From: Paracoccaceae bacterium | Lineage (GTDB): Bacteria > Pseudomonadota > Alphaproteobacteria > Rhodobacterales > Rhodobacteraceae | Length of the DNA: 64,000 nt | Direction of reading: 5' to 3' | Assembly: GCA_033344815.1 (NCBI GenBank) | Contig: JAWPMR010000001.1 | Coordinates: 4,822,136-4,886,135 of the forward strand | Made by a program: the position numbers and the translations under genes | Part shown: piece after piece, positions 1-64,000 of the stretch | Position numbering within the stretch: position 1 is the stretch's first letter | Layout of the letters: every line of letters starts with the position of its first letter | Notes under the pieces: generated by a model | Database searches by the model: none | The model's input: only the letters and a program-made list of their open reading frames with translations | Told to the model about the DNA's origin: nothing

Positions 1-1092
1 CCGTCTGCGCCACGTGTCGATCTTTTCACCCACCGTCGTATCCGCATCCTGTGCATGCACCTTGTTGTGGCTGACATCCACGGAAACATGATCCAGCGGC
101 CAGCCTTTGCGCCGGGCATACATGCGGATGGTCATGGAGGTACAGGCGCCCAGACCCGCAGAGAGAAAACCATAGGGACTTAAACCCTTGTTGGTGCCAC
201 CATAAGCCTGAGGTTCATCCGCCAACAGATGGTGCCCGTCTGACGAGGTGATATCGGTCAGATACCCGGCCTTGTCTGCCTCGGAGATGCGCAGCACGCC
301 TTCCGGAGCGCCGGGCGGTGGAGCAGGTGGTGCCAGCTTGATGTAGCGTCGTGCCCAGGTTGCGATCACATCTGCCGCGTATTCAGCGTCTTCCGTGCGC
401 GTGATCAGATGATCCGCCTTGTCGAGCGTCACAAAGCTCTTGGGATGCTTTGCGGCCAGAAAAATCTGACTTGCATTGTCAATTGAAACGATTTCATCGC
501 CGGGCGCATGCAGCACCAGGAGGGCGGCGTTCAACTTGGCAATTGCAGGGGCCATCTGCTCCTGTGCCACATCATCAACAAAACTTCTGCCAATTCTGAA
601 CGGACGCCCGCCAAGAGAGATTTCGGCGACTCCCTCGGCGGCGATCTGCGGCAGGGCCTCTGCAAAATTATGGGTCACATGTTCGGGATCAAAGGGCGCG
701 CCCAACGTCGCCACGGCCTTGATGGTGTCAAGTGCGGCTGCTGCCTTGAGCACCGCCGCTCCTCCAAGGGAATGTCCGATGATCAGTGAGGGCGTCATGG
801 ACCGGGTCGACAGGAAGTGGTTGGCCGCGATCAGATCATCCACGTTTGAAGTAAAGGATGTATTGGCGAACTCGCCACCCGAATGGCCCAGCCCGGTAAA
901 ATCAAAGCGCAACACGGCGATGCCGATGGAAGACAGGCGCGCAGCGATCCGGCGCGCGGCGGGGATGTCTTTGCCACATGTGAAACAATGCGCGAAAATC
1001 GCCGTGGCCAAATGCGGCCCCTCCGGCAAATCCAACCGCGCGGCGAGTTGCGAGCCATCATGGCCTGGAAAAGTGATGCGTTCGGTTGGCAT
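1..1092 (-). CDS. Bifunctional alpha/beta hydrolase - OsmC family protein (partial, 3' end outside window)
   Basis: The reading frame starts at an ATG at 1092 and runs 364 codons off the left edge with no stop. The N-terminal part, about residues 1-245, is an alpha/beta hydrolase with the nucleophile elbow GHSLGG near residue 106 and a preceding FDFTGLGHS strand. The C-terminal part has the OsmC/Ohr signature around LGACTSMTIRMYARRKGW, with one of the two redox cysteines. The second cysteine would lie outside the window. Hydrolase-OsmC fusions of about 400 residues are a known family. OsmC domains reduce organic hydroperoxides, but the substrate of the hydrolase half is not known. The family call is secure and the physiological role is not. 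Confidence 0.9.
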   Translation of the reverse strand, partial: MPTERITFPGHDGSQLAARLDLPEGPHLATAIFAHCFTCGKDIPAARRIAARLSSIGIAVLRFDFTGLGHSGGEFANTSFTSNVDDLIAANHFLSTRSMTPSLIIGHSLGGAAVLKAAAALDTIKAVATLGAPFDPEHVTHNFAEALPQIAAEGVAEISLGGRPFRIGRSFVDDVAQEQMAPAIAKLNAALLVLHAPGDEIVSIDNASQIFLAAKHPKSFVTLDKADHLITRTEDAEYAADVIATWARRYIKLAPPAPPPGAPEGVLRISEADKAGYLTDITSSDGHHLLADEPQAYGGTNKGLSPYGFLSAGLGACTSMTIRMYARRKGWPLDHVSVDVSHNKVHAQDADTTVGEKIDTWRRR

Positions 1093-1712
1093 GGCAGTGC
1101 TCCTTTGTATGACAGAGTGGGGGGCCGGTCAGCCAGTGGCAAGGTCTGTGTCGGTCTCTTCACGCGGAGGTGACGCGTTTGTCGGATTGAATGGAAAAGT
1201 GCAACCAAGAACACGCCCTGAAGCGCGGGGTATTCCCGGGAGGCTCAAAGTCTTGGTTGCCTTTTGCGTCGTGCCACGTGCTGCAGAATCGAAACCACCC
1301 TTGGCGGTCAGCAGCAGAACCGCAGCGAGGGCTTAGCCATTTACCACCGGTTTGGAAGGAATACCTCTTGGCCGCATCGATTGGATCTCTCGCGTCATCG
1401 GAAAAATTGAGCGGAACGAGGGCAGGTATCGCGCGGATGATCCATGAATTTGACAAGCTGATGCGACTGGTGCCGTTGTTCTGGACCTTGAAGTCCTCTT
1501 CACGGGTACTGTGATGTCGAGTGCCCACGCGAAAACCTCAGTGGAGGCAAACGGGGTGCTGCCGCAACGTATTCCTTGCGCAAGCATACATCGGCCGCGC
1601 CCGCATAAATCCGCCCATAGCAGTGGAAAATTCGCAACCCTGAAAGCCTGAAGACCTTTGCAGATCCCGGCGTCTCGCGCTGGCAATGAAAAAGTTCGGA
1701 TCTGCCTGAGGG
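1093..1712. other. 620-bp stretch without a supported gene
   Basis: Short open frames exist on both strands, none longer than about 130 codons. None has a convincing ribosome binding site, a recognisable motif or the codon pattern of its neighbours. No terminator, tRNA or inverted repeat stands out. It could be decayed coding DNA separating the hydrolase/OsmC gene from dddP. Confidence 0.5.
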
Positions 1713-3053
1713 TCAAGCCCCCATCAAGGCAGGATCAAAGGGATAGGTTGTCAGATTCTCGAATCCGTCATCTGTGATGAGCACCTGATCTTCGAGCTTT
1801 ATCGAAAAATCCCCACCCTCTGAGGAAATCAAGGCTTCAACGCAGAGCGTCATGCCCGGCTCCAGCGGATAATCGTAGGCGCCTGCTACCGCGTGATCAG
1901 GATAGGCCACCAATGGCCACTCATCACACAACCCTACGCCATGCATCAGACAGCCGTATTTCAGTTTTTGGAACTGCGCGTCCAGAACATGCGTGCCAGC
2001 GGATAACTCCGGTATCATGACACCGGGTTTCAACATCTGCATGTTTTCCATGATGTGCTCCACACCGTGCTGCATGGCATAGACCATGTCAGGCCGAGGC
2101 TTTTCGGGGCCAATCCACCAACTGCGCGATATATCCGTGCAAATCCCGTAAGCCCCAACAAGATCCGTATCAAAGCTGATGATCTCGTTTTTCTGGCAAA
2201 CGCGCGGCCCGCACTCCTGAAACCATGGGTTTGTGCGCGGACCCGATGACAGAAGCCGGGTTTCGATCCATTCGCCACCCCGGCGCACGTTCTCAGCATG
2301 CAGCACGGCCCAGATGTCATCTTCACAGGTTTTGCCATCGCCCACATGGGTGCGTGCAAAGTCTTCCATGATCCGGACGGCTGTTTCGCAGGCATGGGAT
2401 GAACAGCGCATGGCCTTGATCTCATCCGGACCTTTGATGGCGCGTGATTTTTCGGTGACCTCCTCGCCGTCCATGACCTCAAACCCCTGACGTTCAAGAC
2501 TGCGCAAACCGTGCAACATGATCTTATCCACCGCGAGACGTCCAAGACCGGGCGCGTGCTCGGCCAGCAGCAGGCGCACTTCATTGGCGAAAACATCTGC
2601 CGCGGCCCCGACCTGATCCCCCCGGTCAAAATAGAAGAGATCAGCGCCTGAGCGTTGTTCTCGCACCAATGGATTGAATTTGCTGAGAAAAGGCGAGTTC
2701 TTGTAATCCCACATGACCATGTAGCCATCTGCGCACAGCAGGACGGCCCGGAATGGATTGTGGGTGTTCCAAAGCTGCATATTGGTGCTGTCCGTGGCAT
2801 AGCGGATGTTGAGCGGGTCAAACATCAACACGCCAGCATAATCGCGCGCGACTACGTGCTGCGTCAGGCGGGCGTGGCGATAGGCGCGCATCGCGGCGAG
2901 ATTTGGCAATTCCAACCCGGCTTCCGCCCATTCTTTGAAGGCCAGCTGCGTGGGGCCAATTTCCACCCGGTCCATGTCGTTTGGCGTCCCATCTCCCAGC
3001 ACGGCACCGCGGCTCGGGTCGATCTTGCGGGCATCGCGATAATGTTGATTCAT
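1713..3053 (-). CDS. dddP: Dimethylsulfoniopropionate lyase DddP (M24 family fold)
   Basis: The 446-residue product has the creatinase/aminopeptidase (M24) fold and cleaves DMSP to dimethylsulfide and acrylate in characterised Roseobacter homologues. The metal-binding set of DddP is D295, D297, D307, H371, E406 and E421 in the Ruegeria enzyme. The same residues occur here at exactly these positions, in the stretches FDTDL, CTDIS, MHGVG, CVEAL and KLEDQ. The close pair D295/D297 separates DddP from ordinary M24 peptidases. No signal peptide is visible, so the enzyme is probably cytoplasmic. It is transcribed away from a heme-dependent N-demethylase-like gene across a 127-bp gap. Function rests on residue matching. 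Confidence 0.93.
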   Translation of the reverse strand: MNQHYRDARKIDPSRGAVLGDGTPNDMDRVEIGPTQLAFKEWAEAGLELPNLAAMRAYRHARLTQHVVARDYAGVLMFDPLNIRYATDSTNMQLWNTHNPFRAVLLCADGYMVMWDYKNSPFLSKFNPLVREQRSGADLFYFDRGDQVGAAADVFANEVRLLLAEHAPGLGRLAVDKIMLHGLRSLERQGFEVMDGEEVTEKSRAIKGPDEIKAMRCSSHACETAVRIMEDFARTHVGDGKTCEDDIWAVLHAENVRRGGEWIETRLLSSGPRTNPWFQECGPRVCQKNEIISFDTDLVGAYGICTDISRSWWIGPEKPRPDMVYAMQHGVEHIMENMQMLKPGVMIPELSAGTHVLDAQFQKLKYGCLMHGVGLCDEWPLVAYPDHAVAGAYDYPLEPGMTLCVEALISSEGGDFSIKLEDQVLITDDGFENLTTYPFDPALMGA

Positions 3054-3180
3054 GGTCGCCTCGACGGGTCTCTATCACCATCACTCTGAGGCGAAATGCG
3101 CGTGCGGGTTTGCTCGATTGCGACACCTTCACGCGTCGTTTTTCGAAGACATCGCCTGCGCGTGCCGATAATTGCTTCAT

Positions 3181-3918
3181 ATGACCGAGATTCTGCATGA
3201 TCAGATGCCAAAGGATATGGCGCAAGAAAGGGCTTTGCCCGGTGTTCAGGCCTTGATGCCAGACGCATGGTTGAAGGTAGACGAGGCGTATGGTGCGCAG
3301 ATGGCCTACCGGCGAGAATTGATCGCGGCGCGACGTCAGGATGTGTTCTGGCAGGGACCCAAGGCGGCGGAGGCCGCGCAAGAAACGCTTGGCGAAGTGT
3401 GCCGGTTTTTGCCGTCTCTCGGCTTTGAGCTGTCAGGGTCAAATTGCCGGTGCCCCGATGGGTATTCGATTGATCTAACGAGCGATGCACCATTGGCCGT
3501 GTTGGGGCAGATCTTGCAGGAAGACATCTGTATTCTGGACAAGCAAGACGATGCCCATGTGCTGGTCGCTGCGATTTTATGCTTCCCGGCGAGTTGGCGT
3601 TTGAGTGAAAAGGCGGGGCGACCCCTGATCGCGATTCATGAACCGGTTGAGGCTTACGATGACCAAATGGCGCGCCGGGTGCAGCGCCTTTTTGATGGGG
3701 TGCAGGCCGGGCGACCGCTCTGGCGGCACAACCGGCTTTGGTATGACGACCCGGACCTGTTCCAACCGCGCTCCGTCGTAACACCGCATCTCGTCGCGCC
3801 GGGGCAGGCGCAGGCACGGTATCAGCGCGCTGAACGCCAGAGCATTGTCAGGCTGCCGCAGACAAAAGCCGTGGTGTTTTCCATCCACAGCTATGTGGTC
3901 GCCACATCAGCTCAGTAG
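3181..3918 (+). CDS. DUF3445 / heme-dependent oxidative N-demethylase-like protein
   Basis: The 245-residue product matches what I recognise as the DUF3445 family, related to the alpha subunit of the heme-dependent oxidative N-demethylase (HODM) that acts on dimethylamine. The central part carries the family pattern CRFLPSLGFELSG, then LQEDICIL and CFPASWRLSEKAG. The C-terminal part is typical as well, with an R-x-ER-Q stretch followed by FSIHSYV. I start at the ATG at 3181; a TTG three codons upstream is open but has no better ribosome binding site. It is divergent from dddP and its last 12 bases overlap the convergent DUF900 gene. The demethylation role is inferred from the family; partner subunits are not adjacent. 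Confidence 0.75.
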   Translation: MTEILHDQMPKDMAQERALPGVQALMPDAWLKVDEAYGAQMAYRRELIAARRQDVFWQGPKAAEAAQETLGEVCRFLPSLGFELSGSNCRCPDGYSIDLTSDAPLAVLGQILQEDICILDKQDDAHVLVAAILCFPASWRLSEKAGRPLIAIHEPVEAYDDQMARRVQRLFDGVQAGRPLWRHNRLWYDDPDLFQPRSVVTPHLVAPGQAQARYQRAERQSIVRLPQTKAVVFSIHSYVVATSAQ

Positions 3919-4833
3919 GGCCAGATCGGTTGTGTTCATCCGTCTGCGAGTAGGCATGTCATGCGCGTCCTGGCCGGCAAGCGTCAAAGCAACATCCTTG
4001 TAGAACTTGTCGTTATCAAACCACCATTGATGAGAGTAAGTCGGGGTCTGATCTTCGGGTGCGACGTCCTGAAGATACTGTTCATGGCTGTAAACGTCGA
4101 CGTGGTTCTTATGGATCACGGGCGGCATGCCAGCGCGTCCAACGCGTTTCTGCAGACCATTTCCAAGAATCGCCGGAAGGTTAAGAGTTTCATCCAACTG
4201 GCTGAAATAATTTGTAAATCTCTTGCTGCGATGCGCCAGAAGCAGCGAGGCCCAGGCACCGCGGCCAAACCAGCGCGCATCGGCATCCCCAGAGACGAAC
4301 ATCATCTCGTTAAGCCGCCATGCGCCGGATCCGGGAGTGGCGGAATCGTCAAAATCCGAGATCGCGCGCAGGGTCAGGTAGGCCCCCATGGAATGCCCGA
4401 TCAGGTTGATCTTTCTGTTGGGTTTGCGTTCTACCAGAGGGATGATGCCATCCTCAACAAGGAAGCGCGCGGTTGCTTTGGCGTTGCGCTTGTCGTTGTC
4501 ATAGGCAAGGACGTTCCCTTCGCTGGGCCAATCATAGACGATGAGCGCGCCGCGATAGCCGTTTTTTCGCAAGCCCGCCTGGATTTTGTCAAAGCGGCTG
4601 AGCACGTCGAATTGGTCGTTGTTAAAACCATGCACAAAAATCATCACCTCATCGGTGTCACCCTCTGCATCCACTTGGTCCAGCCAGTCCTTTTGAGAGA
4701 TGATCCCGCCTTGCCATCTGCCGCTCGCGTCGGGACCCTGGGTGATCCGAACATACCGCGTGAGTTGAGCCGGGTTATTGGTAAACTTTGATGAAGAGGC
4801 ATTGTAAGTACGGCGCGAGAAAAACAGCGTCAT
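3907..4833 (-). CDS. Alpha/beta hydrolase, DUF900 family
   Basis: The 308-residue protein has the DUF900 layout. A strand MIFVHGFNN carries the oxyanion-hole region, ALIVYDWPS follows, and the nucleophile elbow is GHSMG. No signal peptide is seen. I place the start at 4833, after a GGAGAT ribosome binding site, rather than at an ATG 22 codons upstream without one. Members of this family are usually annotated as esterase- or lipase-like with unknown substrate. The gene follows glnA on the same strand, but a strong terminator separates them, so it probably has its own promoter in the gap 4834-4929. Confidence 0.8.
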   Translation of the reverse strand: MTLFFSRRTYNASSSKFTNNPAQLTRYVRITQGPDASGRWQGGIISQKDWLDQVDAEGDTDEVMIFVHGFNNDQFDVLSRFDKIQAGLRKNGYRGALIVYDWPSEGNVLAYDNDKRNAKATARFLVEDGIIPLVERKPNRKINLIGHSMGAYLTLRAISDFDDSATPGSGAWRLNEMMFVSGDADARWFGRGAWASLLLAHRSKRFTNYFSQLDETLNLPAILGNGLQKRVGRAGMPPVIHKNHVDVYSHEQYLQDVAPEDQTPTYSHQWWFDNDKFYKDVALTLAGQDAHDMPTRRRMNTTDLALLS

Positions 4834-4929
4834 GGGATATCTCCAAAATTGGTTAATAAAAATACCTGCTGACAATGCACGAAAACGCTCAATTTTCAAA
4901 ATCTGGAATTGATACCCGCTCCGTTAGGC

Positions 4930-4960
4930 AAAAAAAGGCGCCCCGAGAAAGGGCGCCTTT
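4930..4960 (-). terminator. Rho-independent terminator of glnA
   Basis: A 10-bp perfect stem (4934-4943 with 4951-4960) rich in G and C closes a 7-base loop. Read on the minus strand it is followed by a run of seven T. It lies about 50 bases after the glnA stop codon and should end the glnB-glnA transcript. Confidence 0.85.
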
Positions 4961-5008
4961 GTGTTGTTTCAGACCATTTGAAGGCGCGGCGGGATGCGCC
5001 GCGCTAGA

Positions 5009-6412
5009 TCAGCAGCTGTAATACATCGCGAACTCAACCGGGTGAGGTGTATGCTCGTATGCTTCAATTTCTTCCATTTTCAAATCGATATACCCATCGA
5101 TCTGATCTTTGGTGAACACGTCACCCTTGAGCAGGAAGTCTTGATCTGCTGACAGCGATTCGATGGCTTCACGCAAGGAACCACAAACGGTTGGGATGCC
5201 GGCCAGCTCTTCTGCGGGAAGGTCATAGAGGTTCTTATCCATCGCTTCGCCGGGATCGATCTTATTGGTGATCCCGTCAAGACCCGCCATCAACAGGGCG
5301 GCGAAACACAGATAGGGGTTCGCGGATGGGTCCGGGAAACGAGCCTCTACGCGCTTGGCTTTTGGGCTTTCTGTCCACGGTATCCGGACACAACCCGAAC
5401 GGTTACGCGCGGAATATGCCCGCAGAACAGGCGCTTCAAAACCCGGGATCAGACGCTTGTAGCTGTTGGTGCCGGGGTTGGTGAAAGCGTTCAGCGTTTT
5501 GGCGTGCTTCAGAATACCACCGATGAAATACAGCGCTTCCTGTGACAGATCCGCGTATTTATCGCCTGCAAAGACAGGTTTGCCGTCTTTCCAGATCGAC
5601 ATGTTCACATGCATGCCCGTGCCGTTGTCGCCCGCGATGGGTTTCGGCATGAAGGTGGCGGATTTGCCGTAGGCATGTGCGACATTGTGGATCACATATT
5701 TGTATTTCTGCAGCTCGTCTGCCTGTTTGGTCAGTGAATCAAAGATCAGACCCAATTCGTGCTGGCAGGACGCAACTTCGTGGTGGTGCTTGTCCACTTT
5801 CATGCCCAGACGTTTCATGGTCGAGAGCATTTCCGACCGAAGGTCTTGGGATTCATCGATCGGGTTCACCGGGAAATAGCCGCCCTTTACACCCGGACGG
5901 TGGCCCATGTTGCCCATTTCGTATTCGGTGTCTGTGTTCCAGGACGCATCAACCGCATCTACTTCGTAGGACACTTTGTTGATGGTGTTGGAGTAGCGCA
6001 CATTGTCAAAGAGGAAAAACTCCGCCTCTGGACCCATATAGGCCACATCACCGATACCTGTGGATTTCAGGTATTCTTCAGCTTTTTGTGCCGTACCGCG
6101 TGGGTCGCGCTCGTAAGCTTCGCCGGTGTCTGGCTCGACAACAGAGCAATGCAGGCAAACGGTTTTTTCAGCGTAGAAGGGATCGATATAGGCACTATCC
6201 GTGTCTGGCATCAGCTTCATGTCCGACGCTTCGATGGATTTCCAACCCTCGATGGAGGAGCCATCAAACATGAACCCTTCTTCGAGAAAATCTTCGTCTA
6301 CCTGATCGGACATCACCGTGACGTGCTGCAGTTTCCCGCGCGGGTCTGTGAAACGGATGTCGACATATTCGACGTCCTCGTCCTTGATCATCTTGAGTAG
6401 TTCAGTGCTCAT
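5009..6412 (-). CDS. glnA: Glutamine synthetase type I
   Basis: The 467-residue product is a full-length GSI enzyme making glutamine from glutamate, ammonia and ATP as a cytosolic dodecamer. Diagnostic stretches are [11 protein letters not shown] near the N terminus, [10 protein letters not shown], the catalytic [13 protein letters not shown] loop, NGTGMHVN, and the adenylylation site KNLYDLP with Tyr396, so it can be modified by GlnE. A ribosome binding site AAAGGGAT precedes the ATG. It lies 48 bases downstream of glnB on the same strand, the usual alphaproteobacterial glnBA operon, and is followed by a clear terminator. Expression is expected to respond to NtrBC, which is encoded at 40.7-43.2 kb. 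Confidence 0.98.
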
Positions 6413-6460
6413 TCTGGTATATCCCTTTTGGTTGGAATGATGGTGTAACGGTGACGCGGA

Positions 6461-6820
<360 letters not shown>

Positions 6821-6964
6821 TCACGATGGACAGACCATTAAGGGCTGGCAGGGTCCATAATTAGGCGTAAACTGGAGAGAGCCGTAAGGGGGTTTGCGGA
6901 TATGCAGATCAAAAAATGTGCAATACGTCTATTTTTTAATCACAAATGAATCGATGAGGCGAGC

Positions 6965-8626
6965 GTGACTGAATTACTGACCGCTGAACAGATGCGTGGG
7001 CTCGAACAGGCCGCGATCACATCCGGCGAAGTTTTAGGGCTGGACCTGATGGAGCTTGCGGGGCAGGGCGTGGTGGAGGCGCTGGATCAACATGCACCTT
7101 TGCAGCGCGATGCGCCCCATCGCGCCTTGATCCTTTGCGGGCCGGGGAACAATGGTGGCGATGGGTTTGTGATCGCGCGGCTATTGGCGGATCGCGGATG
7201 GACGGTTGATGTCTACCTGTTTGGGGATCCCGAGAAACTGCCGCCTGACGCGCAGAAAAACCATAACCGCTTTGCCAAACATCACGCGGTGCACCCCTGG
7301 TCGGCGCAAAACTGTCTTACGGGGGCAAAACCAGACGTGATCATCGACGCGGTTTTTGGCATTGGATTGACCCGTCCGCTGCCTGCCGCTGTGGCTCGGG
7401 TGCTGACGGCTGACATGCCGGAACACTGGATCGGCGCGGGTGATGTTTTCCGACTTGCCGTTGACTGCCCTTCCGGGCTGAACCTTGACACCGGACGCTT
7501 CATTGGCCCGACCAAGACAAGCGCGACAGATGATGCTGCTTTACCACACCGTAAAAACGCGTCGGATCTTACGGTGACGTTTCATACCCCCAAGCCGGGC
7601 CATTACCTTGGGCAGGGGCCGGAATTATGCGGTGCCTTACATATCGTTGACATCGGATTGCGTGGTGCCGGGCTAGAATGCAGCTTGATCGGAACTCTGC
7701 CAGATATTGAAAGAGTTCGACTGACCGAGCCAAGATACTTTGGCGCCAGCGGTCTGAGCGCTCTCAAAGGAAAGGGCTGGCCGGGACGTGTGCTGCCTAA
7801 AGCCTGCGGCGGCGCGCACAAGTATGACTTTGGTCATGTGATCGTTTTTTCTGGGGGCGTCGGGCGCGGTGGGGCAGGGCGCTTGGCCGCGCGCGCCGCT
7901 CTGCGCGTCGGTGCAGGTTTGGTAACGCTTGTTTGTCCCAAAGCGGCTGTTTTGGAGAATGCGATGCATTTGAATGCGGTGATGCTGCGCGGCCTTGATG
8001 ATCCAGAACGCCTCCACGATGTGGCAGATGACCGGGTGTCCGGTTTTTGCATTGGTCCCGGACTGGGGGTTGGTGCGCGGACCAAAGCACTGGTCGCAGC
8101 GGTTCTGAAACGGGAAAAAAGTCCGCGCCGCCCGGTCGTGGTGCTGGATGCCGATGCGCTGACCAGTTTTGCCGCTACGCCAGACGCGCTGTTTGCGATG
8201 CTGCATGAACGGGCGATTCTGACCCCGCATGAGGGCGAATTTGCCCGGTTGTTTCCAGATCTGGCTGCGGCCTTGGGTGACACGCGCTCCAAGATTGATG
8301 TGGTGCGCCTTGCGGCAAAACGTGCTGGTTGCGTGATCCTGTTGAAAGGTGCGGATACGGTGATCGCGACACCAGACGGCAGAGCCTGTGTGCACGCGGC
8401 CGCCTATGACCGAGCGGTTCCCTGGTTGGCGACCGCCGGCGCGGGTGATGTTCTTGCCGGGTTGATTGCCGGCCTGGCCGCGTCGCGTTTGTCAGGTGAT
8501 CTGATCGTGATGGCGGAAGTAGCAGTATGGCTACACGCTGAATGCGCGCGCTCCTTTGGCCCCGGGCTGATTGCCGAAGATCTGGCGGAAGAGCTTCCCA
8601 AAGTTCTGAGTTCGTACGCCATCTAA
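6965..8626 (+). CDS. nnr: Bifunctional NAD(P)H-hydrate epimerase / ADP-dependent NAD(P)H-hydrate dehydratase
   Basis: The 553-residue enzyme repairs damaged NAD(P)H. The N-terminal domain, about residues 1-225, is the YjeF_N epimerase with CGPGNNGGDGFV and DAVFGIG. The C-terminal domain, about 265-550, is the ribokinase-like carbohydrate kinase dehydratase with FSGGVGRGGAGRLAARAA, the ILTPHEGEFARLFP loop and the nucleotide/anion-binding TAGAGDVLAG motif. It starts at GTG 6965 behind a GAGG box. The gene diverges from glnB and overlaps the convergent Hint-domain gene by four bases. The length fits bacterial fused Nnr proteins. Confidence 0.95.
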   Translation: MTELLTAEQMRGLEQAAITSGEVLGLDLMELAGQGVVEALDQHAPLQRDAPHRALILCGPGNNGGDGFVIARLLADRGWTVDVYLFGDPEKLPPDAQKNHNRFAKHHAVHPWSAQNCLTGAKPDVIIDAVFGIGLTRPLPAAVARVLTADMPEHWIGAGDVFRLAVDCPSGLNLDTGRFIGPTKTSATDDAALPHRKNASDLTVTFHTPKPGHYLGQGPELCGALHIVDIGLRGAGLECSLIGTLPDIERVRLTEPRYFGASGLSALKGKGWPGRVLPKACGGAHKYDFGHVIVFSGGVGRGGAGRLAARAALRVGAGLVTLVCPKAAVLENAMHLNAVMLRGLDDPERLHDVADDRVSGFCIGPGLGVGARTKALVAAVLKREKSPRRPVVVLDADALTSFAATPDALFAMLHERAILTPHEGEFARLFPDLAAALGDTRSKIDVVRLAAKRAGCVILLKGADTVIATPDGRACVHAAAYDRAVPWLATAGAGDVLAGLIAGLAASRLSGDLIVMAEVAVWLHAECARSFGPGLIAEDLAEELPKVLSSYAI

Positions 8627-9141
8627 GCGGCGCGCTGGCAAACTTCGGTAAACTGGTTGTTCGCCGTGCCCAGTTCCAACCCATCCGCAAAAATCAGTTG
8701 CGGCGACGTGCAATGAATGCGGTACACCGTGACCGCCTGCTGCCCAAGGTCCCGGACAAATTCGCCGTCAATCAAAGCGCTCGCATGTGTCAGGGCGTTG
8801 GCTTGCCCAAAGAGGGCCTGTGCACGCCAGTCCCGTACCATGATCGTCTGATCGCCAGTAAGCATCACATCACGGTCCTGCCGCGTGTGTCCGATAGATC
8901 CGGCGATGATATAGACGACCGGGGTGATCAAGCTGATCGTTTCGATGTCGATGACACGCACCGGTCCGAAATCGCGCGTGAGCACGTGCGATCCGACGCA
9001 CAGTTGCTCGACCGGTACATCCCTGTCCAAAGTAGGAATGCGTGTTCCGGACACCAACCCCGCACCGGAAGTGTCACTCTTCAAAATCTGGTCTGTCTGG
9101 CGGAAAGTTCCACCGACGCGCTGGACCGCCTTGGGTTCCAT
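8623..9141 (-). CDS. Hint-domain protein
   Basis: The product is about 172 residues from the ATG at 9141, preceded by AAGGG at loose spacing. It has a Hedgehog/intein (Hint) fold as found in many Roseobacter proteins. SGTRIPTLDRDVPVEQLCVG is the first Hint block, TRDFGPVRVIDIE follows, and TGDQTIMVRDW and FVRDLGQQAVTVYRI are later blocks. The usual N-terminal Cys or Ser nucleophile position is occupied here by a Ser-Gly-Thr start. Splicing or self-cleavage is not assured. Only the Hint module is present, without a long secreted partner domain. Function unknown. Confidence 0.7.
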   Translation of the reverse strand: MEPKAVQRVGGTFRQTDQILKSDTSGAGLVSGTRIPTLDRDVPVEQLCVGSHVLTRDFGPVRVIDIETISLITPVVYIIAGSIGHTRQDRDVMLTGDQTIMVRDWRAQALFGQANALTHASALIDGEFVRDLGQQAVTVYRIHCTSPQLIFADGLELGTANNQFTEVCQRAA

Positions 9142-9274
9142 AGGCGTTTTCCCTTCATCAACCTGTCTCCCAGTTGAAACCAATTTGAGATAACGTCTTA
9201 TTAACGGCGGCAAAAAATTTCCTGCTCGCACTATGTGACAGTGTTCGCCAAAGGCGACGTGAACCGGTTTACAT

Positions 9275-9318
9275 GCTGGTGTGGCGGAATTGGCCGACGC
9301 ACCAGTTTTGGGTTTGTA
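9275..9318 (+). pseudogene. 5' fragment resembling a tRNA-Leu, within a 388-bp gene-free gap
   Basis: The stretch reads like the first half of the intact tRNA-Leu 255 bases downstream: a G-C-x-G-G-T-G acceptor strand, then the shared GTGGCGGAAT, then a D-arm-like GACGC. After the anticodon region the similarity stops and there is no T-arm or 3' acceptor strand, so it cannot fold as a tRNA. It could be a decayed copy or a recombination scar. The rest of the gap from 9142 to 9529 has no gene I can support. Confidence 0.45.
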
Positions 9319-9529
9319 CCCTCAACGCTCTTTGGCGACATTCCTGCTTTGCAAACCGAGTGACATTTCTACTTGGTTGCAACACAGATTGCAGAAAAGC
9401 TCGAATATGTAAGTGGGCGTAGTTAAATCGACTACCTCGCTTTTTGCCGCGGGTGTTGGTGCGAAGTGGTGAAATCCGCATAGATCTGGCTTGCAAGATT
9501 TATTGCGGTCAATTATGCAGCGCATTCGT

Positions 9530-9613
9530 GCGGGTGTGGCGGAATGGTAGACGCGCTGGTTTTAGGTACCAGTTCCTCACGGAGTGAAGGTTCAAGTCCT
9601 TTCACCCGCACCA
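9530..9613 (+). tRNA. tRNA-Leu (UAG anticodon)
   Basis: The 84-base gene folds as a class II tRNA. The acceptor arm pairs GCGGGTG with CACCCGC, the anticodon stem is CTGGT/ACCAG with loop TTTAGGT (anticodon TAG), there is a variable arm, the T-arm contains GGTTCAAGTCC, and CCA is encoded. It decodes CUA and probably other CUN leucine codons. A recombinase pseudogene begins 64 bases further on, so this tRNA marks the edge of an accessory region. Confidence 0.96.
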
Positions 9614-9676
9614 AAAAGGAATTCCTTGTCCTTCGTACCCCCTAGCGATTTGAATGCAAACGCCATTTCGGGGGTT

Positions 9677-11141
9677 CTAGCGCCCTCGTTTCGGCAGTAT
9701 CGGATGCGGTCTTTCAGGGCGAGTTTTAGCACCAACGGCGTAAAAAAATCTGCTTAGGCCCCGGTGTTTCCCAGATTCTCCAAGGGCTTGCGAGAAACGC
9801 CAGAGCGGGCTCTTGTTTTTCTCATAGGTGCCTCTTGGTTCGGTCTGTTTTGTTAAATTTTCGGCCAGGCGGGCCTTGTCATGGTCGTGCTGTTCGATCT
9901 TTGCTTCATAGCGACGGATCACTGTGGCCTTGCCTGCGGCCATTATCAAATCCAGCAGTTTGTCGATTTCCTTATCGATCTGCGCAATCTGGCGCTTGCT
10001 TTCCCGGATCACAGCTTTTGCCTGATTGGGGTGGGCCTCCCAGATATAGCGGAACATATCGCGAGTGAGCCGCATGCAGGTTTGCTCTGGTTGCAGCGTT
10101 TTGATGATATCACCAACACCATCTTCCAACTGCGCGCGCTTGATGGATTTCCCGTAAGCCTCGCAGCCTTTGGTTTGGCAAAGGTAGTAGGGGTAGAGTT
10201 TGCCTTGCTTGCCCTTGGCAAAAGAGGACCGCAGAGGAACGTCTCAGCAGGTACAGATGGCAATCCCGCGCAACGCAAAGGCGTCTGCGATGTTCTTGCG
10301 CTTCGGGGCCTTGGCGACGCCCGCGCGGCGTTGCTGGACCTTGTCGAAGGTCTCCAGCGAGATGAGGGGCTCATGCTGCGCTTTCATTCAGTGGATGCCA
10401 TATCTTTCTGAACAAATATGGCCGGTGTAGACGGGCCGCGTCAGAATGTCGGTGACACGCTGCTGTTTGACCTCCCCGTACTTGTCGCGTGGAAAGTCGG
10501 GATAGGATTCAAAAAAAGCGCTTAACCCCTGCCTGCGTTTCAAAACGTCCTGAGGCATAGCCTTCGAAAGCCTGTTTGACGATGTCGTCGAAGGGCGGGT
10601 TCTGGAACAGCATCCTACCGCGCCCAGAAACTTTCTTATAAACATACCCGACAGGCGGATTGTGGATCCAATATCCAGATTCCATGCGCGCTGTCATTTT
10701 CTGCCCGACCTGACGGGCGTTTTGCTTGCGCTCAAGCTGTCCTTGCGCGGCGAAGATCGTTTCCACGAATTCGTCCTCCGGCGTTTCATCAAAGGTAAAG
10801 TTCAGACATTCGAGCCTGTCGTTGCGGTCGCGAAAGGCCTGGCGCAGGCGGAAATGAAAGTCGCGGTCACGCGCAAATCGTTTCAGGGCGTCAAAGATGA
10901 CGATGAACTCTTCATCCGGTTGCGCATCCAGAAACGACAAGAGCGCGACCATGCCGTGCCGTTTCACGAAGTCTCCGCCGCCCGTCATCGTGTCGGGGAA
11001 GGCCGCGACAACGTCGTACCCTTTGCTGTGCGCGTATTGGCGACAGCGGGTTTCCTGGGATTCAAGACCGTGCCCGTCCGCCTCCTGTCCCTCGGAAGAC
11101 ACACGGCAATATATCAGCAATTTGGGTTTTTCCGGGTTCAT
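9677..11141 (-). pseudogene. Serine site-specific recombinase (large resolvase type), inactivated
   Basis: The N-terminal resolvase domain begins at the ATG at 11141 and has the catalytic serine in YCRVSSEGQ. It continues through the recombinase domain (ARMESGYWIHNPPVGYVYKK), a zinc-ribbon-like part and a C-terminal coiled-coil part (RYEAKIEQHDHDKARLAENL). Three lesions break it: a frameshift in a seven-base A tract at 10511-10517, an in-frame stop at 10388-10390, and another at 10244-10246. The second stop falls where a zinc-ribbon cysteine would be expected. Joined across the lesions it makes roughly 487 codons, a normal length. Large serine recombinases integrate or excise mobile elements; this copy cannot make a full protein. 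Confidence 0.85.
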
Positions 11142-11413
11142 GCCTCCTCCTTTTGCCGTTCGGGTTGCTCCTTCGAGTTTAGCACAGCGGCGCGCAGCGC
11201 GGCGGTCAGATCAAGACTTTGTCCACTGGTTTTTTTCAGGGCGAACGATATCCCAGCCGAGGTCGACAAAGGAGAGCATGATCGAACAGAGGGTTTCGAT
11301 CAGTTGGCGTTTTTCAGCGTCGCTGTCGTCACTGTCTTCGAGATAGGGCAGCCAGTCCTGCCAGTTCAGATGCAGACCGGGCGTGGGCGGCGGTGTCGGG
11401 GTGTGTTTGTCAT
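11138..11413 (-). pseudogene. Small gene coupled to the recombinase, frameshifted
   Basis: Read on the minus strand, the ATG at 11413 opens a frame that stops after 15 codons. A second frame then encodes LHLNWQDWLPYLEDSD followed by ETLCSIMLSFVDLGWDIV, and a third encodes DLTAALRAAVLNSKEQPE and ends in a TGA overlapping the recombinase ATG (ATGA). I interpret this as one gene of about 90 codons with two frameshifts, formerly translationally coupled to the recombinase. I recall similar small genes preceding recombinases in related bacteria, but give no function. Confidence 0.6.
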
Positions 11414-11480
11414 AGAATTACTTTCTGAGTTGTGCCTCTTTGACATGAACAAAAGAGGAACATGATCTCAGTTGTTTTGG

Positions 11481-11526
11481 GATCTGGCAAGGATTATTTT
11501 CCTATTTTTTATCGTCTTGCCGGATC
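11481..11526. repeat. Imperfect inverted repeat (11-bp arms, 24-base loop)
   Basis: Arms 11481-11491 and 11516-11526 pair over 11 positions with one G-T wobble. It starts just downstream of the stop codon of the minus-strand gene at 11534, where a terminator would sit, but there is no following T run. It may be a terminator-like hairpin or part of the element's recombination site. Confidence 0.4.
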
Positions 11527-11533
11527 TCGGCGG

Positions 11534-11896
11534 TCACGCGTAGCTCTGCGTCTTGGTCTGCAGGGGCTGCTTTTTCGCCTTGCGGGCTGCGGTTTCGGCG
11601 TCGCGGACAGGGATGTGGTGCTGTTTTTCGAGCGCCTTGCCGTAGTCGTAGAGATCTTTGCCATGGTACTGCGCAAAGGTCTCTTTCATCAGGTCTTTCG
11701 CGGCGTTCTGGGTGATGCCAAGTTCCTTTGAAAGCGTTACGCCAGCCCGGTCGTAGGCCTTGTAAAAGGGCTGTGTCGGCGCTTTCTGGATCAACTCACC
11801 AATGGCTTCAGCGCAATCCAGAGCCCGCGTGCGGGCGATGTCCGGTAAGGTTTGTTCGGCGTTGATAAGACCCTCGCGCATCTGGTTCATGGACAT
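11534..11896 (-). CDS. Hypothetical protein of the decayed element
   Basis: The 120-residue product is not one I recognise. It is mostly helical by inspection and has no signal peptide or membrane segment. It ends in a basic, Lys- and Gln-rich tail (ARKAKKQPLQTKTQ). The ATG at 11896 overlaps the TAA that would end the gene upstream (TAATG), so the two were an operon. A second ATG lies two codons on. It may itself be intact, though its neighbours are broken on both sides. It could be the remnant of a larger protein, since no upstream domain is visible. Confidence 0.5.
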   Translation of the reverse strand: MSMNQMREGLINAEQTLPDIARTRALDCAEAIGELIQKAPTQPFYKAYDRAGVTLSKELGITQNAAKDLMKETFAQYHGKDLYDYGKALEKQHHIPVRDAETAARKAKKQPLQTKTQSYA

Positions 11897-12639
11897 TACC
11901 GCGCGCCGATCACCTGCAACGGGTCGATAATGATCTAGGCCGGGTTTGGAGCTGTGTTCTCGCGAACGACCCCCTCAACCCCGGTGCCGCCATTGCCGCG
12001 CCCCGCTGGGATATGGAACGGGGTGGCCCAGACCTCATCGCCGATGGCAAGACGCAGTTCGCCGCGAACACCGTCGTGCCGCTGCGCGCCGCCATAGTAG
12101 TTGACGGCGATTTGCATGCGTGCGAGATCCACGGGCTGCTTCACCGCAACGGTTTCAAAGTCGGTGCCTGGGCTCAGTGTGAAGTCCTTGAGGAGACGCC
12201 CTTCCGGGGTGTCAGCGTGACCAAAGAACACAACCTGTGCGGATGGTGTTGGGCGGACATAGAGATCGAGATCCGCACCAGCCACTTCCCAAGTGATCCC
12301 TACCGTCACGTTTGCGGCAGAGCGCCAAACGGGTTCGGGTGCGGCGGTGTCTTGAAGCGGGGTGCGAAAGAGATCCGGAACCGAACCGTCATCCGCTGCA
12401 AAGGTCAGCATCTCGATCTTTTCTTCAGGGCGCAGGGGCTCAGCATGCGGGATTTCCGGCACATCCTGACCTGCGCGCGCGAACAGCGTTTCCAAGTCGT
12501 GGCCGATATAGGCTGTTGATCCTCCGTGCTCTTCAAAGCCCACCGACCAGAAGCGCTGGACGTGATGCGCGGAGCCTTTGATGGCCAATTGAGCGTTGTC
12601 TGACCAAAATCTAAAAGGAGCGCGAGCCGAGGATTTCAT
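11896..12639 (-). pseudogene. Truncated beta-sandwich protein (DUF2135-like look) with premature TAG
   Basis: The open part runs from 12639 to a TAG at 11935-11937. Twelve further in-frame codons follow, reading IIIDPLQVIGAR, to a TAA that overlaps the next gene's ATG. This spacing suggests the TAG replaced a sense codon, most simply TGG. The stretch VTVGITWEVAGADLDLYVRP resembles the metal-binding-like strand pattern of DUF2135/YfaP proteins, a weak similarity. At the other end the frame begins mid-domain next to a different gene block, with no ribosome binding site or signal peptide, so the N-terminal part appears lost. Confidence 0.5.
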
Positions 12640-12698
12640 TGAACGTGAGAAAGAGGCTGCCCAATGATACCCTATTATCGCCCAAAAGACGGCGACTG

Positions 12699-13844
12699 CT
12701 AAGTCTTTTTGGATTGGCTGAGATTTATTGGACCTACTTCGTTAAAAGATGGCACGCCCAGTTGCCCCAAGGCCCGGACCAACTCGAGGTGCAAGATGTC
12801 GAATGCTCTTTGCGCACCAGCCTTACCACCAGCACCGACGCCATAGGCAAAGGCCCGTCCTGCGAAAGCAAAATCAGCTCCAAGCGCCTTCGCCCGCAAC
12901 ATATCAGCGCCGCGGCGTATGCCACTGTCCAGGATGATCGTCATGTCGCCCGCGACGGCGTTTGCGATAGCGGGCAGTGCATCGATTGTGGCCGGGCCAA
13001 AGGCCACCTGACGGCCGCCATGGTTAGACACGATAATACCGTCGCAGCCCAGTTTGGCGCAGGTTTCCGCGTCTTTTGCGTGCAAGATGCCCTTGACGAG
13101 CAAGCGGCCTTTCCAGCGTGCGCGCAGGCGTTTGAGGTCCTCCCATGTGAAGCCCGGCGTGATCAGGGTTTTTTGGACGTCGGCATAGGACGTCGCGCTT
13201 TGCAAAAGATCGGCATAGTTGGCCACATTGGGCGTGCCGTGTTTCAGGCTTGTGAGGGCCCATCGTGGGTTCGCCGCGCATTGTAACATCACATCTGGTG
13301 TAAACCGAAACGGCACTGCAAGCTGGTTGCGAATATCACGGTCGCGCTTGCCCGCAGCGGGGACATCGGCTGTGACCATCAAGGTGGTGTAACCAGCCGC
13401 CTCGGCCCGCGAGATTAGGCCTTCGGTGACATCTGCGTCGCTTGAGACATAAAGCTGAAACCAACCGTTTCCGTCTGCGGCATCAGCCAGCATTTCAAGG
13501 CTGGTAGAGGCAGCAGAACTGGCCACATAGGGTATATTCTGAACCTTGCAAAGCCGCGCCAGCGTCCGGTCGGCACCCGGCCAAAAAGCGTTAAGCATGC
13601 CGATGGGTGCCATGCCAAAAGGGGCGTCGAAGGTTTGCCCGAAAACGGTGGTACGGGTGTCGATTTGGGACACATCCACCATGTAGCGTGGCGTTAGCTC
13701 GACTTCTTCGAACGCCTCAGAGTTTCGGCGCATATTGCGTTCATTTTCCGCACCTCCATCAACCAGGTCGAAGGCAAAACGCGGAATCCGGGCTTTGGAG
13801 CGCAGCCGCAGATCGTCAATAGAGGCCGCGCGTTCCAGCCCCAT
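12699..13844 (-). CDS. FMN-dependent alpha-hydroxy-acid dehydrogenase (L-lactate dehydrogenase type)
   Basis: The 381-residue enzyme belongs to the LldD/glycolate oxidase family, which oxidises L-2-hydroxy acids to 2-keto acids with FMN. Visible signatures are the FMN contact FQLYV near residue 130, VKGIL with Lys251, the catalytic SNHGGRQ with His275 and Arg278, and the phosphate-binding DSGIRRGADMLRAKALGA. The ATG at 13844 overlaps the TGA of the preceding SDR (TGATG), so it is the last gene of the leftward arm. In L-fucose or L-rhamnose diketo pathways the product L-lactate is oxidised by such an enzyme. That substrate is inferred from the neighbours. Confidence 0.88.
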   Translation of the reverse strand: MGLERAASIDDLRLRSKARIPRFAFDLVDGGAENERNMRRNSEAFEEVELTPRYMVDVSQIDTRTTVFGQTFDAPFGMAPIGMLNAFWPGADRTLARLCKVQNIPYVASSAASTSLEMLADAADGNGWFQLYVSSDADVTEGLISRAEAAGYTTLMVTADVPAAGKRDRDIRNQLAVPFRFTPDVMLQCAANPRWALTSLKHGTPNVANYADLLQSATSYADVQKTLITPGFTWEDLKRLRARWKGRLLVKGILHAKDAETCAKLGCDGIIVSNHGGRQVAFGPATIDALPAIANAVAGDMTIILDSGIRRGADMLRAKALGADFAFAGRAFAYGVGAGGKAGAQRAFDILHLELVRALGQLGVPSFNEVGPINLSQSKKT

Positions 13845-14587
13845 CAGATTGACCAGCCGCCATCTATTGCAAAGGACTGCCCCGTGGTGAAGGCCGACAT
13901 ATCCCCTGCCAGATAACACACCATCTCGGCAATCTCCTCTGGCTGCCCAAGGCGCCCCATAGGCTGGCGTTCTTTGAATGCAGCGAGGGCTTTGTCGAAA
14001 TCGCCGGTGGCGCATAGTCGGTCAAGCAAGGAGGGGCTTTGCACCGTGCCCGGGCAGATTGCGTTGCACCGGATGCCGTCCTTGACGAAGTCGGCTGCGA
14101 TGGCCTTGGTCATGCCAATGATCGCCCCTTTTGAGGCCCCTTAGGCAAAGCGGCGTGGCGCGCCTTTCTCGCTTGAGACGATGGAGGCGATGTTGATGAT
14201 CGAGCCGTGCTTGTTGGCCAGCATGCCGGGAAGCACCACTTTGGTGATGCGGTATGTGGCCTTGGCGTTCAGATCAAAGGCGCGGTCCCAAACGCTTTCT
14301 TCGCAATCAAGGATCGTACCATCGTGAACCCATCCCGCGCAGTTGAGAAGGATGTCCACGGATGCGACAGATGCGACGAGCGCCTGAACCGCTTCGGCAT
14401 CCAGAACATCAAGTGCATGCCCCGTGATTTTTTTCGATGTGTCCGCCAGTTCCGCAACCGCAGCACCATCCAGATCAATGGCGATGACCTGTGCGCCGCG
14501 CGCGGCGAGGGCTTCGGCGCTGGCGCGGCCGATGCCTGCACCCGCCGCAGTGATCAGCGCGGTTTTGCCTTCAAGTGATTGTTGCAT
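13844..14587 (-). pseudogene. Short-chain dehydrogenase interrupted by a stop at the catalytic tyrosine codon
   Basis: The frame begins at ATG 14587 with the NAD-binding TAAGAGIG and LNCAG motifs and the catalytic serine region INIAS. It stops at a TAA at 14141-14143. The same frame then continues with GASKGAIIGMTKAIAADF and runs 98 further codons to the normal end FAIDGGWSI at 13844. The TAA sits exactly where the Tyr of the YxxxK active site should be (TAC or TAT to TAA). The reconstructed 247-residue protein resembles the SDRs used as 2-keto-3-deoxy-L-fuconate or 3-hydroxybutyrate dehydrogenases. An internal ATG at 14113 could restart translation but would lack the nucleotide-binding half. 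Confidence 0.88.
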
Positions 14588-14596
14588 GTTTCTCTC

Positions 14597-15361
14597 CTAG
14601 CGGGCGAGCCAACCGCCATCGACGGTTATCACGCTGCCATGGCAATAACTTGCGGCGTCAGACGCCAGAAAAACCGCAGCACCTGCGATTTCGGATGGAT
14701 CGGCAAAGCGGCCCGCGGGAATTCGCTCCAGCAGAGCTTTAGATCGGTCCGGATCGTCACGCAGGGCCTGCGTGTTGTCTGTGGCAGTGTAGCCGGGAGC
14801 GATCGAGTTCACGTTCACCCCATGGGGCGCCCATTCATTGCACAGCGCCTTGGTCAGACCGACAACGGCATGTTTGCTGGACGCATAGGCCGGCACCCGC
14901 AGGCCCCCTTGCGATGCCAGAACGGACGATACGATGATGATCTTGCCCGCGACCTGCGCCACCATGCGTTTGCCCGCCGCTTGGCTTAGCAGCCATACGG
15001 AGTCGAGGTTGACGGACAGTACGCGTCGCCAATCCTCCAGCGGCATGTCCGTGCTGTCTTCGCGGTGGATGATCCCGGCGTTGTTGACGAGAATGTCCAG
15101 CCCGCCCAAGGTGTCGCTGGCAAAGCTTACTACGGCCTCGGCACCGGTTTGATCCATGTTGAAAAAGTCGGCTTGCACGGCCGCACCTTTCACACCCGAC
15201 GCCTCGATCTTCGTCAGGACCTCGTCGGGTTGATGGCTGCGATAGGTCAGCGCCACATCAGCTCCGGCAGCGGCAAGGCCGAGGGCAATGCCCTCGCCGA
15301 TGCCGGTTGCTCCGCCGGTGACCAATGCGCGGCGTCCGGCCAGATCAAACAGGTTAGCCAT
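14597..15361 (-). CDS. Short-chain dehydrogenase similar to KduD
   Basis: The 254-residue SDR has TGGATGIG for NAD(P) binding, LVNNAG, Ser145, and the YASSK active site (Tyr159, Lys163). The C-terminal half (SIAPGYTATDNTQALR, RIPAGRFADPSEI, VDGGWLAR) closely follows 2-dehydro-3-deoxy-D-gluconate 5-dehydrogenase, KduD. A role on a 2-keto-3-deoxy sugar acid is therefore likely, with the exact substrate unknown. It sits 9 bases upstream of the interrupted SDR and one base from the M24 gene on the same strand, within the leftward operon. Confidence 0.85.
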   Translation of the reverse strand: MANLFDLAGRRALVTGGATGIGEGIALGLAAAGADVALTYRSHQPDEVLTKIEASGVKGAAVQADFFNMDQTGAEAVVSFASDTLGGLDILVNNAGIIHREDSTDMPLEDWRRVLSVNLDSVWLLSQAAGKRMVAQVAGKIIIVSSVLASQGGLRVPAYASSKHAVVGLTKALCNEWAPHGVNVNSIAPGYTATDNTQALRDDPDRSKALLERIPAGRFADPSEIAGAAVFLASDAASYCHGSVITVDGGWLAR

Positions 15362-15362
15362 G

Positions 15363-16673
15363 TCAGTACCGGTTCGCGATTGGCAGTTCTTCGGCAGGGA
15401 AGAGGCTGATCACCTCGCAGCCGGTTTCTGTCACCACAACCTCTTCCTCGATCCGCGCGGCGGAATAGCCGTCTGTTGCGGGGCAGTAAGTTTCCAAAGC
15501 GAACACCATGCCGGTCTGAATCTCCATCGGGTGATCAAGGCTGACCGCGCGGCTGATAATCGGGCGTTCGTGCAGGGCAAGGCCCAAACCGTGGCCAAAC
15601 TGCAAGCCAAAGGCAGCGTCTTCGTTTGGAAAGCCCAGGGATTCCGCAGTTGGCCAAACCTCGGCCACCTTGTCGGTGGTCACGCCCGGTTTGATCATCG
15701 CGATGGAGGCGTCGATCCATTCGCGCGCCTTGACGTAGGCATCATTTTGCGAGGGCGTGGCCCGTCCCACATTGAACGTCCGGTAATAGCATGTCCGGTA
15801 CCCCTGATAGCTCTGCAGGATGTCGAAAAATGCCTGGTCGCCGGGCCTTATCAGCCGGTCGGTAAAGTTGTGCGGGTGCGGATTGCAACGCTCACCCGAG
15901 ATCGCGTTGACCGCTTCCACATCATCTGATCCCATCTCGTAGAGCATCTTGTTGGACAACGCGACGATATCGTTTTCGCGCACTCCAGGTTTCAGCTCTT
16001 CATAGATCATGTGATAGACGCCATCGACCATGGATGCGGCCTGCGTCAAAAGCTGGATTTCGTCCCAGTTCTTGATCTCACGTGCGGCCAGCATGATCTG
16101 CTGTCCGTCGACCACGTTGATCCCTTCCTCAAGCAGAGCATGGAACATGGCGGTTTCGGCATAGTCCACGCCCACCGGCATGTCGGCCATTCCTGCGTCC
16201 TTAATGAGTTGGGCAATCATCTTGGCGTATTTGCGCATCAGGCCGAACTCGGGCGGGATGGTGCCACGCATGCCCACAACGCCAGCAAGGCAATGATCGG
16301 GTTCCAGCCAGTCGGAATAGCGCTTGTGGTGTACTGCAGCCGAACCGAAATCCCAAACGTAAGGACTGTCGTCGCCCGTCAGGAGGCAAAACCGGCACAT
16401 CTTGTCGCGCTCCCATTCGCCGATCTTGGTGGCAGAGACGTAGCGGATGTTGTTCACATCAAAAAGCAACAGCGTGCCTGCATCGGACGCCTGAAGCGCC
16501 TGCCGCGTGCGGGCGAGCCGGTAGCGGCGCAGTCGGTCGTGGTCCACCCGGCGTTCGAAATCTACCGTTGTATGTCCCCAGGCGGGCAGTCTGTCGCGCC
16601 ACTCCCAGTTGGGTTCAAGGTCTTGCGGCGTAAGCAGGTTCGGCATGAGTGCGTTTCCTGGACGTTCGGACAT
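15363..16673 (-). CDS. M24 family metallopeptidase-like protein with altered metal site
   Basis: The 436-residue protein has the creatinase N-terminal domain (about 50-180) and the pita-bread M24 domain (about 195-430). I start at 16673, behind AGGGAGA, rather than at an ATG eleven codons upstream. The first metal Asp (Asp284, in FFDILQSYQGY) is present, as are His361 in GHGLG, the His in LHERP, Glu394 and the Glu cluster near 409-411. The second metal Asp is replaced by Cys295 in RTCYYRTF. Ordinary proline peptidases need both aspartates, so a changed metal or a non-peptidase activity, as in DddP and creatinase, is possible. It lies between SDR genes of a sugar-type operon. Substrate unknown. 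Confidence 0.85.
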   Translation of the reverse strand: MSERPGNALMPNLLTPQDLEPNWEWRDRLPAWGHTTVDFERRVDHDRLRRYRLARTRQALQASDAGTLLLFDVNNIRYVSATKIGEWERDKMCRFCLLTGDDSPYVWDFGSAAVHHKRYSDWLEPDHCLAGVVGMRGTIPPEFGLMRKYAKMIAQLIKDAGMADMPVGVDYAETAMFHALLEEGINVVDGQQIMLAAREIKNWDEIQLLTQAASMVDGVYHMIYEELKPGVRENDIVALSNKMLYEMGSDDVEAVNAISGERCNPHPHNFTDRLIRPGDQAFFDILQSYQGYRTCYYRTFNVGRATPSQNDAYVKAREWIDASIAMIKPGVTTDKVAEVWPTAESLGFPNEDAAFGLQFGHGLGLALHERPIISRAVSLDHPMEIQTGMVFALETYCPATDGYSAARIEEEVVVTETGCEVISLFPAEELPIANRY

Positions 16674-16733
16674 AGTATTCTCCCTGGAGGACGTTGCCCC
16701 TGTCAAATATGAGTAAAATCGGTGTGATCGTCG

Positions 16734-17543
16734 TTACTGGATGCACCAACCACCATCGATGTGGATCATTTGGCCGGTCATGTAGTCACTGTCGTCGGAT
16801 GCTAGAAAAGACGCGGTACCGACGATGTCATTGGGGTAGGATACACGTTTGATCTGCAACGCGTCGCGCACTATGTCTTCGTAGGCTTGGCCTTCTTTCT
16901 CCTTGAAGCCGATATCCACAAGATCTTTGTCAAGTTGTTCCCAGAGCGGGGTCACAACAACGCCCGGCGCGTAGCCGTTCACAGTGATGCCATGTTCTGC
17001 CAGACCGAGGGCACCACAATGTGTCAAAGCAAGGCAGCCGTACTTAGAGGTGCAGTACACCGTCACGTCCACCAGCGGTTTGCGGGACGCAATGGAGCCG
17101 ACGTTGATCAGCTTGTAGGGGTGGCCTTCCATTGGCCCTTGGGCAATCATCTGTCGGGCGGTTTCCTGCATGCCCAGCCACATGGCCTTCGTGTTGACGT
17201 TCATGATCATGTCCCAGTTGTCCTCATCAATATCCATGAAGAACCGGGGCTTGTTCAGGCCTGCATTAAACAGACCTACATTGATCGATCCGAAGGCCTC
17301 GACTGTGGCGGCCACGGCGGCGGCGTTATCTTTGCGCTTGGTGACATCCATTTTGACGGCAATCGCTTTGCCGTTGTCGGCGGCGTTGATCTCGTCTGCC
17401 ACGGTCTGCGCCATGTCGAGGTCGAGATCACCGATACAGACGTTGGCGCCTTGTTCGGAAAACGACCGCGCGTTGGCTTCGCCCATGCCGCGGGCAGCAC
17501 CGGTGATCAGAATATTTTTACCTTTGAGGCGGTTGGGGTCCAT
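16734..17543 (-). CDS. Short-chain dehydrogenase (polyol or sugar dehydrogenase type)
   Basis: The 269-residue SDR has TGAARGMG, an FNAG motif in place of the usual NNAG, the catalytic serine in NVGSIASR, the YCTSK active site and the C-terminal IHIDGGWC. It starts at ATG 17543 behind a GGAGGAGACAACC ribosome binding site. It is clearly a paralogue of the SDR at 20656-21447, sharing the pattern MNVNTKAMWLGMQETARQMIAQG. Two diverged copies therefore sit in opposite arms of the locus. Family members oxidise sorbitol, galactitol or sugar lactols. Which substrate applies here cannot be read from sequence. Confidence 0.87.
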   Translation of the reverse strand: MDPNRLKGKNILITGAARGMGEANARSFSEQGANVCIGDLDLDMAQTVADEINAADNGKAIAVKMDVTKRKDNAAAVAATVEAFGSINVGLFNAGLNKPRFFMDIDEDNWDMIMNVNTKAMWLGMQETARQMIAQGPMEGHPYKLINVGSIASRKPLVDVTVYCTSKYGCLALTHCGALGLAEHGITVNGYAPGVVVTPLWEQLDKDLVDIGFKEKEGQAYEDIVRDALQIKRVSYPNDIVGTASFLASDDSDYMTGQMIHIDGGWCIQ

Positions 17544-17561
17544 GGTTGTCTCCTCCTGTTG

Positions 17562-19403
17562 TCACGTAGACCTATGCTTTTGAATGACGGCGTCAGCTCT
17601 CTCCTGGGCGCGACGCAATGTTTCAGACGGGGGGGTCAGCCCGCGCAGCATGTCGTGGAATTCCTCACCGCAAATCTGGATGATCTCGGTGATCTCGGGC
17701 ACGGGCGGACGCGGCCAGAATTGCAGCTCGTCGCGCCATGACATTGCATCCACGGCCTCGAAGATGGCGGATAAGCGGCGGACGTCCGGGTCGGCACCGA
17801 CTGAATAGCGCGGATTGGTTCGGCTACCGTTTTGGATATACAGCTTTTGTGCCTCGGGTGATGTGAAAACGCGCAGCGCCTCGACGGCCGCAGGCACGCG
17901 ATCTGGCGGCAGATTGGAAGGAATACCCATGATATAGCCGCCCACAGGTGCAATCTGGCTGGCACCGGGGCCAGCGGGATGAGGCAGATACCCGGTCTGA
18001 CCATCGGCGGGTGAATCCTCGTCCAGCTCAAAATACGGGGCGAGCAGAGTGTAACCATAGGCCATCGCGATACGGCCCTCCGCATAGGGCCGCACACGTT
18101 CATACCAAGACATCGACAGGATATCGGGCGGCGAATATTCCATCAGTTCCAGCAGGAATTCGGCGGCACGCAGGCCCGCTTCGGTGTCGATCGTGACGTT
18201 GTAGCGCCGATCTGCCAGATGGCTCGTGGCAAAGCCGCCGGCGACCGGGGGCAGATCAAGGACAGGCTGACCGAAATCGGCAAGTGTCATCAGAACGGTG
18301 TGACCAAGTGCCGTCCCGCGCGCGGCGTTCCATGCGATGCCGTGTCGGCCGCGTTGTGGATCGTGTAACGCCTTGGCAGCGGCAAGCAGCGCGTCGGTTG
18401 TCGCTGGCGGCTCCAGCCCGGCCTCGGCAAACATGTCCTTGCGATAAAACAGAAGTTCCGGTGTGGTCTGGGCTGGCAATCCGTAAGGTTTACCGCCCCA
18501 ATGCGCGGCCTCCCAGCCCGCAGTGTGAAAATCGGCAGGATCGACGCTCACAATCTCCATCACCTCGTCCAGCGGCATCAGGATGCCGCGCTCAGCGAAG
18601 TCCCCGACCCAAGGCAAGTCAACGGCAACGATGTCATAGCGGCTGACTTCGCGCTCTGCATTGCGCACAGCCTCCTCGTGCAGGCGGTCGATGGAAAATG
18701 CGCGTTGATGGATTTGCGCGCCGATGGACTGCTCAAATTGCCGCTTGAGGTTATCCATCACCATGAAGGTAGGGTCGCCATGGACCAACACGCGCAAGCC
18801 GCCCGCAAGGTTCAATGGCTCGGTCAGCACCTGAAGTGGTGGGATCGACTTGGCGTCCATATAGGATCCGCCAAAGTAGTAGTCCTGGGTTTCTCCGAGC
18901 GTCTGTTCGCCGCCGAAACGGCTTGCAGCCAGACGGCCGACGCGGCTCGACAGTTGCATCCATTGATTCAGCAGCTTTTCGCTTGGGTGCATGGAAAAGC
19001 TTTTGCCGGTCTTGGTGCGCGGGCGCTGTTCGATTAGGCCATCGCTGAGCATTTCCTTTAGACGACGGTTCGCCGTGGCGTAGGGCGCGCGGCTGGCGCC
19101 AATCAGAGCGGTCGCGGTGATCAGGCGACCCTCAAGGTGTCGACGCATTAAGAGAAGTGTCATCCGCAGGTTTGGATTCGGGGCGGAAAGGTTCACCACG
19201 TCTTCCAGTTCATCACATAAGGACTCCAGAAAAGCGATGATCTGAAGCATCTCGGTTTTGGCCCTGGGGGGCACTAACCCGGCTGTTTTACGTCCGCTCA
19301 TTGCATTCATGGGACTGTTTTTTTCTTTCTGGATGGAATTGAAGTTGGTGCGGCGCGCCCCACCGGCCAAAACCTTCAATTTGGAAGAATTGGATTTACC
19401 CAT
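17562..19403 (-). CDS. Winged-helix regulator fused to an ABC solute-binding-protein domain
   Basis: The predicted 613-residue protein has no signal peptide. Residues about 80-145 look like a MarR-type winged helix: TLLLMRRHLEGRLITATALIG, then ATANRRLKEMLSDGLIEQRP, then a wing TKTGKSFSMHP. From about residue 203 to the end it reads as a family 1 extracellular solute-binding protein, with DLPWVGDFAERGILMPLDEV, KPYGLPAQTTPELLFYRKDMFAEAGLEPP and FTSPEAQKLYIQNGSRTNPR. This suggests a cytosolic one-component regulator using a maltose-binding-type fold as sensor. It sits at the divergent centre of the locus. The start is uncertain; an ATG at 19310 is an alternative that removes 31 poorly ordered residues. 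Confidence 0.8.
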   Translation of the reverse strand: MGKSNSSKLKVLAGGARRTNFNSIQKEKNSPMNAMSGRKTAGLVPPRAKTEMLQIIAFLESLCDELEDVVNLSAPNPNLRMTLLLMRRHLEGRLITATALIGASRAPYATANRRLKEMLSDGLIEQRPRTKTGKSFSMHPSEKLLNQWMQLSSRVGRLAASRFGGEQTLGETQDYYFGGSYMDAKSIPPLQVLTEPLNLAGGLRVLVHGDPTFMVMDNLKRQFEQSIGAQIHQRAFSIDRLHEEAVRNAEREVSRYDIVAVDLPWVGDFAERGILMPLDEVMEIVSVDPADFHTAGWEAAHWGGKPYGLPAQTTPELLFYRKDMFAEAGLEPPATTDALLAAAKALHDPQRGRHGIAWNAARGTALGHTVLMTLADFGQPVLDLPPVAGGFATSHLADRRYNVTIDTEAGLRAAEFLLELMEYSPPDILSMSWYERVRPYAEGRIAMAYGYTLLAPYFELDEDSPADGQTGYLPHPAGPGASQIAPVGGYIMGIPSNLPPDRVPAAVEALRVFTSPEAQKLYIQNGSRTNPRYSVGADPDVRRLSAIFEAVDAMSWRDELQFWPRPPVPEITEIIQICGEEFHDMLRGLTPPSETLRRAQERADAVIQKHRST

Positions 19404-19458
19404 TGGTGATCGCCTTCATAAATTGCCAACGCAGATGGGAAAACGTACCGCAAAAATG

Positions 19459-19493
19459 TCCATATTGAATATAAAGATATCCAAAATGAATAT
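19459..19493 (+). promoter_or_regulatory. Two 14-bp direct repeats, 21 bp apart, in the divergent promoter region
   Basis: Repeats at 19459-19472 and 19480-19493 agree at 12 of 14 positions (consensus TCCAwAwTGAATAT). Their start-to-start distance is 21 bp, two helical turns, as expected for a dimeric regulator bound on one face. A weaker copy on the other strand overlaps the start of the regulator gene near 19371-19384. They lie in the 216-bp gap between the regulator and the transporter operon and are the best operator candidate. Binding is inferred. Confidence 0.5.
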
Positions 19494-19619
19494 TTTTTGT
19501 GACGCACCGGTTGAGGCAACCCCACATGGTCAATGCAGTTTGATTGATCATGATTCCTCGACTGTTGATGGGAATCAAATAAACTGAATTCTGGAAGTTT
19601 CCTTGGGAGGAAATCAAAA

Positions 19620-20576
19620 ATGAAAGTTCGTACACTTCTCGCAGCGACTACCGCAACGGCGACGATAACCTTTGCAGGTATCGCCTCCGCCGAAACCATG
19701 ACTATCGGCATCACGCAGAACAATGTGGGGGTCGACAGCTACCAGACCACCTATGAGAAGGCCTTCATCGCCGCGGCCGAAGCCAACAGTGACGTTGAAG
19801 TCGTCGTGTTGGACGCCGGTGGTGACGTTGCGCGCCAGATTGCTCAGATGGAAGACCTCATCCAGCAGGAAGTGGATGCCATCATCATCTGGCCAACAAA
19901 CGGCGAGGCTGTGATCCCTGCTGTTCGCAAGGCGCATCAGGCTGATATCCCGGTTGTCGTTACCAACTCAAACATCGCTGAAGCTGGCTTTGATTTCGTC
20001 TCTTCCTTCTCCGGTCCTGACAACATCACTCAGGGCATCCGCTCTGCCGAGATCATGTGTGACCGCTTCAAGGCCATGGGAATCGAAGACGAAGCAAAGG
20101 TTGTCCACATCACAGGCCAGCCAGGCTACACGACGGCCATCGAACGCGCCAAGGGCTTCAACGACCGTCTGCCCGAAGTCTGCCCGAACGTTGAGCAGAT
20201 CGACGAGCAACCGGGTGACTGGAACCGCGAAAAGTCGCAGCAGGTCATGGAGGCCTTCCTCGTGAAGTATGACGACATCGACGGTGTCTATTCTGGCGAT
20301 GACAACATGGGTGTTGGCGCAATGAATGCCGCCGTGGCCGCTGGGCGCGAGGGTATTACCTTCGTCGGCGCTACCAACTTCGCAGTGGGCTATGAAGCAA
20401 TGGCCGCGGGTACTTACTGGGGGTCAATCTACCAGTCGCCTGTTGATGACGCAAAAGCGGCGTTGAAAACCGCGATTGACCTGCTCAACGGGGAAGAACT
20501 GCCGTTCCTGAACTACTTCGATACACCGAAGATCACTCAGGACAACATGGGCGAGTTTACCAAGCCGGTATTCTAA
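19620..20576 (+). CDS. Sugar ABC transporter substrate-binding protein (ribose type)
   Basis: The 318-residue precursor has a signal peptide of about 24 residues ending at IASAET. The mature part is a family 4 periplasmic binding protein (RbsB/LacI fold): MTIGITQNNVGVDSYQTTYEKAF at its start, DAIIIWPTN, PVVVTNSNI, GQPGYTTAIERAKGF, DGVYSGDDNMGVGAM and the hinge TFVGATN. A GGGAGG box precedes the ATG. It is the first gene of the rightward arm and delivers ligand to the two permeases and ATPase downstream. The ligand is probably a sugar or polyol, not determinable here. Confidence 0.93.
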   Translation: MKVRTLLAATTATATITFAGIASAETMTIGITQNNVGVDSYQTTYEKAFIAAAEANSDVEVVVLDAGGDVARQIAQMEDLIQQEVDAIIIWPTNGEAVIPAVRKAHQADIPVVVTNSNIAEAGFDFVSSFSGPDNITQGIRSAEIMCDRFKAMGIEDEAKVVHITGQPGYTTAIERAKGFNDRLPEVCPNVEQIDEQPGDWNREKSQQVMEAFLVKYDDIDGVYSGDDNMGVGAMNAAVAAGREGITFVGATNFAVGYEAMAAGTYWGSIYQSPVDDAKAALKTAIDLLNGEELPFLNYFDTPKITQDNMGEFTKPVF

Positions 20577-20593
20577 GATCCCAACTTTGGGTA

Positions 20594-20609
20594 GGGGGCT
20601 ACGGCCCCC
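20594..20609 (+). promoter_or_regulatory. Stable hairpin with cTACGg tetraloop after the binding-protein gene
   Basis: A 6-bp G/C stem (20594-20599 with 20604-20609) closes a TACG tetraloop of the extra-stable C(UNCG)G class. No T run follows, so it is not an ordinary terminator. Hairpins at this place in ABC operons often protect or separate the abundant binding-protein message from the downstream genes; this role is inferred. Confidence 0.5.
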
Positions 20610-20655
20610 GTCCCCTTACGCATTCCAAAATGGGTTCAGGTATGGGAGAGGACCA

Positions 20656-21447
20656 ATGGGTCGAGTCTCTGGTCGCTCGTGCATTGTCACAGGTGCCGCG
20701 CAAGGTATCGGGCGGGCAATTGCCGAGGCGCTTTTAGACGAAGGAGCAAGCGTTTGTTTCGCCGATATCAATGGCGATAAGGTCGCTGAGGTCGCAGACC
20801 TGAACCTGAAAACACACAGCGATGGCGACGTAACACATGCGCAGGTTGATGTGACCGACCGCTCGGCGGTACGCGCCATGATTGACCATACTGTCGCGTC
20901 GTTTGGCAAGCTGGATGTAAAGTTCAACAACGCAGGTGTAAACCGGCCCATGAACTTTATGGATGTCACCGAAGACAACTGGCATTTCATTATGGGGGTC
21001 AACGGGTTGGGCTGTATGATCGGCATGCAGGAGGCGGCCCGCCAGATGATCGCGCAGGGCACAGGCGGTAAGATCATCAACACCGCCTCAGTCGCGAGCC
21101 GTCAGGGTTTTGACAATGTGGCCCCGTATTGTGCCAGCAAATTTGCCGTCGTATCGCTGACTCAGTCAGGCGCGCGCGCTTTGGCCAAGCATGACATAAC
21201 GGTCACGGGTTTTGCCCCCGGCGTGGTTGCGACCGAGATGTGGGAGCAGGTCGATAAGGACTTGATGGCGATCGGTGCTGCTGAACGGCCCGGTCAGGCG
21301 ATGGAGGAGTTTTCGTCTGAAATCTTGCGCGGGCGCGTTGCCGTGCCGCAAGACATCATTGGAACGACCACTTTTCTGGCAGCGCCGGAAAGCGACTACA
21401 TGACAGGTCAGGTCGTGATGATCGACGGGGGCATGACGCTGGTTTGA
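20656..21447 (+). CDS. Short-chain dehydrogenase (sorbitol/galactitol dehydrogenase type)
   Basis: The 263-residue SDR starts at ATG 20656 behind AGAGGA. It carries TGAAQGIG, a DINGD acidic cofactor end that favours NAD, FNNAG, the YCASK active site, and VMIDGGMTL at the C terminus. It is a paralogue of the SDR at 16734-17543; both share MGVNGLGCMIGMQEAARQMI-type spacing and the ATEMWEQVDKDL/TPLWEQLDKDL stretch. It lies between the binding protein and the first permease, so it probably acts on the imported compound or an early product. Confidence 0.88.
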   Translation: MGRVSGRSCIVTGAAQGIGRAIAEALLDEGASVCFADINGDKVAEVADLNLKTHSDGDVTHAQVDVTDRSAVRAMIDHTVASFGKLDVKFNNAGVNRPMNFMDVTEDNWHFIMGVNGLGCMIGMQEAARQMIAQGTGGKIINTASVASRQGFDNVAPYCASKFAVVSLTQSGARALAKHDITVTGFAPGVVATEMWEQVDKDLMAIGAAERPGQAMEEFSSEILRGRVAVPQDIIGTTTFLAAPESDYMTGQVVMIDGGMTLV

Positions 21448-21530
21448 TCTGACATGCCGGGTGAGGGAATTCGGCAGGTTGGATGGGAGATAAACGAACC
21501 GCCGTCAGGCGCGGTCCTAGGGAGGGAACA

Positions 21531-22505
21531 ATGGCTGAGTTTACGAGGCAGGATATCGGAGAGTTGCTGGCGAAACAGGGCATCCTGATCGCCTTTGCCC
21601 TTTTCATAATCGGGTTCACAATTGCCAACCCGAAATTTCTGACCCTCGACAATTTTGAGAACGTGGTGAGGTCTTCGGCGATTCTGGGTGTGATGGCGCT
21701 GGGGGTGACCTTCGTCGTGATCAGCGGCAATCTCGATCTCTCTGTGGGGTCGATGATGTCATTTTCGACCATCGTTGTACTTGATCTTCACGACAAGATA
21801 GGACCGACCCTTGCGATCCCTGCCATGTTTGCGATGACTTTATGCCTTGGGGCGTTCATCGGGTTTCTCGTCGGTTACCTGAAGCTTAATTCACTGATTG
21901 TGACGTTGGGGATGCTTTCGGCCATTCACGGACTGACGCTGACCTATTCAGGTGGCAAGAACATGGACATCGCAGACAAGGAAGGCACCTGGTTTGATAT
22001 CTTTGGTCAAGGGAGTGTCTTTGGGATTCAGACGCCGATACTAATTTTCTTCGCATTGGCTGCTTTGCTGGGCATCATCTTGTCAAAAACGCCGTTTGGC
22101 CGAAAAGTATACGCGGTAGGCGGTAACGGTACGGCAGCGACCTTCTCCGGCATAAATCGGGCCCGCGTGGTTTTCATTTGCTACCTTATGAGTGCGTTCT
22201 GCGTGGCCACGGCCGGTCTGATGCAGGCCAGCCGTTCCATGGGGTCGCAGAACACCGTAGGACAAGGGCTGGAGCTTGAAGTGCTTGCAGCGGTCATTCT
22301 TGGCGGGGCATCGCTGCTGGGGGGATCGGGGACGATGTTCAAGACGGTGATCGGCGTGCTGATCCTCGGGTTTATTCAGAATGGTCTTTTGCTGGTCGGG
22401 CTTGATTTCTCCGTACAATACGTCGTGACCTGGGTCATCATCATCCTAGCAGTCTGGCTCGATATTGCGGCCAAGCGCGGCAAGCTTATGTCGCCGATCG
22501 CGTAA
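21531..22505 (+). CDS. ABC transporter permease, ribose/xylose (BPD_transp_2) family
   Basis: The 324-residue protein starts at ATG 21531 after GGAGGG. It has about eight to ten hydrophobic segments and the family motifs NLDLSVGSMMSF (periplasmic turn) and AVILGGASLLGGSGT (the coupling-helix region). It forms an inner-membrane importer with the second permease and the ATPase. The next gene begins 13 bases after its stop. Confidence 0.93.
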   Translation: MAEFTRQDIGELLAKQGILIAFALFIIGFTIANPKFLTLDNFENVVRSSAILGVMALGVTFVVISGNLDLSVGSMMSFSTIVVLDLHDKIGPTLAIPAMFAMTLCLGAFIGFLVGYLKLNSLIVTLGMLSAIHGLTLTYSGGKNMDIADKEGTWFDIFGQGSVFGIQTPILIFFALAALLGIILSKTPFGRKVYAVGGNGTAATFSGINRARVVFICYLMSAFCVATAGLMQASRSMGSQNTVGQGLELEVLAAVILGGASLLGGSGTMFKTVIGVLILGFIQNGLLLVGLDFSVQYVVTWVIIILAVWLDIAAKRGKLMSPIA

Positions 22506-22518
22506 GGGAGGCAGGAAG

Positions 22519-23520
22519 ATGCAAGCTGGAAAACTCTCAAGATATCTCAAGGGCGGCGCCATCTGGGGCTTTATCGTCTTTGAATTGATCTTCTTCTCTG
22601 TGGCCGGCGAGTTCTTCTCCGTCAGCGACAAGGCCTTTATGGACGGCGACAACATGCTGTTGCTGCTCAAGCAGTCGGCGCCGATCGGTATCATCGCCAT
22701 GGGCATGACCATCGTCATGGTCAACGGCAATATCGACCTGTCAGTCGGGGCGATATACGCGATTTGCGCCATTGTCCTATTGGATTCGATGACATGGGCA
22801 ATGTTTGAAGGGCTCGGAAACTGGGTCATTCCCGTGGCCTGGTGCCTGGCTCTGCTGACCGGTGTGGTTTTTGGTGCGATCAACGGATTGATTGTGTGGA
22901 AGACCGGGGTGGACGCCTTTATCGTGACGCTTGGTTCTATGCTGGGCTTTCGCGGATTGGTTTTCATGTATAACGGCGAGCAACCGACAAGCCATCTCAA
23001 TTGGACGCTGGTCGATTTCGCCGAAGCACAATTTCTTGGTCTTCACACTGCAACATGGTTCCTGCTGATCGTTACAGCGGCGATCTGGTTTCTGATGAAC
23101 CGCACAGTCCATGGCCGCAACGCCTATGCCATCGGTAACAACCGCGAAGCGGCGGTCAATGCGGGCATCCGTGTCGGTCCGCATATGATGATTAATTTCA
23201 TGATTATCGGTTTTTTGGCCGCGCTCTCCGCGGTGGTATTTTATTCGGAATCCGGATCGGTGAACCCCAACGACGGCCAGCTTTACGAATTATGGGTGAT
23301 CACTGCCGTCGTGCTGGGAGGCACCAAGCTGACTGGTGGGGCGGGCTCGATCATCTCGACCTTCGGGGGCGTGATTGCGATTCAGCTTTTGCGCAAGGGC
23401 TTGGCCCATATCGGCGCAGATACATCGACCGTCAACCTTGTGATCGGTCTGATTTTGATTGCTGTGCTCTTCCTTGACCGGCAGCTGAACGTGAAAGGCA
23501 AAGAGGAGTTGAAGGTATGA
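22519..23520 (+). CDS. ABC transporter permease, second subunit
   Basis: The 333-residue product starts at ATG 22519 after a GGAGGCAGGAAG box. It has the same family motifs as its neighbour: NGNIDLSVGAIYA, GVDAFIVTLGSMLGFRGLVF and AVVLGGTKLTGGAGSI. It is distinct enough from the first permease to form a heterodimeric channel. Its last four bases overlap the ATPase start (ATGA), so the two are translationally coupled. Confidence 0.93.
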   Translation: MQAGKLSRYLKGGAIWGFIVFELIFFSVAGEFFSVSDKAFMDGDNMLLLLKQSAPIGIIAMGMTIVMVNGNIDLSVGAIYAICAIVLLDSMTWAMFEGLGNWVIPVAWCLALLTGVVFGAINGLIVWKTGVDAFIVTLGSMLGFRGLVFMYNGEQPTSHLNWTLVDFAEAQFLGLHTATWFLLIVTAAIWFLMNRTVHGRNAYAIGNNREAAVNAGIRVGPHMMINFMIIGFLAALSAVVFYSESGSVNPNDGQLYELWVITAVVLGGTKLTGGAGSIISTFGGVIAIQLLRKGLAHIGADTSTVNLVIGLILIAVLFLDRQLNVKGKEELKV

Positions 23521-25046
23521 CCGGGACGATTGATCTAACGACCCCCGCCCCTGTCCTGCGTCTTGAAGGGATCGTAAAGACCTTTCCCGGTGTACGGGCC
23601 CTTGATGGCGTCTCGCTGACCATTATGCCCGGCGAAGTCCATGCCTTGATGGGTGAAAATGGTGCTGGAAAATCCACCCTGATGAAGGTGCTTGGCGGTA
23701 TTCACCAACCCGACGAAGGTCAGATCATTGTGGAGGAGAAACCGGTGGTCATGTCCGGCCCATTGGAAGCGAAAGCCAAGGGTATCGTATTCATTCACCA
23801 GGAACTCAGCCTGGCAGATGAGCTCAGTGTGGCGGAGAACATCTACCTCGGAGAATTGCCACGCAAGCGTTTTGGGTTGGTGGACTGGTCCGAACTCGAG
23901 ACCAAGACCAACGCGATCCTCGAAAGGCTCAAGGTCAGTTTCAATGCCAAGACCCGCGTTGGCGACCTTTCGATTGCCAACCAGCAGATGGTCGAAATCG
24001 CACGAGCTCTGACCGTCGACGCCAAGGCCGTGATTTTTGACGAGCCGACAGCCTCGCTGACCGACGCGGAAAAAGTGGTTTTGTTCGAGGTCATCTCTGA
24101 CTTGCAACAACAGCGCGTGGGCATCGCCTATATTTCGCACCGGATGGAAGAGATATTCAAGATCACCGACCGGATCAGCGTTTTGCGCGATGGCCAATAT
24201 CAGGGCACGGTCAATACCGCCGATACGAACGAAGAAGGCGTGACCCAGATGATGATCGGGCGCAAGCTTGACCTCAGTCGCAACGAGAGCCATCACGAAC
24301 TGGGCGATGTCGCTCTCGAAGTGCACGAATTGAGCTGTGGCCATTTGTTTCAGGATGTCAGCTTCGAGGTGCGACGCGGCGAGGTCGTCGGTTTTTACGG
24401 TCTTGTCGGGGCAGGGCGGACGGAAATCGCCGAAACACTGTTTGGCCTTCGAAACCCGTCATCCGGCTCGATCCTGATGGACGGCGAAGAGGTAAGAATT
24501 CACTCACCTTATGACGCGATCGAGCGGGGCATATCGCTGGTGCCAGAAGATCGGAAGGAGCAGGGGATAGTTCTGGGGATGAACTGCCGGGATAACATGA
24601 CCCTGCCGCAGGTCGATGACCTCAAATCCGGCCCCTTCGTTGCCGACGGTGCCGAGATCGCAATCTTCGATCAATACCGCGACAAGCTCGACATCAGGAC
24701 ACCGGGCTGGAAACAGCTCGTGGGCAATCTCTCGGGTGGCAACCAGCAAAAGATTGTCATCGGAAAATGGCTGTCTATGCGGCCCAACGTGCTGATCGTA
24801 GACGAACCCACACGCGGCATCGACGTGGGCTCTAAGGCCGAGATTCACAATCTGCTCCGCGACTTGGCATCGCAGGGCTATGCGGTGATCGTGATCAGCT
24901 CGGAAATGCCAGAGGTGCTGCATGTGGCCGACCGCATAGTGGCGATGTACTCGGGCCGGATTATGCGGACTTTCACCTCTGAAGAAGTGACCGAGGAAAA
25001 CCTGATAGCCGCGATTTCGGGCTTGGAAACCGAAAAGGTGGCTTGA
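23517..25046 (+). CDS. Sugar ABC transporter ATP-binding protein (RbsA/MglA type)
   Basis: The 509-residue protein has two ATPase halves. The first has Walker A GENGAGKST near residue 43, the signature-like SIANQQMVEIARAL and Walker B VIFDEPTASL. The second has a degenerate Walker A (GLVGAGRTE), the signature LSGGNQQK and Walker B LIVDEPTRGID. This asymmetry is normal for the ribose/galactose class. It energises uptake through the two permeases. Its TGA overlaps the next gene's ATG. Confidence 0.95.
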   Translation: MTGTIDLTTPAPVLRLEGIVKTFPGVRALDGVSLTIMPGEVHALMGENGAGKSTLMKVLGGIHQPDEGQIIVEEKPVVMSGPLEAKAKGIVFIHQELSLADELSVAENIYLGELPRKRFGLVDWSELETKTNAILERLKVSFNAKTRVGDLSIANQQMVEIARALTVDAKAVIFDEPTASLTDAEKVVLFEVISDLQQQRVGIAYISHRMEEIFKITDRISVLRDGQYQGTVNTADTNEEGVTQMMIGRKLDLSRNESHHELGDVALEVHELSCGHLFQDVSFEVRRGEVVGFYGLVGAGRTEIAETLFGLRNPSSGSILMDGEEVRIHSPYDAIERGISLVPEDRKEQGIVLGMNCRDNMTLPQVDDLKSGPFVADGAEIAIFDQYRDKLDIRTPGWKQLVGNLSGGNQQKIVIGKWLSMRPNVLIVDEPTRGIDVGSKAEIHNLLRDLASQGYAVIVISSEMPEVLHVADRIVAMYSGRIMRTFTSEEVTEENLIAAISGLETEKVA

Positions 25047-25912
25047 TGCGGGTGGGTTTTGTCGGTCTGGGCCGTATGGGCGCACATATGGCACGCAATC
25101 TGTTCCGTGCAGGGCATGACGTGACGCTCTGGAACCGCTCGCCTTGCAAGGCCCAAGATCTGGCCGCAGAGTTGGGTTGTGCCTTGGCGGACAGTCCCCG
25201 GGCGCTGTCTAATGCGGCGGAGGTGGTCGTGACCATGTTGGCCCATGATCTATCTTCCGAAGCAGTGCATGGCGGCCCGGACGGGCTTTGCGCCGGGTCG
25301 GCGCGGACCTATGTCGAGATGGGTACGATGAGCCCGGATCACATCGCATGGCTGGCAGAGGAAGCCCCTCTGGGCTCCCGTGTGATCGACGCGCCGGTTT
25401 CAGGTGCTACGCAGGCAGCCGCCGATGGACAGCTGATGATCATGGCGGGCTGCACGCCAGAAGACGCCTTGCCGCTAACCCCGGTCTTCGAGGCAATGGG
25501 CAAGAAAACACTCTGCCTTGGTCAGGCAGGTAACGCTGCGGTGATGAAATTGGCGGTCAACTCGCTGATCCACGGCATCAACCAGACCCTGGCCGAAGCG
25601 ATGACGCTTGCACAGGCAGCGGGGATCGCACCGGAAACGGCTTTCGACGTGATCGAGGCCTCTGCTGCCTGTGCGCCGATGCTCAAATACCGGCGTCCAC
25701 TTTATCTGAACGAGGCAGATCACGACGTGACCTTCACCGTGTCGCTGGCGCGCAAGGACATGGAGGTTACGGCACAACTTGCAGATCGGCTGGGCACCAA
25801 GGTGCCGCAAGGCCGCGCTACTCTGGCCAAATTGGTCGAGGCTGAAACCGCAGGTTTTGGCACCCGCGACATGGCATCGATGTTGGCCTTTATGCGACAG
25901 GACACGTTATGA
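25046..25912 (+). CDS. NAD(P)-dependent beta-hydroxyacid dehydrogenase family protein
   Basis: The 288-residue enzyme belongs to the 3-hydroxyisobutyrate/tartronate-semialdehyde reductase family. It has VGFVGLGRMGAHMARNL for the dinucleotide, DAPVSGATQAA for substrate binding, and the catalytic lysine in GNAAVMKLAVNS. It starts at ATG 25046, overlapping the ATPase stop (TGATG). Its stop overlaps the ThuA start. It probably reduces or oxidises a hydroxy-acid intermediate. A relative, also of this family, is encoded at 56338. Confidence 0.87.
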   Translation: MRVGFVGLGRMGAHMARNLFRAGHDVTLWNRSPCKAQDLAAELGCALADSPRALSNAAEVVVTMLAHDLSSEAVHGGPDGLCAGSARTYVEMGTMSPDHIAWLAEEAPLGSRVIDAPVSGATQAAADGQLMIMAGCTPEDALPLTPVFEAMGKKTLCLGQAGNAAVMKLAVNSLIHGINQTLAEAMTLAQAAGIAPETAFDVIEASAACAPMLKYRRPLYLNEADHDVTFTVSLARKDMEVTAQLADRLGTKVPQGRATLAKLVEAETAGFGTRDMASMLAFMRQDTL

Positions 25913-26613
25913 AAGCTGCTTTATTTGTCGGTGGATGGGAAGGCCATACGCCAACCCATTTTGCCGAATGGTACAAGGACCTGCTCGAAACCAACGGCTG
26001 CACGGTTGATATCTATGAGACGCTTGAACCCCTGGCGCAGCCCGAAAACTTGTCCGATGTTGATTTGATCACGCCGATCTGGTCTTCCGCCCGGTCAGGT
26101 CACCGCGAAGAATTCGGTAATATGACCAAACCGCAAGAAGACGGTCTGCTGAAGTTGATCGCCGATGGATGCGGAATCGCGGGATGGCACGGGCACATGG
26201 GGGACGCCTTCCGCGACCGCCCGACCTATCATTTTCTGATCGGGGGGCAATTTGTGGCACATCCGCCTGGTTGGCCCGACAATCTTCAGCCGCGCGAAGA
26301 TTACGTCGACTACGACGTCACCATCTGCAAACCCGACGATCCGATTGTGCAGGGCATCAAAAGTTTCCGCCTGACGACCGAACAATATTACATGCTTGTC
26401 GATCCTTCCAACGATGTTTTGGCAACAACGACATTTTCGGGCGATCACCTGTGGTGGATTGAAGGCACTGTGATCCCTGTTGTCTGGAAACGTCGTTGGG
26501 ACAAGGGTCGCGTTTTTTATTGCTCTATCGGTCATGAACTGGACGACCTAAAAGTGCCGCAAGTCACTGAAATCATTCGGCGCGGCGCGTTGTGGGCCGC
26601 GCGCGGGAACTGA
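25909..26613 (+). CDS. ThuA domain protein
   Basis: The 234-residue protein has the glutamine-amidotransferase-like ThuA fold: MKAALFVGGWEGHTPTHFAEWY, DLITPIWSS, GCGIAGWHGHMGDAFRD, HPPGWP and the C-terminal GRVFYCSIGHELDD. Related proteins were found in trehalose utilisation and, more widely, in sugar keto-reduction or isomerisation clusters. The biochemical role is unsettled. The ATG overlaps the previous stop (ATGA), so it belongs to the rightward operon. Confidence 0.88.
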   Translation: MKAALFVGGWEGHTPTHFAEWYKDLLETNGCTVDIYETLEPLAQPENLSDVDLITPIWSSARSGHREEFGNMTKPQEDGLLKLIADGCGIAGWHGHMGDAFRDRPTYHFLIGGQFVAHPPGWPDNLQPREDYVDYDVTICKPDDPIVQGIKSFRLTTEQYYMLVDPSNDVLATTTFSGDHLWWIEGTVIPVVWKRRWDKGRVFYCSIGHELDDLKVPQVTEIIRRGALWAARGN

Positions 26614-26650
26614 CTAAACCCAACAAATTCAATATTAGGGAGGAAACGAC

Positions 26651-27022
26651 AAGAAGCTTATCCGCTTTTGTGCGCCCAGCGTAGAAAAACCTGGGCTTTC
26701 GGATATAGCTGGCCGCGTGCGCGATTTGTTGAGCGAGGTTTCGGACATTTCTGGCGATACACTGCGTCTCGCAGGCCTGCAGGTGCTGCGCGCGCCGGGC
26801 CTGGAATTGCTGCCGGTGGTCGAGGGCCCACCGCAAGAGGGTTTGCGCCTTGGGGCCTGTGTGGGTGGCATCGGCAAATACGTCTGCGTCGATTTGGACT
26901 GTGCCGATAACGCCGAAGAGGCGGGAATGGCAATGGTAGATGGAAACAGGCCTTGTTCGCTGGAAGTTCACAAGCATTGGGGGTGGGGTCATACTAAAAC
27001 ACCAAACCGATCACTCACTTAA
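26651..27022 (+). pseudogene. Truncated FAH-family hydrolase with lost start codon
   Basis: A ribosome binding site GGGAGG at 26638-26643 is followed by AAG at 26651 where ATG is expected. The frame then reads KLIRFCAP, GRVRDLLSEVSDISGDTL, LLPVVEGPP and VGGIGKYVCVDLDCADNAEEAGM, the N-terminal domain of ureidoglycolate-lyase/2,4-diketo-3-deoxy-L-fuconate-hydrolase-type proteins. Similarity ends near 26940 and an unrelated tail runs to a stop at 27022. About two thirds of the protein, including the metal site, is missing. It would have been the last gene of the rightward arm. Dead by two independent lesions. Confidence 0.8.
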
Positions 27023-27073
27023 TCGACTGTGTCATAATCGAACTTCCAGCCATGGCGCATAGAGAGAAGCAAC

Positions 27074-29161
27074 TCAAAACGACCGTTCCACGCGTACTAC
27101 CATGATTAGGTCTGGCTTTTCCGCTGCACCTAGAAGCTCCTGTGGCAGTGTTCGAAGTTTGGAACTCCAGTGTCCAAGATAGTGAATCTCCTTAAAGGTC
27201 GCGTCGATGAAGGGCATCAGAGTATTAGTGAAAGAGTCACCAACTACCCAGACAGTTTTCTCAGATAGTGGTGCCTTGTTCATCACGATCTCAGCGCGGG
27301 CAAAAGACGTTTCTGGCAGGTTCGTAAGAGGCTTGATTTCCAAGTCGGGAACGCTGGCCCATTCGACCTGCCAATTGTCGCCTTTGGCCACCGGTACATC
27401 CTCAAGCTGAGAGATCGTGATTAAATCGCCAGAGTATGGCCCTGCGGCTTCGAACGATACTTCCGGAACAAGCCAGCCCATGCGTTCTGCCATAGTGGAA
27501 AAGACAAGAAACGCTCCCTTGTCGTTCCAGTGCGTGTCTGTTTTGAAGTACAACAGACCGGAACTCTCCTTAGCATGCAGCAAGTCTTCGACCGGATCAA
27601 TCACAGTCAGATTCGGAATAGTGTTCAGTTGCTCGGTGAAATAGGTCACATAGCGCGCTTCTGAGGGCACTATCTCATAAGGCAGATACTCCGGATAGAC
27701 CGTGGATTTGTTTGGGCCAATCAACAAGACAACCGGCGTGTCTGTCGTCGCCGCAGCCTCAGCAAGGTCCGCGAAAAGCCTTACTTCACGGGCAATATCG
27801 TCTGGATTCGGGGGATGTGCGAGCTTCAGTTTCGCTACTGTTTTGTCGAACTCGTTGCCAAGAAAGAGCCACCCCTCCTGGCCCCGATACCATTTGGACG
27901 ATGGGCCATAAATATGTTCGGCCCCTGGACGTTTGATTGACAGCTCTTCTGGCGTACGCGTTGCAGAGAAATCTGTTCGACTGATTGCGTGTCCAGTCAG
28001 GCCAACGCAAATCATCGCGATCATTAAACCAATTATCTTCTGGCGAATATTTCTAAGTCCAAACCTCAAGGGCTTTTCAACAAACCTGACCGTCAGCCAC
28101 GCAAGAATTATCGCCAAAACGATTGCAACGCTTCGGGCATCCTGATGCGGAACCTCGCCTTCAACAATTTGGAGAAATGACAAAATGGGCCAGTGCCAAA
28201 GATAAAGCGGATAGCTGATCAAACCAAACCAGATCGCAATCGGGTTCATCATGAAAATCCGATTGGACCACGCGGTAGCTCCTGCCGCGATTATAAGAAT
28301 GGCACCGCAAACTGGAACGAGAGCCGAGGCAGAAGGATACGGCCTGTCTGAGGTGAACTCGACAAAACCGTAGATCAGGAGGCAAAGCCCTCCCAAGGCC
28401 AAGCCATTTTCAATGAAGCTCGTCTTTCCCTGTGCGATACCCAAGGGGACCATCCGCCCGATGAATGTGTCGACGAACGCCTTGGTTTTGGCTACCGCAT
28501 TACGTTTATAGTGCATCGTCCAGGCAAGCGCACTGCCGCTCAACAGTTCCCAGAAACGGCCGAAAGGCCAGAAAAAGACTTCGGTCGGTTTCGTCGTCAC
28601 GAAGCGAACGTTGAAATAAAACGATGCTAATGCAATCAAAAGTGTGATCCACATGAGGCTGAAGCGCTGCCTCCAGGCTAGCCACAGAGCGACTGGCCAA
28701 AAGATGTAAAATTGTTCTTCAACGGCAAGGCTCCACAAATGGAGCATGGGCTTCGTATCTGCAGCGGTATCGAAATATGCACTTTCGCCCACGAGTATGA
28801 AGTTTACGATGAAGGCTGCGCCACTGGCGACATGTTTTCCTAGTTGTTGAAACTCTTCTGACAATAGGGCGAACCAGCCGAAGATCAGAGAACTGGCCAT
28901 CACGAGAATGAGTGCCGGAAAAATCCTCCGGATGCGTCTACCAAAAAAGCCGCTAAACGAAAACGTGCCTTCCTCGAGGCCCTCAAAAATATGAGCGGTT
29001 ATGAGATACCCGCTGATTACGAAAAAGACATCAACCCCGATGAAGCCACCCGTCAAAGCCGTAGGAAAGGCGTGATACAAAACAACCGAAAGCACAGCAA
29101 AGGCCCTCAGGCCGTCTATTTCAGCCCTATACACCGTTTTTTTGGGTTCTGCTGAGGGCAT
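27074..29161 (-). CDS. Acyltransferase 3 family membrane protein with AlgX/AlgJ-like SGNH domain
   Basis: The 695-residue protein has an N-terminal acyltransferase-3 domain of about ten membrane segments: YRAEIDGLRAFAVLSVVLYHAF with the family His, GGFIGVDVFFVISGYLI, GRRIRRIFPAL, and LHLWSLAVEEQFYIFWP. A periplasmic-type domain from about residue 420 to the end has TDTHWND (Asp542, His544) and GDSF (Ser643), the catalytic pattern of AlgX/AlgJ-type SGNH O-acetyltransferases. It probably O-acetylates a surface polysaccharide. It is convergent with the decayed sugar locus and stands next to an insertion element. A somewhat higher A+T content than the neighbours suggests transfer. Confidence 0.85.
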   Translation of the reverse strand: MPSAEPKKTVYRAEIDGLRAFAVLSVVLYHAFPTALTGGFIGVDVFFVISGYLITAHIFEGLEEGTFSFSGFFGRRIRRIFPALILVMASSLIFGWFALLSEEFQQLGKHVASGAAFIVNFILVGESAYFDTAADTKPMLHLWSLAVEEQFYIFWPVALWLAWRQRFSLMWITLLIALASFYFNVRFVTTKPTEVFFWPFGRFWELLSGSALAWTMHYKRNAVAKTKAFVDTFIGRMVPLGIAQGKTSFIENGLALGGLCLLIYGFVEFTSDRPYPSASALVPVCGAILIIAAGATAWSNRIFMMNPIAIWFGLISYPLYLWHWPILSFLQIVEGEVPHQDARSVAIVLAIILAWLTVRFVEKPLRFGLRNIRQKIIGLMIAMICVGLTGHAISRTDFSATRTPEELSIKRPGAEHIYGPSSKWYRGQEGWLFLGNEFDKTVAKLKLAHPPNPDDIAREVRLFADLAEAAATTDTPVVLLIGPNKSTVYPEYLPYEIVPSEARYVTYFTEQLNTIPNLTVIDPVEDLLHAKESSGLLYFKTDTHWNDKGAFLVFSTMAERMGWLVPEVSFEAAGPYSGDLITISQLEDVPVAKGDNWQVEWASVPDLEIKPLTNLPETSFARAEIVMNKAPLSEKTVWVVGDSFTNTLMPFIDATFKEIHYLGHWSSKLRTLPQELLGAAEKPDLIMVVRVERSF

Positions 29162-29312
29162 GGTGCTCGCTTTGTAGTGTCAGCCCGCAGTTGATCTTCT
29201 GTGTGGTCCGGAGCATCTGTTCGGTTATTCACACAAAACTCGTTGCGCCCGCAACATGCAAAATTTGGAACGCTTTGCTCTAACCCGCCATTAGATGCAA
29301 CTTGCGCAAATG

Positions 29313-30979
29313 TCAGCTTTGGCCGACTTCAGAATTTTGCAATGGCAGCTCTGTCTGGAGGGTGTGTGGAAACCCGGTTGATCTCCGAGCCTCTAATCGC
29401 TTTCGACTTTTGTTTCCTTTTTGGCTTGGTGTCATCAACTTGATGGACTGGATGGATTGTGAGGACGGCGGAAGCCATCTGAGACGGATGGGGCTGTTTG
29501 GGCGCAAGTTGCAGGGCAAACGAGGGCTCTTGCGCCCTCGTAGTTGCGATCCTCGTCGGTACGTCCATGATCTCAGCACGCGGGTCATGTTGTAGGCGAG
29601 TACGTGCAGCGCCATCTTGCTGGCGACATTTTTCAACCTGCGCATCGTGAAGTGCGTCGCGCCCATCCATGATTTAATCGTGCCGTAGGGATGCTCAACC
29701 GTCATGCTGCGCACAGCGCGTTGAGTGGAATCCTTGTCCAGCCGCTGCTGCACCCGTTCCAGAACGTCTTCGTGTTCCCAGCGTCGAACGCGGCGTTCCT
29801 TGCTGTTTGTGCATTTGTCCCTAATCGCGCAGCCCGCGCATTCGCTCGACCAATATGTCCGGATAGCTTTGCCGTCTTGCTGGCCGGTAAATCGGTTAGT
29901 CAGCTTCTCGCCTGCCGGGCAAACGTAAATGTCTTGGTCAGCGGCATGAGCAAAGTCAGCCATATCGAACTGCCCGCGAGCCGCGGCATTAGAGGTCATG
30001 GGTTTTGGAACAACAACCGAGATACCAGCATCTTCGCTGGCAACAATTTCTTCGCCTTTGTAATACCCCTTGTCCGCGATTGCTGTGAGATGATCTGTCG
30101 TCACGACATCGTTCGCTGCCGCAGCCATCATCGACAAAGCATCTCGGTCAAAACCAAGCATCGTAACTTCATGCGCAACGATCAGGTGGTGATCGGTTTC
30201 GACAGCGGTTTGAACATTGTAATCGACCATGCGTGGCATCCGTGCTGTCGTCGCCATGGATCGGCCATCAATATCCGTCAACGAGACTTGGGTTTCGCCT
30301 GTCTCATCTATCCACTGTTCAATTGATCTGTAGCGCACGGCCTCCTTTTGCAGGTGTTCAAGCTTTCTCAAGGTAGGTTATATGCGAACCTCTGGCAGCA
30401 CCGTGCCAGTCTGCTCAACACCTCATCGGCACGATCCAACTCACCAATATAACGCTCGATTGCCTTGTCGATCTCACCCAACTTCTGACGCAGCTTACCA
30501 AGCGTATAATTCTTGGTTTTGGCATTCAAAACTTTGAACCGGTTGCCATCAATGGCAACGACATCACTGTCTAGCAAATCCATGTTGCGAAACAGGGCAA
30601 CGAACTGCTTACACACCCTGCAGATCGCAGGCACTTTATCTTTGTGGAAGTCCGCAATCGTCTTGAAGTCTGGCTTCAGCCGACCCGTCAGCCAAATGAG
30701 TTCCTGATTACGTCCGCACTCTCGTTCCAGCTGCCGCGATGACTGGACCTGGTTCAAATAACCGTAGAGGTAAATCCGCAGCATCAGACCTGGATGATGA
30801 CCCGGTCTGCCGGTGGCCGCGCGTTGCACATTGAAGCCAAGTGCTGCGAGCTCAAGCATGTCACTAAAGGCATCAATGGCACGTACAGAGCTGTTCTCTT
30901 CAACGTAATCATCAAGGTGTTCAGGCAGCGACACCGTCTGCTGGCGATCCAAACCTTCGATAAATTGCGCTATGACCAA
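29313..30979 (-). pseudogene. IS1182-family transposase, frameshifted
   Basis: The N-terminal part (30979 to 30368) has the IS1182 pattern: SVRAIDAF, GRPGHHPGLMLRIYLYGYLN, RECGRNQELIWLTGRLKPDFKTIADF and a DDE Asp in DVVAIDGNRF. The C-terminal part (30371 to 29313) has TAIADKGYY, ECAGCAIRDKCT and VEHPYGTIKSWMG with the DDE Glu. Around 30403-30410 the frame shifts, and further small indels near 30375-30385 add an in-frame TAA. The overlap of the two frames (TTGA) could suggest programmed recoding, but several indels argue for decay. Confidence 0.82.
29358..29373 (+). repeat. Left terminal inverted repeat of the IS1182-type element
   Basis: The 16 bases GAGGGTGTGTGGAAAC match the reverse complement of 31031-31046 without mismatch and point into the element. 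The transposase frame reads through this repeat and ends outside it. Confidence 0.8.
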
Positions 30980-31030
30980 CCTCCGTACCGAATACGGAAA
31001 TCATACCGTCAGCCCGGTCAAAATGGGGGA

Positions 31031-31046
31031 GTTTCCACACACCCTC
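31031..31046 (-). repeat. Right terminal inverted repeat of the IS1182-type element
   Basis: This is the exact reverse complement of 29358-29373. It lies about 50 bases upstream of the transposase start on the minus strand, the expected distance for an outer end. Confidence 0.8.
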
Positions 31047-31049
31047 TCC

Positions 31050-31474
31050 GCTCTGTCGCGGGTGCTTTGCGCAGTACCCAAGTAATACGGGCTTTCACCA
31101 AACCTTAGCTGCAGCTTGAGTCTATGACGGCACCTGGTCTGAAGTGGACATGACCGTCAACCATGTCGGGTGGAGCAGCAGGCATTCTCCGCAGGTGCTA
31201 AATCTCACGGTCCTATCCGGGAAGCTTGATATTCAACGACTCATCAACGCCATTCATTTCTGCTGCGCAGCAAAAAACATCGAGCCGGTATCGATCATAG
31301 CCAACGATGGGTTATCGGGTCGATGCTAGCGACAAAACCTAAAGGCGTGGTAGTACTCAACTGGAAAATCAAAGTCAGGTTCGGCGTGGTAGGCAGGTTT
31401 GATCTGCACGCGAAGAGATCGCGTTGGAACCTACAAAGCAGCTAGTGCCGGAATGTTTAGACAAGGAAATCGAA
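31050..31474. other. 425-bp stretch without a supported gene
   Basis: Between the insertion element and the amidase gene I see no recognisable product. A 61-codon plus-strand frame at 31144-31329 has no clear ribosome binding site and no known motif. The last part must contain the promoter of the amidase gene, but no clear -35/-10 pair can be assigned. Confidence 0.45.
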
Positions 31475-32590
31475 ATGAATTTTTTGACAAAGTTTTGTGG
31501 TCTGGCCGTCGTAGGAATCATGAGTTTCAGCGCAAATTCGGCGCGTTCTTGTACCTTTATCACACTTACAGGCGCTGATGGCACGGTCGTTGCCTCACGG
31601 ACAATGGAATGGGGCGCTTTCGATTTGTCGCCGATGATGACGTTCGTACCTGCGGGTACGAATGGCGCATCCATGCGTATGCCAGACGGGCAGGACGGGG
31701 CAAAATGGGTTACCAAATATGACGTCACCGGCGTGACAATTCTGGACCAGATGCTGTTTGGCGATGGGATCAACTCCGAAGGTTTGAACGTGTCCTTGCT
31801 CTATTTGCCAGGGTTCGCAGAGTATCAGGCATACGACCCTGAAAAAGCTGAAAGTTCGCTCGCTCCTGTGGATTTTGGTGGATTCATGTTAGGTCAATTT
31901 GCGACTGTGGCCGAAGTCAGGCAGGCAGTCGAAAATATCCGTGTTGTGCCGATTGTCACACCCGAACTTGGTATTCCTGCGCCGGCGCATTTCTCAATAA
32001 CCGACAAAAGCGGCGACCAGATCATAGTTGAATATGTCGAGGGCGCACTGACAGTTCATGAAAACTCGTTAGGTGTTATGACGAATTCACCGCCTTACGA
32101 CTGGCATGTCAATAATGCGCGGAATTATATCAACATGCGATCCGTGGATTGGCCTGAGGTTGACATCAACGGTGTTGATCTTGCGCCTATTGGGTATGGA
32201 ACCGGGCTTTTGGGTTTACCCGGAGATTTTACACCGCCCTCACGGTTTATCCGTGCGTTGGCTTGGACGCAAACGTCTCGTCCGACCGATGGTGGAGAAG
32301 ATACGGTACACGAGGCTCTTCGCATTCTTGCAAATTTCCAACTGCCAATGGAGGCGACCGATCAAAAGTTGAATCCAGCCGAGCTGGAAGTTTTGAAGTA
32401 CGGAGGCACACAGTACACAGTGGCATATGATTTGCAGAATTTGAGGGCCTATTTCCAAACAAGCGATAACCCTGGGGTGCGCAGCGTTGACTTAAGCAAT
32501 TTTGATTTCGACGGACTCTCCACGCCATTGAAAATACCAATGCGCGATCCGGGGATGCCGTTTGCAATAGATGTAACACCTGGTCGCTGA
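31475..32590 (+). CDS. Secreted choloylglycine hydrolase / penicillin V acylase family amidase
   Basis: The 371-residue precursor starts at ATG 31475 behind AAGGAA. It has a signal peptide of 25 residues ending at NSARS, immediately followed by Cys26, which becomes the N-terminal nucleophile of this Ntn-hydrolase family after processing. Further active-site motifs are ASRTMEW with Arg42, a DGIN-type stretch GDGINSEGLNV, and MTNSPPYDWHV with the conserved Asn. Family members hydrolyse linear amides such as bile salts, penicillin V or acyl-homoserine lactones. Gram-negative, periplasmic members often act on long-chain acyl-homoserine lactones, a possibility here. It is flanked by an insertion element and a terminator-like hairpin. 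Confidence 0.87.
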   Translation: MNFLTKFCGLAVVGIMSFSANSARSCTFITLTGADGTVVASRTMEWGAFDLSPMMTFVPAGTNGASMRMPDGQDGAKWVTKYDVTGVTILDQMLFGDGINSEGLNVSLLYLPGFAEYQAYDPEKAESSLAPVDFGGFMLGQFATVAEVRQAVENIRVVPIVTPELGIPAPAHFSITDKSGDQIIVEYVEGALTVHENSLGVMTNSPPYDWHVNNARNYINMRSVDWPEVDINGVDLAPIGYGTGLLGLPGDFTPPSRFIRALAWTQTSRPTDGGEDTVHEALRILANFQLPMEATDQKLNPAELEVLKYGGTQYTVAYDLQNLRAYFQTSDNPGVRSVDLSNFDFDGLSTPLKIPMRDPGMPFAIDVTPGR

Positions 32591-32610
32591 AAACTGCATC
32601 CCCTACGATG

Positions 32611-32638
32611 AAAGGGCCCCTGACCAGAGGCCGCTTTT
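32611..32638 (+). terminator. Probable terminator of the amidase gene
   Basis: An 8-bp stem with one bulged base (AAAGGGCC against GGCC-G-CTTT) and a 10-base loop begins about 20 bases after the stop codon and is followed by TTTT. Confidence 0.5.
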
Positions 32639-32804
32639 ACGCTTCAGAAGGCCAGAGACTGTCGGCTTTAGCCGAAATGAATTGACCGTCCAGACGATGA
32701 CACGCGGGATTCCTTTGACGGTGCCATCACCCGCAACAGATATTTTGAACTACAAGCACCTCGGGCAGAAAAAGAAGGTGACGATCTGGAGCGGTTTGTG
32801 ATTT

Positions 32805-33016
32805 CTAGGGAGACAACTCCAGCAATTTTAGGAGTTTGACATCCGGCAAACTGAATGTCTTGTCGAAAATGGGCTGTTCAGGGCCGTAGATGGGTGTATC
32901 GATCAACCCGTCTCTATAAAGATCGGCCTCAATGAGGGGCGCCGATTATGCCCGAGCGATAGGCACGGCGAGGAGAATGGCCAGAACCGACGTGGTTGCG
33001 AGAAAACGGGTTTCAT
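32805..33016 (-). pseudogene. Remnant of a small secreted-protein gene
   Basis: On the minus strand, a frame beginning next to the ATG at 33014-33016 encodes a signal-peptide-like TRFLATTSVLAILLAVPIARA. It meets a TAA, then continues as APLIEADLYRDGLIDTPIYG and FDKTFSLPDVKLLKLLELSP to a TAG at 32805. The ATG itself is out of frame by one base, so an indel and a stop are needed to explain it. The product is not one I recognise. The remaining gap between 32639 and 33129 holds nothing else I can support. Confidence 0.4.
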
Positions 33017-33129
33017 GTCCGGAATCTTGTCCCCGAAATCTGGTGGTATAGGTTCCGCGCGGGTGTAGCGAAGGTCCGAAGTGAAATGTCTTGGCAGTTC
33101 TGAACGCCTGCCGGGATCACATTGGGCGA

Positions 33130-34581
33130 CTATTTCTTCATCGCAACGAGCGGGGGAGGCGTATAGGTCTGGGCGATAATATCCGAGCCCGGCCCGTAAT
33201 TACGCAGCACCATCCAGAACGGACCATTCGGCGCTGGCAACCAGTTGGCTTCGTTATCCTTGCCTGGCGATGTTTCGCTGATATAAATCGTCAGCGATCC
33301 GTCATCGCCATAGACGACACCACTTGTGGAACTCCCGATTGAATAGCGGTCGATTGGATTGTCGACCAGAAAACGTTCGGGCAGTTCATACATGGTGATC
33401 GACCAGAAGAACTTCACATCAGGCAATTGGTCTTCGGTGAAAGTGATCTCGTAACTGGCCTTGCTGCCATCGGTCGGGTTGCCATCGCTATCGGCGGGCA
33501 AAGGTATATAGACCGATATGGTGTCAACATTGCCAAAGATCCCGAAAAATACGCCGAGGGCACGATTGAGGTAATCATCTTTTGCATCCGCGCGGGAGCG
33601 GTAGAATTTGAGGGGTTCGGCGAGAACATTAGCGTTGGAGACGGCCTCTTGGATCGCATCCTTCTGACCCGCCAGGATTGCGTCCTGTATTTCCTTGCTT
33701 AGCGTGGAGGGGTTCCACGGTTTGCCGCGCTCAAGTCCGATCTTTGCCATGTCGGCATAAGCATCCTTGTCTATGTCGTTGGCAGTCGTGAACGGAAGCA
33801 GGAACGCAGCATATTCCCAAAATCTGTCAGTCGTCTCGTCACCAACGGTCCAGGTCATCCACTCGATTTCGGGAGCGGGTTCCGGTGCGTCGGTTCCAAG
33901 GAATGCGCTGAGCGGCTGCAGCTTATACTTCTTCTGGATGTCTTGGACGTTCGGCAAATCTTGGTCACCGAGAAGTTGCGTGCGCGTTAGCGTTGACAGG
34001 ATATCGCTTTCACCCTGGATCACACGGTCGATGCCCTCGGGCAGCGCGCCAGTCCAAGAGGGTGATGCCAGCAAGACACTAACCCCTCCATTGCCATCTT
34101 CGGGCGAACCCGGATTGCCCAATACATATCCCCAGAGATCATTCCACTGGCTCGTGTAGAACCTGCTGTTGTCGATCTTGGGTAGTGTCATTACCCATGG
34201 TTCGGCGCGCAGGTCGAGCCAGGCATAGGAATACGGACTGTCGTTATTCGGCGTAACGATGGTGGTGTCCGCCGGGGTAGACGTGCCCAAATGCAGCCAG
34301 TTTCCCAGACATACGCCGTTCTTGGGGTCCAGTGCTTGCTGGTACATCGTGCCGTAGTACATCACCATCGGATATGTGAAGACATAGGCCTGTTTGGCGA
34401 TTTTCCTCGCCTCCTCGGCTGTCAGATCAGCAGCGGCATGACCGCCAACGGCCGAAGAAAGCGCGAGCGAGACACCAAGGGCTGCCATGCGGACTGAGTG
34501 CAGGATGCCCCCAGGCCTGGCACAGTGTCTCGGCCGGTTGGCAGGACTTGTCGGGGCGGTTGGTTCTAAGGAGTTTGTCAT
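33130..34581 (-). CDS. Exported DUF1254/DUF1214 family protein
   Basis: The 483-residue protein starts at ATG 34581 behind AAGGAA. A signal-peptide-like segment (ALGVSLALSSAVGGHAAA) begins about 30 residues in, giving an unusually long N-terminal region. The DUF1254 domain follows with AYVFTYPMVMYYGTMY and NNDSPYSYAWLDLRAEPWVMTLP, then DUF1214 with FFWSITMYELPERFLVDNPIDRYSI and NWLPAPNGPFWMVLRNYGP. Such proteins are probably periplasmic and no enzyme activity is firmly established. It stands alone between remnants of other genes. Confidence 0.87.
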   Translation of the reverse strand: MTNSLEPTAPTSPANRPRHCARPGGILHSVRMAALGVSLALSSAVGGHAAADLTAEEARKIAKQAYVFTYPMVMYYGTMYQQALDPKNGVCLGNWLHLGTSTPADTTIVTPNNDSPYSYAWLDLRAEPWVMTLPKIDNSRFYTSQWNDLWGYVLGNPGSPEDGNGGVSVLLASPSWTGALPEGIDRVIQGESDILSTLTRTQLLGDQDLPNVQDIQKKYKLQPLSAFLGTDAPEPAPEIEWMTWTVGDETTDRFWEYAAFLLPFTTANDIDKDAYADMAKIGLERGKPWNPSTLSKEIQDAILAGQKDAIQEAVSNANVLAEPLKFYRSRADAKDDYLNRALGVFFGIFGNVDTISVYIPLPADSDGNPTDGSKASYEITFTEDQLPDVKFFWSITMYELPERFLVDNPIDRYSIGSSTSGVVYGDDGSLTIYISETSPGKDNEANWLPAPNGPFWMVLRNYGPGSDIIAQTYTPPPLVAMKK

Positions 34582-34698
34582 CGACGATTTCCTTGTGATG
34601 GGAGGCAGATCCAGCTTCGGCCTGAAAATGTCCGTCTTCGAACAGTTTAACACAGATGGCGGTTTGACGTTGAGGTGTCACTGCTAATCTGGCTTCAG

Positions 34699-34960
34699 TT
34701 AAGCAGCGGATTTGGCGGGCTGCAAGCGCCTTGGTTTCATTGCTTTCCTCTTTGTCTTTTCACGTTCGAGCAGGATGGTATGGCCTCTGTCCTTGTGGAT
34801 GTCGGCGGGTGTCAAATTACGCAAGCTCTCGTGATATCTCTGGTGATTGCAGTGCCTGACAAAAGCCGCGATCTGCGCTTCGAAATCACCAGGCAGGAAG
34901 TCGTTTTCCAACAAGAGGCGGTTCTTGAGAGACTGGCGTCAGCATTCCCGCGCCCGGCAG
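34699..34960 (-). mobile_element. IS3-family transposase (OrfB) remnant
   Basis: The minus-strand frame reads SLKNRLLLENDFLPGDFEAQI, then FVRHCNHQRYHESLRNLTPADIH and ILLEREKTKRKAMKPRRLQ, the C-terminal end of an IS3-type integrase core. It is open only from about 34945, preceded by a stop, and no OrfA, inverted repeats or upstream catalytic part are present. It marks the right edge of the accessory region; hpt starts the core genes again. Confidence 0.8.
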
Positions 34961-35079
34961 TCATTTTGCAGAAACGATGAAAGGTATAGAGGTCGATCTT
35001 TGCATCTGATCAGAGCCCGGCAACAGATGGACTCCATCACAAACACGCGCCGCAAGCGGTAACGCTGACACAAAAACTC

Positions 35080-35622
35080 TCAGGTCTCTTCGAAACGGAC
35101 CTTGCCGATAAAGGGTAGGTTTCGGTTTCGCTGAGCAAAATCAATGCCGTAACCAACGACGAATTCATCTGGAATTTCAAAACCAGTCCAGCTTGCCTTG
35201 AAATCCACTTCGCGCCGGCTTGGCTTGTCCAGCAATGCTATGGACTTAAGACGCGCGGGCAGGCGGCTTTCCAACAGATGCGTGACATGGTTCAGGGTGT
35301 GGCCTGTGTCGACAATGTCCTCAACCACCAGAACATCACGCCCCTCAATTGTGCCGCGCAAGTCCTTCAGAATGCGCACCTCGCGGCTGCTTTCCATGCC
35401 GTCTCCATAGCTGGAGGCTTCCAGAAAATCGACCTCGATCGGCAAATCTAATTCGCGCACCAGGTCGGCAATAAACACAAAACTGCCCCGCAACAAACCA
35501 ACCACCACCAGCTTGTCGGTGCCGGCGAACTCTGTCTTGATGTCGCGGCAAAGCTCTTCAATGCGTGCGGCAATCGATTTGGCTGAAATCATTTCATCTA
35601 TGACATATGGACGCGTGGACAT
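35080..35622 (-). CDS. hpt: Hypoxanthine phosphoribosyltransferase
   Basis: The 180-residue enzyme salvages hypoxanthine and possibly guanine to nucleotides. The PRPP-binding motif [14 protein letters not shown], the N-terminal [16 protein letters not shown] loop, and the purine-contact FVVGYGIDF near the C terminus are all present. Length is normal. It is transcribed divergently from the COQ10/RatA-type gene, with a 69-bp gap. Confidence 0.94.
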
Positions 35623-35691
35623 GGGTTAGGCCTTGATCTTGAGCGATGGAAATAGGACACGAATGGCTACCCTTACCAAACTGACAAATCA

Positions 35692-36138
35692 ATGCCTACG
35701 CACTCTGAGACCCGACACCTGCCGTACACGGCGCAACAAATGTATGATCTTGTCGCCGATGTGGCGCGATATCCTGAATTTTTACCATGGTGTTCGGCGG
35801 CGCGCGTGAATTCGGTCACCCCAACGGGCGATGCTGACATCATGGAGGCCGATCTGGTGATCAGCTTCAAAGTGTTTCGGGAACGGTTTACCAGCCGCGT
35901 CGCATTGATGCCGCATGATAAAAGGATAGACACGGAATACCTTGATGGACCTTTCAAATACATGAAGTCCAATTGGGCCTTCGTGGATGTCGGTGGGGGA
36001 TGCGAGGTCAGTTTTTTTGTCGACTTCGCCTTTCGAAACATGATTTTGGAGCGCTTGATCGGTGTGGTTTTCAATGAGGCCATGCAGCGTATCGTGCGCG
36101 CTTTTGAGGCACGTGCGGAGGCGCTTTATGGCACATAA
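35692..36138 (+). CDS. COQ10/RatA-type START-domain protein
   Basis: The 148-residue protein is a polyketide-cyclase/START fold of the Coq10 family: YTAQQMYDLVADVARYPEFLPWCSAARV, FKVFRERFTSRV, and FFVDFAFRNMILERLIGVVFNEAMQRIVRAFEARA. It often carries the RatA toxin label. In alphaproteobacteria the family is better explained as a coenzyme-Q-binding chaperone, so I do not call it a toxin. No antitoxin partner is adjacent. Confidence 0.88.
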   Translation: MPTHSETRHLPYTAQQMYDLVADVARYPEFLPWCSAARVNSVTPTGDADIMEADLVISFKVFRERFTSRVALMPHDKRIDTEYLDGPFKYMKSNWAFVDVGGGCEVSFFVDFAFRNMILERLIGVVFNEAMQRIVRAFEARAEALYGT

Positions 36139-36165
36139 GCGCAGCAATGCATTCGCGGGCACCGC

Positions 36166-37461
36166 GTGAGTATTACAGATCATCTTATCGACTTTTGCAA
36201 CGCCCCTGCGCCTGATGACGCACGCAATATGATGCGGTTGTCGATGTTTGACTGGGCTGCCTGCGGCATTGCTGGTGTCGAGGATGCCGGGTTCGCAGAT
36301 TTCAAGGATATCATGTTATCCCAAACCGGTCCGGGCGAGGCAACAATGCTGGGTGGGGGACAAAATTGCGCGGCCTCTGCAGCGCTGTTCAATGGCACAG
36401 TGAGTCACGCCCTTGACTTTGACGATACGCATTTTGCGCATATCGGCCACCCTTCGGTCGCCGTGGTGCCTGCCGTGCTCGCCATTGTCGAGCGCGAGGG
36501 GCTTGATTTTGAGGCGGCGCTGGATGCAGCTTTGATCGGGGTAGAGGCGTCGATCCATGTGGGGCTCTGGTTGGGGCGCTCCCACTATCAGATCGGGTTC
36601 CATCAAACGGCGACGGCGGGGGCCTTTGGAGCGACGTTGGCCGCGGCGCGACTTCTGCACCTCGCGGATGATCAGATCCGACACGCTTTGGGTCTTTGCG
36701 CGTCTCTGGCTTCCGGGGTGAAAGCGCAATTTGGCACGGGCGGCAAACCTTTGAATGCGGGGCTCGCAGCGCGCAGCGGCGTGGAGGCCGCGCTTTGGGC
36801 GCAGGGCGGACTTACCGCTTGCGCAGATGGGTTGGCCGCACCGCTTGGTTTCGGGGCAACGCATCATGGCGCGCAGGATGAAACCTATTTGCCCTCAATG
36901 GGTCAATCACCCTGGCAGATCCTGAAGATCAGTCACAAATTTCACGCCTGTTGTCACGGGTTGCACGCCATGCTGGAAGCATTGGCAGCCACGCAGATGG
37001 ACGCGACAGAGATCGACAAAATTGTCGTACACACGCATCCGCGGTGGATGAGCGTTTGCAACAAGCCGGATCCGGAGACAGGTTTGGCGGCAAAATTCAG
37101 CTATCGGCACACGGCCGCGATGGCGCTCCTTGGCAAATCAACCGCGCAACGCGCGATGTTCAGCGATGCGGTGGCGTGTGATCCTGATGTGGTGGCGCTG
37201 CGCCAGAAGGTCGTCGTGTCAGAGTCGTCCGATCTCAGCGAAATGCAAGCCAATGTGCAGGTGGTGCTCCTCTCAGGTGAGATGATTGATCTTACGCATG
37301 ATCTCTCTGTTCGATTGCCCCATGCGGTCCTGACGGAAAAACTGCGCAACAAAGTAGAAAACCTGTTGGGAGGCGAATCAGAAGAGCGCCTATGGCAGGC
37401 TGTAAATGCTGGTGACCTGCCATCATTTCTTGCGACACTCGGTGAATCAAATCGCCGATAG
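36166..37461 (+). CDS. MmgE/PrpD family protein
   Basis: The 431-residue protein starts at GTG 36166, 28 bases after the previous stop. It has the MmgE/PrpD signature HALDFDDTHFAHIGHPSVAVVPAVLA in its helical domain, GFHQTATAGAFGATLAAARLL, and KFHACCHGLHAMLEAL. Family members include 2-methylcitrate dehydratase and cis-aconitate decarboxylase. With no methylcitrate genes nearby the substrate is open. Its 3' end overlaps the convergent cinA-type gene by 15 bases. Confidence 0.88.
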   Translation: MSITDHLIDFCNAPAPDDARNMMRLSMFDWAACGIAGVEDAGFADFKDIMLSQTGPGEATMLGGGQNCAASAALFNGTVSHALDFDDTHFAHIGHPSVAVVPAVLAIVEREGLDFEAALDAALIGVEASIHVGLWLGRSHYQIGFHQTATAGAFGATLAAARLLHLADDQIRHALGLCASLASGVKAQFGTGGKPLNAGLAARSGVEAALWAQGGLTACADGLAAPLGFGATHHGAQDETYLPSMGQSPWQILKISHKFHACCHGLHAMLEALAATQMDATEIDKIVVHTHPRWMSVCNKPDPETGLAAKFSYRHTAAMALLGKSTAQRAMFSDAVACDPDVVALRQKVVVSESSDLSEMQANVQVVLLSGEMIDLTHDLSVRLPHAVLTEKLRNKVENLLGGESEERLWQAVNAGDLPSFLATLGESNRR

Positions 37462-37911
37462 AATGAGTTTCAAAGCATGATCGCGCGCGGCGATGCGCAC
37501 GTGTTCGCGTCCAAGGGGGCCAAACTCTATGGTCTCAGTATGCAACGTTTTGGCGTCAGCGAGCCCGAAACACACTCGCCCTTCCGGTTTGTGTTCTGAT
37601 CCGCCCGGGCCTGCGATGCCTGTAATTGAAACCGCAATCTGTGCGTGTGAAGCTGACAATGCACCCTTTGCCATTTCGCCCGCCACCGCTTCGGAAACAG
37701 CACCATGGGCTTCAAGTGTGCTGCGGCAAACGCACAGCATCTCGTTTTTCGCAGCATTCGTATAGGTGACAAACCCACGTTCCACCACGGCAGACGATCC
37801 CGGAATATCCGTCAGAGCAGCACTGACCATTCCGCCGGTACAGCTTTCGGCGGTGGCAATCATTTTTCCCGAATACGTATATTTTTCAATTATTTCTCTT
37901 GGGATACTCAT
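37447..37911 (-). CDS. CinA family protein (nicotinamide-nucleotide amidohydrolase, PncC type)
   Basis: The 154-residue stand-alone CinA C-terminal domain has the family motif IATAESCTGGMVSAALTDIPGSSAVVERGFVTY, and SVTGIAGP-like SITGIAGPGGSEHKPEGRVCFGL. This domain deamidates nicotinamide mononucleotide in pyridine nucleotide recycling. Its ATG overlaps the pgpA stop (ATGA), so it is the last gene of the ispD-ispF-pgpA-cinA operon. Confidence 0.92.
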   Translation of the reverse strand: MSIPREIIEKYTYSGKMIATAESCTGGMVSAALTDIPGSSAVVERGFVTYTNAAKNEMLCVCRSTLEAHGAVSEAVAGEMAKGALSASHAQIAVSITGIAGPGGSEHKPEGRVCFGLADAKTLHTETIEFGPLGREHVRIAARDHALKLILSAI

Positions 37912-38405
37912 GTCAATATACCATGATAAAGCCCAGCCAACGCCAATACACCCAGCGCAGCCAGACCTCCGGCAATAACATCATCAAGCATCACACCCAA
38001 GGCGTCATTGCGCCGATCTGCCCATCCGACCGGGCCTGGTTTCAGAATGTCGAACAATCGGAAAAGTGCAAAAGCTGCGATCCATCCCGGCCACATCACC
38101 AGAATGTTCAGCCCCATCGACCATGCCGCATAGGACAGTGGCAACAATGCGATCCATTGCCCGACCAATTCATCCACGACAATTTCAGATGGATCATGAT
38201 CGTCTTCACCTTTTGTCATCTCATGGGTGGCCCACCACCCCTTGAGGAATGCGGCAATCACTCCCAGAAGCAGCAGTGGAAACCCCCCGAGCACATGCAG
38301 CAACCACCCCCAGGGCAAGGCAATAAGTGAGCCCCAGGTGCCGGGCGCAGGGCGAATGTATCCAACGCCCATCACTGTGCCGACCATGATGGCAAGGCGT
38401 TTCAT
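37908..38405 (-). CDS. pgpA: Phosphatidylglycerophosphatase A
   Basis: The 165-residue membrane protein removes phosphate from phosphatidylglycerophosphate in phospholipid synthesis. It has the family N-terminal [19 protein letters not shown], the charged [20 protein letters not shown], and several membrane helices. I place the start at 38405, where the ATG overlaps the ispF stop (ATGA), instead of ten codons upstream. Confidence 0.92.
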
Positions 38406-38881
38406 GGTTTCACCAATGCAGCCGTTGCGATGCACGCGATGCCTTCTCCGCGCCCCGTAAAGCCGAGTTTTTCAGAGGTCGTTGCCTTAACCGATATGCG
38501 TGCTGGATCGAGGTCCATAATCTCGGCCATTTTAAGGCGCATGGCTTTCGCGTGCGGCCCGATCTTTGGAAACTCACATATCAGCGTGCAATCCACGTTG
38601 GATACCGAAAATCCCATCTCAAGGGCCAGCGCCACGGCATGGCGCAAAAAAACATCACTGGCGGCTCCCTTCCATTGAGGGTCACTCGGCGGGAAATGCT
38701 GGCCGATGTCACCCTGCGCCAGCGCGCCGTAAATCGCATCCGTGACCGTATGCATGCTGACGTCCGCATCAGAATGTCCCACCAGCCCGTGATGGTGCGG
38801 AATTTTGACCCCGCAAAGTATTACATGGTCACCCGCGCCAAAAGCATGCACGTCGAAGCCATTGCCCAGTCTAATGTCCAT
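38402..38881 (-). CDS. ispF: 2-C-methyl-D-erythritol 2,4-cyclodiphosphate synthase
   Basis: The 159-residue MEP-pathway enzyme has the zinc-site motif [29 protein letters not shown] and the C-terminal [17 protein letters not shown]. It forms trimers in the cytosol and makes the cyclodiphosphate intermediate of isoprenoid synthesis. Its start overlaps the end of ispD by 11 bases; in some alphaproteobacteria the two are fused, here they are separate frames. Confidence 0.96.
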
Positions 38882-39536
38882 TGCGTGCCCTTAAAATACG
38901 CTCAGCCCGTTCAAAATCCTCGGGCAGGGTGATTTTCAAATTGTCTTCGCTACCGGGAGTGATGGCGACGCTCAGCCCCGCAGAGCGCGCCAGTTCCACA
39001 TCATCCGCCGCGCCTTCGGGAAATCCGCGATGGGCGGCGAGAATAGCGTCCAAATCAAATCCCTGCGGGGTTTGAGCGCGATAGAGCCCTGAGCGGTCCA
39101 CGGATTGGGCTACTTTTTCGTTTTCGCCGCGCCAGAGCGCATCTACCACCGCCACTGCCGGGGCGGCGGCTGCATGGGTGTGCAACGCCGCGATCACGCC
39201 GTCAATCACAGCCGGGGTTACGCAGGGTCGCGCCGCGTCGTGGATCAGCACTTTATCGCAATTACCTTCCAGAGATTTCAAACCGGCAAGAACAGACAGG
39301 CTGCGCGTTGCGCCCCCGGCCACCACATCTGCAGCGGGCGAACCGCCCCATCGCTCAGATGCAATATCGTCAGGGTGGAGCACCAGCACAAGGCGGTCAA
39401 TCCCGGGATGATCCGCAAAACTCTGCATGGCGAATTCTGCGCTGGTCCGGCCAGCCAGCGCGCGCCATTGCTTTGGCGTGCCAATGCCAGCCCTTACGCC
39501 ACGCCCGGCTGCGACAATAACAGCCGCAACTTTCAT
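38871..39536 (-). CDS. ispD: 2-C-methyl-D-erythritol 4-phosphate cytidylyltransferase
   Basis: The 221-residue enzyme adds CMP to methylerythritol phosphate in the MEP pathway. The CTP-binding loop [24 protein letters not shown], the VLIHDAARP motif, and the DAL-type VVDALWRGE segment are present. It is first in the ispD-ispF-pgpA-cinA operon and divergent from dusB over 179 bases. Confidence 0.95.
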
Positions 39537-39715
39537 ATGCCCGTCCCCTTACTCATACCTCGTGTCTATGAGTTTGGCGGAGCGGAGGCAATTGGTCTGA
39601 ACGTGTGCTCAAAAAATAGGCATTCATGCCGGGGTGCCTGACAGGAGGCGTATGATACGTTGAGATAAACACCTACCATTGATAGGGTTTCGGCGATTGC
39701 TCAAGGATTAAGCGT

Positions 39716-40699
39716 TTGCCAACTGCGACCCAGACCTTTGATTTAATGCCTCCGGTGATGCTTGCTCCGATGGCTGGAATCACCGACTTGCCGTTCCGCA
39801 GTTTGGTGTCATCCTTTGGCGCGGGGTTGGTGGTATCGGAAATGGTGGCCAGCCATGACATGCTGAATGCGCGCCCCGGAAGCCGCGAAAAAGCGGAGTT
39901 GGGGTTGGGTCATGTAGGCACTGCCGTTCAACTCGCGGGGCGTGAAGCCGCGCCGATGGCGGAAGCTGCACGCATGGTTGAAGGGCAGGGCGCGCAGGTG
40001 ATCGACATTAATATGGGGTGCCCGGCAAAAAAGGTCACGCAAGGCTACTCCGGGTCAGCGCTGATGCGCACGCCGGATCATGCATTGACCCTGATCGAAG
40101 CTGTCGTGAAGGCGGTCGACATTCCTGTGACACTCAAGACGCGCCTTGGCTGGGATGATACATTGCGCAACGCCCCAGAGATCGCGCGTCGTGCAGAGGC
40201 GGCAGGCATCGCGATGATCACCATACATGGGCGTACGCGCTGCCAGTTCTACAAGGGACACGCGGATTGGGCCGCGATCAATGACGTCAAGCTGGCTGTC
40301 GACATCCCGGTGATCGCGAATGGTGACATCATCGATGCTGCCTCAGCGCGCAATGCTTTGAAACTGTCAGGTGCGGATGGCATCATGATCGGACGCGGCG
40401 CTCGCGGACGGCCCTGGCTTCTGGCGCAGGTTGCGCATGAGCTTTTTGACACGCGGGCACCCGTCATCCCGGAGGGCGCTGCATTCTCGGCAATGGTCGC
40501 CTTGCATTATGAGGCGATGATCCGCTTTTATGGCCACGAACTCGGGCTGCGCGTCGCGCGAAAACACCTCGGCTGGTACATGACGGTCTGCGACACGCCG
40601 GAAGACTTGCGCCGCAGCGTGCTGACTGCTCCCACCGCAGATGAAACGCTCGCCTTGATTGGTCAGGCTTGCGTGACTGATGATCTGGTGGCGGCATGA
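39716..40699 (+). CDS. dusB: tRNA-dihydrouridine synthase (NifR3/DusB type)
   Basis: The 327-residue FMN enzyme reduces uridines in tRNA D-loops. Signatures are APMAGITDLPFR, DINMGCPAKKVTQGYSGSALM with the catalytic cysteine, TLKTRLGWD, ITIHGRTRCQFYKG and GADGIMIGRGARGRPWL. The start is a TTG at 39716 with AAGGA upstream; an in-frame ATG ten codons later would cut into the conserved N terminus. It heads the nitrogen-regulation operon as nifR3 does in Rhodobacter, and its last four bases overlap ntrB (ATGA). Confidence 0.94.
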   Translation: MPTATQTFDLMPPVMLAPMAGITDLPFRSLVSSFGAGLVVSEMVASHDMLNARPGSREKAELGLGHVGTAVQLAGREAAPMAEAARMVEGQGAQVIDINMGCPAKKVTQGYSGSALMRTPDHALTLIEAVVKAVDIPVTLKTRLGWDDTLRNAPEIARRAEAAGIAMITIHGRTRCQFYKGHADWAAINDVKLAVDIPVIANGDIIDAASARNALKLSGADGIMIGRGARGRPWLLAQVAHELFDTRAPVIPEGAAFSAMVALHYEAMIRFYGHELGLRVARKHLGWYMTVCDTPEDLRRSVLTAPTADETLALIGQACVTDDLVAA

Positions 40700-41772
40700 A
40701 TTCTGACCGCGCGATCTGGGCCAGCTTGCCCGTGCCGACACTGATTATTGGGCCAAATGAGACCGTCGTCGATATAAACTCTGCGGCTGAGGGCTTTTTG
40801 AACGTTTCCGCGAAATCTGTTCACGCCGTTCCGGTCTGGGATCTTATTGCGGTGAATGATCCGCTCGAAGCCGCGTTTGAGCGCGCGCGCGACTCCGGCA
40901 CGCCACTGTTTGTGAACGATGTGGATGTAGGCAGTGGTGAGCGCGCGCCGATGCAATCCGATTTGCAGGTCGCCCCGCTGATCGGGCACGCCGGACATAT
41001 GATCCTGATGATTTCTCCGCGCGAACTGGCCGGACGTATGACGCAGAACCATTCCGTCAAATCGGCGGCAAAATCGGCGATCGGCATGGCCGAAATGCTG
41101 GCGCATGAGATCAAGAACCCCTTGGCTGGGATTACCGGTGCAGCACAGCTTTTGAGCATGAACCTCGGTTCTGAGGACCTTGAGTTGACCGATCTGATTG
41201 TCGAGGAAAGCCGTCGTATCGTGAAGCTGCTTGGGCAGGTCGAGCAATTCGGCAACCTGTCGGTTCCGGATTTTCAGCCAGTCAACGTGCATGACGTGCT
41301 GGATCGGGCCCGCCGTTCAGCACTTTTGGGTTTTGGGGCTCATATGAAGATCATTGAGGATTATGATCCTTCTTTGCCCATGGCGCATGGCGATCCAGAC
41401 CAGCTCCTACAGGTGATTCTGAACCTTTTGAAAAATGCCTCCGAGGCTTCAGGCGGCACGGCCGGTACAATCAGGTTACACAGCTATTTCGAACATTCGT
41501 TTCGGTTGCGACGTTCGGATGGCACCGGCCAGTCCCTGCCGCTGCAGATCGAAATTATTGATGATGGCCCCGGATTGCCCGAAGCAATCAAGGGCGATGT
41601 GTTTGATCCCTTTGTGTCCGGGCGCGAAAATGGGACCGGCCTCGGCCTCGCGCTGGTCAGCAAAATCATCTCGGATCATGGGGGCTGGATTTCGGTGACC
41701 TCAATCCCGAGTAAAACGGTGTTCCGCATATCTCTGCCGCGCGCGCCTAAATCAACTTCGCAAAATCTTTAA
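40696..41772 (+). CDS. ntrB: Nitrogen regulation sensor histidine kinase NtrB
   Basis: The 358-residue cytosolic kinase has an N-terminal PAS domain (about 1-115), the phospho-acceptor AHEIKNPLAGITGAAQLL, and the ATPase boxes LLQVILNLLKNASEA, IIDDGPGLP and GRENGTGLGLALVSKII. It has no membrane segment. Its activity is set by GlnB (encoded at 6461) and it phosphorylates NtrC. It is coupled to dusB and ntrC in the same operon. Confidence 0.95.
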   Translation: MNSDRAIWASLPVPTLIIGPNETVVDINSAAEGFLNVSAKSVHAVPVWDLIAVNDPLEAAFERARDSGTPLFVNDVDVGSGERAPMQSDLQVAPLIGHAGHMILMISPRELAGRMTQNHSVKSAAKSAIGMAEMLAHEIKNPLAGITGAAQLLSMNLGSEDLELTDLIVEESRRIVKLLGQVEQFGNLSVPDFQPVNVHDVLDRARRSALLGFGAHMKIIEDYDPSLPMAHGDPDQLLQVILNLLKNASEASGGTAGTIRLHSYFEHSFRLRRSDGTGQSLPLQIEIIDDGPGLPEAIKGDVFDPFVSGRENGTGLGLALVSKIISDHGGWISVTSIPSKTVFRISLPRAPKSTSQNL

Positions 41773-41786
41773 AGGAGATTTGAACA

Positions 41787-43151
41787 ATGGATGGCACGGT
41801 ATTGGTTGCGGATGATGACAGGACGATCAGAACTGTTCTGACACAGGCTTTGACCCGTGCCGGTTGCAAGGTCCACGCGACGTCAAGTCTGACCACCCTG
41901 ATGCGTTGGGTCGGCGAAGGCAAAGGCGATGTGGTCATTTCCGATGTGATGATGCCGGACGGAAACGGTTTGGAAATGTTGCCGAAGATTTCCGAAGACC
42001 GGCCGGGCCTTCCCGTGATTGTCATTTCCGCTCAGAATACGATCATGACGGCGATTCAGGCGGCGGAAGCCGAAGCCTATGACTATTTGCCCAAGCCATT
42101 TGATCTGCCGGATTTGATGAAACGCACGGCGCGCGCCCTTGAGACGCGTCCACAAACCCGTCGTACGACCCAAGATAATGACCAGCGCCCTGATGAGCTA
42201 CCTCTGGTCGGACGCACGGCCCTCATGCAGGCGCTGTACCGGGTTGTGGCGCGTGTCATGAACACAGATCTGCCGGTATTGATCTGGGGAGAGTCCGGCA
42301 CTGGTAAATCCCTGATCGCAAGGGCTATTCATGATTTTTCTGACCGGCGCAGCCTGCCGTTCATCACGGCCTCTGCCGAGGAATTGCAGGACCTTGAAGG
42401 ACCTGCCCGGCTGTTGGCGCGAGTAAAGGGGGGCACGCTTCTGGTCGAAGAGATCGCCGATCTGCCCGCAGAGTTGCAAGCGCGTCTGGTCCATATGATG
42501 GACACGCCGGGTGAATATGCGCCGCGCTTTCTGGCGACCAGCCAATCCGATCTGAATGCGGCGATGGAGGCGGGTCAGATGCGCAAGGATCTCTATTACC
42601 GTCTGAGCGGCGCGACCCTGACGGTGCCGGCCCTGCGCGAGCGTGTGGACGATATTCCAATTCTGACCGATCACTTTCTGGCAAAGATGGAGGCATCCGG
42701 GTCTGACCAGCGTGTTTTGTCTCAAAGTGCCCGCGAAATTTTTCACAATTACAGCTGGCCGGGCAATGTGCGTCAGTTGGAAAACGCGGTGCGCCGCCTT
42801 GGGCTTACCAGTCGCGCTGCTGAGATATCAGCCAGTGAGGTGGAGCAGGTTCTGGGCGCTCAACCCGATCTGGAGCCGATGCGTGCGTCTGGAAATACTG
42901 AAAAACTGGGGGCCTCAGTGGAAGGCCATTTGAGACGTTACTTCGATTTGCATGGCAATATGTTGCCGCCGGCGGGACTTTATGCGCGGATTCTGCGCGA
43001 AGTAGAGGCGCCTTTGATCGAAATAGCCTTGGAAGCGACAGGCGGGAATCAGGCCAAATGCGCTGATTTACTTGGGATAAATCGAAATACGCTGAGAAAA
43101 AAGATCACCGACCTCGATATTGAGGTGACACGGCGTCGCAAATTGATGTAA
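41787..43151 (+). CDS. ntrC: Nitrogen regulator NtrC, without the sigma54 contact motif
   Basis: The 454-residue protein has a receiver domain with Asp53 (ISDVMMPDG), an AAA+ domain with Walker [10 protein letters not shown] and Arg-finger region [13 protein letters not shown], and a Fis-type helix-turn-helix at the end ([20 protein letters not shown]). Between the Walker motifs, where sigma54 activators carry ESELFGHEKGAFTGA, it reads [21 protein letters not shown]. The GAFTGA loop is absent. Rhodobacter capsulatus NtrC is also without this loop and activates sigma70 polymerase; the same is likely here. It starts 14 bases after ntrB behind AAAGGAG. Confidence 0.95.
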
Positions 43152-43251
43152 AACTGCCACAATTCGTGGCCATCGGGGGACACTCCCTGATCAGGACCAC
43201 AAAATAGAGCGGTTCGGCGCCCCGGCGCCACATCATAAGTGAGGTCATCGG

Positions 43252-45510
43252 GTGAATCCCCGTGTAGAAAAGTCACTATGGCTACGGTTGGGACGTTTGC
43301 GTCGCATTCGGCGTGTACGCAATTTCGCGACGTTGGGTCTGGTGGTTCTGGGCCCGCTTTTGGCACTGTCGACCTATCTGGTCCTTGGGCCTTTGGGACA
43401 GGCCGGCAACACGTTAGGTCTGCGCCTCATTCTGCTGGCCGACTTCGTCTATATTCTCGTCGTGGCAGCGCTGGTTTTGGCGCAGGTCGGTCGATTAATC
43501 GCGGCGCGGCGCGCAAAATCCGCCGGTTCCAGGCTGCACCTGCGTCTGACAGGTGTATTCGCTTTGATGGCGCTGATTCCGACCGTGACAGTGGCGATTT
43601 TTGCTGGGCTTACCGTGAATGTGGGTCTTGAGGGTTGGTTTTCAGACCGTGTTCGGCAGGTTGTCGGCACATCTCTTGCGGCGGCTGAAGCCTATGAGTC
43701 CGAACAGCGCGTCGATCTGGCAGAAGACGCGCGCGCGCTCGCCAGCAGTCTGGATGAGGCGCGCCGCTCCGGCGTGAACGTGTCGGACAGCGAACTTCTG
43801 AGCGAGGGCCAGCGTCAGATCCAACGCGGTCTGCGCGAAGCCTATCTCATCGATGGCACCGGAGAGATCCGCGCACGCGGGGATCGCTCCTATCTGTTTG
43901 ATTATGAACAACCCTCAGAAGCGCAGCTTGTGGAGGCTGACGCCATGGACGTTCTGGTCATCGAGGATTGGAGCAATAATGAATACCGCGCGCTGGTGCG
44001 TCTCTCTTCCTTTGTGGACCGATTTCTTTACATCAGCCGCGATGTGGACGGCGAAATCCTGTCTCTGCTCGATGAGACCAAGGAAACGGTGCGGCTCTAT
44101 CAGCAATTGGAAAGTGAACGCGGGCGACTTTTGTTTGATTTTGTCCTGCTCTACCTCGCGTTTGCCGTGATCCTGATCCTCGCCGCCATCTGGTTGGGCC
44201 TTTGGTTCGCCGAGCGCTTGTCCGTGCCGGTTGGCCGTTTGACCGGCGCTGCACAACAGGTCGGGGCAGGCGATCTCGATGTTCAGGTGCGCGAGGAGGA
44301 GGGCGATGATGAAATCGCCATGTTGGGTCGGTATTTCAACCAGATGACGAAACAACTCAAGGCGCAACGCGGAACGCTTGTCAAAAACAGCGAACAAATC
44401 GAGCGCCGCCGCCGCCTGTTTGATTCGGTGCTGAGTTCGGTCACCTCGGGCGTGGTGGGGTTGGATCCGCAGGGATGTGTGACCTTTGTAAATAAGTCAG
44501 CCGAAAGGTTGCTGGATTGGCAGGCCGGGCAGGAAAACCTGTCGCTCAAAGTGGCAGTGCCGGAATTTGGACCGATTTTTGAGACGATCACCCAGCCCCA
44601 GTATGAGGTGGCGCAGGGCGAGGTTAAGGTCACGCGCCAACGGCGTCTGGAAAACCTGTTGGTGCGCATGGCCAAACGGCGTTCGCAGTCGGGTGTTCTG
44701 GAGGGGTATGTTGTCTCCTTTGATGACGTCACTGATCTGGTCAGCGCCCAACGCATGGCAGCCTGGGGGGATGTGGCACGCCGCATTGCACATGAAATCA
44801 AGAACCCGCTGACCCCGATTCAACTGTCGGCGGAACGCATCAAGCGCAAGTTCTCCCCAAAAGTCGGAGAAGATAGCGACTCGCTGGAACAAATGACGGA
44901 TGTGATCATCCGTCAAACCGGTGATCTGCGCCGCATCGTCGATGAATTCTCCAAATTTGCACGGATGCCGGAACCGGATCGCAAAGCACTGAACCTGACA
45001 GAACTGGTGCGCGACGCGGTGCTGTTGCAGCAAACCGGACAGCCGGACGTTCAGATCACAGCAACGCTGCCTGAGATCCCAATTGGCGCGGATCTGGATG
45101 CGACCATGATTGGTCAGGCGTTGACAAACCTGATTAAGAACGCAGGAGAGGCTATTGAATCGCTTCATAAAAAGGGCGTTCCAGATGGACATGTTCCAAT
45201 GATCGAAGTGAATTTGAGCACGGTTCAGGATCGCGCCCGGATCACGATTGCCGACAATGGCATTGGCCTCCCTGCGGATCGCGCCCGCCTGTTTGAACCC
45301 TATGTGACGACGCGTAGTGAGGGGACAGGCCTTGGCTTGCCCATCGTCAAAAAGATAATCGAAGAGCACGGCGGTACGCTGACGCTTGAAGATGCACCGG
45401 TCTTTGAAGGCCAGACCCATGCGGGCGCAATGGCCATCATCACTTTGCCATATTCGACCAGCACCAAGAAACCAGAAACGTCCCCCCTGTTAGAAGGAAG
45501 TAACCCATGA
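43252..45510 (+). CDS. ntrY: Nitrogen-responsive membrane sensor kinase NtrY
   Basis: The 752-residue kinase starts at GTG 43252. It has about four membrane segments: two near residues 25-80, one near 100-125, one near 300-325. It then has a HAMP domain (RLSVPVGRLTGAAQQVGAGDLDVQV), a PAS domain, the phospho-acceptor AHEIKNPLTPIQLSAERIKR, and the ATPase boxes ALTNLIKNAGEA, IADNGIGLP and TTRSEGTGLGLPIVKKI. It signals nitrogen or redox state to NtrX. It lies 100 bases after ntrC and overlaps ntrX by ATGA. Confidence 0.95.
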   Translation: MNPRVEKSLWLRLGRLRRIRRVRNFATLGLVVLGPLLALSTYLVLGPLGQAGNTLGLRLILLADFVYILVVAALVLAQVGRLIAARRAKSAGSRLHLRLTGVFALMALIPTVTVAIFAGLTVNVGLEGWFSDRVRQVVGTSLAAAEAYESEQRVDLAEDARALASSLDEARRSGVNVSDSELLSEGQRQIQRGLREAYLIDGTGEIRARGDRSYLFDYEQPSEAQLVEADAMDVLVIEDWSNNEYRALVRLSSFVDRFLYISRDVDGEILSLLDETKETVRLYQQLESERGRLLFDFVLLYLAFAVILILAAIWLGLWFAERLSVPVGRLTGAAQQVGAGDLDVQVREEEGDDEIAMLGRYFNQMTKQLKAQRGTLVKNSEQIERRRRLFDSVLSSVTSGVVGLDPQGCVTFVNKSAERLLDWQAGQENLSLKVAVPEFGPIFETITQPQYEVAQGEVKVTRQRRLENLLVRMAKRRSQSGVLEGYVVSFDDVTDLVSAQRMAAWGDVARRIAHEIKNPLTPIQLSAERIKRKFSPKVGEDSDSLEQMTDVIIRQTGDLRRIVDEFSKFARMPEPDRKALNLTELVRDAVLLQQTGQPDVQITATLPEIPIGADLDATMIGQALTNLIKNAGEAIESLHKKGVPDGHVPMIEVNLSTVQDRARITIADNGIGLPADRARLFEPYVTTRSEGTGLGLPIVKKIIEEHGGTLTLEDAPVFEGQTHAGAMAIITLPYSTSTKKPETSPLLEGSNP

Positions 45511-46919
45511 GCGACATACTCATTGTTGATGACGAGCGTGATATTCGCGAGTTGATTTCCGACATTCTCAAGGATGAAGGATATCCCACCCGTCTGGCGG
45601 GCAACTCCGATGATGCGATGGCGGCGATCAATGCGGAAGCCCCGGCGCTGATTGTGCTGGACATCTGGCTCAAGGACAGTCGCATGGACGGGATTGATAT
45701 ACTCAAATCGGTCAAGCGCGATAATCCGGATGTGCCGGTGGTCATCATTTCCGGCCATGGGAACATCGAGATTGCGGTCGCGGCGATCAAGCAGGGCGCT
45801 TATGATTTCATCGAAAAACCGTTCAACATTGATCAGTTACTGGTGGTGATCCGCCGTGCGATGGAAACGTCGCGCCTGCGTCGTGAGAACCAGAGCCTGC
45901 GCCGCCGTGATGTGACCAGTTCTGATATGATCGGCAATTCCGCAGCTTTCCGCGCCTTGGTCGGACAGTTGGACAAAGTTACCAAATCGAACGGACGGAT
46001 TATGCTGACCGGGCCAGCAGGTTCAGGTAAAGAAGTTGCCGCACGCTATATCCATGCCAACTCGAACCGGGCCGCTGCGCCCTTTGTGACCGTGAATTGT
46101 GCTGGCGTCGCTCCGGAGAGGATGGAGGAAGTTCTGTTTGGACGCGAAACGCCGGAGCGCGGTGTGGAGCCGGGCCTGTTGGAAGAGGCGCATGGTGGCG
46201 TGATCTATTTCGACGAGGTTGCGGATATGCCCATCGGCACCCAGTCCAAGATCCTGCGAGTATTGGTGGACCAGCAATTCCAACGGGTAGGTGGCAATGA
46301 CAAGGTGCGCGTCGATCTGCGGGTGATTTCATCAACCAACCGCGACCTGCAAAACGCCATCATCGCCGGAACATTCCGCGAAGAATTGTACCACCGCCTG
46401 AATGTGGTGCCGATCGCGGTGCCCTCTCTGGAAGAGCGGCGCGAAGACATTCCAACACTGGCCGAACATTTCATTTCGGAAATGAATGCCGTGCAGGGTT
46501 TGCCCCTGCGTGAAATCAGTGCCGATGCCGAAGCGCTGATGCAGACTATGGTGTGGCCGGGAAATGTGCGTCAGTTGAAAAATCTTGTGGAACGGGTGCT
46601 GATCCTTGGGGATGAAAGCGGACCCATTGAGGCACGCGAGTTGCCGGGTGTTGATGAGGGCAGCGGAGATGACAGCCGCGTGGTACTCTCTGGTGCGCTG
46701 GCAACACTGGCGCTGCGCGAGGCCCGCGAAGCCTTTGAGCGTGAATACCTGCTGACGCAGATCAACCGGTTTGGCGGCAATATTTCAAGGACAGCGAATT
46801 TTGTCGGCATGGAGCGTTCCGCCCTGCACCGAAAGCTTAAATCACTGGGCGTTGTAACGTCCGCCAAATCAGGCGCTCGGATTGCGCATGTGGACGAGGA
46901 AGTCGACGCCGCAGAATGA
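45507..46919 (+). CDS. ntrX: Response regulator NtrX
   Basis: The 470-residue regulator has a receiver domain with Asp52 (IVLDIWLKDS), an AAA+ domain (Walker A GPAGSGKEVAA, DEVADMP, GNVRQLKNL) and a Fis-type DNA-binding end (GNISRTANFVGMERSALHRKL). The canonical GAFTGA is replaced in the segment EEVLFGRETPERGVEPGLLEE, so direct sigma54 activation is doubtful. It is translationally coupled to ntrY. Its gene ends two bases from the convergent SnoaL gene. Confidence 0.94.
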   Translation: MSDILIVDDERDIRELISDILKDEGYPTRLAGNSDDAMAAINAEAPALIVLDIWLKDSRMDGIDILKSVKRDNPDVPVVIISGHGNIEIAVAAIKQGAYDFIEKPFNIDQLLVVIRRAMETSRLRRENQSLRRRDVTSSDMIGNSAAFRALVGQLDKVTKSNGRIMLTGPAGSGKEVAARYIHANSNRAAAPFVTVNCAGVAPERMEEVLFGRETPERGVEPGLLEEAHGGVIYFDEVADMPIGTQSKILRVLVDQQFQRVGGNDKVRVDLRVISSTNRDLQNAIIAGTFREELYHRLNVVPIAVPSLEERREDIPTLAEHFISEMNAVQGLPLREISADAEALMQTMVWPGNVRQLKNLVERVLILGDESGPIEARELPGVDEGSGDDSRVVLSGALATLALREAREAFEREYLLTQINRFGGNISRTANFVGMERSALHRKLKSLGVVTSAKSGARIAHVDEEVDAAE

Positions 46920-46920
46920 G

Positions 46921-47946
46921 TTAACTTTGAAGTTCGCCCAGAACATCCACCCCCTGCATTTTCAGAAAGTGCAGCATGTCGATGAAAATCCAGTTTTCGG
47001 CCAGTTTGTCGCCTGCGCGCCGGTAGATGTCTACGACCCGCATGTCGGCTCGGATATCGCAGGGCGGGACGCCCATAAACCCGTTGCTGTTGGTTAGTGT
47101 CAGATTGGGCCAGCCAAAAAACCCGCCATAGGTGCCTTCGGCCATGCGGCATACGTGCCCGTTATAGGCGCGCCCCGACAATCCGGTTCTGAAGGGTTGT
47201 TGATGCTGTTCGATGTAACGCTCGATGGTGTAGGTCGCGCCAATGCCGGCCGGACCCCACCAGATCATGTCCTCGTGCCAATCCACCTGAAGTTCGTCGC
47301 GGGGTGTCAGGGGCTTTGCCGCAGCGTTGGCGTGATTGATTGATCCGATCATGTTGTTGATACGCGAGAGTGTGCGCGTGCTTTCTGCAGGATCCTGAGG
47401 GCTGTGCAGCAAACCATCGTGGGTTAATGGGCCGGGTTGCACAAGGTGCTGACCGGTTTGAGGGGCTTCCAGCGGGTTGACACCGGCTTGAATCATCAAA
47501 TGCATCAGATCCACAAACAACGCACTCTGTGTGATCTTTCCGGCCTCGATCTTGTTGAATTCCGCATAACGCAGGAAGGTCATTTTTCGTGTTGCCGGGA
47601 TGTTCAGGAAGGGTGCGTCAAAGAGGCCCATCAGATGCCCCATGGAACAGGTCCAAAGGCCCTGAAACCCGTCGATTTCATTCAGACCGGCGAAAAAGAT
47701 ATCCTCGCGGCGCTGAACGTTGGAAAGGGCGGCCAGGAAGGGCGACCAGAAAGCATCCGCAATGGCCTTGGGGCCTGTTTGTTCCTCAAACGGGTGCATC
47801 CCGTACCAATGGCATTCAGGGTGCAGGGTCTGGCTGAGGATATCGGATACAGTGTCAGGTGTGGCTTGCGCCAACGCGCGATAGTGGTTCTGCACCAGTG
47901 ACTTTGCGGTTTGGAAATCGGGCGAGGCGGGATTGGATATGTTCAT
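46921..47946 (-). CDS. Tandem SnoaL-like / NTF2-fold protein
   Basis: The 341-residue protein appears to hold two SnoaL-like halves. The first, about residues 15-150, has HPECHWYGMHPFEEQTGPKAIADAFW. The second, about 205-335, has WHEDMIWWGPAGIGATYTIERYIEQHQQPF and ends in ENWIFIDMLHFLKMQGVDV. No signal peptide is seen. SnoaL folds serve as cyclases, isomerases or binding proteins, and the substrate is unknown. The gene is inserted between ntrX and trkA on the opposite strand. Confidence 0.82.
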   Translation of the reverse strand: MNISNPASPDFQTAKSLVQNHYRALAQATPDTVSDILSQTLHPECHWYGMHPFEEQTGPKAIADAFWSPFLAALSNVQRREDIFFAGLNEIDGFQGLWTCSMGHLMGLFDAPFLNIPATRKMTFLRYAEFNKIEAGKITQSALFVDLMHLMIQAGVNPLEAPQTGQHLVQPGPLTHDGLLHSPQDPAESTRTLSRINNMIGSINHANAAAKPLTPRDELQVDWHEDMIWWGPAGIGATYTIERYIEQHQQPFRTGLSGRAYNGHVCRMAEGTYGGFFGWPNLTLTNSNGFMGVPPCDIRADMRVVDIYRRAGDKLAENWIFIDMLHFLKMQGVDVLGELQS

Positions 47947-48000
47947 GGGGTCAAGCTGTAGGAAAGCGTTGGGTCGAGTTCCAGCCCAAATGCGACCTGT

Positions 48001-48483
48001 TTAGCCCGGTTGGTTCACTATTTGCCACGTGCCATCCTGATACTTGATGGCGCAGCTTTGTTCTGACAGTCGGGGCAACACTTGCGTTTCTGCCTTTGGG
48101 GCGGCGCGGAAAACGTTGCCGGGGCAATTGGGCACGGTCACCGGTTGGTATCCTTTTTGCGCCATGCACTGTTGTTGCGCGCGTCCGCGCAAATTCGCGT
48201 TTACATCGACGGTGTAGATTTGACCGCGTTCGAAATATCCACCGCGCGTGTAGCAATGCCCATATGCACTGCAATAGCGCCGGGCAGGGATGTAAATTGG
48301 CGGCTCCTGCCGGACCTGGTTGTTGACCGGGACATCTGACAGTGCAGCAATTTCGCAATTGAGCTGATCCGTCTGCATGCGCGTGACTTGAGCGCCTTCC
48401 TTGTAATAAATTGACAGGGGTGCGCAGGAAACAAGAACCGCAAACCCAATACCCGCCACACAAAAGAGTCTGAATGAAGCCAT
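48001..48483 (-). CDS. Small cysteine-rich lipoprotein
   Basis: The 160-residue precursor from ATG 48483 has a hydrophobic signal and a lipobox-like LVSC, with lipid attachment predicted at the Cys near residue 20. The mature part contains several further cysteines (ARRYCSAYGHCYTRGG, QQQCMAQKGYQ, SEQSCAIKY), which suggests disulfides in the periplasm. An upstream ATG 22 codons earlier would spoil the signal peptide. Similar small proteins are common in Roseobacters; function not known. Confidence 0.7.
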   Translation of the reverse strand: MASFRLFCVAGIGFAVLVSCAPLSIYYKEGAQVTRMQTDQLNCEIAALSDVPVNNQVRQEPPIYIPARRYCSAYGHCYTRGGYFERGQIYTVDVNANLRGRAQQQCMAQKGYQPVTVPNCPGNVFRAAPKAETQVLPRLSEQSCAIKYQDGTWQIVNQPG

Positions 48484-48587
48484 CGTGTCAGTGTGCCCCG
48501 CTTTGCGCCAAAGGACAATTGAATTGACCGTCTCTGGGCCATCTGCCATTCAGAAGGTCGCGAAACGGCTTAGAGGACCTCGGGCGC

Positions 48588-49964
48588 ATGAAGGTGATTA
48601 TCTGTGGCGCAGGGCAAGTAGGTTGGCAAATCGCGCGCCATCTTTCAGGCGAGCGTAACGACGTCACAGTGGTTGACAGTAACCCTGATCTGGTCAGGCG
48701 CGCGACGGATACGTTGGATGTGCAAGGGATCGCCGGATTTGCCAGCTATCCGGATATTCTGGATCGTGCGGGCGCGCGCGATGCGGAGATGATCATCGCC
48801 GCCACCTATTCGGATGAGGTCAACATGGTGACCTGTCAGGTGGCGCATTCGGTTTTCGGCATCAACCGCAAGATCGCGCGCCTGCGCAGCCAATCCTATT
48901 TGAACGCGATTTATACCGATCTTTATCGGCGCGATCACATGCCCATTGACGTTGTGATCAGCCCCGAAAAGGAAGTTGCTGCCGCCGCCTTGCAACGGCT
49001 TTCCGCACCCGCCGCCTTTGACACAGAGACCTTCATGGAAGGCCAGGCGCATTTGATCGGCATTACAATCGAAGAAGAATGCCCGGTTGTTAACACGCCG
49101 CTGCGCCAGTTGACGGATCTGTTTTCAACCCTTCGCGCAACGGTTGTTGCTGTGCGCAGGGATGGGTCGCTCTTTGCGCCCGAAGCCAAGGATCAGTTGT
49201 TTGTGGGGGATGATTGTTACGTCTTCACCCATGCCGAAGATATCCCGCGCACTTTGGAGATCTTTGGCAAAAAGGTAAGCAAACAGGATCGTGTTGTGCT
49301 GGTCGGGGGCGGCAATGTCGGCCTTGCCGTGGCGCAAACCCTTGAATCGCAGGCCAAACGTGTACGGGTCAAGGTGATCGAGAAAAATCGCATTTGCGCG
49401 GAAAAAGCCGCCGAAGCTCTGGAGCGCACGATTGTTCTGAATGGGGATGGTCTGGATGCGGGGCTTCTGGCCGAAGCGGGCATCTCGCGCGCGGATGGCA
49501 TGCTTGCGATTACCGATGACGATAAAACCAACATGCTGGCCTGTGTGCGCGCCAAGGCCGAAGGCTGTCCCTATACCATTGCCTTGATCAATGACCCGAC
49601 GCTGGTGCCCTTGATGACGCCACTGGGCATTGATGCCTACATCAACCCGCGCGCCACCACAGTCAGTTCCATCCTGCGCCATATCCGCCATGGTCGGGTG
49701 CGTGCGGTCTATTCCATTGGTGATGCAGAGGCCGAAGTGATCGAGGCCGAGGTGCTCTCAACATCTCCGCTGGCGGGTAAACGGATTTGCGATGTTGATT
49801 TCCCGGAAGGTGTGCTTGTTGGCGCTTTGAAAAAAGGCGGCGATGTCATCCGCCCCATGGGTAAGACACGGATCGAAGAAGGCGATGTGATTGCCATTTT
49901 CGCGCTGGCAGGTGACGTCCCCGAAGTGGAGCGGCTGTTGCAGGTCTCCATCGACTTTTTCTGA
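48588..49964 (+). CDS. trkA: Trk system potassium uptake protein TrkA
   Basis: The 458-residue peripheral protein has two RCK repeats. Each begins with a dinucleotide-binding Rossmann motif, VIICGAGQVGWQIA at residue 3 and VVLVGGGNVGLAVA near 235, and each is followed by a TrkA-C domain (SPLAGKRICDVDFPEGVLVGAL in the second). It gates the TrkH channel in response to nucleotides. It starts 38 bases beyond the divergent lipoprotein ORF and is followed by trkH after three bases. Confidence 0.96.
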   Translation: MKVIICGAGQVGWQIARHLSGERNDVTVVDSNPDLVRRATDTLDVQGIAGFASYPDILDRAGARDAEMIIAATYSDEVNMVTCQVAHSVFGINRKIARLRSQSYLNAIYTDLYRRDHMPIDVVISPEKEVAAAALQRLSAPAAFDTETFMEGQAHLIGITIEEECPVVNTPLRQLTDLFSTLRATVVAVRRDGSLFAPEAKDQLFVGDDCYVFTHAEDIPRTLEIFGKKVSKQDRVVLVGGGNVGLAVAQTLESQAKRVRVKVIEKNRICAEKAAEALERTIVLNGDGLDAGLLAEAGISRADGMLAITDDDKTNMLACVRAKAEGCPYTIALINDPTLVPLMTPLGIDAYINPRATTVSSILRHIRHGRVRAVYSIGDAEAEVIEAEVLSTSPLAGKRICDVDFPEGVLVGALKKGGDVIRPMGKTRIEEGDVIAIFALAGDVPEVERLLQVSIDFF

Positions 49965-49967
49965 GCC

Positions 49968-51521
49968 ATGCAACAGGCTCCTCATAGCAGAAAACGCCGC
50001 AGTGCCCTTTCGCAACTCATGGACTTGCCGTTGTTCCTGTTGGTCTTCGGCGTGGCGTCCGTGTCGATGTTCATCCCCGCGTTGCATGGTGGTGCCGCCC
50101 GCAATCTCGATACCGCACGGATGTTCTTTTACTGCGCACTTCTGGGTCTGACGTTCTTTGTGCTGATCGCGATTGCCATGGCTGGAAGACGCCACCGGTA
50201 TGGGGCTCTTGGGTCGCTGCTATCCCTGTTTGCGACCTTTGTATTCTTGCCCGCGTTTCTTGCCATACCGTTTTTCGAAGGGCTGGGTACAACCTCTTAT
50301 CTGAACGCCTATGTGGAAATGGTCAGTGCCATCACCACAACCGGGGCGACCCTGTTTGAAGATCCTGAACGCCTGAACGGTACGCTGCATCTTTGGCGCG
50401 CGCAGGTCGGCTGGATGGGAGGGGCAATCATGTGGATTGCCGCCTCGGCCATCCTTGCACCGCTCAACCTGGGTGGCTTTGAAGTGACGGCGCAGGCCGA
50501 ACCGGGCCAGCGCGAGGCCCGTTTCAGCTTGATTGACCGCGCCGACCCCAGAGAGCGATTGGTGAGGGTCACCGCAACATTGCTGCCCATCTATATCGGT
50601 TTGACGATTCTGCTGTGGATCTTGTTGCTGATCAGCGGAGATCGACCGTTGGTATCTTTGAGCCATGCGATGTCAGTCATGGCGACATCCGGCATATCAC
50701 CCGTCGGCGGCGTCGCTTACAGCGGGTCTGGCATTACCGGCGAAGCGTTGATGGTGCTGTTCATGATGTTTGCCCTGTCAAGATTGACGTTTTCCTCCGA
50801 CACCATCACCGCAACTCAGGGCGGTCTGCGCACCGATCCCGAATTCCGCCTTGGCATGTTGCTGATCCTTGGCGTGCCTTTGATCCTGTTTCTGCGCCAC
50901 TGGCTGGGCGCTTTTGACGTCTCGGCCGAAGACGAACTGGAAAACGCTGTCCTTGCGCTTTGGGGATCGGTATTTACGGTTACGTCCTTTTTGACAACAA
51001 CCGGATTTGTCAGCGAAAACTGGGTGCAAACGCAGGCCTGGTCGGGTCTGGAAACGCCCGGTCTTATCCTGATGGGACTTGCCCTGATCGGCGGCGGTGT
51101 TGCGACCACAGCCGGCGGTGTCAAACTGTTGCGCGTTTTCGCGCTATACCTCAATGGCTTGCGGGAAATGGAGCGTCTGGTGCACCCGTCTTCCGTCAGC
51201 AGCGCAGGTTCGGAAACCAAGCGACTGCAGCGTAATGGGGCTTTCATTGCATGGATATTTTTCATGCTGTTCGCGCTTACTCTGGCGTTGTTGACCATCC
51301 TTCTCACATTTGTTGGAGTCTCCTTTGAGGATGCGTTGGTGCTGAGCATTGCAGGCCTGTCAACGACCGGGCCTTTGATCACTTTTGCGGCTGATGCGCC
51401 TATTTCGCTTGCTCAGCTAGACCCCTTTGCAAAGGCTGTTTTTTGCGCTGCAATGGTCCTTGGGCGGCTCGAAACACTGGCAATTATCGCGCTTTTGACG
51501 CCTGATTTATGGCGCGACTAG
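49968..51521 (+). CDS. trkH: Trk system potassium transporter TrkH
   Basis: The 517-residue inner-membrane protein carries the four pore-loop selectivity segments of the TrkH/KtrB family (ITTTGAT, MATSGIS, LTTTGF, LSTTGP), each followed by a membrane helix. It forms the potassium path controlled by TrkA. A positively charged N-terminal tail (HSRKRR) precedes the first helix. It belongs to the trkA-trkH pair upstream of hfq. Confidence 0.95.
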   Translation: MQQAPHSRKRRSALSQLMDLPLFLLVFGVASVSMFIPALHGGAARNLDTARMFFYCALLGLTFFVLIAIAMAGRRHRYGALGSLLSLFATFVFLPAFLAIPFFEGLGTTSYLNAYVEMVSAITTTGATLFEDPERLNGTLHLWRAQVGWMGGAIMWIAASAILAPLNLGGFEVTAQAEPGQREARFSLIDRADPRERLVRVTATLLPIYIGLTILLWILLLISGDRPLVSLSHAMSVMATSGISPVGGVAYSGSGITGEALMVLFMMFALSRLTFSSDTITATQGGLRTDPEFRLGMLLILGVPLILFLRHWLGAFDVSAEDELENAVLALWGSVFTVTSFLTTTGFVSENWVQTQAWSGLETPGLILMGLALIGGGVATTAGGVKLLRVFALYLNGLREMERLVHPSSVSSAGSETKRLQRNGAFIAWIFFMLFALTLALLTILLTFVGVSFEDALVLSIAGLSTTGPLITFAADAPISLAQLDPFAKAVFCAAMVLGRLETLAIIALLTPDLWRD

Positions 51522-51650
51522 GCGGTTTTCGCGGATAGGTCCGTAACGGACTGTTTTTTGGGGTGGAATCTCCGCGTCGCGCACTTCATAATCGTGTCGA
51601 GGGGCGGGCTCGATCTGCGAGTACCGGCAAGAAAAAAGGCGAGTGCTAAA

Positions 51651-51890
51651 ATGGCGTCGGACAGACAGAACCTTCAGGACGCGTTCCTGAATCATGTGCG
51701 CAAGACGAAAGTTCCAGTGACAATCTTCCTGATCAATGGCGTAAAGCTGCAGGGCGTGATCACGTGGTTCGACAATTTTTGTGTGTTGTTACGTCGCGAT
51801 GGCCAATCGCAACTGGTCTACAAACACGCGATTTCAACCATCATGCCGAGCCAGCCGATCAGCCTCTATGAGGGCGAAGACGCTTCTTGA
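51651..51890 (+). CDS. hfq: RNA-binding protein Hfq
   Basis: The 79-residue protein starts at ATG 51651 with AAAAGGCGAG upstream; a longer frame opening earlier is not conserved. It has the Sm1 motif ([26 protein letters not shown]) and Sm2 motif ([12 protein letters not shown]). It is the hexameric chaperone for small-RNA pairing. The stop overlaps the TTG start of hflX. Confidence 0.96.
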
Positions 51891-53185
51891 GCAAGCCGCC
51901 GTTTCAAATCGAGAATGACGATGCAACGCGGGTCACCCGCGCATGGGTTCTGCATCCTGACATCAAATCTGACCCTGAACGCCGTCTAGCGGATCATGCT
52001 TTGGCTGAAGCGGTTTCGCTTGCCCGCGCGCTGCCTGAACTTGATGTGGTGGGCGGTGATATTGTGCCGCTGAAAACTGTGCGGGCGGGTATGTTGTTCG
52101 GATCGGGTAAAATCGCCGAAATCAAAGACATACTGGAGCAGGATGAGATTGAGCTGGTGCTGGTCGATGGCCCGGTCAGTCCGGTTCAGCAACGCAATCT
52201 GGAAAAAGCCTGGGGCGTCAAACTGTTGGATCGCACAGGTCTGATCCTGGAGATTTTCAGCGACCGAGCGGCAACCCGAGAAGGGGTGTTGCAGGTCGAG
52301 ATGGCCGCGCTCAGTTACCAACGCACCCGTTTGGTACGGGCCTGGACCCACCTTGAACGCCAACGCGGTGGCCTTGGATTTGTCGGGGGGCCTGGTGAAA
52401 CCCAGATTGAGGCGGACAGGCGCGCCATTGATGATCAACTCACGCGCTTGCGCCGTCAGCTGGAAAAGGTGGTCAAAACACGCGCATTGCACCGCGCGGC
52501 GCGTGCCAAGGTACCCTATCCGATTGTGGCGCTTGTGGGTTACACTAATGCGGGTAAATCGACGCTGTTCAACCGGTTGACCGGTGCGGATGTGATGGCC
52601 AAAGATATGCTCTTTGCCACGCTGGACCCGACCATGCGACGTCTGCATCTGCCGGACGGGCCGGAGGTGATCCTGTCTGACACGGTTGGGTTTATCTCTG
52701 ATCTACCCACGGAACTGGTCGCCTCGTTTCGCGCCACGCTTGAAGAAGTGCTGGCCGCTGACGTCATATGCCACGTGCGTGACATCTCGCATCCTGAGAC
52801 TGAGGAGCAGGCACAAGACGTGCGTGATATCATGGCGTCTTTGGGTGTCGAAGAGGAACGGCCCAGCTACGAGATCTGGAACAAGTTGGACCTGATGACG
52901 CCGGAAGCGGCGGATGCAATGCGCGCGCGTGCGGAGCGGGATGATCATGTCTTTGCGATCTCTGCGCTCACGGGCGAGGGGATTGAGGGCCTGCTCGGGG
53001 CCATCACCCATCAACTTCAGGGCGCCAAACGGGAAACGGAAGTATCGCTTGGTTTTGCTGATGGTAAAAAACGCGCATGGCTGTTTGCGCAAGAATTGGT
53101 AGAAAACGAGCGCCAAACTGATGATGGGTTCGAGATCACCGTGCGCTGGACCGTGCAACAAGAAGCCGACTTTGCGCGTCTGTAG
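51887..53185 (+). CDS. hflX: GTPase HflX
   Basis: The 432-residue protein has the HflX N-terminal domain ([37 protein letters not shown]), the glycine-rich linker [16 protein letters not shown], and a GTPase domain with G1 [13 protein letters not shown]3 DTVGF and G4 NKLD. It splits stalled ribosomes under stress. The start is a TTG overlapping the hfq stop by four bases, so the pair is translationally coupled. This is the widespread hfq-hflX operon. Confidence 0.94.
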
Positions 53186-53201
53186 CGCCCGTAGGGTGGG
53201 C

Positions 53202-53765
53202 CTATGGGCCACCTTCACTTGCATACCGCCAAGCGCCCGGCACCAAATCGTTCAAAGCCCAGCGACCGACCTCAATGCGGATTAAGCGTAAACAGGGCAG
53301 TCCCACATGCGCGGTCATCCGGCGCACCTGTCGGTTTTTCCCTTCGCGAATGCTGATGCGCAACCAGGCATCTGGCACGGTTTTTCGAAACCTGACGGGC
53401 GGGTCGCGTGGCCACAAGGGATCGGGCGGATCACTGCGCGATATCTGCGCAGGCTGGGTCTTGCCATCTTTTAAAACCACGCCGCGGCGCAGCGCATCCA
53501 ACGCGTCATCATCTGGCGTGCCTTCAACCTGCACCATATAGGTTTTCGCCATCTTGTGTTTGGGATTGGCGATCCTTGCCTGCAATTTCCCGTCATCGGT
53601 CAACACCATCAAGCCTTCGCTGTCTTTGTCCAGGCGGCCTGCGGGATAAAAGTCGGGAACATCAATGAACTGCGACAACGTTGGGCGCGGTGACCCCTCT
53701 GAACCCTTGTCGGTGAATTGCGACAACACGCCAAAGGGTTTGTGAAACAGGATAAACCGTGCCAT
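53202..53765 (-). CDS. Pseudouridine synthase, RsuA/RluE type
   Basis: The 187-residue enzyme has ILFHKPFGVLSQF, the catalytic motif PAGRLDKDSEGLMVLTDDG with the nucleophile Asp, KTYMVQVEG, and the C-terminal REGKNRQVRRMTAHVGLPCLRLIR. It lacks an S4 domain, as RluE does, so modification of 23S rRNA U2457 is the most likely role. The gene starts three bases after the penicillin-acylase gene ends on the same strand and ends close to convergent hflX. Confidence 0.88.
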   Translation of the reverse strand: MARFILFHKPFGVLSQFTDKGSEGSPRPTLSQFIDVPDFYPAGRLDKDSEGLMVLTDDGKLQARIANPKHKMAKTYMVQVEGTPDDDALDALRRGVVLKDGKTQPAQISRSDPPDPLWPRDPPVRFRKTVPDAWLRISIREGKNRQVRRMTAHVGLPCLRLIRIEVGRWALNDLVPGAWRYASEGGP

Positions 53766-53768
53766 CTC

Positions 53769-56234
53769 CTATCGTTCTGGCCACAGCACCGTGACGCCTA
53801 CAGCACCTGCACGGGCCAATTCCTCATCCAGTGACATTGGAATATACTCTCCCCGGCGCCACAGCTGCGCCATGTCATCATAATGACGCGACAGGAAGTG
53901 TCCTGACTGCCCGGTTGACGTGATGAACACCGAACTGTCAGGATCGGCAAAGTCATACACGCCGCGATAGGCGGCCCCGTGCACATTCAGAAATGGGTTG
54001 CGCCCTGTGCCGCTGGTCAACCCGCGTTGCAGCGTATTGTCCCCGCCATTTGTGGATTGGCGAATATTCACGAAATAGCGCAGGATTGGCACTTTGCCCA
54101 AGGCGGCGTGATCATGCGTCGCCTGATGTGCGTCCCCCCAGCGCAATGTTTCCAGCGCCGAACCCCAGGTTTCTTCAATCCAGACCAAAGCATCATCAAG
54201 TGCCAGCCGTGCCATGTCAGCGCAGGTTTCCACCGGAGCGGATTGCACAACATCGCACCACACAGCCGCGCCATCCACATCGCGAAAGGCGCGTTCAATG
54301 AACAGGGGCTCAACATGGGTCAATTCGCTGGCCAAGGGGCCCAGTTCATCATGCACCATACGGTCCTGCAAACTGCGCAACCAGGCCGCATAGATCAGGG
54401 GTTCCGGCAGGTGTTCGTTCATCTCGCCGGACCATTCCGCCAGCAATGTCAGGGCGCGCTGGCGCCGCCGAAGCGGTGTGCCCTCCGCTGCGGCTTCCCC
54501 GGTGAACCAAAGTTCAGACCCGATCAGCGGTAAAAGTGAGCGCGCAGTAAAGCTGACGGTGTCAAGTTGTGCTTCAATGAAGCTGTCACGGGTATGGACT
54601 TCGCGCGCCTGCATCAAACGTTGCCAGCGTTGGACGCGCTGTGTGTCGCCCCAATCGAAAGAGACGTGATTTGGAAACGGACGATCCACGGTCTTGTTGT
54701 TGGTATTGCCCAGAATACCGCCGTTGGGTGAGATGAATTCCGGGTTGGAGGCATAGGGCAGGCGGCCTTGCCAACGGTTCGCCTCAATCCATCCCGGGCT
54801 GGGTAAACGCCCCTGGCTTTGATGGCGTGCATCCCGGCGCGGCATCGCACCAATCATTTTCATGGCGATCTCTTCACCATCGACCAGCATCAGGTTTTGG
54901 GCAGGCGCAATATAGTCTTCGATCGCCTTCAACCCTTCGGGGATCGATTTGGCTTCCATCAGGCGCATCGCGGCACTCATGGTCGTGTCATTCGGGCTCA
55001 AAACGGTCCACGCCAGTGATGCCACATGGCCCGGCGGTGTAATGGTGCCGAGATTGTACATCGTGCCGGGCAGCACTGGACCATTATCGGTCCAGCGCAG
55101 GGTAATTGTGATTGGCGTAGAGTCTTTGATGTTGATAATCGAGCCGCGTTTTTCGAAAGCCTTGAAACCGTCAGGAGTGCGGTATTCTTCGGGATTGTCC
55201 GGATTTATCTGCTCGATGTAGACATCCTGATCGTCCATCCCGGCCGACGTCAGGCCCCACCCAAGCGCCTCGCTGCGCCCGCTTAGGATCACCGGCATAC
55301 CCGGTATGGTTGCGCCGATGACGCTGCCAGACTGCAATTGCATCCGCGCCAGATACCAGATTGAGGGGGCGGTAAAGCCCAGATGCGGGTCATTTGCCAG
55401 CAAGGTGCCACCCGAAGCCGAGCGGGACGGATCCGCTGCCCAGACATTTGACGCGCCTGCAAAGGCGCGCCCTTTAAAAGGCGAAAGCGGGTGATGCTCT
55501 TGCGGCGTGCTTTGCACAAACCGTTTCACACCGGGCACGATCTGGGAATATTCGGGCAGGGCGGTTAATCCGCTGCCAGGAATGTCCGGCAGAATATCAG
55601 ACAGGCGATCCGCGTCCGACAAGGCCAGCGACATGCGGGCGCGTAATACCTCATGGCTCAGATGTCCTGAAAGCTGCAGGCCCATCAATTTGACAATCGC
55701 TAATGAATCCGACGGACGCCATGCGGATACCGGCGCATTAAACAGGAACATTTCCGGTGCACCACGCCCCAAAGCGCTGCGGTTAATCTCGTCAAGGCGC
55801 GCATTCACACCCGTTGCGTAAGCCCGCAGCATCAAGTTCGTGCGCTCGTCCTGCGAATCCACCGACGCGCCCGCCAGTGCATATAGATCAAGACGCCGGA
55901 TCAATCTGTCGATGTTGACCGTTGCCGCGCCAAAAATCTCGGACAAGCGTCCCTGTGCGGTACGGCGCAGCATAGTCATCTGCCACAAACGGTCCTGCGC
56001 ATGGGCATACCCCAGCGCGTAAAACACATCCGTATCCGCATCACCAAAGATATGCGGCACATTGGCATTGTCGCGTACGATTTCAACCGGAGCGGTCAGG
56101 TAAGGCAGATCCAGAACCTTGGTGTATTCCGGCAAGGAGCGCGATGCGAGGTAATAGACCATCACCACGCCGAGCACGATCAACACCACCAATGTGGCCG
56201 TAATTCGCATCAACCATTTAAAGATCAGACTCAT
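53769..56234 (-). CDS. Penicillin acylase (Ntn-hydrolase) family protein
   Basis: The 821-residue precursor starts at ATG 56234 and has a membrane anchor or signal segment (MRITATLVVLIVLGVVMVYYLA). After an alpha chain (VEIVRDNANVPHIFGDADTDVFYALGYAHAQDRLWQM) comes the autocleavage site AFAGASNVW, where Ser becomes the N-terminal nucleophile of the beta chain. The later motifs NGGILGNTNN and GDTQRVQRWQ are also typical. Members hydrolyse amides including penicillin G and acyl-homoserine lactones. The true substrate is not shown by sequence. An upstream ATG 46 codons earlier gives no signal-like start. Confidence 0.9.
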   Translation of the reverse strand: MSLIFKWLMRITATLVVLIVLGVVMVYYLASRSLPEYTKVLDLPYLTAPVEIVRDNANVPHIFGDADTDVFYALGYAHAQDRLWQMTMLRRTAQGRLSEIFGAATVNIDRLIRRLDLYALAGASVDSQDERTNLMLRAYATGVNARLDEINRSALGRGAPEMFLFNAPVSAWRPSDSLAIVKLMGLQLSGHLSHEVLRARMSLALSDADRLSDILPDIPGSGLTALPEYSQIVPGVKRFVQSTPQEHHPLSPFKGRAFAGASNVWAADPSRSASGGTLLANDPHLGFTAPSIWYLARMQLQSGSVIGATIPGMPVILSGRSEALGWGLTSAGMDDQDVYIEQINPDNPEEYRTPDGFKAFEKRGSIINIKDSTPITITLRWTDNGPVLPGTMYNLGTITPPGHVASLAWTVLSPNDTTMSAAMRLMEAKSIPEGLKAIEDYIAPAQNLMLVDGEEIAMKMIGAMPRRDARHQSQGRLPSPGWIEANRWQGRLPYASNPEFISPNGGILGNTNNKTVDRPFPNHVSFDWGDTQRVQRWQRLMQAREVHTRDSFIEAQLDTVSFTARSLLPLIGSELWFTGEAAAEGTPLRRRQRALTLLAEWSGEMNEHLPEPLIYAAWLRSLQDRMVHDELGPLASELTHVEPLFIERAFRDVDGAAVWCDVVQSAPVETCADMARLALDDALVWIEETWGSALETLRWGDAHQATHDHAALGKVPILRYFVNIRQSTNGGDNTLQRGLTSGTGRNPFLNVHGAAYRGVYDFADPDSSVFITSTGQSGHFLSRHYDDMAQLWRRGEYIPMSLDEELARAGAVGVTVLWPER

Positions 56235-56337
56235 CCGGTCCCCGTGTCTAATATCCGTCGTCTTATTGACCCTTGGGATTTGACTGTTAGGTAGGTCGGC
56301 AGCGTAACGCAACACGGAAAACGGGAAGGGCAACGAT

Positions 56338-57210
56338 ATGGCCAAGCTGGCATTTTTAGGATTGGGCGTCATGGGAGGCCCAATGGCGGGTCATTTGCAA
56401 AAGGCGGGCCACGACGTGACGGTCTACAACCGCACCGCGAGCAAGGCCGAAGACTGGGCCACAACTCACGGTGGTGCTATGGCTGCAACGCCGCGCGAGG
56501 CGGCGGCGGAGGCCGAATTCGTTATGTCCTGCGTGGGCAACGATGACGACTTGCGGTCCGTTTGTCTGGGTGATGATGGCGCTTTTGCCGGAATGAATTC
56601 CGGTGCGGTTTTTGTAGATCACACGACCGTTTCGGCGGCGGTGACGCGTGAACTATACGCGGCAGCAAATGCAAAACAGATCAGTTTTGTGGACGCGCCG
56701 ATCTCCGGTGGGCAGGCAGGCGCGGAGAACGCGGCGCTCTCGATCATGTGTGGGGGCGAAGAAGGCGCTTATGAAAGGGCCACTCCGATCATGGATATCT
56801 ATTCAAAGATTTGCCGCCGTCTTGGCGACAGCGGTGCCGGTCAAATGACCAAGATGTGCAACCAGATCGCGATCGCCGGTTTGGTTCAGGGTCTGAGCGA
56901 AGCGCTGCACTTCGCGGATAAGGCGGGTCTTGATGGGCGCGCAGTTGTCGAAGTTATCAGTCAGGGTGCAGCAGGCAGCTGGCAAATGGCGAATCGATAC
57001 GAGACCATGCTGGATGATCATTTTGATCATGGGTTCGCTACGGACTGGATGCGCAAGGACCTCAATATCTGCCTGTCCACGGCAGATGAAACCGGTGCCA
57101 GCCTGCCGGTCACGGCTTTGGTCGATCAGTTTTACAAAGACGTGCAAAATATGGGCGGTGGGCGTTGGGACACGTCGAGCTTGTTCAAGCGTCTTAAAGC
57201 GCTCGGGTAA
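56338..57210 (+). CDS. NAD(P)-dependent beta-hydroxyacid dehydrogenase family protein
   Basis: The 290-residue enzyme has LAFLGLGVMGGPMAGHLQ for the dinucleotide, DAPISGGQAGAENAAL for substrate, the catalytic lysine in GAGQMTKMCNQI, and the C-terminal FATDWMRKDLNICL. It belongs to the 3-hydroxyisobutyrate/tartronate-semialdehyde/succinic-semialdehyde reductase class. It is divergent from the penicillin acylase gene and closed by a bidirectional terminator. Substrate not determined. Confidence 0.88.
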   Translation: MAKLAFLGLGVMGGPMAGHLQKAGHDVTVYNRTASKAEDWATTHGGAMAATPREAAAEAEFVMSCVGNDDDLRSVCLGDDGAFAGMNSGAVFVDHTTVSAAVTRELYAAANAKQISFVDAPISGGQAGAENAALSIMCGGEEGAYERATPIMDIYSKICRRLGDSGAGQMTKMCNQIAIAGLVQGLSEALHFADKAGLDGRAVVEVISQGAAGSWQMANRYETMLDDHFDHGFATDWMRKDLNICLSTADETGASLPVTALVDQFYKDVQNMGGGRWDTSSLFKRLKALG

Positions 57211-57227
57211 CACATCCAAAAGATCGC

Positions 57228-57262
57228 AAAAGGCGCGCCGCAGTGTTGCGCGCGCCTTTTTT
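57228..57262. terminator. Bidirectional terminator
   Basis: An 11-bp perfect stem (57228-57238 with 57250-57260) encloses an 11-base loop, with T-rich tails in both directions. It serves the plus-strand dehydrogenase gene ending at 57210 and the minus-strand SYLF gene ending at 57270. Confidence 0.85.
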
Positions 57263-57269
57263 CATGCGT

Positions 57270-57836
57270 TCAGGGAATGATGCGGGAGTACTTAGTGCCC
57301 TGCAACGTCGCGCCGATCAACAGGCCCGCGCGGCCAAAGACCGCAGCCAGAACAGGCGAAAGCGTCGTTGTCGTGTCCGCCTTGAACCCATCGCCCACGT
57401 CTGAGAATACATATTCCACATCTCCGCCAACGGCCCAGCCGGTGGAGGAACGGAACTCGCTCAAGGCTTCTTCGGTCATGAAAAACAGGACATGCGAATA
57501 TTGCTGTCCGCCGATTTGCAAACCGCCTGAAAACTGCGCCGTGGAATAATAATCAACGGTCACGTCATTGACCAACAAGGCGCCGCGTCCGTAAGCGCCA
57601 CCAAAACCAAAACCGGCTTCTGTGACCAAAGGCATGACCAGCATGCCGTTCGCCTTATCGGCGAGATTGCGGGTGTTGGGGAACTGACGGTACATTTCGT
57701 TCAGCGTTGCAACGACGCGCGCGTCGATCGTGGCCGCGCCCTGTGATCCGATGCCATTGCCACAGGCTGCGGTGAGCGACACGCCTGCCAGCGCGCCAAG
57801 GGTAAAGACCCTGCGTGAGAGTGTTGGATGATCCAT
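57270..57836 (-). CDS. SYLF/YSC84-domain lipoprotein with Tat-type signal
   Basis: The 188-residue precursor from ATG 57836 begins with the twin-arginine motif SRRVFTLG, then a hydrophobic stretch ending in a lipobox LTAAC, so a lipidated Tat export product is likely. The mature part is the SYLF (YSC84) domain, with KANGMLVMPLVTEAGFGFGGAYGRGALLV, GLQIGGQQYSHVLFFMT and TALSPVLAAVFGRAGLL-like end TLSPVLAAVFGRAGLLIGATLQG. SYLF domains bind lipids in eukaryotes; the bacterial role is unclear. Confidence 0.85.
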   Translation of the reverse strand: MDHPTLSRRVFTLGALAGVSLTAACGNGIGSQGAATIDARVVATLNEMYRQFPNTRNLADKANGMLVMPLVTEAGFGFGGAYGRGALLVNDVTVDYYSTAQFSGGLQIGGQQYSHVLFFMTEEALSEFRSSTGWAVGGDVEYVFSDVGDGFKADTTTTLSPVLAAVFGRAGLLIGATLQGTKYSRIIP

Positions 57837-57948
57837 TTTTTCCGCCTGTAAAGTGTTGCTCGACTGCCGGTTGATCCGACTTGTAAGCAAACATACGCCG
57901 ATTGGCGGGTAGTGTCACCCGAAACGTCCAGGCCTGCGCGGCAAGCCG

Positions 57949-58947
57949 CTACTTGTTCAGCAACCGGGCGGCGGCAGGTGCAAAATAGGTCAAAATACCG
58001 TCGCACCCGGCGCGTTTGAACGCCATCAGGCTCTCCATCATGACTTTTTCGCCGTCAATCCAACCGTGTTCCGCCGCCGCCTGAATCATGCTGAACTCGC
58101 CCGAGACCTGATAGGCATAGGTCGGCGCGCCAAAGCTTTCTTTGACCCTTTTGCAAATGTCCAGGTAGGGCATGCCGGGTTTGACCATCACCATATCCGC
58201 ACCCTCGCGCAGGTCGCGCTCAATCAGGCGCATTGCCTCATCGGAATTGCCGGGATCCATCTGATATGTCTTTTTATCGCCCGTCAAAGCGCCAGACGCG
58301 CCCACGGCGTCGCGGAAGGGGCCGTAAAAGGCCGACGCATATTTCGCGGAATAGCTCAGGATCATCACGTTTTGATGGCCCGCGCGCTCCAATCCTGCGC
58401 GCATCGCCCCAATGCGCCCGTCCATCATGTCCGACGGCCCAATGATGTCAGCACCCGCCTCAGCCTGCGCAAGCGTCATCTTGACCAAGGCCTCCACGGT
58501 GCGGTCGTTGACGATTTCGCCGTCCTCTACAAACCCGTCATGCCCGTTGATGTTATAGGTATCCAAGGCCACATCGGTCATGATTGCGATCTCTGGCACA
58601 GCTGCCTTGATTGCGCGAATGGCGCGGTTGGCGTGGTTTTCGGGATCCCACGCCCCAGCGCAATCCTCGGTGCGTTCTTCCAGCGAGGTATAAGGAAAGA
58701 TGCAGATCGCCGGTATGCCCAGATCCGCGGCCTCGCGCGCGGCCTCGACGATTTTGTCCACCGAGCGGCGAAAAACTCCTGGCATCGAGGGAATGGGTTC
58801 CTCGATCCCCTCACCGGATCGCACAAAGACGGGCCAGATGAAATCATCGACGCTGAGGCTGTTTTGGCGGGTCAGAGCGCGTATCGCAGAGCTCTGACGT
58901 GCGCGTCGCAGACGGGTGGCGGGAAAGGGGGCTTGAGAAGGGCGCAT
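57949..58947 (-). CDS. hemB: Delta-aminolevulinic acid dehydratase (porphobilinogen synthase)
   Basis: The 332-residue enzyme joins two 5-aminolevulinate molecules in tetrapyrrole synthesis. The two active-site lysines lie in ILSYSAKYASAFYG and MVMVKPGMPYLD. The zinc-binding cysteine cluster of other HemB proteins is replaced by DVALDTYNINGHDG, the zinc-free class also seen in Rhodobacter and Pseudomonas. I start at ATG 58947; the open frame upstream shows no homology. It is divergent from the membrane protein at 59070. Confidence 0.96.
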   Translation of the reverse strand: MRPSQAPFPATRLRRARQSSAIRALTRQNSLSVDDFIWPVFVRSGEGIEEPIPSMPGVFRRSVDKIVEAAREAADLGIPAICIFPYTSLEERTEDCAGAWDPENHANRAIRAIKAAVPEIAIMTDVALDTYNINGHDGFVEDGEIVNDRTVEALVKMTLAQAEAGADIIGPSDMMDGRIGAMRAGLERAGHQNVMILSYSAKYASAFYGPFRDAVGASGALTGDKKTYQMDPGNSDEAMRLIERDLREGADMVMVKPGMPYLDICKRVKESFGAPTYAYQVSGEFSMIQAAAEHGWIDGEKVMMESLMAFKRAGCDGILTYFAPAAARLLNK

Positions 58948-59069
58948 GTGTAATTTGTCCAGTTTGGATGACACTTCATGAGTGCCACGGATTTTTCCGC
59001 AAGCCAAGGGTGGGAATCGTCGAAGGCCAAGGCTAAGAGAGGACGTCATAACAACAAAAGTCCTCCCCC

Positions 59070-59597
59070 TTGAGCTTCTATCAAAGCGTCTTTGAACTGA
59101 TTGACATGCGGTCTTTCTCGAACCTGTGGTTCTGGATCGCGCTGGCAGTGATGTGGTCATCAGCCAGCCATTGGGTTTTGGGTGTGCCCTATGATCTGGT
59201 GTTGCGGGCGCGGCGAAACGGCGGGCAGGCAGAGCGCGACCTCGAAGACCTTGTCCGCATCAACACCAACCGACTGCTCAACATTGCGAATGTCTCGGGG
59301 CTGTGGCTGTTGGCCTTGGGGTGTTTTTTGCTGACGGCGACGTGCGTTTTGGGGTTTTTTTATCGGGTCGAACTGGCGCAGGCGTTGTTTTTATTGGGCT
59401 TTCCGATGTCGATCATCGGTGTGATTTCGCTGTCGACCGCGCGACTGATCTATCACGAGGAACCCAGCGGAGAGCAATTGCGCGCGCGCCTCACGCGTCA
59501 CCGGCTTTATGTTCAGATCACTGGCGTTATCTCGATTTTCGTCACAGCCCTCTGGGGGATGTATCAAAACCTGTCCGTCGGGCCACTGGGTGGTTGA
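59070..59597 (+). CDS. Conserved membrane protein (DUF599-like; often labelled SufBCD component)
   Basis: The 175-residue protein has about four membrane helices: the first, WFWIALAVMWSSASHWVLG, follows FELIDMRSFSNL, and the others are near residues 75-95, 100-125 and 150-165. The start at TTG 59070 is chosen because the preceding residues FYQSVFELIDMRS recur in Roseobacter homologues; an ATG at 59106 is the alternative. The SufBCD label in databases has no support in this neighbourhood, since no suf genes are present. Function unknown. Confidence 0.72.
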   Translation: MSFYQSVFELIDMRSFSNLWFWIALAVMWSSASHWVLGVPYDLVLRARRNGGQAERDLEDLVRINTNRLLNIANVSGLWLLALGCFLLTATCVLGFFYRVELAQALFLLGFPMSIIGVISLSTARLIYHEEPSGEQLRARLTRHRLYVQITGVISIFVTALWGMYQNLSVGPLGG

Positions 59598-59630
59598 CTT
59601 GGGCGCCGCAAACGCGAATTGAAACAACCC

Positions 59631-62600
59631 ATGGCTGATCCCTCCCATATCACCGTTTCAGGCGTTCCCGAAGGGTTTGACGCGCATTTCCTGCTGTCCG
59701 AGTTGGAAAAACAGGATGGCCCGATTGTACATGTGGCGCGTGATGACAAACGCCTTGCGGGCATGCAGGCGGCACTGAGGTTTTTTGCCCCCGACATGCC
59801 GGTTGTGGTTTTTCCCGGTTGGGATTGTCTGCCCTATGACCGCGTGTCGCCCAATGCCGATATTTCCGCACAACGCATGGCGACCCTGGCGGGGCTTGTT
59901 CACGGTATGCCGGGGCGGTTCATCCTGCTGACCACGCTGAATGCGGCAACACAACGGGTTCCGGCCCGCGCCACCTTGAAAGATGCGGCCTTCAAAGCCC
60001 GTGTCGGAGAGCGGCTCGATGAAGCCGCTTTGCGTAACTTCCTTGTTCGCATGGGATTTGTGCAAAGCCCGACTGTGACCGAACCCGGTGATTATGCGAT
60101 ACGTGGCGGCATCATCGATATCTTTCCACCGGGCGATTTGGGCCCTGTGCGCCTTGATCTGTTTGGGGACGTCTTGGACGGTGCGCGTCGCTTTGATGCG
60201 GCGACACAACGCACGACAGAAAAGCTCGAAGTTGTGGAACTTGCGCCGGTTTCGGAAGTGATTTTGGACGAGGCCGCCATCACGCGGTTTCGCCAGAATT
60301 ACCGGATCGAGTTTGGTGCGGCAGGGACGGATGATCCGCTGTATGAGGCGATCAGCGCAGGGCGCAAACACCAGGGCGCTGAGCATTGGCTGCCCTTCTT
60401 CCACGCCGAGTTGGAAACGGTATTTGATTATGTGCCACAGGCAGTCGTAACACTGGATGATCAGGTGACGGCCATCCGTTTGGCGCGCTGGGAAAGCATT
60501 GCGGATCAATATGAAACGCGGCGATTGGCCATGGCGCATCGGTCCAAAATGGACAGCGTTTACAAGCCGAGCCCGCCGGATGCGCTTTATCTTGATGACG
60601 CCGCTTGGGCAAGCGCCACAGAAGGACGCCGGGTTTTGCAACTTGCGACCTTGCCGCAAGCGACAGGCTTGGGGGTTACGGATGCAGGGGCGCGGTTGGG
60701 ACGGAATTTCGCGCCAGAGCGCCAACAGGAATCGTTGAGCCTTTTTGGGGCTTTGGCAGCACATATTAAAGTGAAAATGAAGGACGGTCCGGTTCTGATC
60801 GCCAGCTATTCAGAAGGTGCACGTGAACGTCTGATGGGGTTGATCGAGGATGAAGGATTGGTCGAAGCCATTCCAATTCCGAATGTGACCCGCATGGGAA
60901 AACACGGGTTGCATCTGGCTGTCTGGGCGCTGGAGCACGGGTTTGAAGCGCCTTGGTCTGTTGGCGGCGCGTCAGGAGACCCGCAAAAAATCACGGTGAT
61001 TTCGGAGCAGGACGTGTTGGGCGATCGCCTGATCCGCAGTGCCAAGAAGAAGAGGCGCGCTGAGAATTTCCTGACGGAGACTCAATCGCTGAGCCCCGGT
61101 GATTTGATTGTGCATGTGGATCACGGGATCGGGCGGTACAAAGGCCTTGAGGTGATCACGGCGGCCGGTGCGGCGCACGAGTGTATTCTGCTGGAATATG
61201 CCGAAAATTCAAAGCTCTATCTGCCTGTTGAGAACATTGAACTGTTATCAAAATATGGCCACGAAGAAGGGCTGCTAGACCGTCTGGGCGGCGGCGCATG
61301 GCAGGCCAAGAAGGCCAAACTCAAAGAGCGGATTCGTGAGATTGCCGACAAGCTGATCCGGGTCGCAGCCGAACGCGCCCTGCGCAAAGCGCCCGTGCTG
61401 GAGCCGCCCGAAGGCATGTGGGACGCATTTTCCGCGCGCTTCCCCTATCAGGAAACTGACGACCAGCTGCGCGCCATTGGGGACGTGATTGATGATCTGA
61501 CATCGGGTAATCCGATGGATCGTCTGGTGTGCGGTGATGTGGGCTTTGGTAAAACCGAGGTCGCGATGCGCGCAGCTTTTGTGGCGGCGATGTCAGGCAC
61601 ACAGGTGGCTGTGATTGCGCCGACGACATTGCTGGCGCGCCAGCATTACAAGAGTTTCGCGGAACGTTTCCGGGGTTTTCCGATCAACGTGCGCCAATTG
61701 AGCCGGTTTGTGTCCGCCAAGGATGCAAATGCGACGCGTGATGGCATGGCGCGCGGCACGGTGGATATTGTGATCGGCACCCACGCGCTTTTGGCCAAAG
61801 GCATACGCTTTCAGAACCTCGGCCTGTTGGTGATCGACGAGGAGCAGCATTTCGGTGTTACTCACAAAGAACGCCTGAAACAGATGCGCACGGACATTCA
61901 CGTGCTGACACTGACCGCGACGCCGATCCCACGGACCTTGCAGTTAAGCCTGACGGGCGTGCGGGACTTGTCCATCATCGGGACGCCACCGGTGGACCGT
62001 CTGGCCATCCGTACCTATGTCAGCGAATTTGATACGGTGACGCTGCGAGAGGCATTGCTGCGCGAACACTACCGGGGCGGGCAGTCCTTTTATGTGGTGC
62101 CGCGTATTTCAGATCTGCCGGAGATCGAGGAATTCCTCAAGGAGCAGCTCCCCGAACTGTCTTATGTAGTTGCACATGGCCAAATGGCCGCGGGCGAGTT
62201 GGATGATCGGATGAATGCGTTCTATGACGGAAAGTTCGATGTTCTGCTGGCCACAACGATTGTGGAATCGGGCCTTGATATCCCGACGGCCAACACGATG
62301 GTGGTGCATCGTGCGGATATGTTTGGTCTTGCGCAGCTTTATCAGATCCGAGGCCGCGTGGGGCGCTCCAAGACGCGTGCCTATGCGTATCTCACAACCA
62401 AACCACGCGCGAAACTGACAGCCACAGCAGAAAAACGGCTTCGTGTCCTCTCAAGCCTCGACACTCTTGGGGCAGGGTTCACGCTGGCCAGTCAGGATTT
62501 GGACATTCGCGGAGCGGGCAACCTTTTGGGCGAAGAGCAATCGGGTCAGATGCGCGATGTCGGTTTCGAGCTTTATCAATCCATGCTGGAAGAGGCGATT

Positions 62601-63131
62601 GCCAAGATCCGCGCGGGTGAGATGGAAGGTCTCAGCGAGGCAGACGATCAATGGGCACCGCAGATCAACCTTGGTGTCCCGGTTCTGATCCCCGAAGCCT
62701 ATGTGCCAGATTTAGACGTGCGTCTGGGGCTTTATCGCAGGCTGAGCAGCCTCTCGGCCAAAGTGGAGCTTGAAGGGTTCGCCGCAGAACTGATTGACCG
62801 TTTTGGCAAATTGCCGCGCGAGGTCAACACGTTGATGCTTGTGGTGCGGATCAAGGCGATGTGCAAACGCGCAGGCATTGCCAAGCTGGATGGCGGGCCA
62901 AAAGGGGCGACAATCCAATTCCACAATGATAAATTTGCCTCGCCCAAAGGCCTTGTTGAATTCATTCAGGATCAACGCGGATTGGCAAAGGTCAAAGACA
63001 ACAAGATCGTGGTACGCCGCGACTGGAAGGCAGATAACGACAAGATCAAAGGGGCCTTTGCGATTGCCCGCGATCTGGCAGAAAAAGTCGTGGCCGAAAG
63101 AAAAGCCAAAAGACGGGCCAAGGCAAGCTGA
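59631..63131 (+). CDS. mfd: Transcription-repair coupling factor Mfd
   Basis: The 1166-residue translocase removes stalled RNA polymerase and recruits UvrA. It has the UvrB-like N-terminal domains ([15 protein letters not shown]), the RNA-polymerase-interaction domain starting at [20 protein letters not shown], then helicase motifs: Walker [44 protein letters not shown] and [17 protein letters not shown], and a TRCF C-terminal domain. I start at ATG 59631; a TTG four codons upstream is less likely. Full length and intact. Confidence 0.97.
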
Positions 63132-64000
63132 TCACTCCGCGGGCAAGCGATCCTCTATACGTCCCATGACCCGCATCAGCACATATGCCAGCAAAGCCAT
63201 CATGAGGATAGCACCGACAAGAGGACGGATCGTACCATCAAAGAGCAATCCGATGGGCGATGCGATAACGGCGGCCAAAACGGTGGAAACAGCGCCAATG
63301 ACACTGGCTGCCATGCCAGCAATATGCCCCATGGGTTCCAATGCAATCGCGTTTAGATTGCCGATGGTAAGCCCGGCCTGAAAGAAGACATAGGCTTGCC
63401 AGATCGCAAAAACCGCAAATGAACTGGTGCCCAGTGTTTCGTTGCTGATCAAGACGGTGATCGACAGGACGATCTGAATGCCCAGAGCCACAGTGATCAG
63501 GCGTCGCATGCCCAGGCGCACAACCAAAAGTGCATTCAGAAAACTCGCAATTGCAGATACGAGCGCGATGCCCCCAAACCAGAAATGAAATGAGTCTTGT
63601 TTGTCATAGACGTGCTCATAAATCGGTTGGATCAACATCAAAACGGTAAACAACATCGACAGGCACAATGTCTGGACGAAAATCGACAGGCGGACCACGG
63701 GGTGCGCAAACATTTCCCGAACCGCGCCCACGATCAGATGGAGCTTGAGAGGCCGACGGTTTTCCTTGGCCAAAGTCTCCGGGAGCCTCAGAATAACCCA
63801 AACAACTGATATCAAAGAAAAGACAATGAAGGCAGCGAATATGCCCCGCCAATCGCTGTAGGAAATGATCACATAGCCCAGTGTCGGTGCGACGCCGGGG
63901 ACAAGCGTAAAGATCATCATCACGATGGAGACGATTCTTGCCATCTCACGGCCCGAAAACAGGTCTCGAATGACCGCCATGGAGACCACTCTGGGACCCG
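63132..64000 (-). CDS. MFS drug-resistance transporter, Bcr/CflA type (partial, 5' end outside window)
   Basis: The frame enters at the right edge and ends at 63132, giving about 289 residues of the C-terminal two thirds. The visible start GPRVVSMAVIRDLFSGREMARIV is the conserved motif after helix 4 of Bcr/CflA exporters, followed by APTLGYVI and then about eight more membrane helices. It probably exports drugs or small metabolites by proton antiport. It converges on mfd with no gap. Confidence 0.88.
   Translation of the reverse strand, partial: GPRVVSMAVIRDLFSGREMARIVSIVMMIFTLVPGVAPTLGYVIISYSDWRGIFAAFIVFSLISVVWVILRLPETLAKENRRPLKLHLIVGAVREMFAHPVVRLSIFVQTLCLSMLFTVLMLIQPIYEHVYDKQDSFHFWFGGIALVSAIASFLNALLVVRLGMRRLITVALGIQIVLSITVLISNETLGTSSFAVFAIWQAYVFFQAGLTIGNLNAIALEPMGHIAGMAASVIGAVSTVLAAVIASPIGLLFDGTIRPLVGAILMMALLAYVLMRVMGRIEDRLPAE

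Follow-up and report, generated by a model that had tools for sequence, protein, structure and literature searches.

The product of the open reading frame at positions 17562-19403 of the window (the 64,000-nucleotide stretch of Paracoccaceae bacterium DNA analysed here) is very probably a DNA-binding regulator of its own locus that carries a sensor of the solute-binding-protein (SBP) type. By its predicted make-up it is a one-component regulator of the cytoplasmic type, in which the DNA-binding and sensor domains reside in one protein. What the databases list as an exported sugar-binding protein would then most likely be a DNA-bound intracellular switch that controls the neighbouring uptake genes. 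Overall, the explanation that best fits the evidence, and one that we consider likely, is a cytoplasmic fusion of a winged helix-turn-helix (wHTH) with an SBP_bac_1 domain, which would use a tandem operator to activate a divergent ABC operon and to repress its own gene (Table 1).

The frame, which lies on the reverse strand, contains 613 codons and begins with an ATG that is preceded, at a distance of nine nucleotides, by GAAGG. (A later start codon was considered, as MNAM within the leader recurs in relatives; it was rejected because the probable ribosome-binding site precedes the first ATG.) The genome from which the window comes contains a single copy of the regulator.

Table 1. The regulator, its putative control region and its neighbours in the window. 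Fractions of loci refer to 80 loci that are all close orthologues and some of which end early at contig borders.
Feature	Position	Strand	Basis or remark
FMN-dependent alpha-hydroxyacid dehydrogenase	12699-14015	-	29/80 loci
SDR oxidoreductase, KduD-like	14597-15361	-	42/80 loci
M24 (creatinase/prolidase-like) enzyme	15363-16706	-	75/80 loci
SDR oxidoreductase downstream of regulator	16734-17543	-	78/80 loci
Regulator gene	17562-19403	-	613 aa: 45-residue leader, MarR-like winged helix, linker, SBP_bac_1 domain
SBP_bac_1 sensor domain, residues 203-609	17577-18797	-	Pfam, PDB sequence search, Foldseek
DNA-binding domain, residues 47-163 (wHTH core 77-140, long flanking helices)	18915-19265	-	AlphaFold, Foldseek, Pfam on family members
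Predicted recognition helix, residues 108-120	19044-19082	-	Carries T110 and R113
GAAGG, probable ribosome-binding site of regulator	19413-19417	-	
Third, degenerate site position	19422-19438		Second-best spacing 34
Predicted -10 (TACGTT) of regulator gene	19442-19447	-	TANNNT at fixed offset in 60/80; putative promoter role
Predicted operator site 2, palindrome ATGTCCATATTGAATAT, 21 bp from site 1	19456-19472		Footprint, 80/80
Predicted operator site 1, palindrome ATATCCAAAATGAATAT	19477-19493		Footprint, 80/80
Predicted -10 (CATGGT) of divergent ABC operon	19525-19530	+	Fixed 31 nt from site 1; putative promoter role
Family 4 sugar-type binding protein (Peripla_BP_4), divergent	19620-20576	+	Pfam E 9.5e-53; opposite strand in 79/80 loci
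SDR oxidoreductase in divergent operon	20587-21447	+	71/80 loci
ABC permease (BPD_transp_2)	21483-22505	+	73/80 loci
ABC permease (BPD_transp_2)	22465-23520	+	74/80 loci
ABC ATPase, RbsA-like	23517-25046	+	73/80 loci
3-hydroxyisobutyrate-dehydrogenase-like oxidoreductase	25043-25912	+	23/80 loci
ThuA-domain protein	25909-26613	+	25/80 loci

The C-terminal part of the protein contains the sensor. When the full-length regulator is compared with Pfam at E<=1, SBP_bac_1 (E 1e-26) and the overlapping SBP_bac_8 (8e-21) are the only families found; the SBP_bac_1 match covers residues 256-520 and scores 95.1 bits against a cut-off of 26. In a search of PDB sequences residues 204-603 align with 5iai (Arad_9887 of Agrobacterium radiobacter; E 7.7e-28) and then with 1eu8 (a trehalose/maltose-binding protein; 3.7e-23), and the same two structures head the Foldseek results for the full-length model (5iai with E 4.1e-25 and a TM score on the target of 0.80). 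A complete family 1 binding domain, originally placed at about residues 203-600, is thus upheld both by Pfam and by the structure alignment. Both domains are visible in the full-length AlphaFold model (pLDDT 77.3, pTM 0.68), which is of moderate quality, as the five models span pLDDT 53-77 with the other four at 53-68. Matches to NCBIfam, of which MalE is the best, all fall far under the cut-off, so that no curated NCBIfam model names the regulator.

The ligand is likely to be sugar-like, of the sugar or polyol class, because the neighbouring operons of relatives are of the sugar type. In a survey of binding proteins from 49 model strains, sugars are predicted for almost all SBP_bac_1 members (PMC9602780). 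The word "maltose-type" in the original prediction holds for the fold and the nearest structures; it does not hold as a label for the ligand. Since such domains can lose binding, the solute-binding domain might be vestigial as a sensor and serve to scaffold a dimer or to dock another protein. This is unlikely, given the stronger conservation of the sensor half, which has 67-79% identity to the window's sequence versus 44-62% for the HTH half (among the first nine of 22 aligned relatives).

The N-terminal part is predicted to contain the DNA-binding domain. When this part is compared alone with Pfam at E<=1, HTH_24, MarR_2, and PUB_1 are found, and the regulator's own HTH stays under the Pfam cut-offs (MarR_2 14.1 of 27 bits, HTH_24 13.7 of 21.9). 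Across 23 family members, again at E<=1, MarR_2 is matched in 19 (best E 2.2e-5) and HTH_IclR in 10 (best E 2.3e-5). When a profile of the N-terminal region is searched against structure sequences, a MarR structure is matched at E 0.0026. (The next match, a kinesin/EB chimera at E 0.0057, involves another stretch, positions 91-131, and was taken as a chance helical match.) The AlphaFold model of residues 46-182 has the order helix-helix-helix-recognition helix-wing-long helix, with a core pLDDT of about 90-97, and all seven Foldseek matches to the N-terminal model at E<=0.001 are chains of 3e6m, PefR, and MexR, with TM scores of about 0.5. The title of 3e6m assigns it to the MarR family, to which PefR and MexR presumably belong as well. 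Within the predicted recognition helix, T110 and R113, which form a T-x-x-R motif, are invariant across the 23-member family alignment. The winged-helix DNA-binding region that had been claimed at about residues 80-145 is therefore supported by AlphaFold, by Foldseek, and by Pfam on the relatives, with a modelled core at 77-140.

In one distant homologue both domains score over their cut-offs: the Paraburkholderia protein L223, which is 25% identical and is annotated as a "hypothetical protein", reaches 31 versus 22 bits for HTH_IclR and 68.5 versus 26 for SBP_bac_1. Relatives of the wHTH also occur outside the fusion family, at the 22 alphaproteobacterial loci that were inspected (L120-L141), with 30-52 bits. 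At many of these loci the wHTH is C-terminal to a receiver-like domain, as judged by eye; two of the proteins (L136 and L140) are short and lack a receiver. The wHTH thus looks like a shuffled module that is shared with response-regulator-like proteins.

Within the same bacterial family, 37 of the 198 genomes searched contain relatives at E<=1e-60 (one of the 37 has a 127-residue fragment only, and a few places lack the N-terminus). A search with the N-terminal 187 residues yields matches at E<=1e-6 in 54 of the 292 genomes taken from the order; all but one (320 aa) of the places listed lie within open frames of at least 582 aa. With a full-length profile and three candidates scored per genome, 30 of 398 genomes of the phylum have matches at E<=1e-30, at 35 places in all. 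Eight of these places, in six genomes, are full-length fusions with 750-938 bits; the other 27 have at most 170 bits and start at profile position 140 or later. In a contig scan of named genomes the best 80 of 478 candidates are all fusions whose match begins at query position 21 or earlier, and by title these 80 come mostly from Rhodobacteraceae, with Stappia, Hoeflea, Chelativorans, and others. Plasmid records add 34 further relatives, which range from Phaeobacter (12 copies, with 83.7% identity) to Rhizobium, Skermanella, and Paraburkholderia; phage records contain no match to the regulator. Several relatives' genomes have three copies. A tree built from 23 fusions and 21 ordinary binding proteins (both sets gathered by similarity) places the fusions on one side of a single branch with support of 100/99.

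The absence of a signal peptide, which was part of the original prediction, agrees with the hydropathy of the N-terminus. Using a 13-residue window over the first 60 residues, the regulator reaches a maximum of 0.75, whereas nine ordinary family 1 binding proteins encoded in its genome (a few of which have uncertain starts) reach 1.35-2.03. Among 70 family sequences trimmed to near helix 1, the median is 1.19 and the highest value 1.66, with 2/70 above 1.6; hydropathy fails to separate every relative from exported proteins because the first helix is itself fairly hydrophobic. The frames of at least two relatives (L073 and L076) open at helix 1 or a few residues before it, which leaves no room for a signal. 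Consequently, as judged from the first 60 residues and from the relatives' start positions, no export signal is recognisable in the regulator or its relatives. Two observations had been named as counting against a regulator, an N-terminal region that is not a helix-turn-helix and homologues that carry export signals and work in transport; as far as sequence tells, the region is a helix-turn-helix, and the relatives have no visible signal.

These results bear on the annotation given by NCBI, which would make the protein an exported binding protein of the ordinary kind, extended at its N-terminus. The term "extracellular solute-binding protein" indeed stands on 26 of the 34 plasmid copies, but we regard this reading as hardly credible, given the presence of the winged helix, the lack of a recognisable signal peptide, and the phylum scan, in which the 27 partial matches begin at position 140 or later while the eight fusion matches run full length. 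The gene neighbourhood also speaks against it. Permeases of the BPD_transp_2 type, such as those encoded next to the regulator, are not the type usually served by family 1 binding proteins. Moreover, the adjacent RbsC/RbsA-type transporter has its own binding protein, Peripla_BP_4, and the regulator does not qualify as the binding protein of that transporter.

As had been proposed, the regulator gene sits at the divergent centre of a sugar-type locus whose transporter uses a family 4 binding protein; the Peripla_BP_4 match and the arrangement at 79/80 loci bear this out. In Phaeobacter the locus is carried on a 61-kb plasmid and is followed by an alpha-ketoacid dehydrogenase set. The divergent ABC operon of the Skermanella homologue (46% identity) ends with ThuA and an amidohydrolase, and the Paraburkholderia neighbours are a sugar ABC binding protein, a gene of the hydroxypyruvate isomerase family, and an inositol dehydrogenase. 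Other distant relatives lie beside a GMC oxidoreductase and ribose-type ABC genes (L067, L070), M24 and an E1 dehydrogenase (L066), BPD_transp_1 permeases (L068), or a Peripla_BP_6 protein (L072).

A phylogenetic footprint of the intergenic region, made from 79 loci and the window (L205, which lacks the divergent gene, was dropped), reveals two 17-bp palindromes, ATATCCAnnnTGGATAT (consensus ATATCCATAATGGATAT), exactly 21 bp apart in 80/80 sequences. In an unconstrained search the two best sites are 21 bp apart in 55/80. When the pair is constrained to this spacing, its scores are 21.9-45.9 in 80/80 sequences versus at most -1.9 in 400 shuffles, and in a repeat against 400 Markov sequences the lowest true pair scores 22.9 versus a best of 4.3. 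The mean pair score is 36.8 at spacing 21; the next best among spacings 17-31 is 2.3. With half of the sequences used for training and half for testing, 41/41 and 40/40 pairs score above every shuffle of their own fold, the window being tested in each. The 38-mers that span the operator pair are distinct in 79/80 cases. In the held-out test the second-best spacing is 34, matching the third site, whose half-site TGRAYAT is exact in 41/80 sequences, the window's own copy being degenerate. A fourth site in the coding start was suggested by second-best spacings of 82-85 and 103-106, but exact half-sites there number at most three at any offset.

A wider regulon in the same genome was considered and rejected: with one mismatch allowed, the pattern (46 matches) gives besides the tandem pair one perfect site, at 3109737, which lies inside an 816-aa ORF. 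Of three one-mismatch sites that were inspected, two are inside ORFs and one (L228) is outside the listed ORFs. (The reversed pattern, which gave 2 matches, differs in base composition and was discarded as a control.) When up to two mismatches are tolerated, 7 matches are found in the 64-kb window versus 5.2 expected, so single loose matches carry no meaning.

Similar palindromes are present beside distant relatives. A matrix derived from the orthologous regions alone was applied to 22 relatives with less than 60% identity; two of them (L038 and L064), probably orthologues, were dropped. Of the remaining 20, 12 have a site scoring at least 9.5 (TGTCCAnnnTGGACA-like) within 460 bp upstream, all 12 being at 31-47% identity and the threshold having been picked after the scores were known; nine have a site of at least 11.5. 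In background windows, which still include four stretches fetched because they bear sites, the rate of scores of at least 9.5 ranges from 2.2% for the rest of the window to 7.0% for loci of the same genome; for scores of at least 11.5 it is 0.7-4.6%. Counted by relatedness groups, which were made by eye, 8/11 have a site (P 8e-8 at the 7% background). The eight relatives without a site within 460 bp are L074 (for which 107 bp only are available), L066, L077, L080, L078, L079, L045, and L065. In three of these (L066, L077, L080) the gene comes after other genes, and sites precede the putative operon, with a pair 20 bp apart in L066; for L078 and L079 no site of at least 11.5 is found in 15 kb. 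The Sinorhizobium homologue (32%) has TTATCCGAAACGGATAT before its own operon, Skermanella has three sites, and Paraburkholderia has one, with a score of 11.3; in the Agrobacterium upstream region no site was found.

An operator that is common to distant relatives at different operons points to the DNA-binding domain that these relatives share, and we strongly infer, from sequence comparison, that the regulator binds the operator at 19456-19493. A footprint reveals conserved DNA rather than its binder, and another, unlinked regulator might own the operator, the divergent position of the fusion gene then being coincidental. The like palindromes beside relatives of 31-47% identity at different operons, together with a synteny of 79/80, make this quite improbable.

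If the fusion protein is the binder, the positions of the sites suggest how it may act. At a distance of 31 nt from site 1 there is a conserved CAnnnT (C in 78/80, A in 76/80, T in 75/80), and if this is read as a -10 element, the ABC operon would start near 19537, with site 1 at about -52 and site 2 at about -73; on this side no obvious -35 is seen by eye. On the regulator's side, a 17-bp spacer would bring the -35 within site 2, and the predicted start, near 19435, would be covered by the third site. We propose that the MarR-like winged helices, which we infer to dimerise, would bind 19456-19472 and 19477-19493, two helical turns apart on the same face of the DNA. The SBP_bac_1 domain would bind its ligand, either the compound taken up or something formed early in its breakdown, and close round it, thereby changing the DNA-bound dimer, and the bound form would most likely aid RNA polymerase at the divergent ABC operon. 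Activation is proposed because sites at -52 and -73, a conserved -10, and no obvious -35 are usual for this mode of control. The regulator may also repress its own gene; autorepression is proposed because site 2 covers its own -35 position and the third site overlies its own start. For the combination of an activated uptake operon and autorepression we judge the chances to be about evenly balanced. Neither the operator nor the family nor this arrangement formed part of the original prediction.

A plain repressor is a possible, though less probable, arrangement. Here the same fusion would cover both promoters until released by ligand, like LacI or a classical MarR protein. Domains, operator, and synteny would be the same, and the position of the operator between two divergent genes, with site 2 over the regulator's -35 position, would suit it. 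However, sites 1 and 2 are some 52 and 73 bp upstream of the ABC start, off the core promoter and at a fixed distance from a -10 without an obvious -35, an arrangement more usual for activation.

The closest known system is SgrR, the glucose-phosphate stress regulator. SgrR has an N-terminal winged helix and a C-terminal solute-binding-protein domain (in Pfam, SgrR_N and SBP_bac_5), with sgrS divergent from its gene. In Escherichia coli, SgrR activates sgrS and represses itself (PMC7786190) and is believed to be activated by a small molecule at its C-terminus (PMC7786190, PMC4021124). The promoter geometry of our regulator is compatible with the same combination of activator and autorepressor, which is here a proposal only. 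The two differ in that SgrR drives a small RNA rather than an ABC operon. Neither SgrR_N nor SBP_bac_5 is found in the regulator (Pfam, E<=1), and membership of the SgrR family was rejected, the regulator having SBP_bac_1 (1e-26) and a MarR/IclR-like wHTH instead.

MarR proteins, which are about 140-150 aa long and bind ligands near the dimer interface, resemble the regulator in the fold and topology of the DNA-binding part with its flanking helices and in their palindromic operators. Unlike them, the regulator has a 400-residue transporter-type sensor attached; membership of the MarR family was rejected on the MarR_2 score of 14.1 of 27 bits. The family 1 binding proteins 5iai and 1eu8 share the whole binding fold with the regulator, but they are exported and serve transport, whereas the regulator has no recognisable export signal, is fused to a wHTH, and stands apart in the tree. 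LacI uses a periplasmic-binding-protein fold as an intracellular sensor. The sensor of LysR is a type II binding fold, as described in a survey of regulator architectures (PMC5882156). LacI/GalR, with the type I fold, and LysR, with a smaller type II domain, have other HTH classes than the regulator. The regulator has no Pfam match at E<=1 to the LacI HTH, Peripla_BP_1/3, or LysR; LacI family membership was rejected on the lack of LacI HTH and Peripla_BP_1/3 matches.

That binding-protein domains serve as sensors of regulators is known in general, as one survey states (PMC9602780). The use of the family 1 fold as an intracellular sensor, called unusual in the original prediction, is uncommon but not unprecedented, as SgrR and LysR use binding-protein domains. 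No description of a wHTH-SBP_bac_1 regulator, its operator, or its locus was found in the open-licence literature. The regulator is thus apparently an uncharacterised variant of a kind of sensing that is itself already known.

With somewhat more confidence than doubt, we see the regulator as belonging to a large family of cytoplasmic regulators that is uncharacterised and systematically misannotated. Such a family would have recruited the family 1 domain of a sugar transporter once, joined it to a winged-helix module that response-regulator-like proteins share, and been carried by duplication into many sugar-type catabolic loci in Alpha- and Betaproteobacteria with a common operator code (TGTCCAnnnTGGACA and variants), so that the substrate is read inside the cell by one fold while the adjacent transporter reads it outside by another. 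If this is true, many genes filed under transport would be transcription regulators, and their reclassification would alter how many binding proteins and how many regulators are counted for marine and soil Alphaproteobacteria. The conserved operators could be used for regulon prediction, and the natural fusion of a clamshell sensor to a small winged helix is a potential scaffold for new sugar-responsive switches. The family would then be a second case, beside SgrR, of a transporter binding protein turned gene regulator.

There are hints that the locus of the fusion regulator, a 613-residue protein in which a MarR-like winged helix-turn-helix (wHTH) precedes an SBP_bac_1 domain, is mobile, because a Resolvase-family recombinase gene lies nearby, about 1.5 kb past the FMN-dependent alpha-hydroxyacid dehydrogenase gene (the last catabolic gene named), and because in Phaeobacter the locus is plasmid-borne. 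A fusion regulator is also kept in three genomes of only ~1.4 Mb (L117-L119; frame of 564-587 aa), and its retention in genomes this small is notable. Outside the fusion family, alphaproteobacterial proteins among loci L120-L141 carry a wHTH related to that of the regulator, and many of them have, as judged by eye, a receiver-like N-terminus.

Features of the window discussed here (operator-like site, match to the 17-bp palindrome footprinted between the regulator and the divergent ABC operon)
Feature	Positions	Strand	Remark
Resolvase-family recombinase	10509-11141	-	Pfam Resolvase, E 5.9e-20
SDR gene, shortened	14141-14587	-	in-frame stop
M24 creatinase/prolidase-like enzyme	15363-16706	-	present in 75/80 loci (best 80 of 478 candidate relatives)
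403-aa ORF	57949-59160	-	contains operator-like site
Operator-like site, single	58955-58971		score 16.0

The stop leaves an SDR product of 148 aa, while the reading frame beyond it is still open and the orthologues are 247 aa long in 29 of the 29 measured. Probably the strain carries a pseudogene here, or else the stop is a sequencing error.

The single operator-like site, which is likely a chance match, occupies the stretch 8-24 nt before an internal Met codon of its ORF; this Met could be the true start of the gene.

Against the model for the DMSP lyase DddP, the M24 enzyme scores 118 bits (cut-off 600). The reaction of this enzyme in the pathway may point to the substrate.
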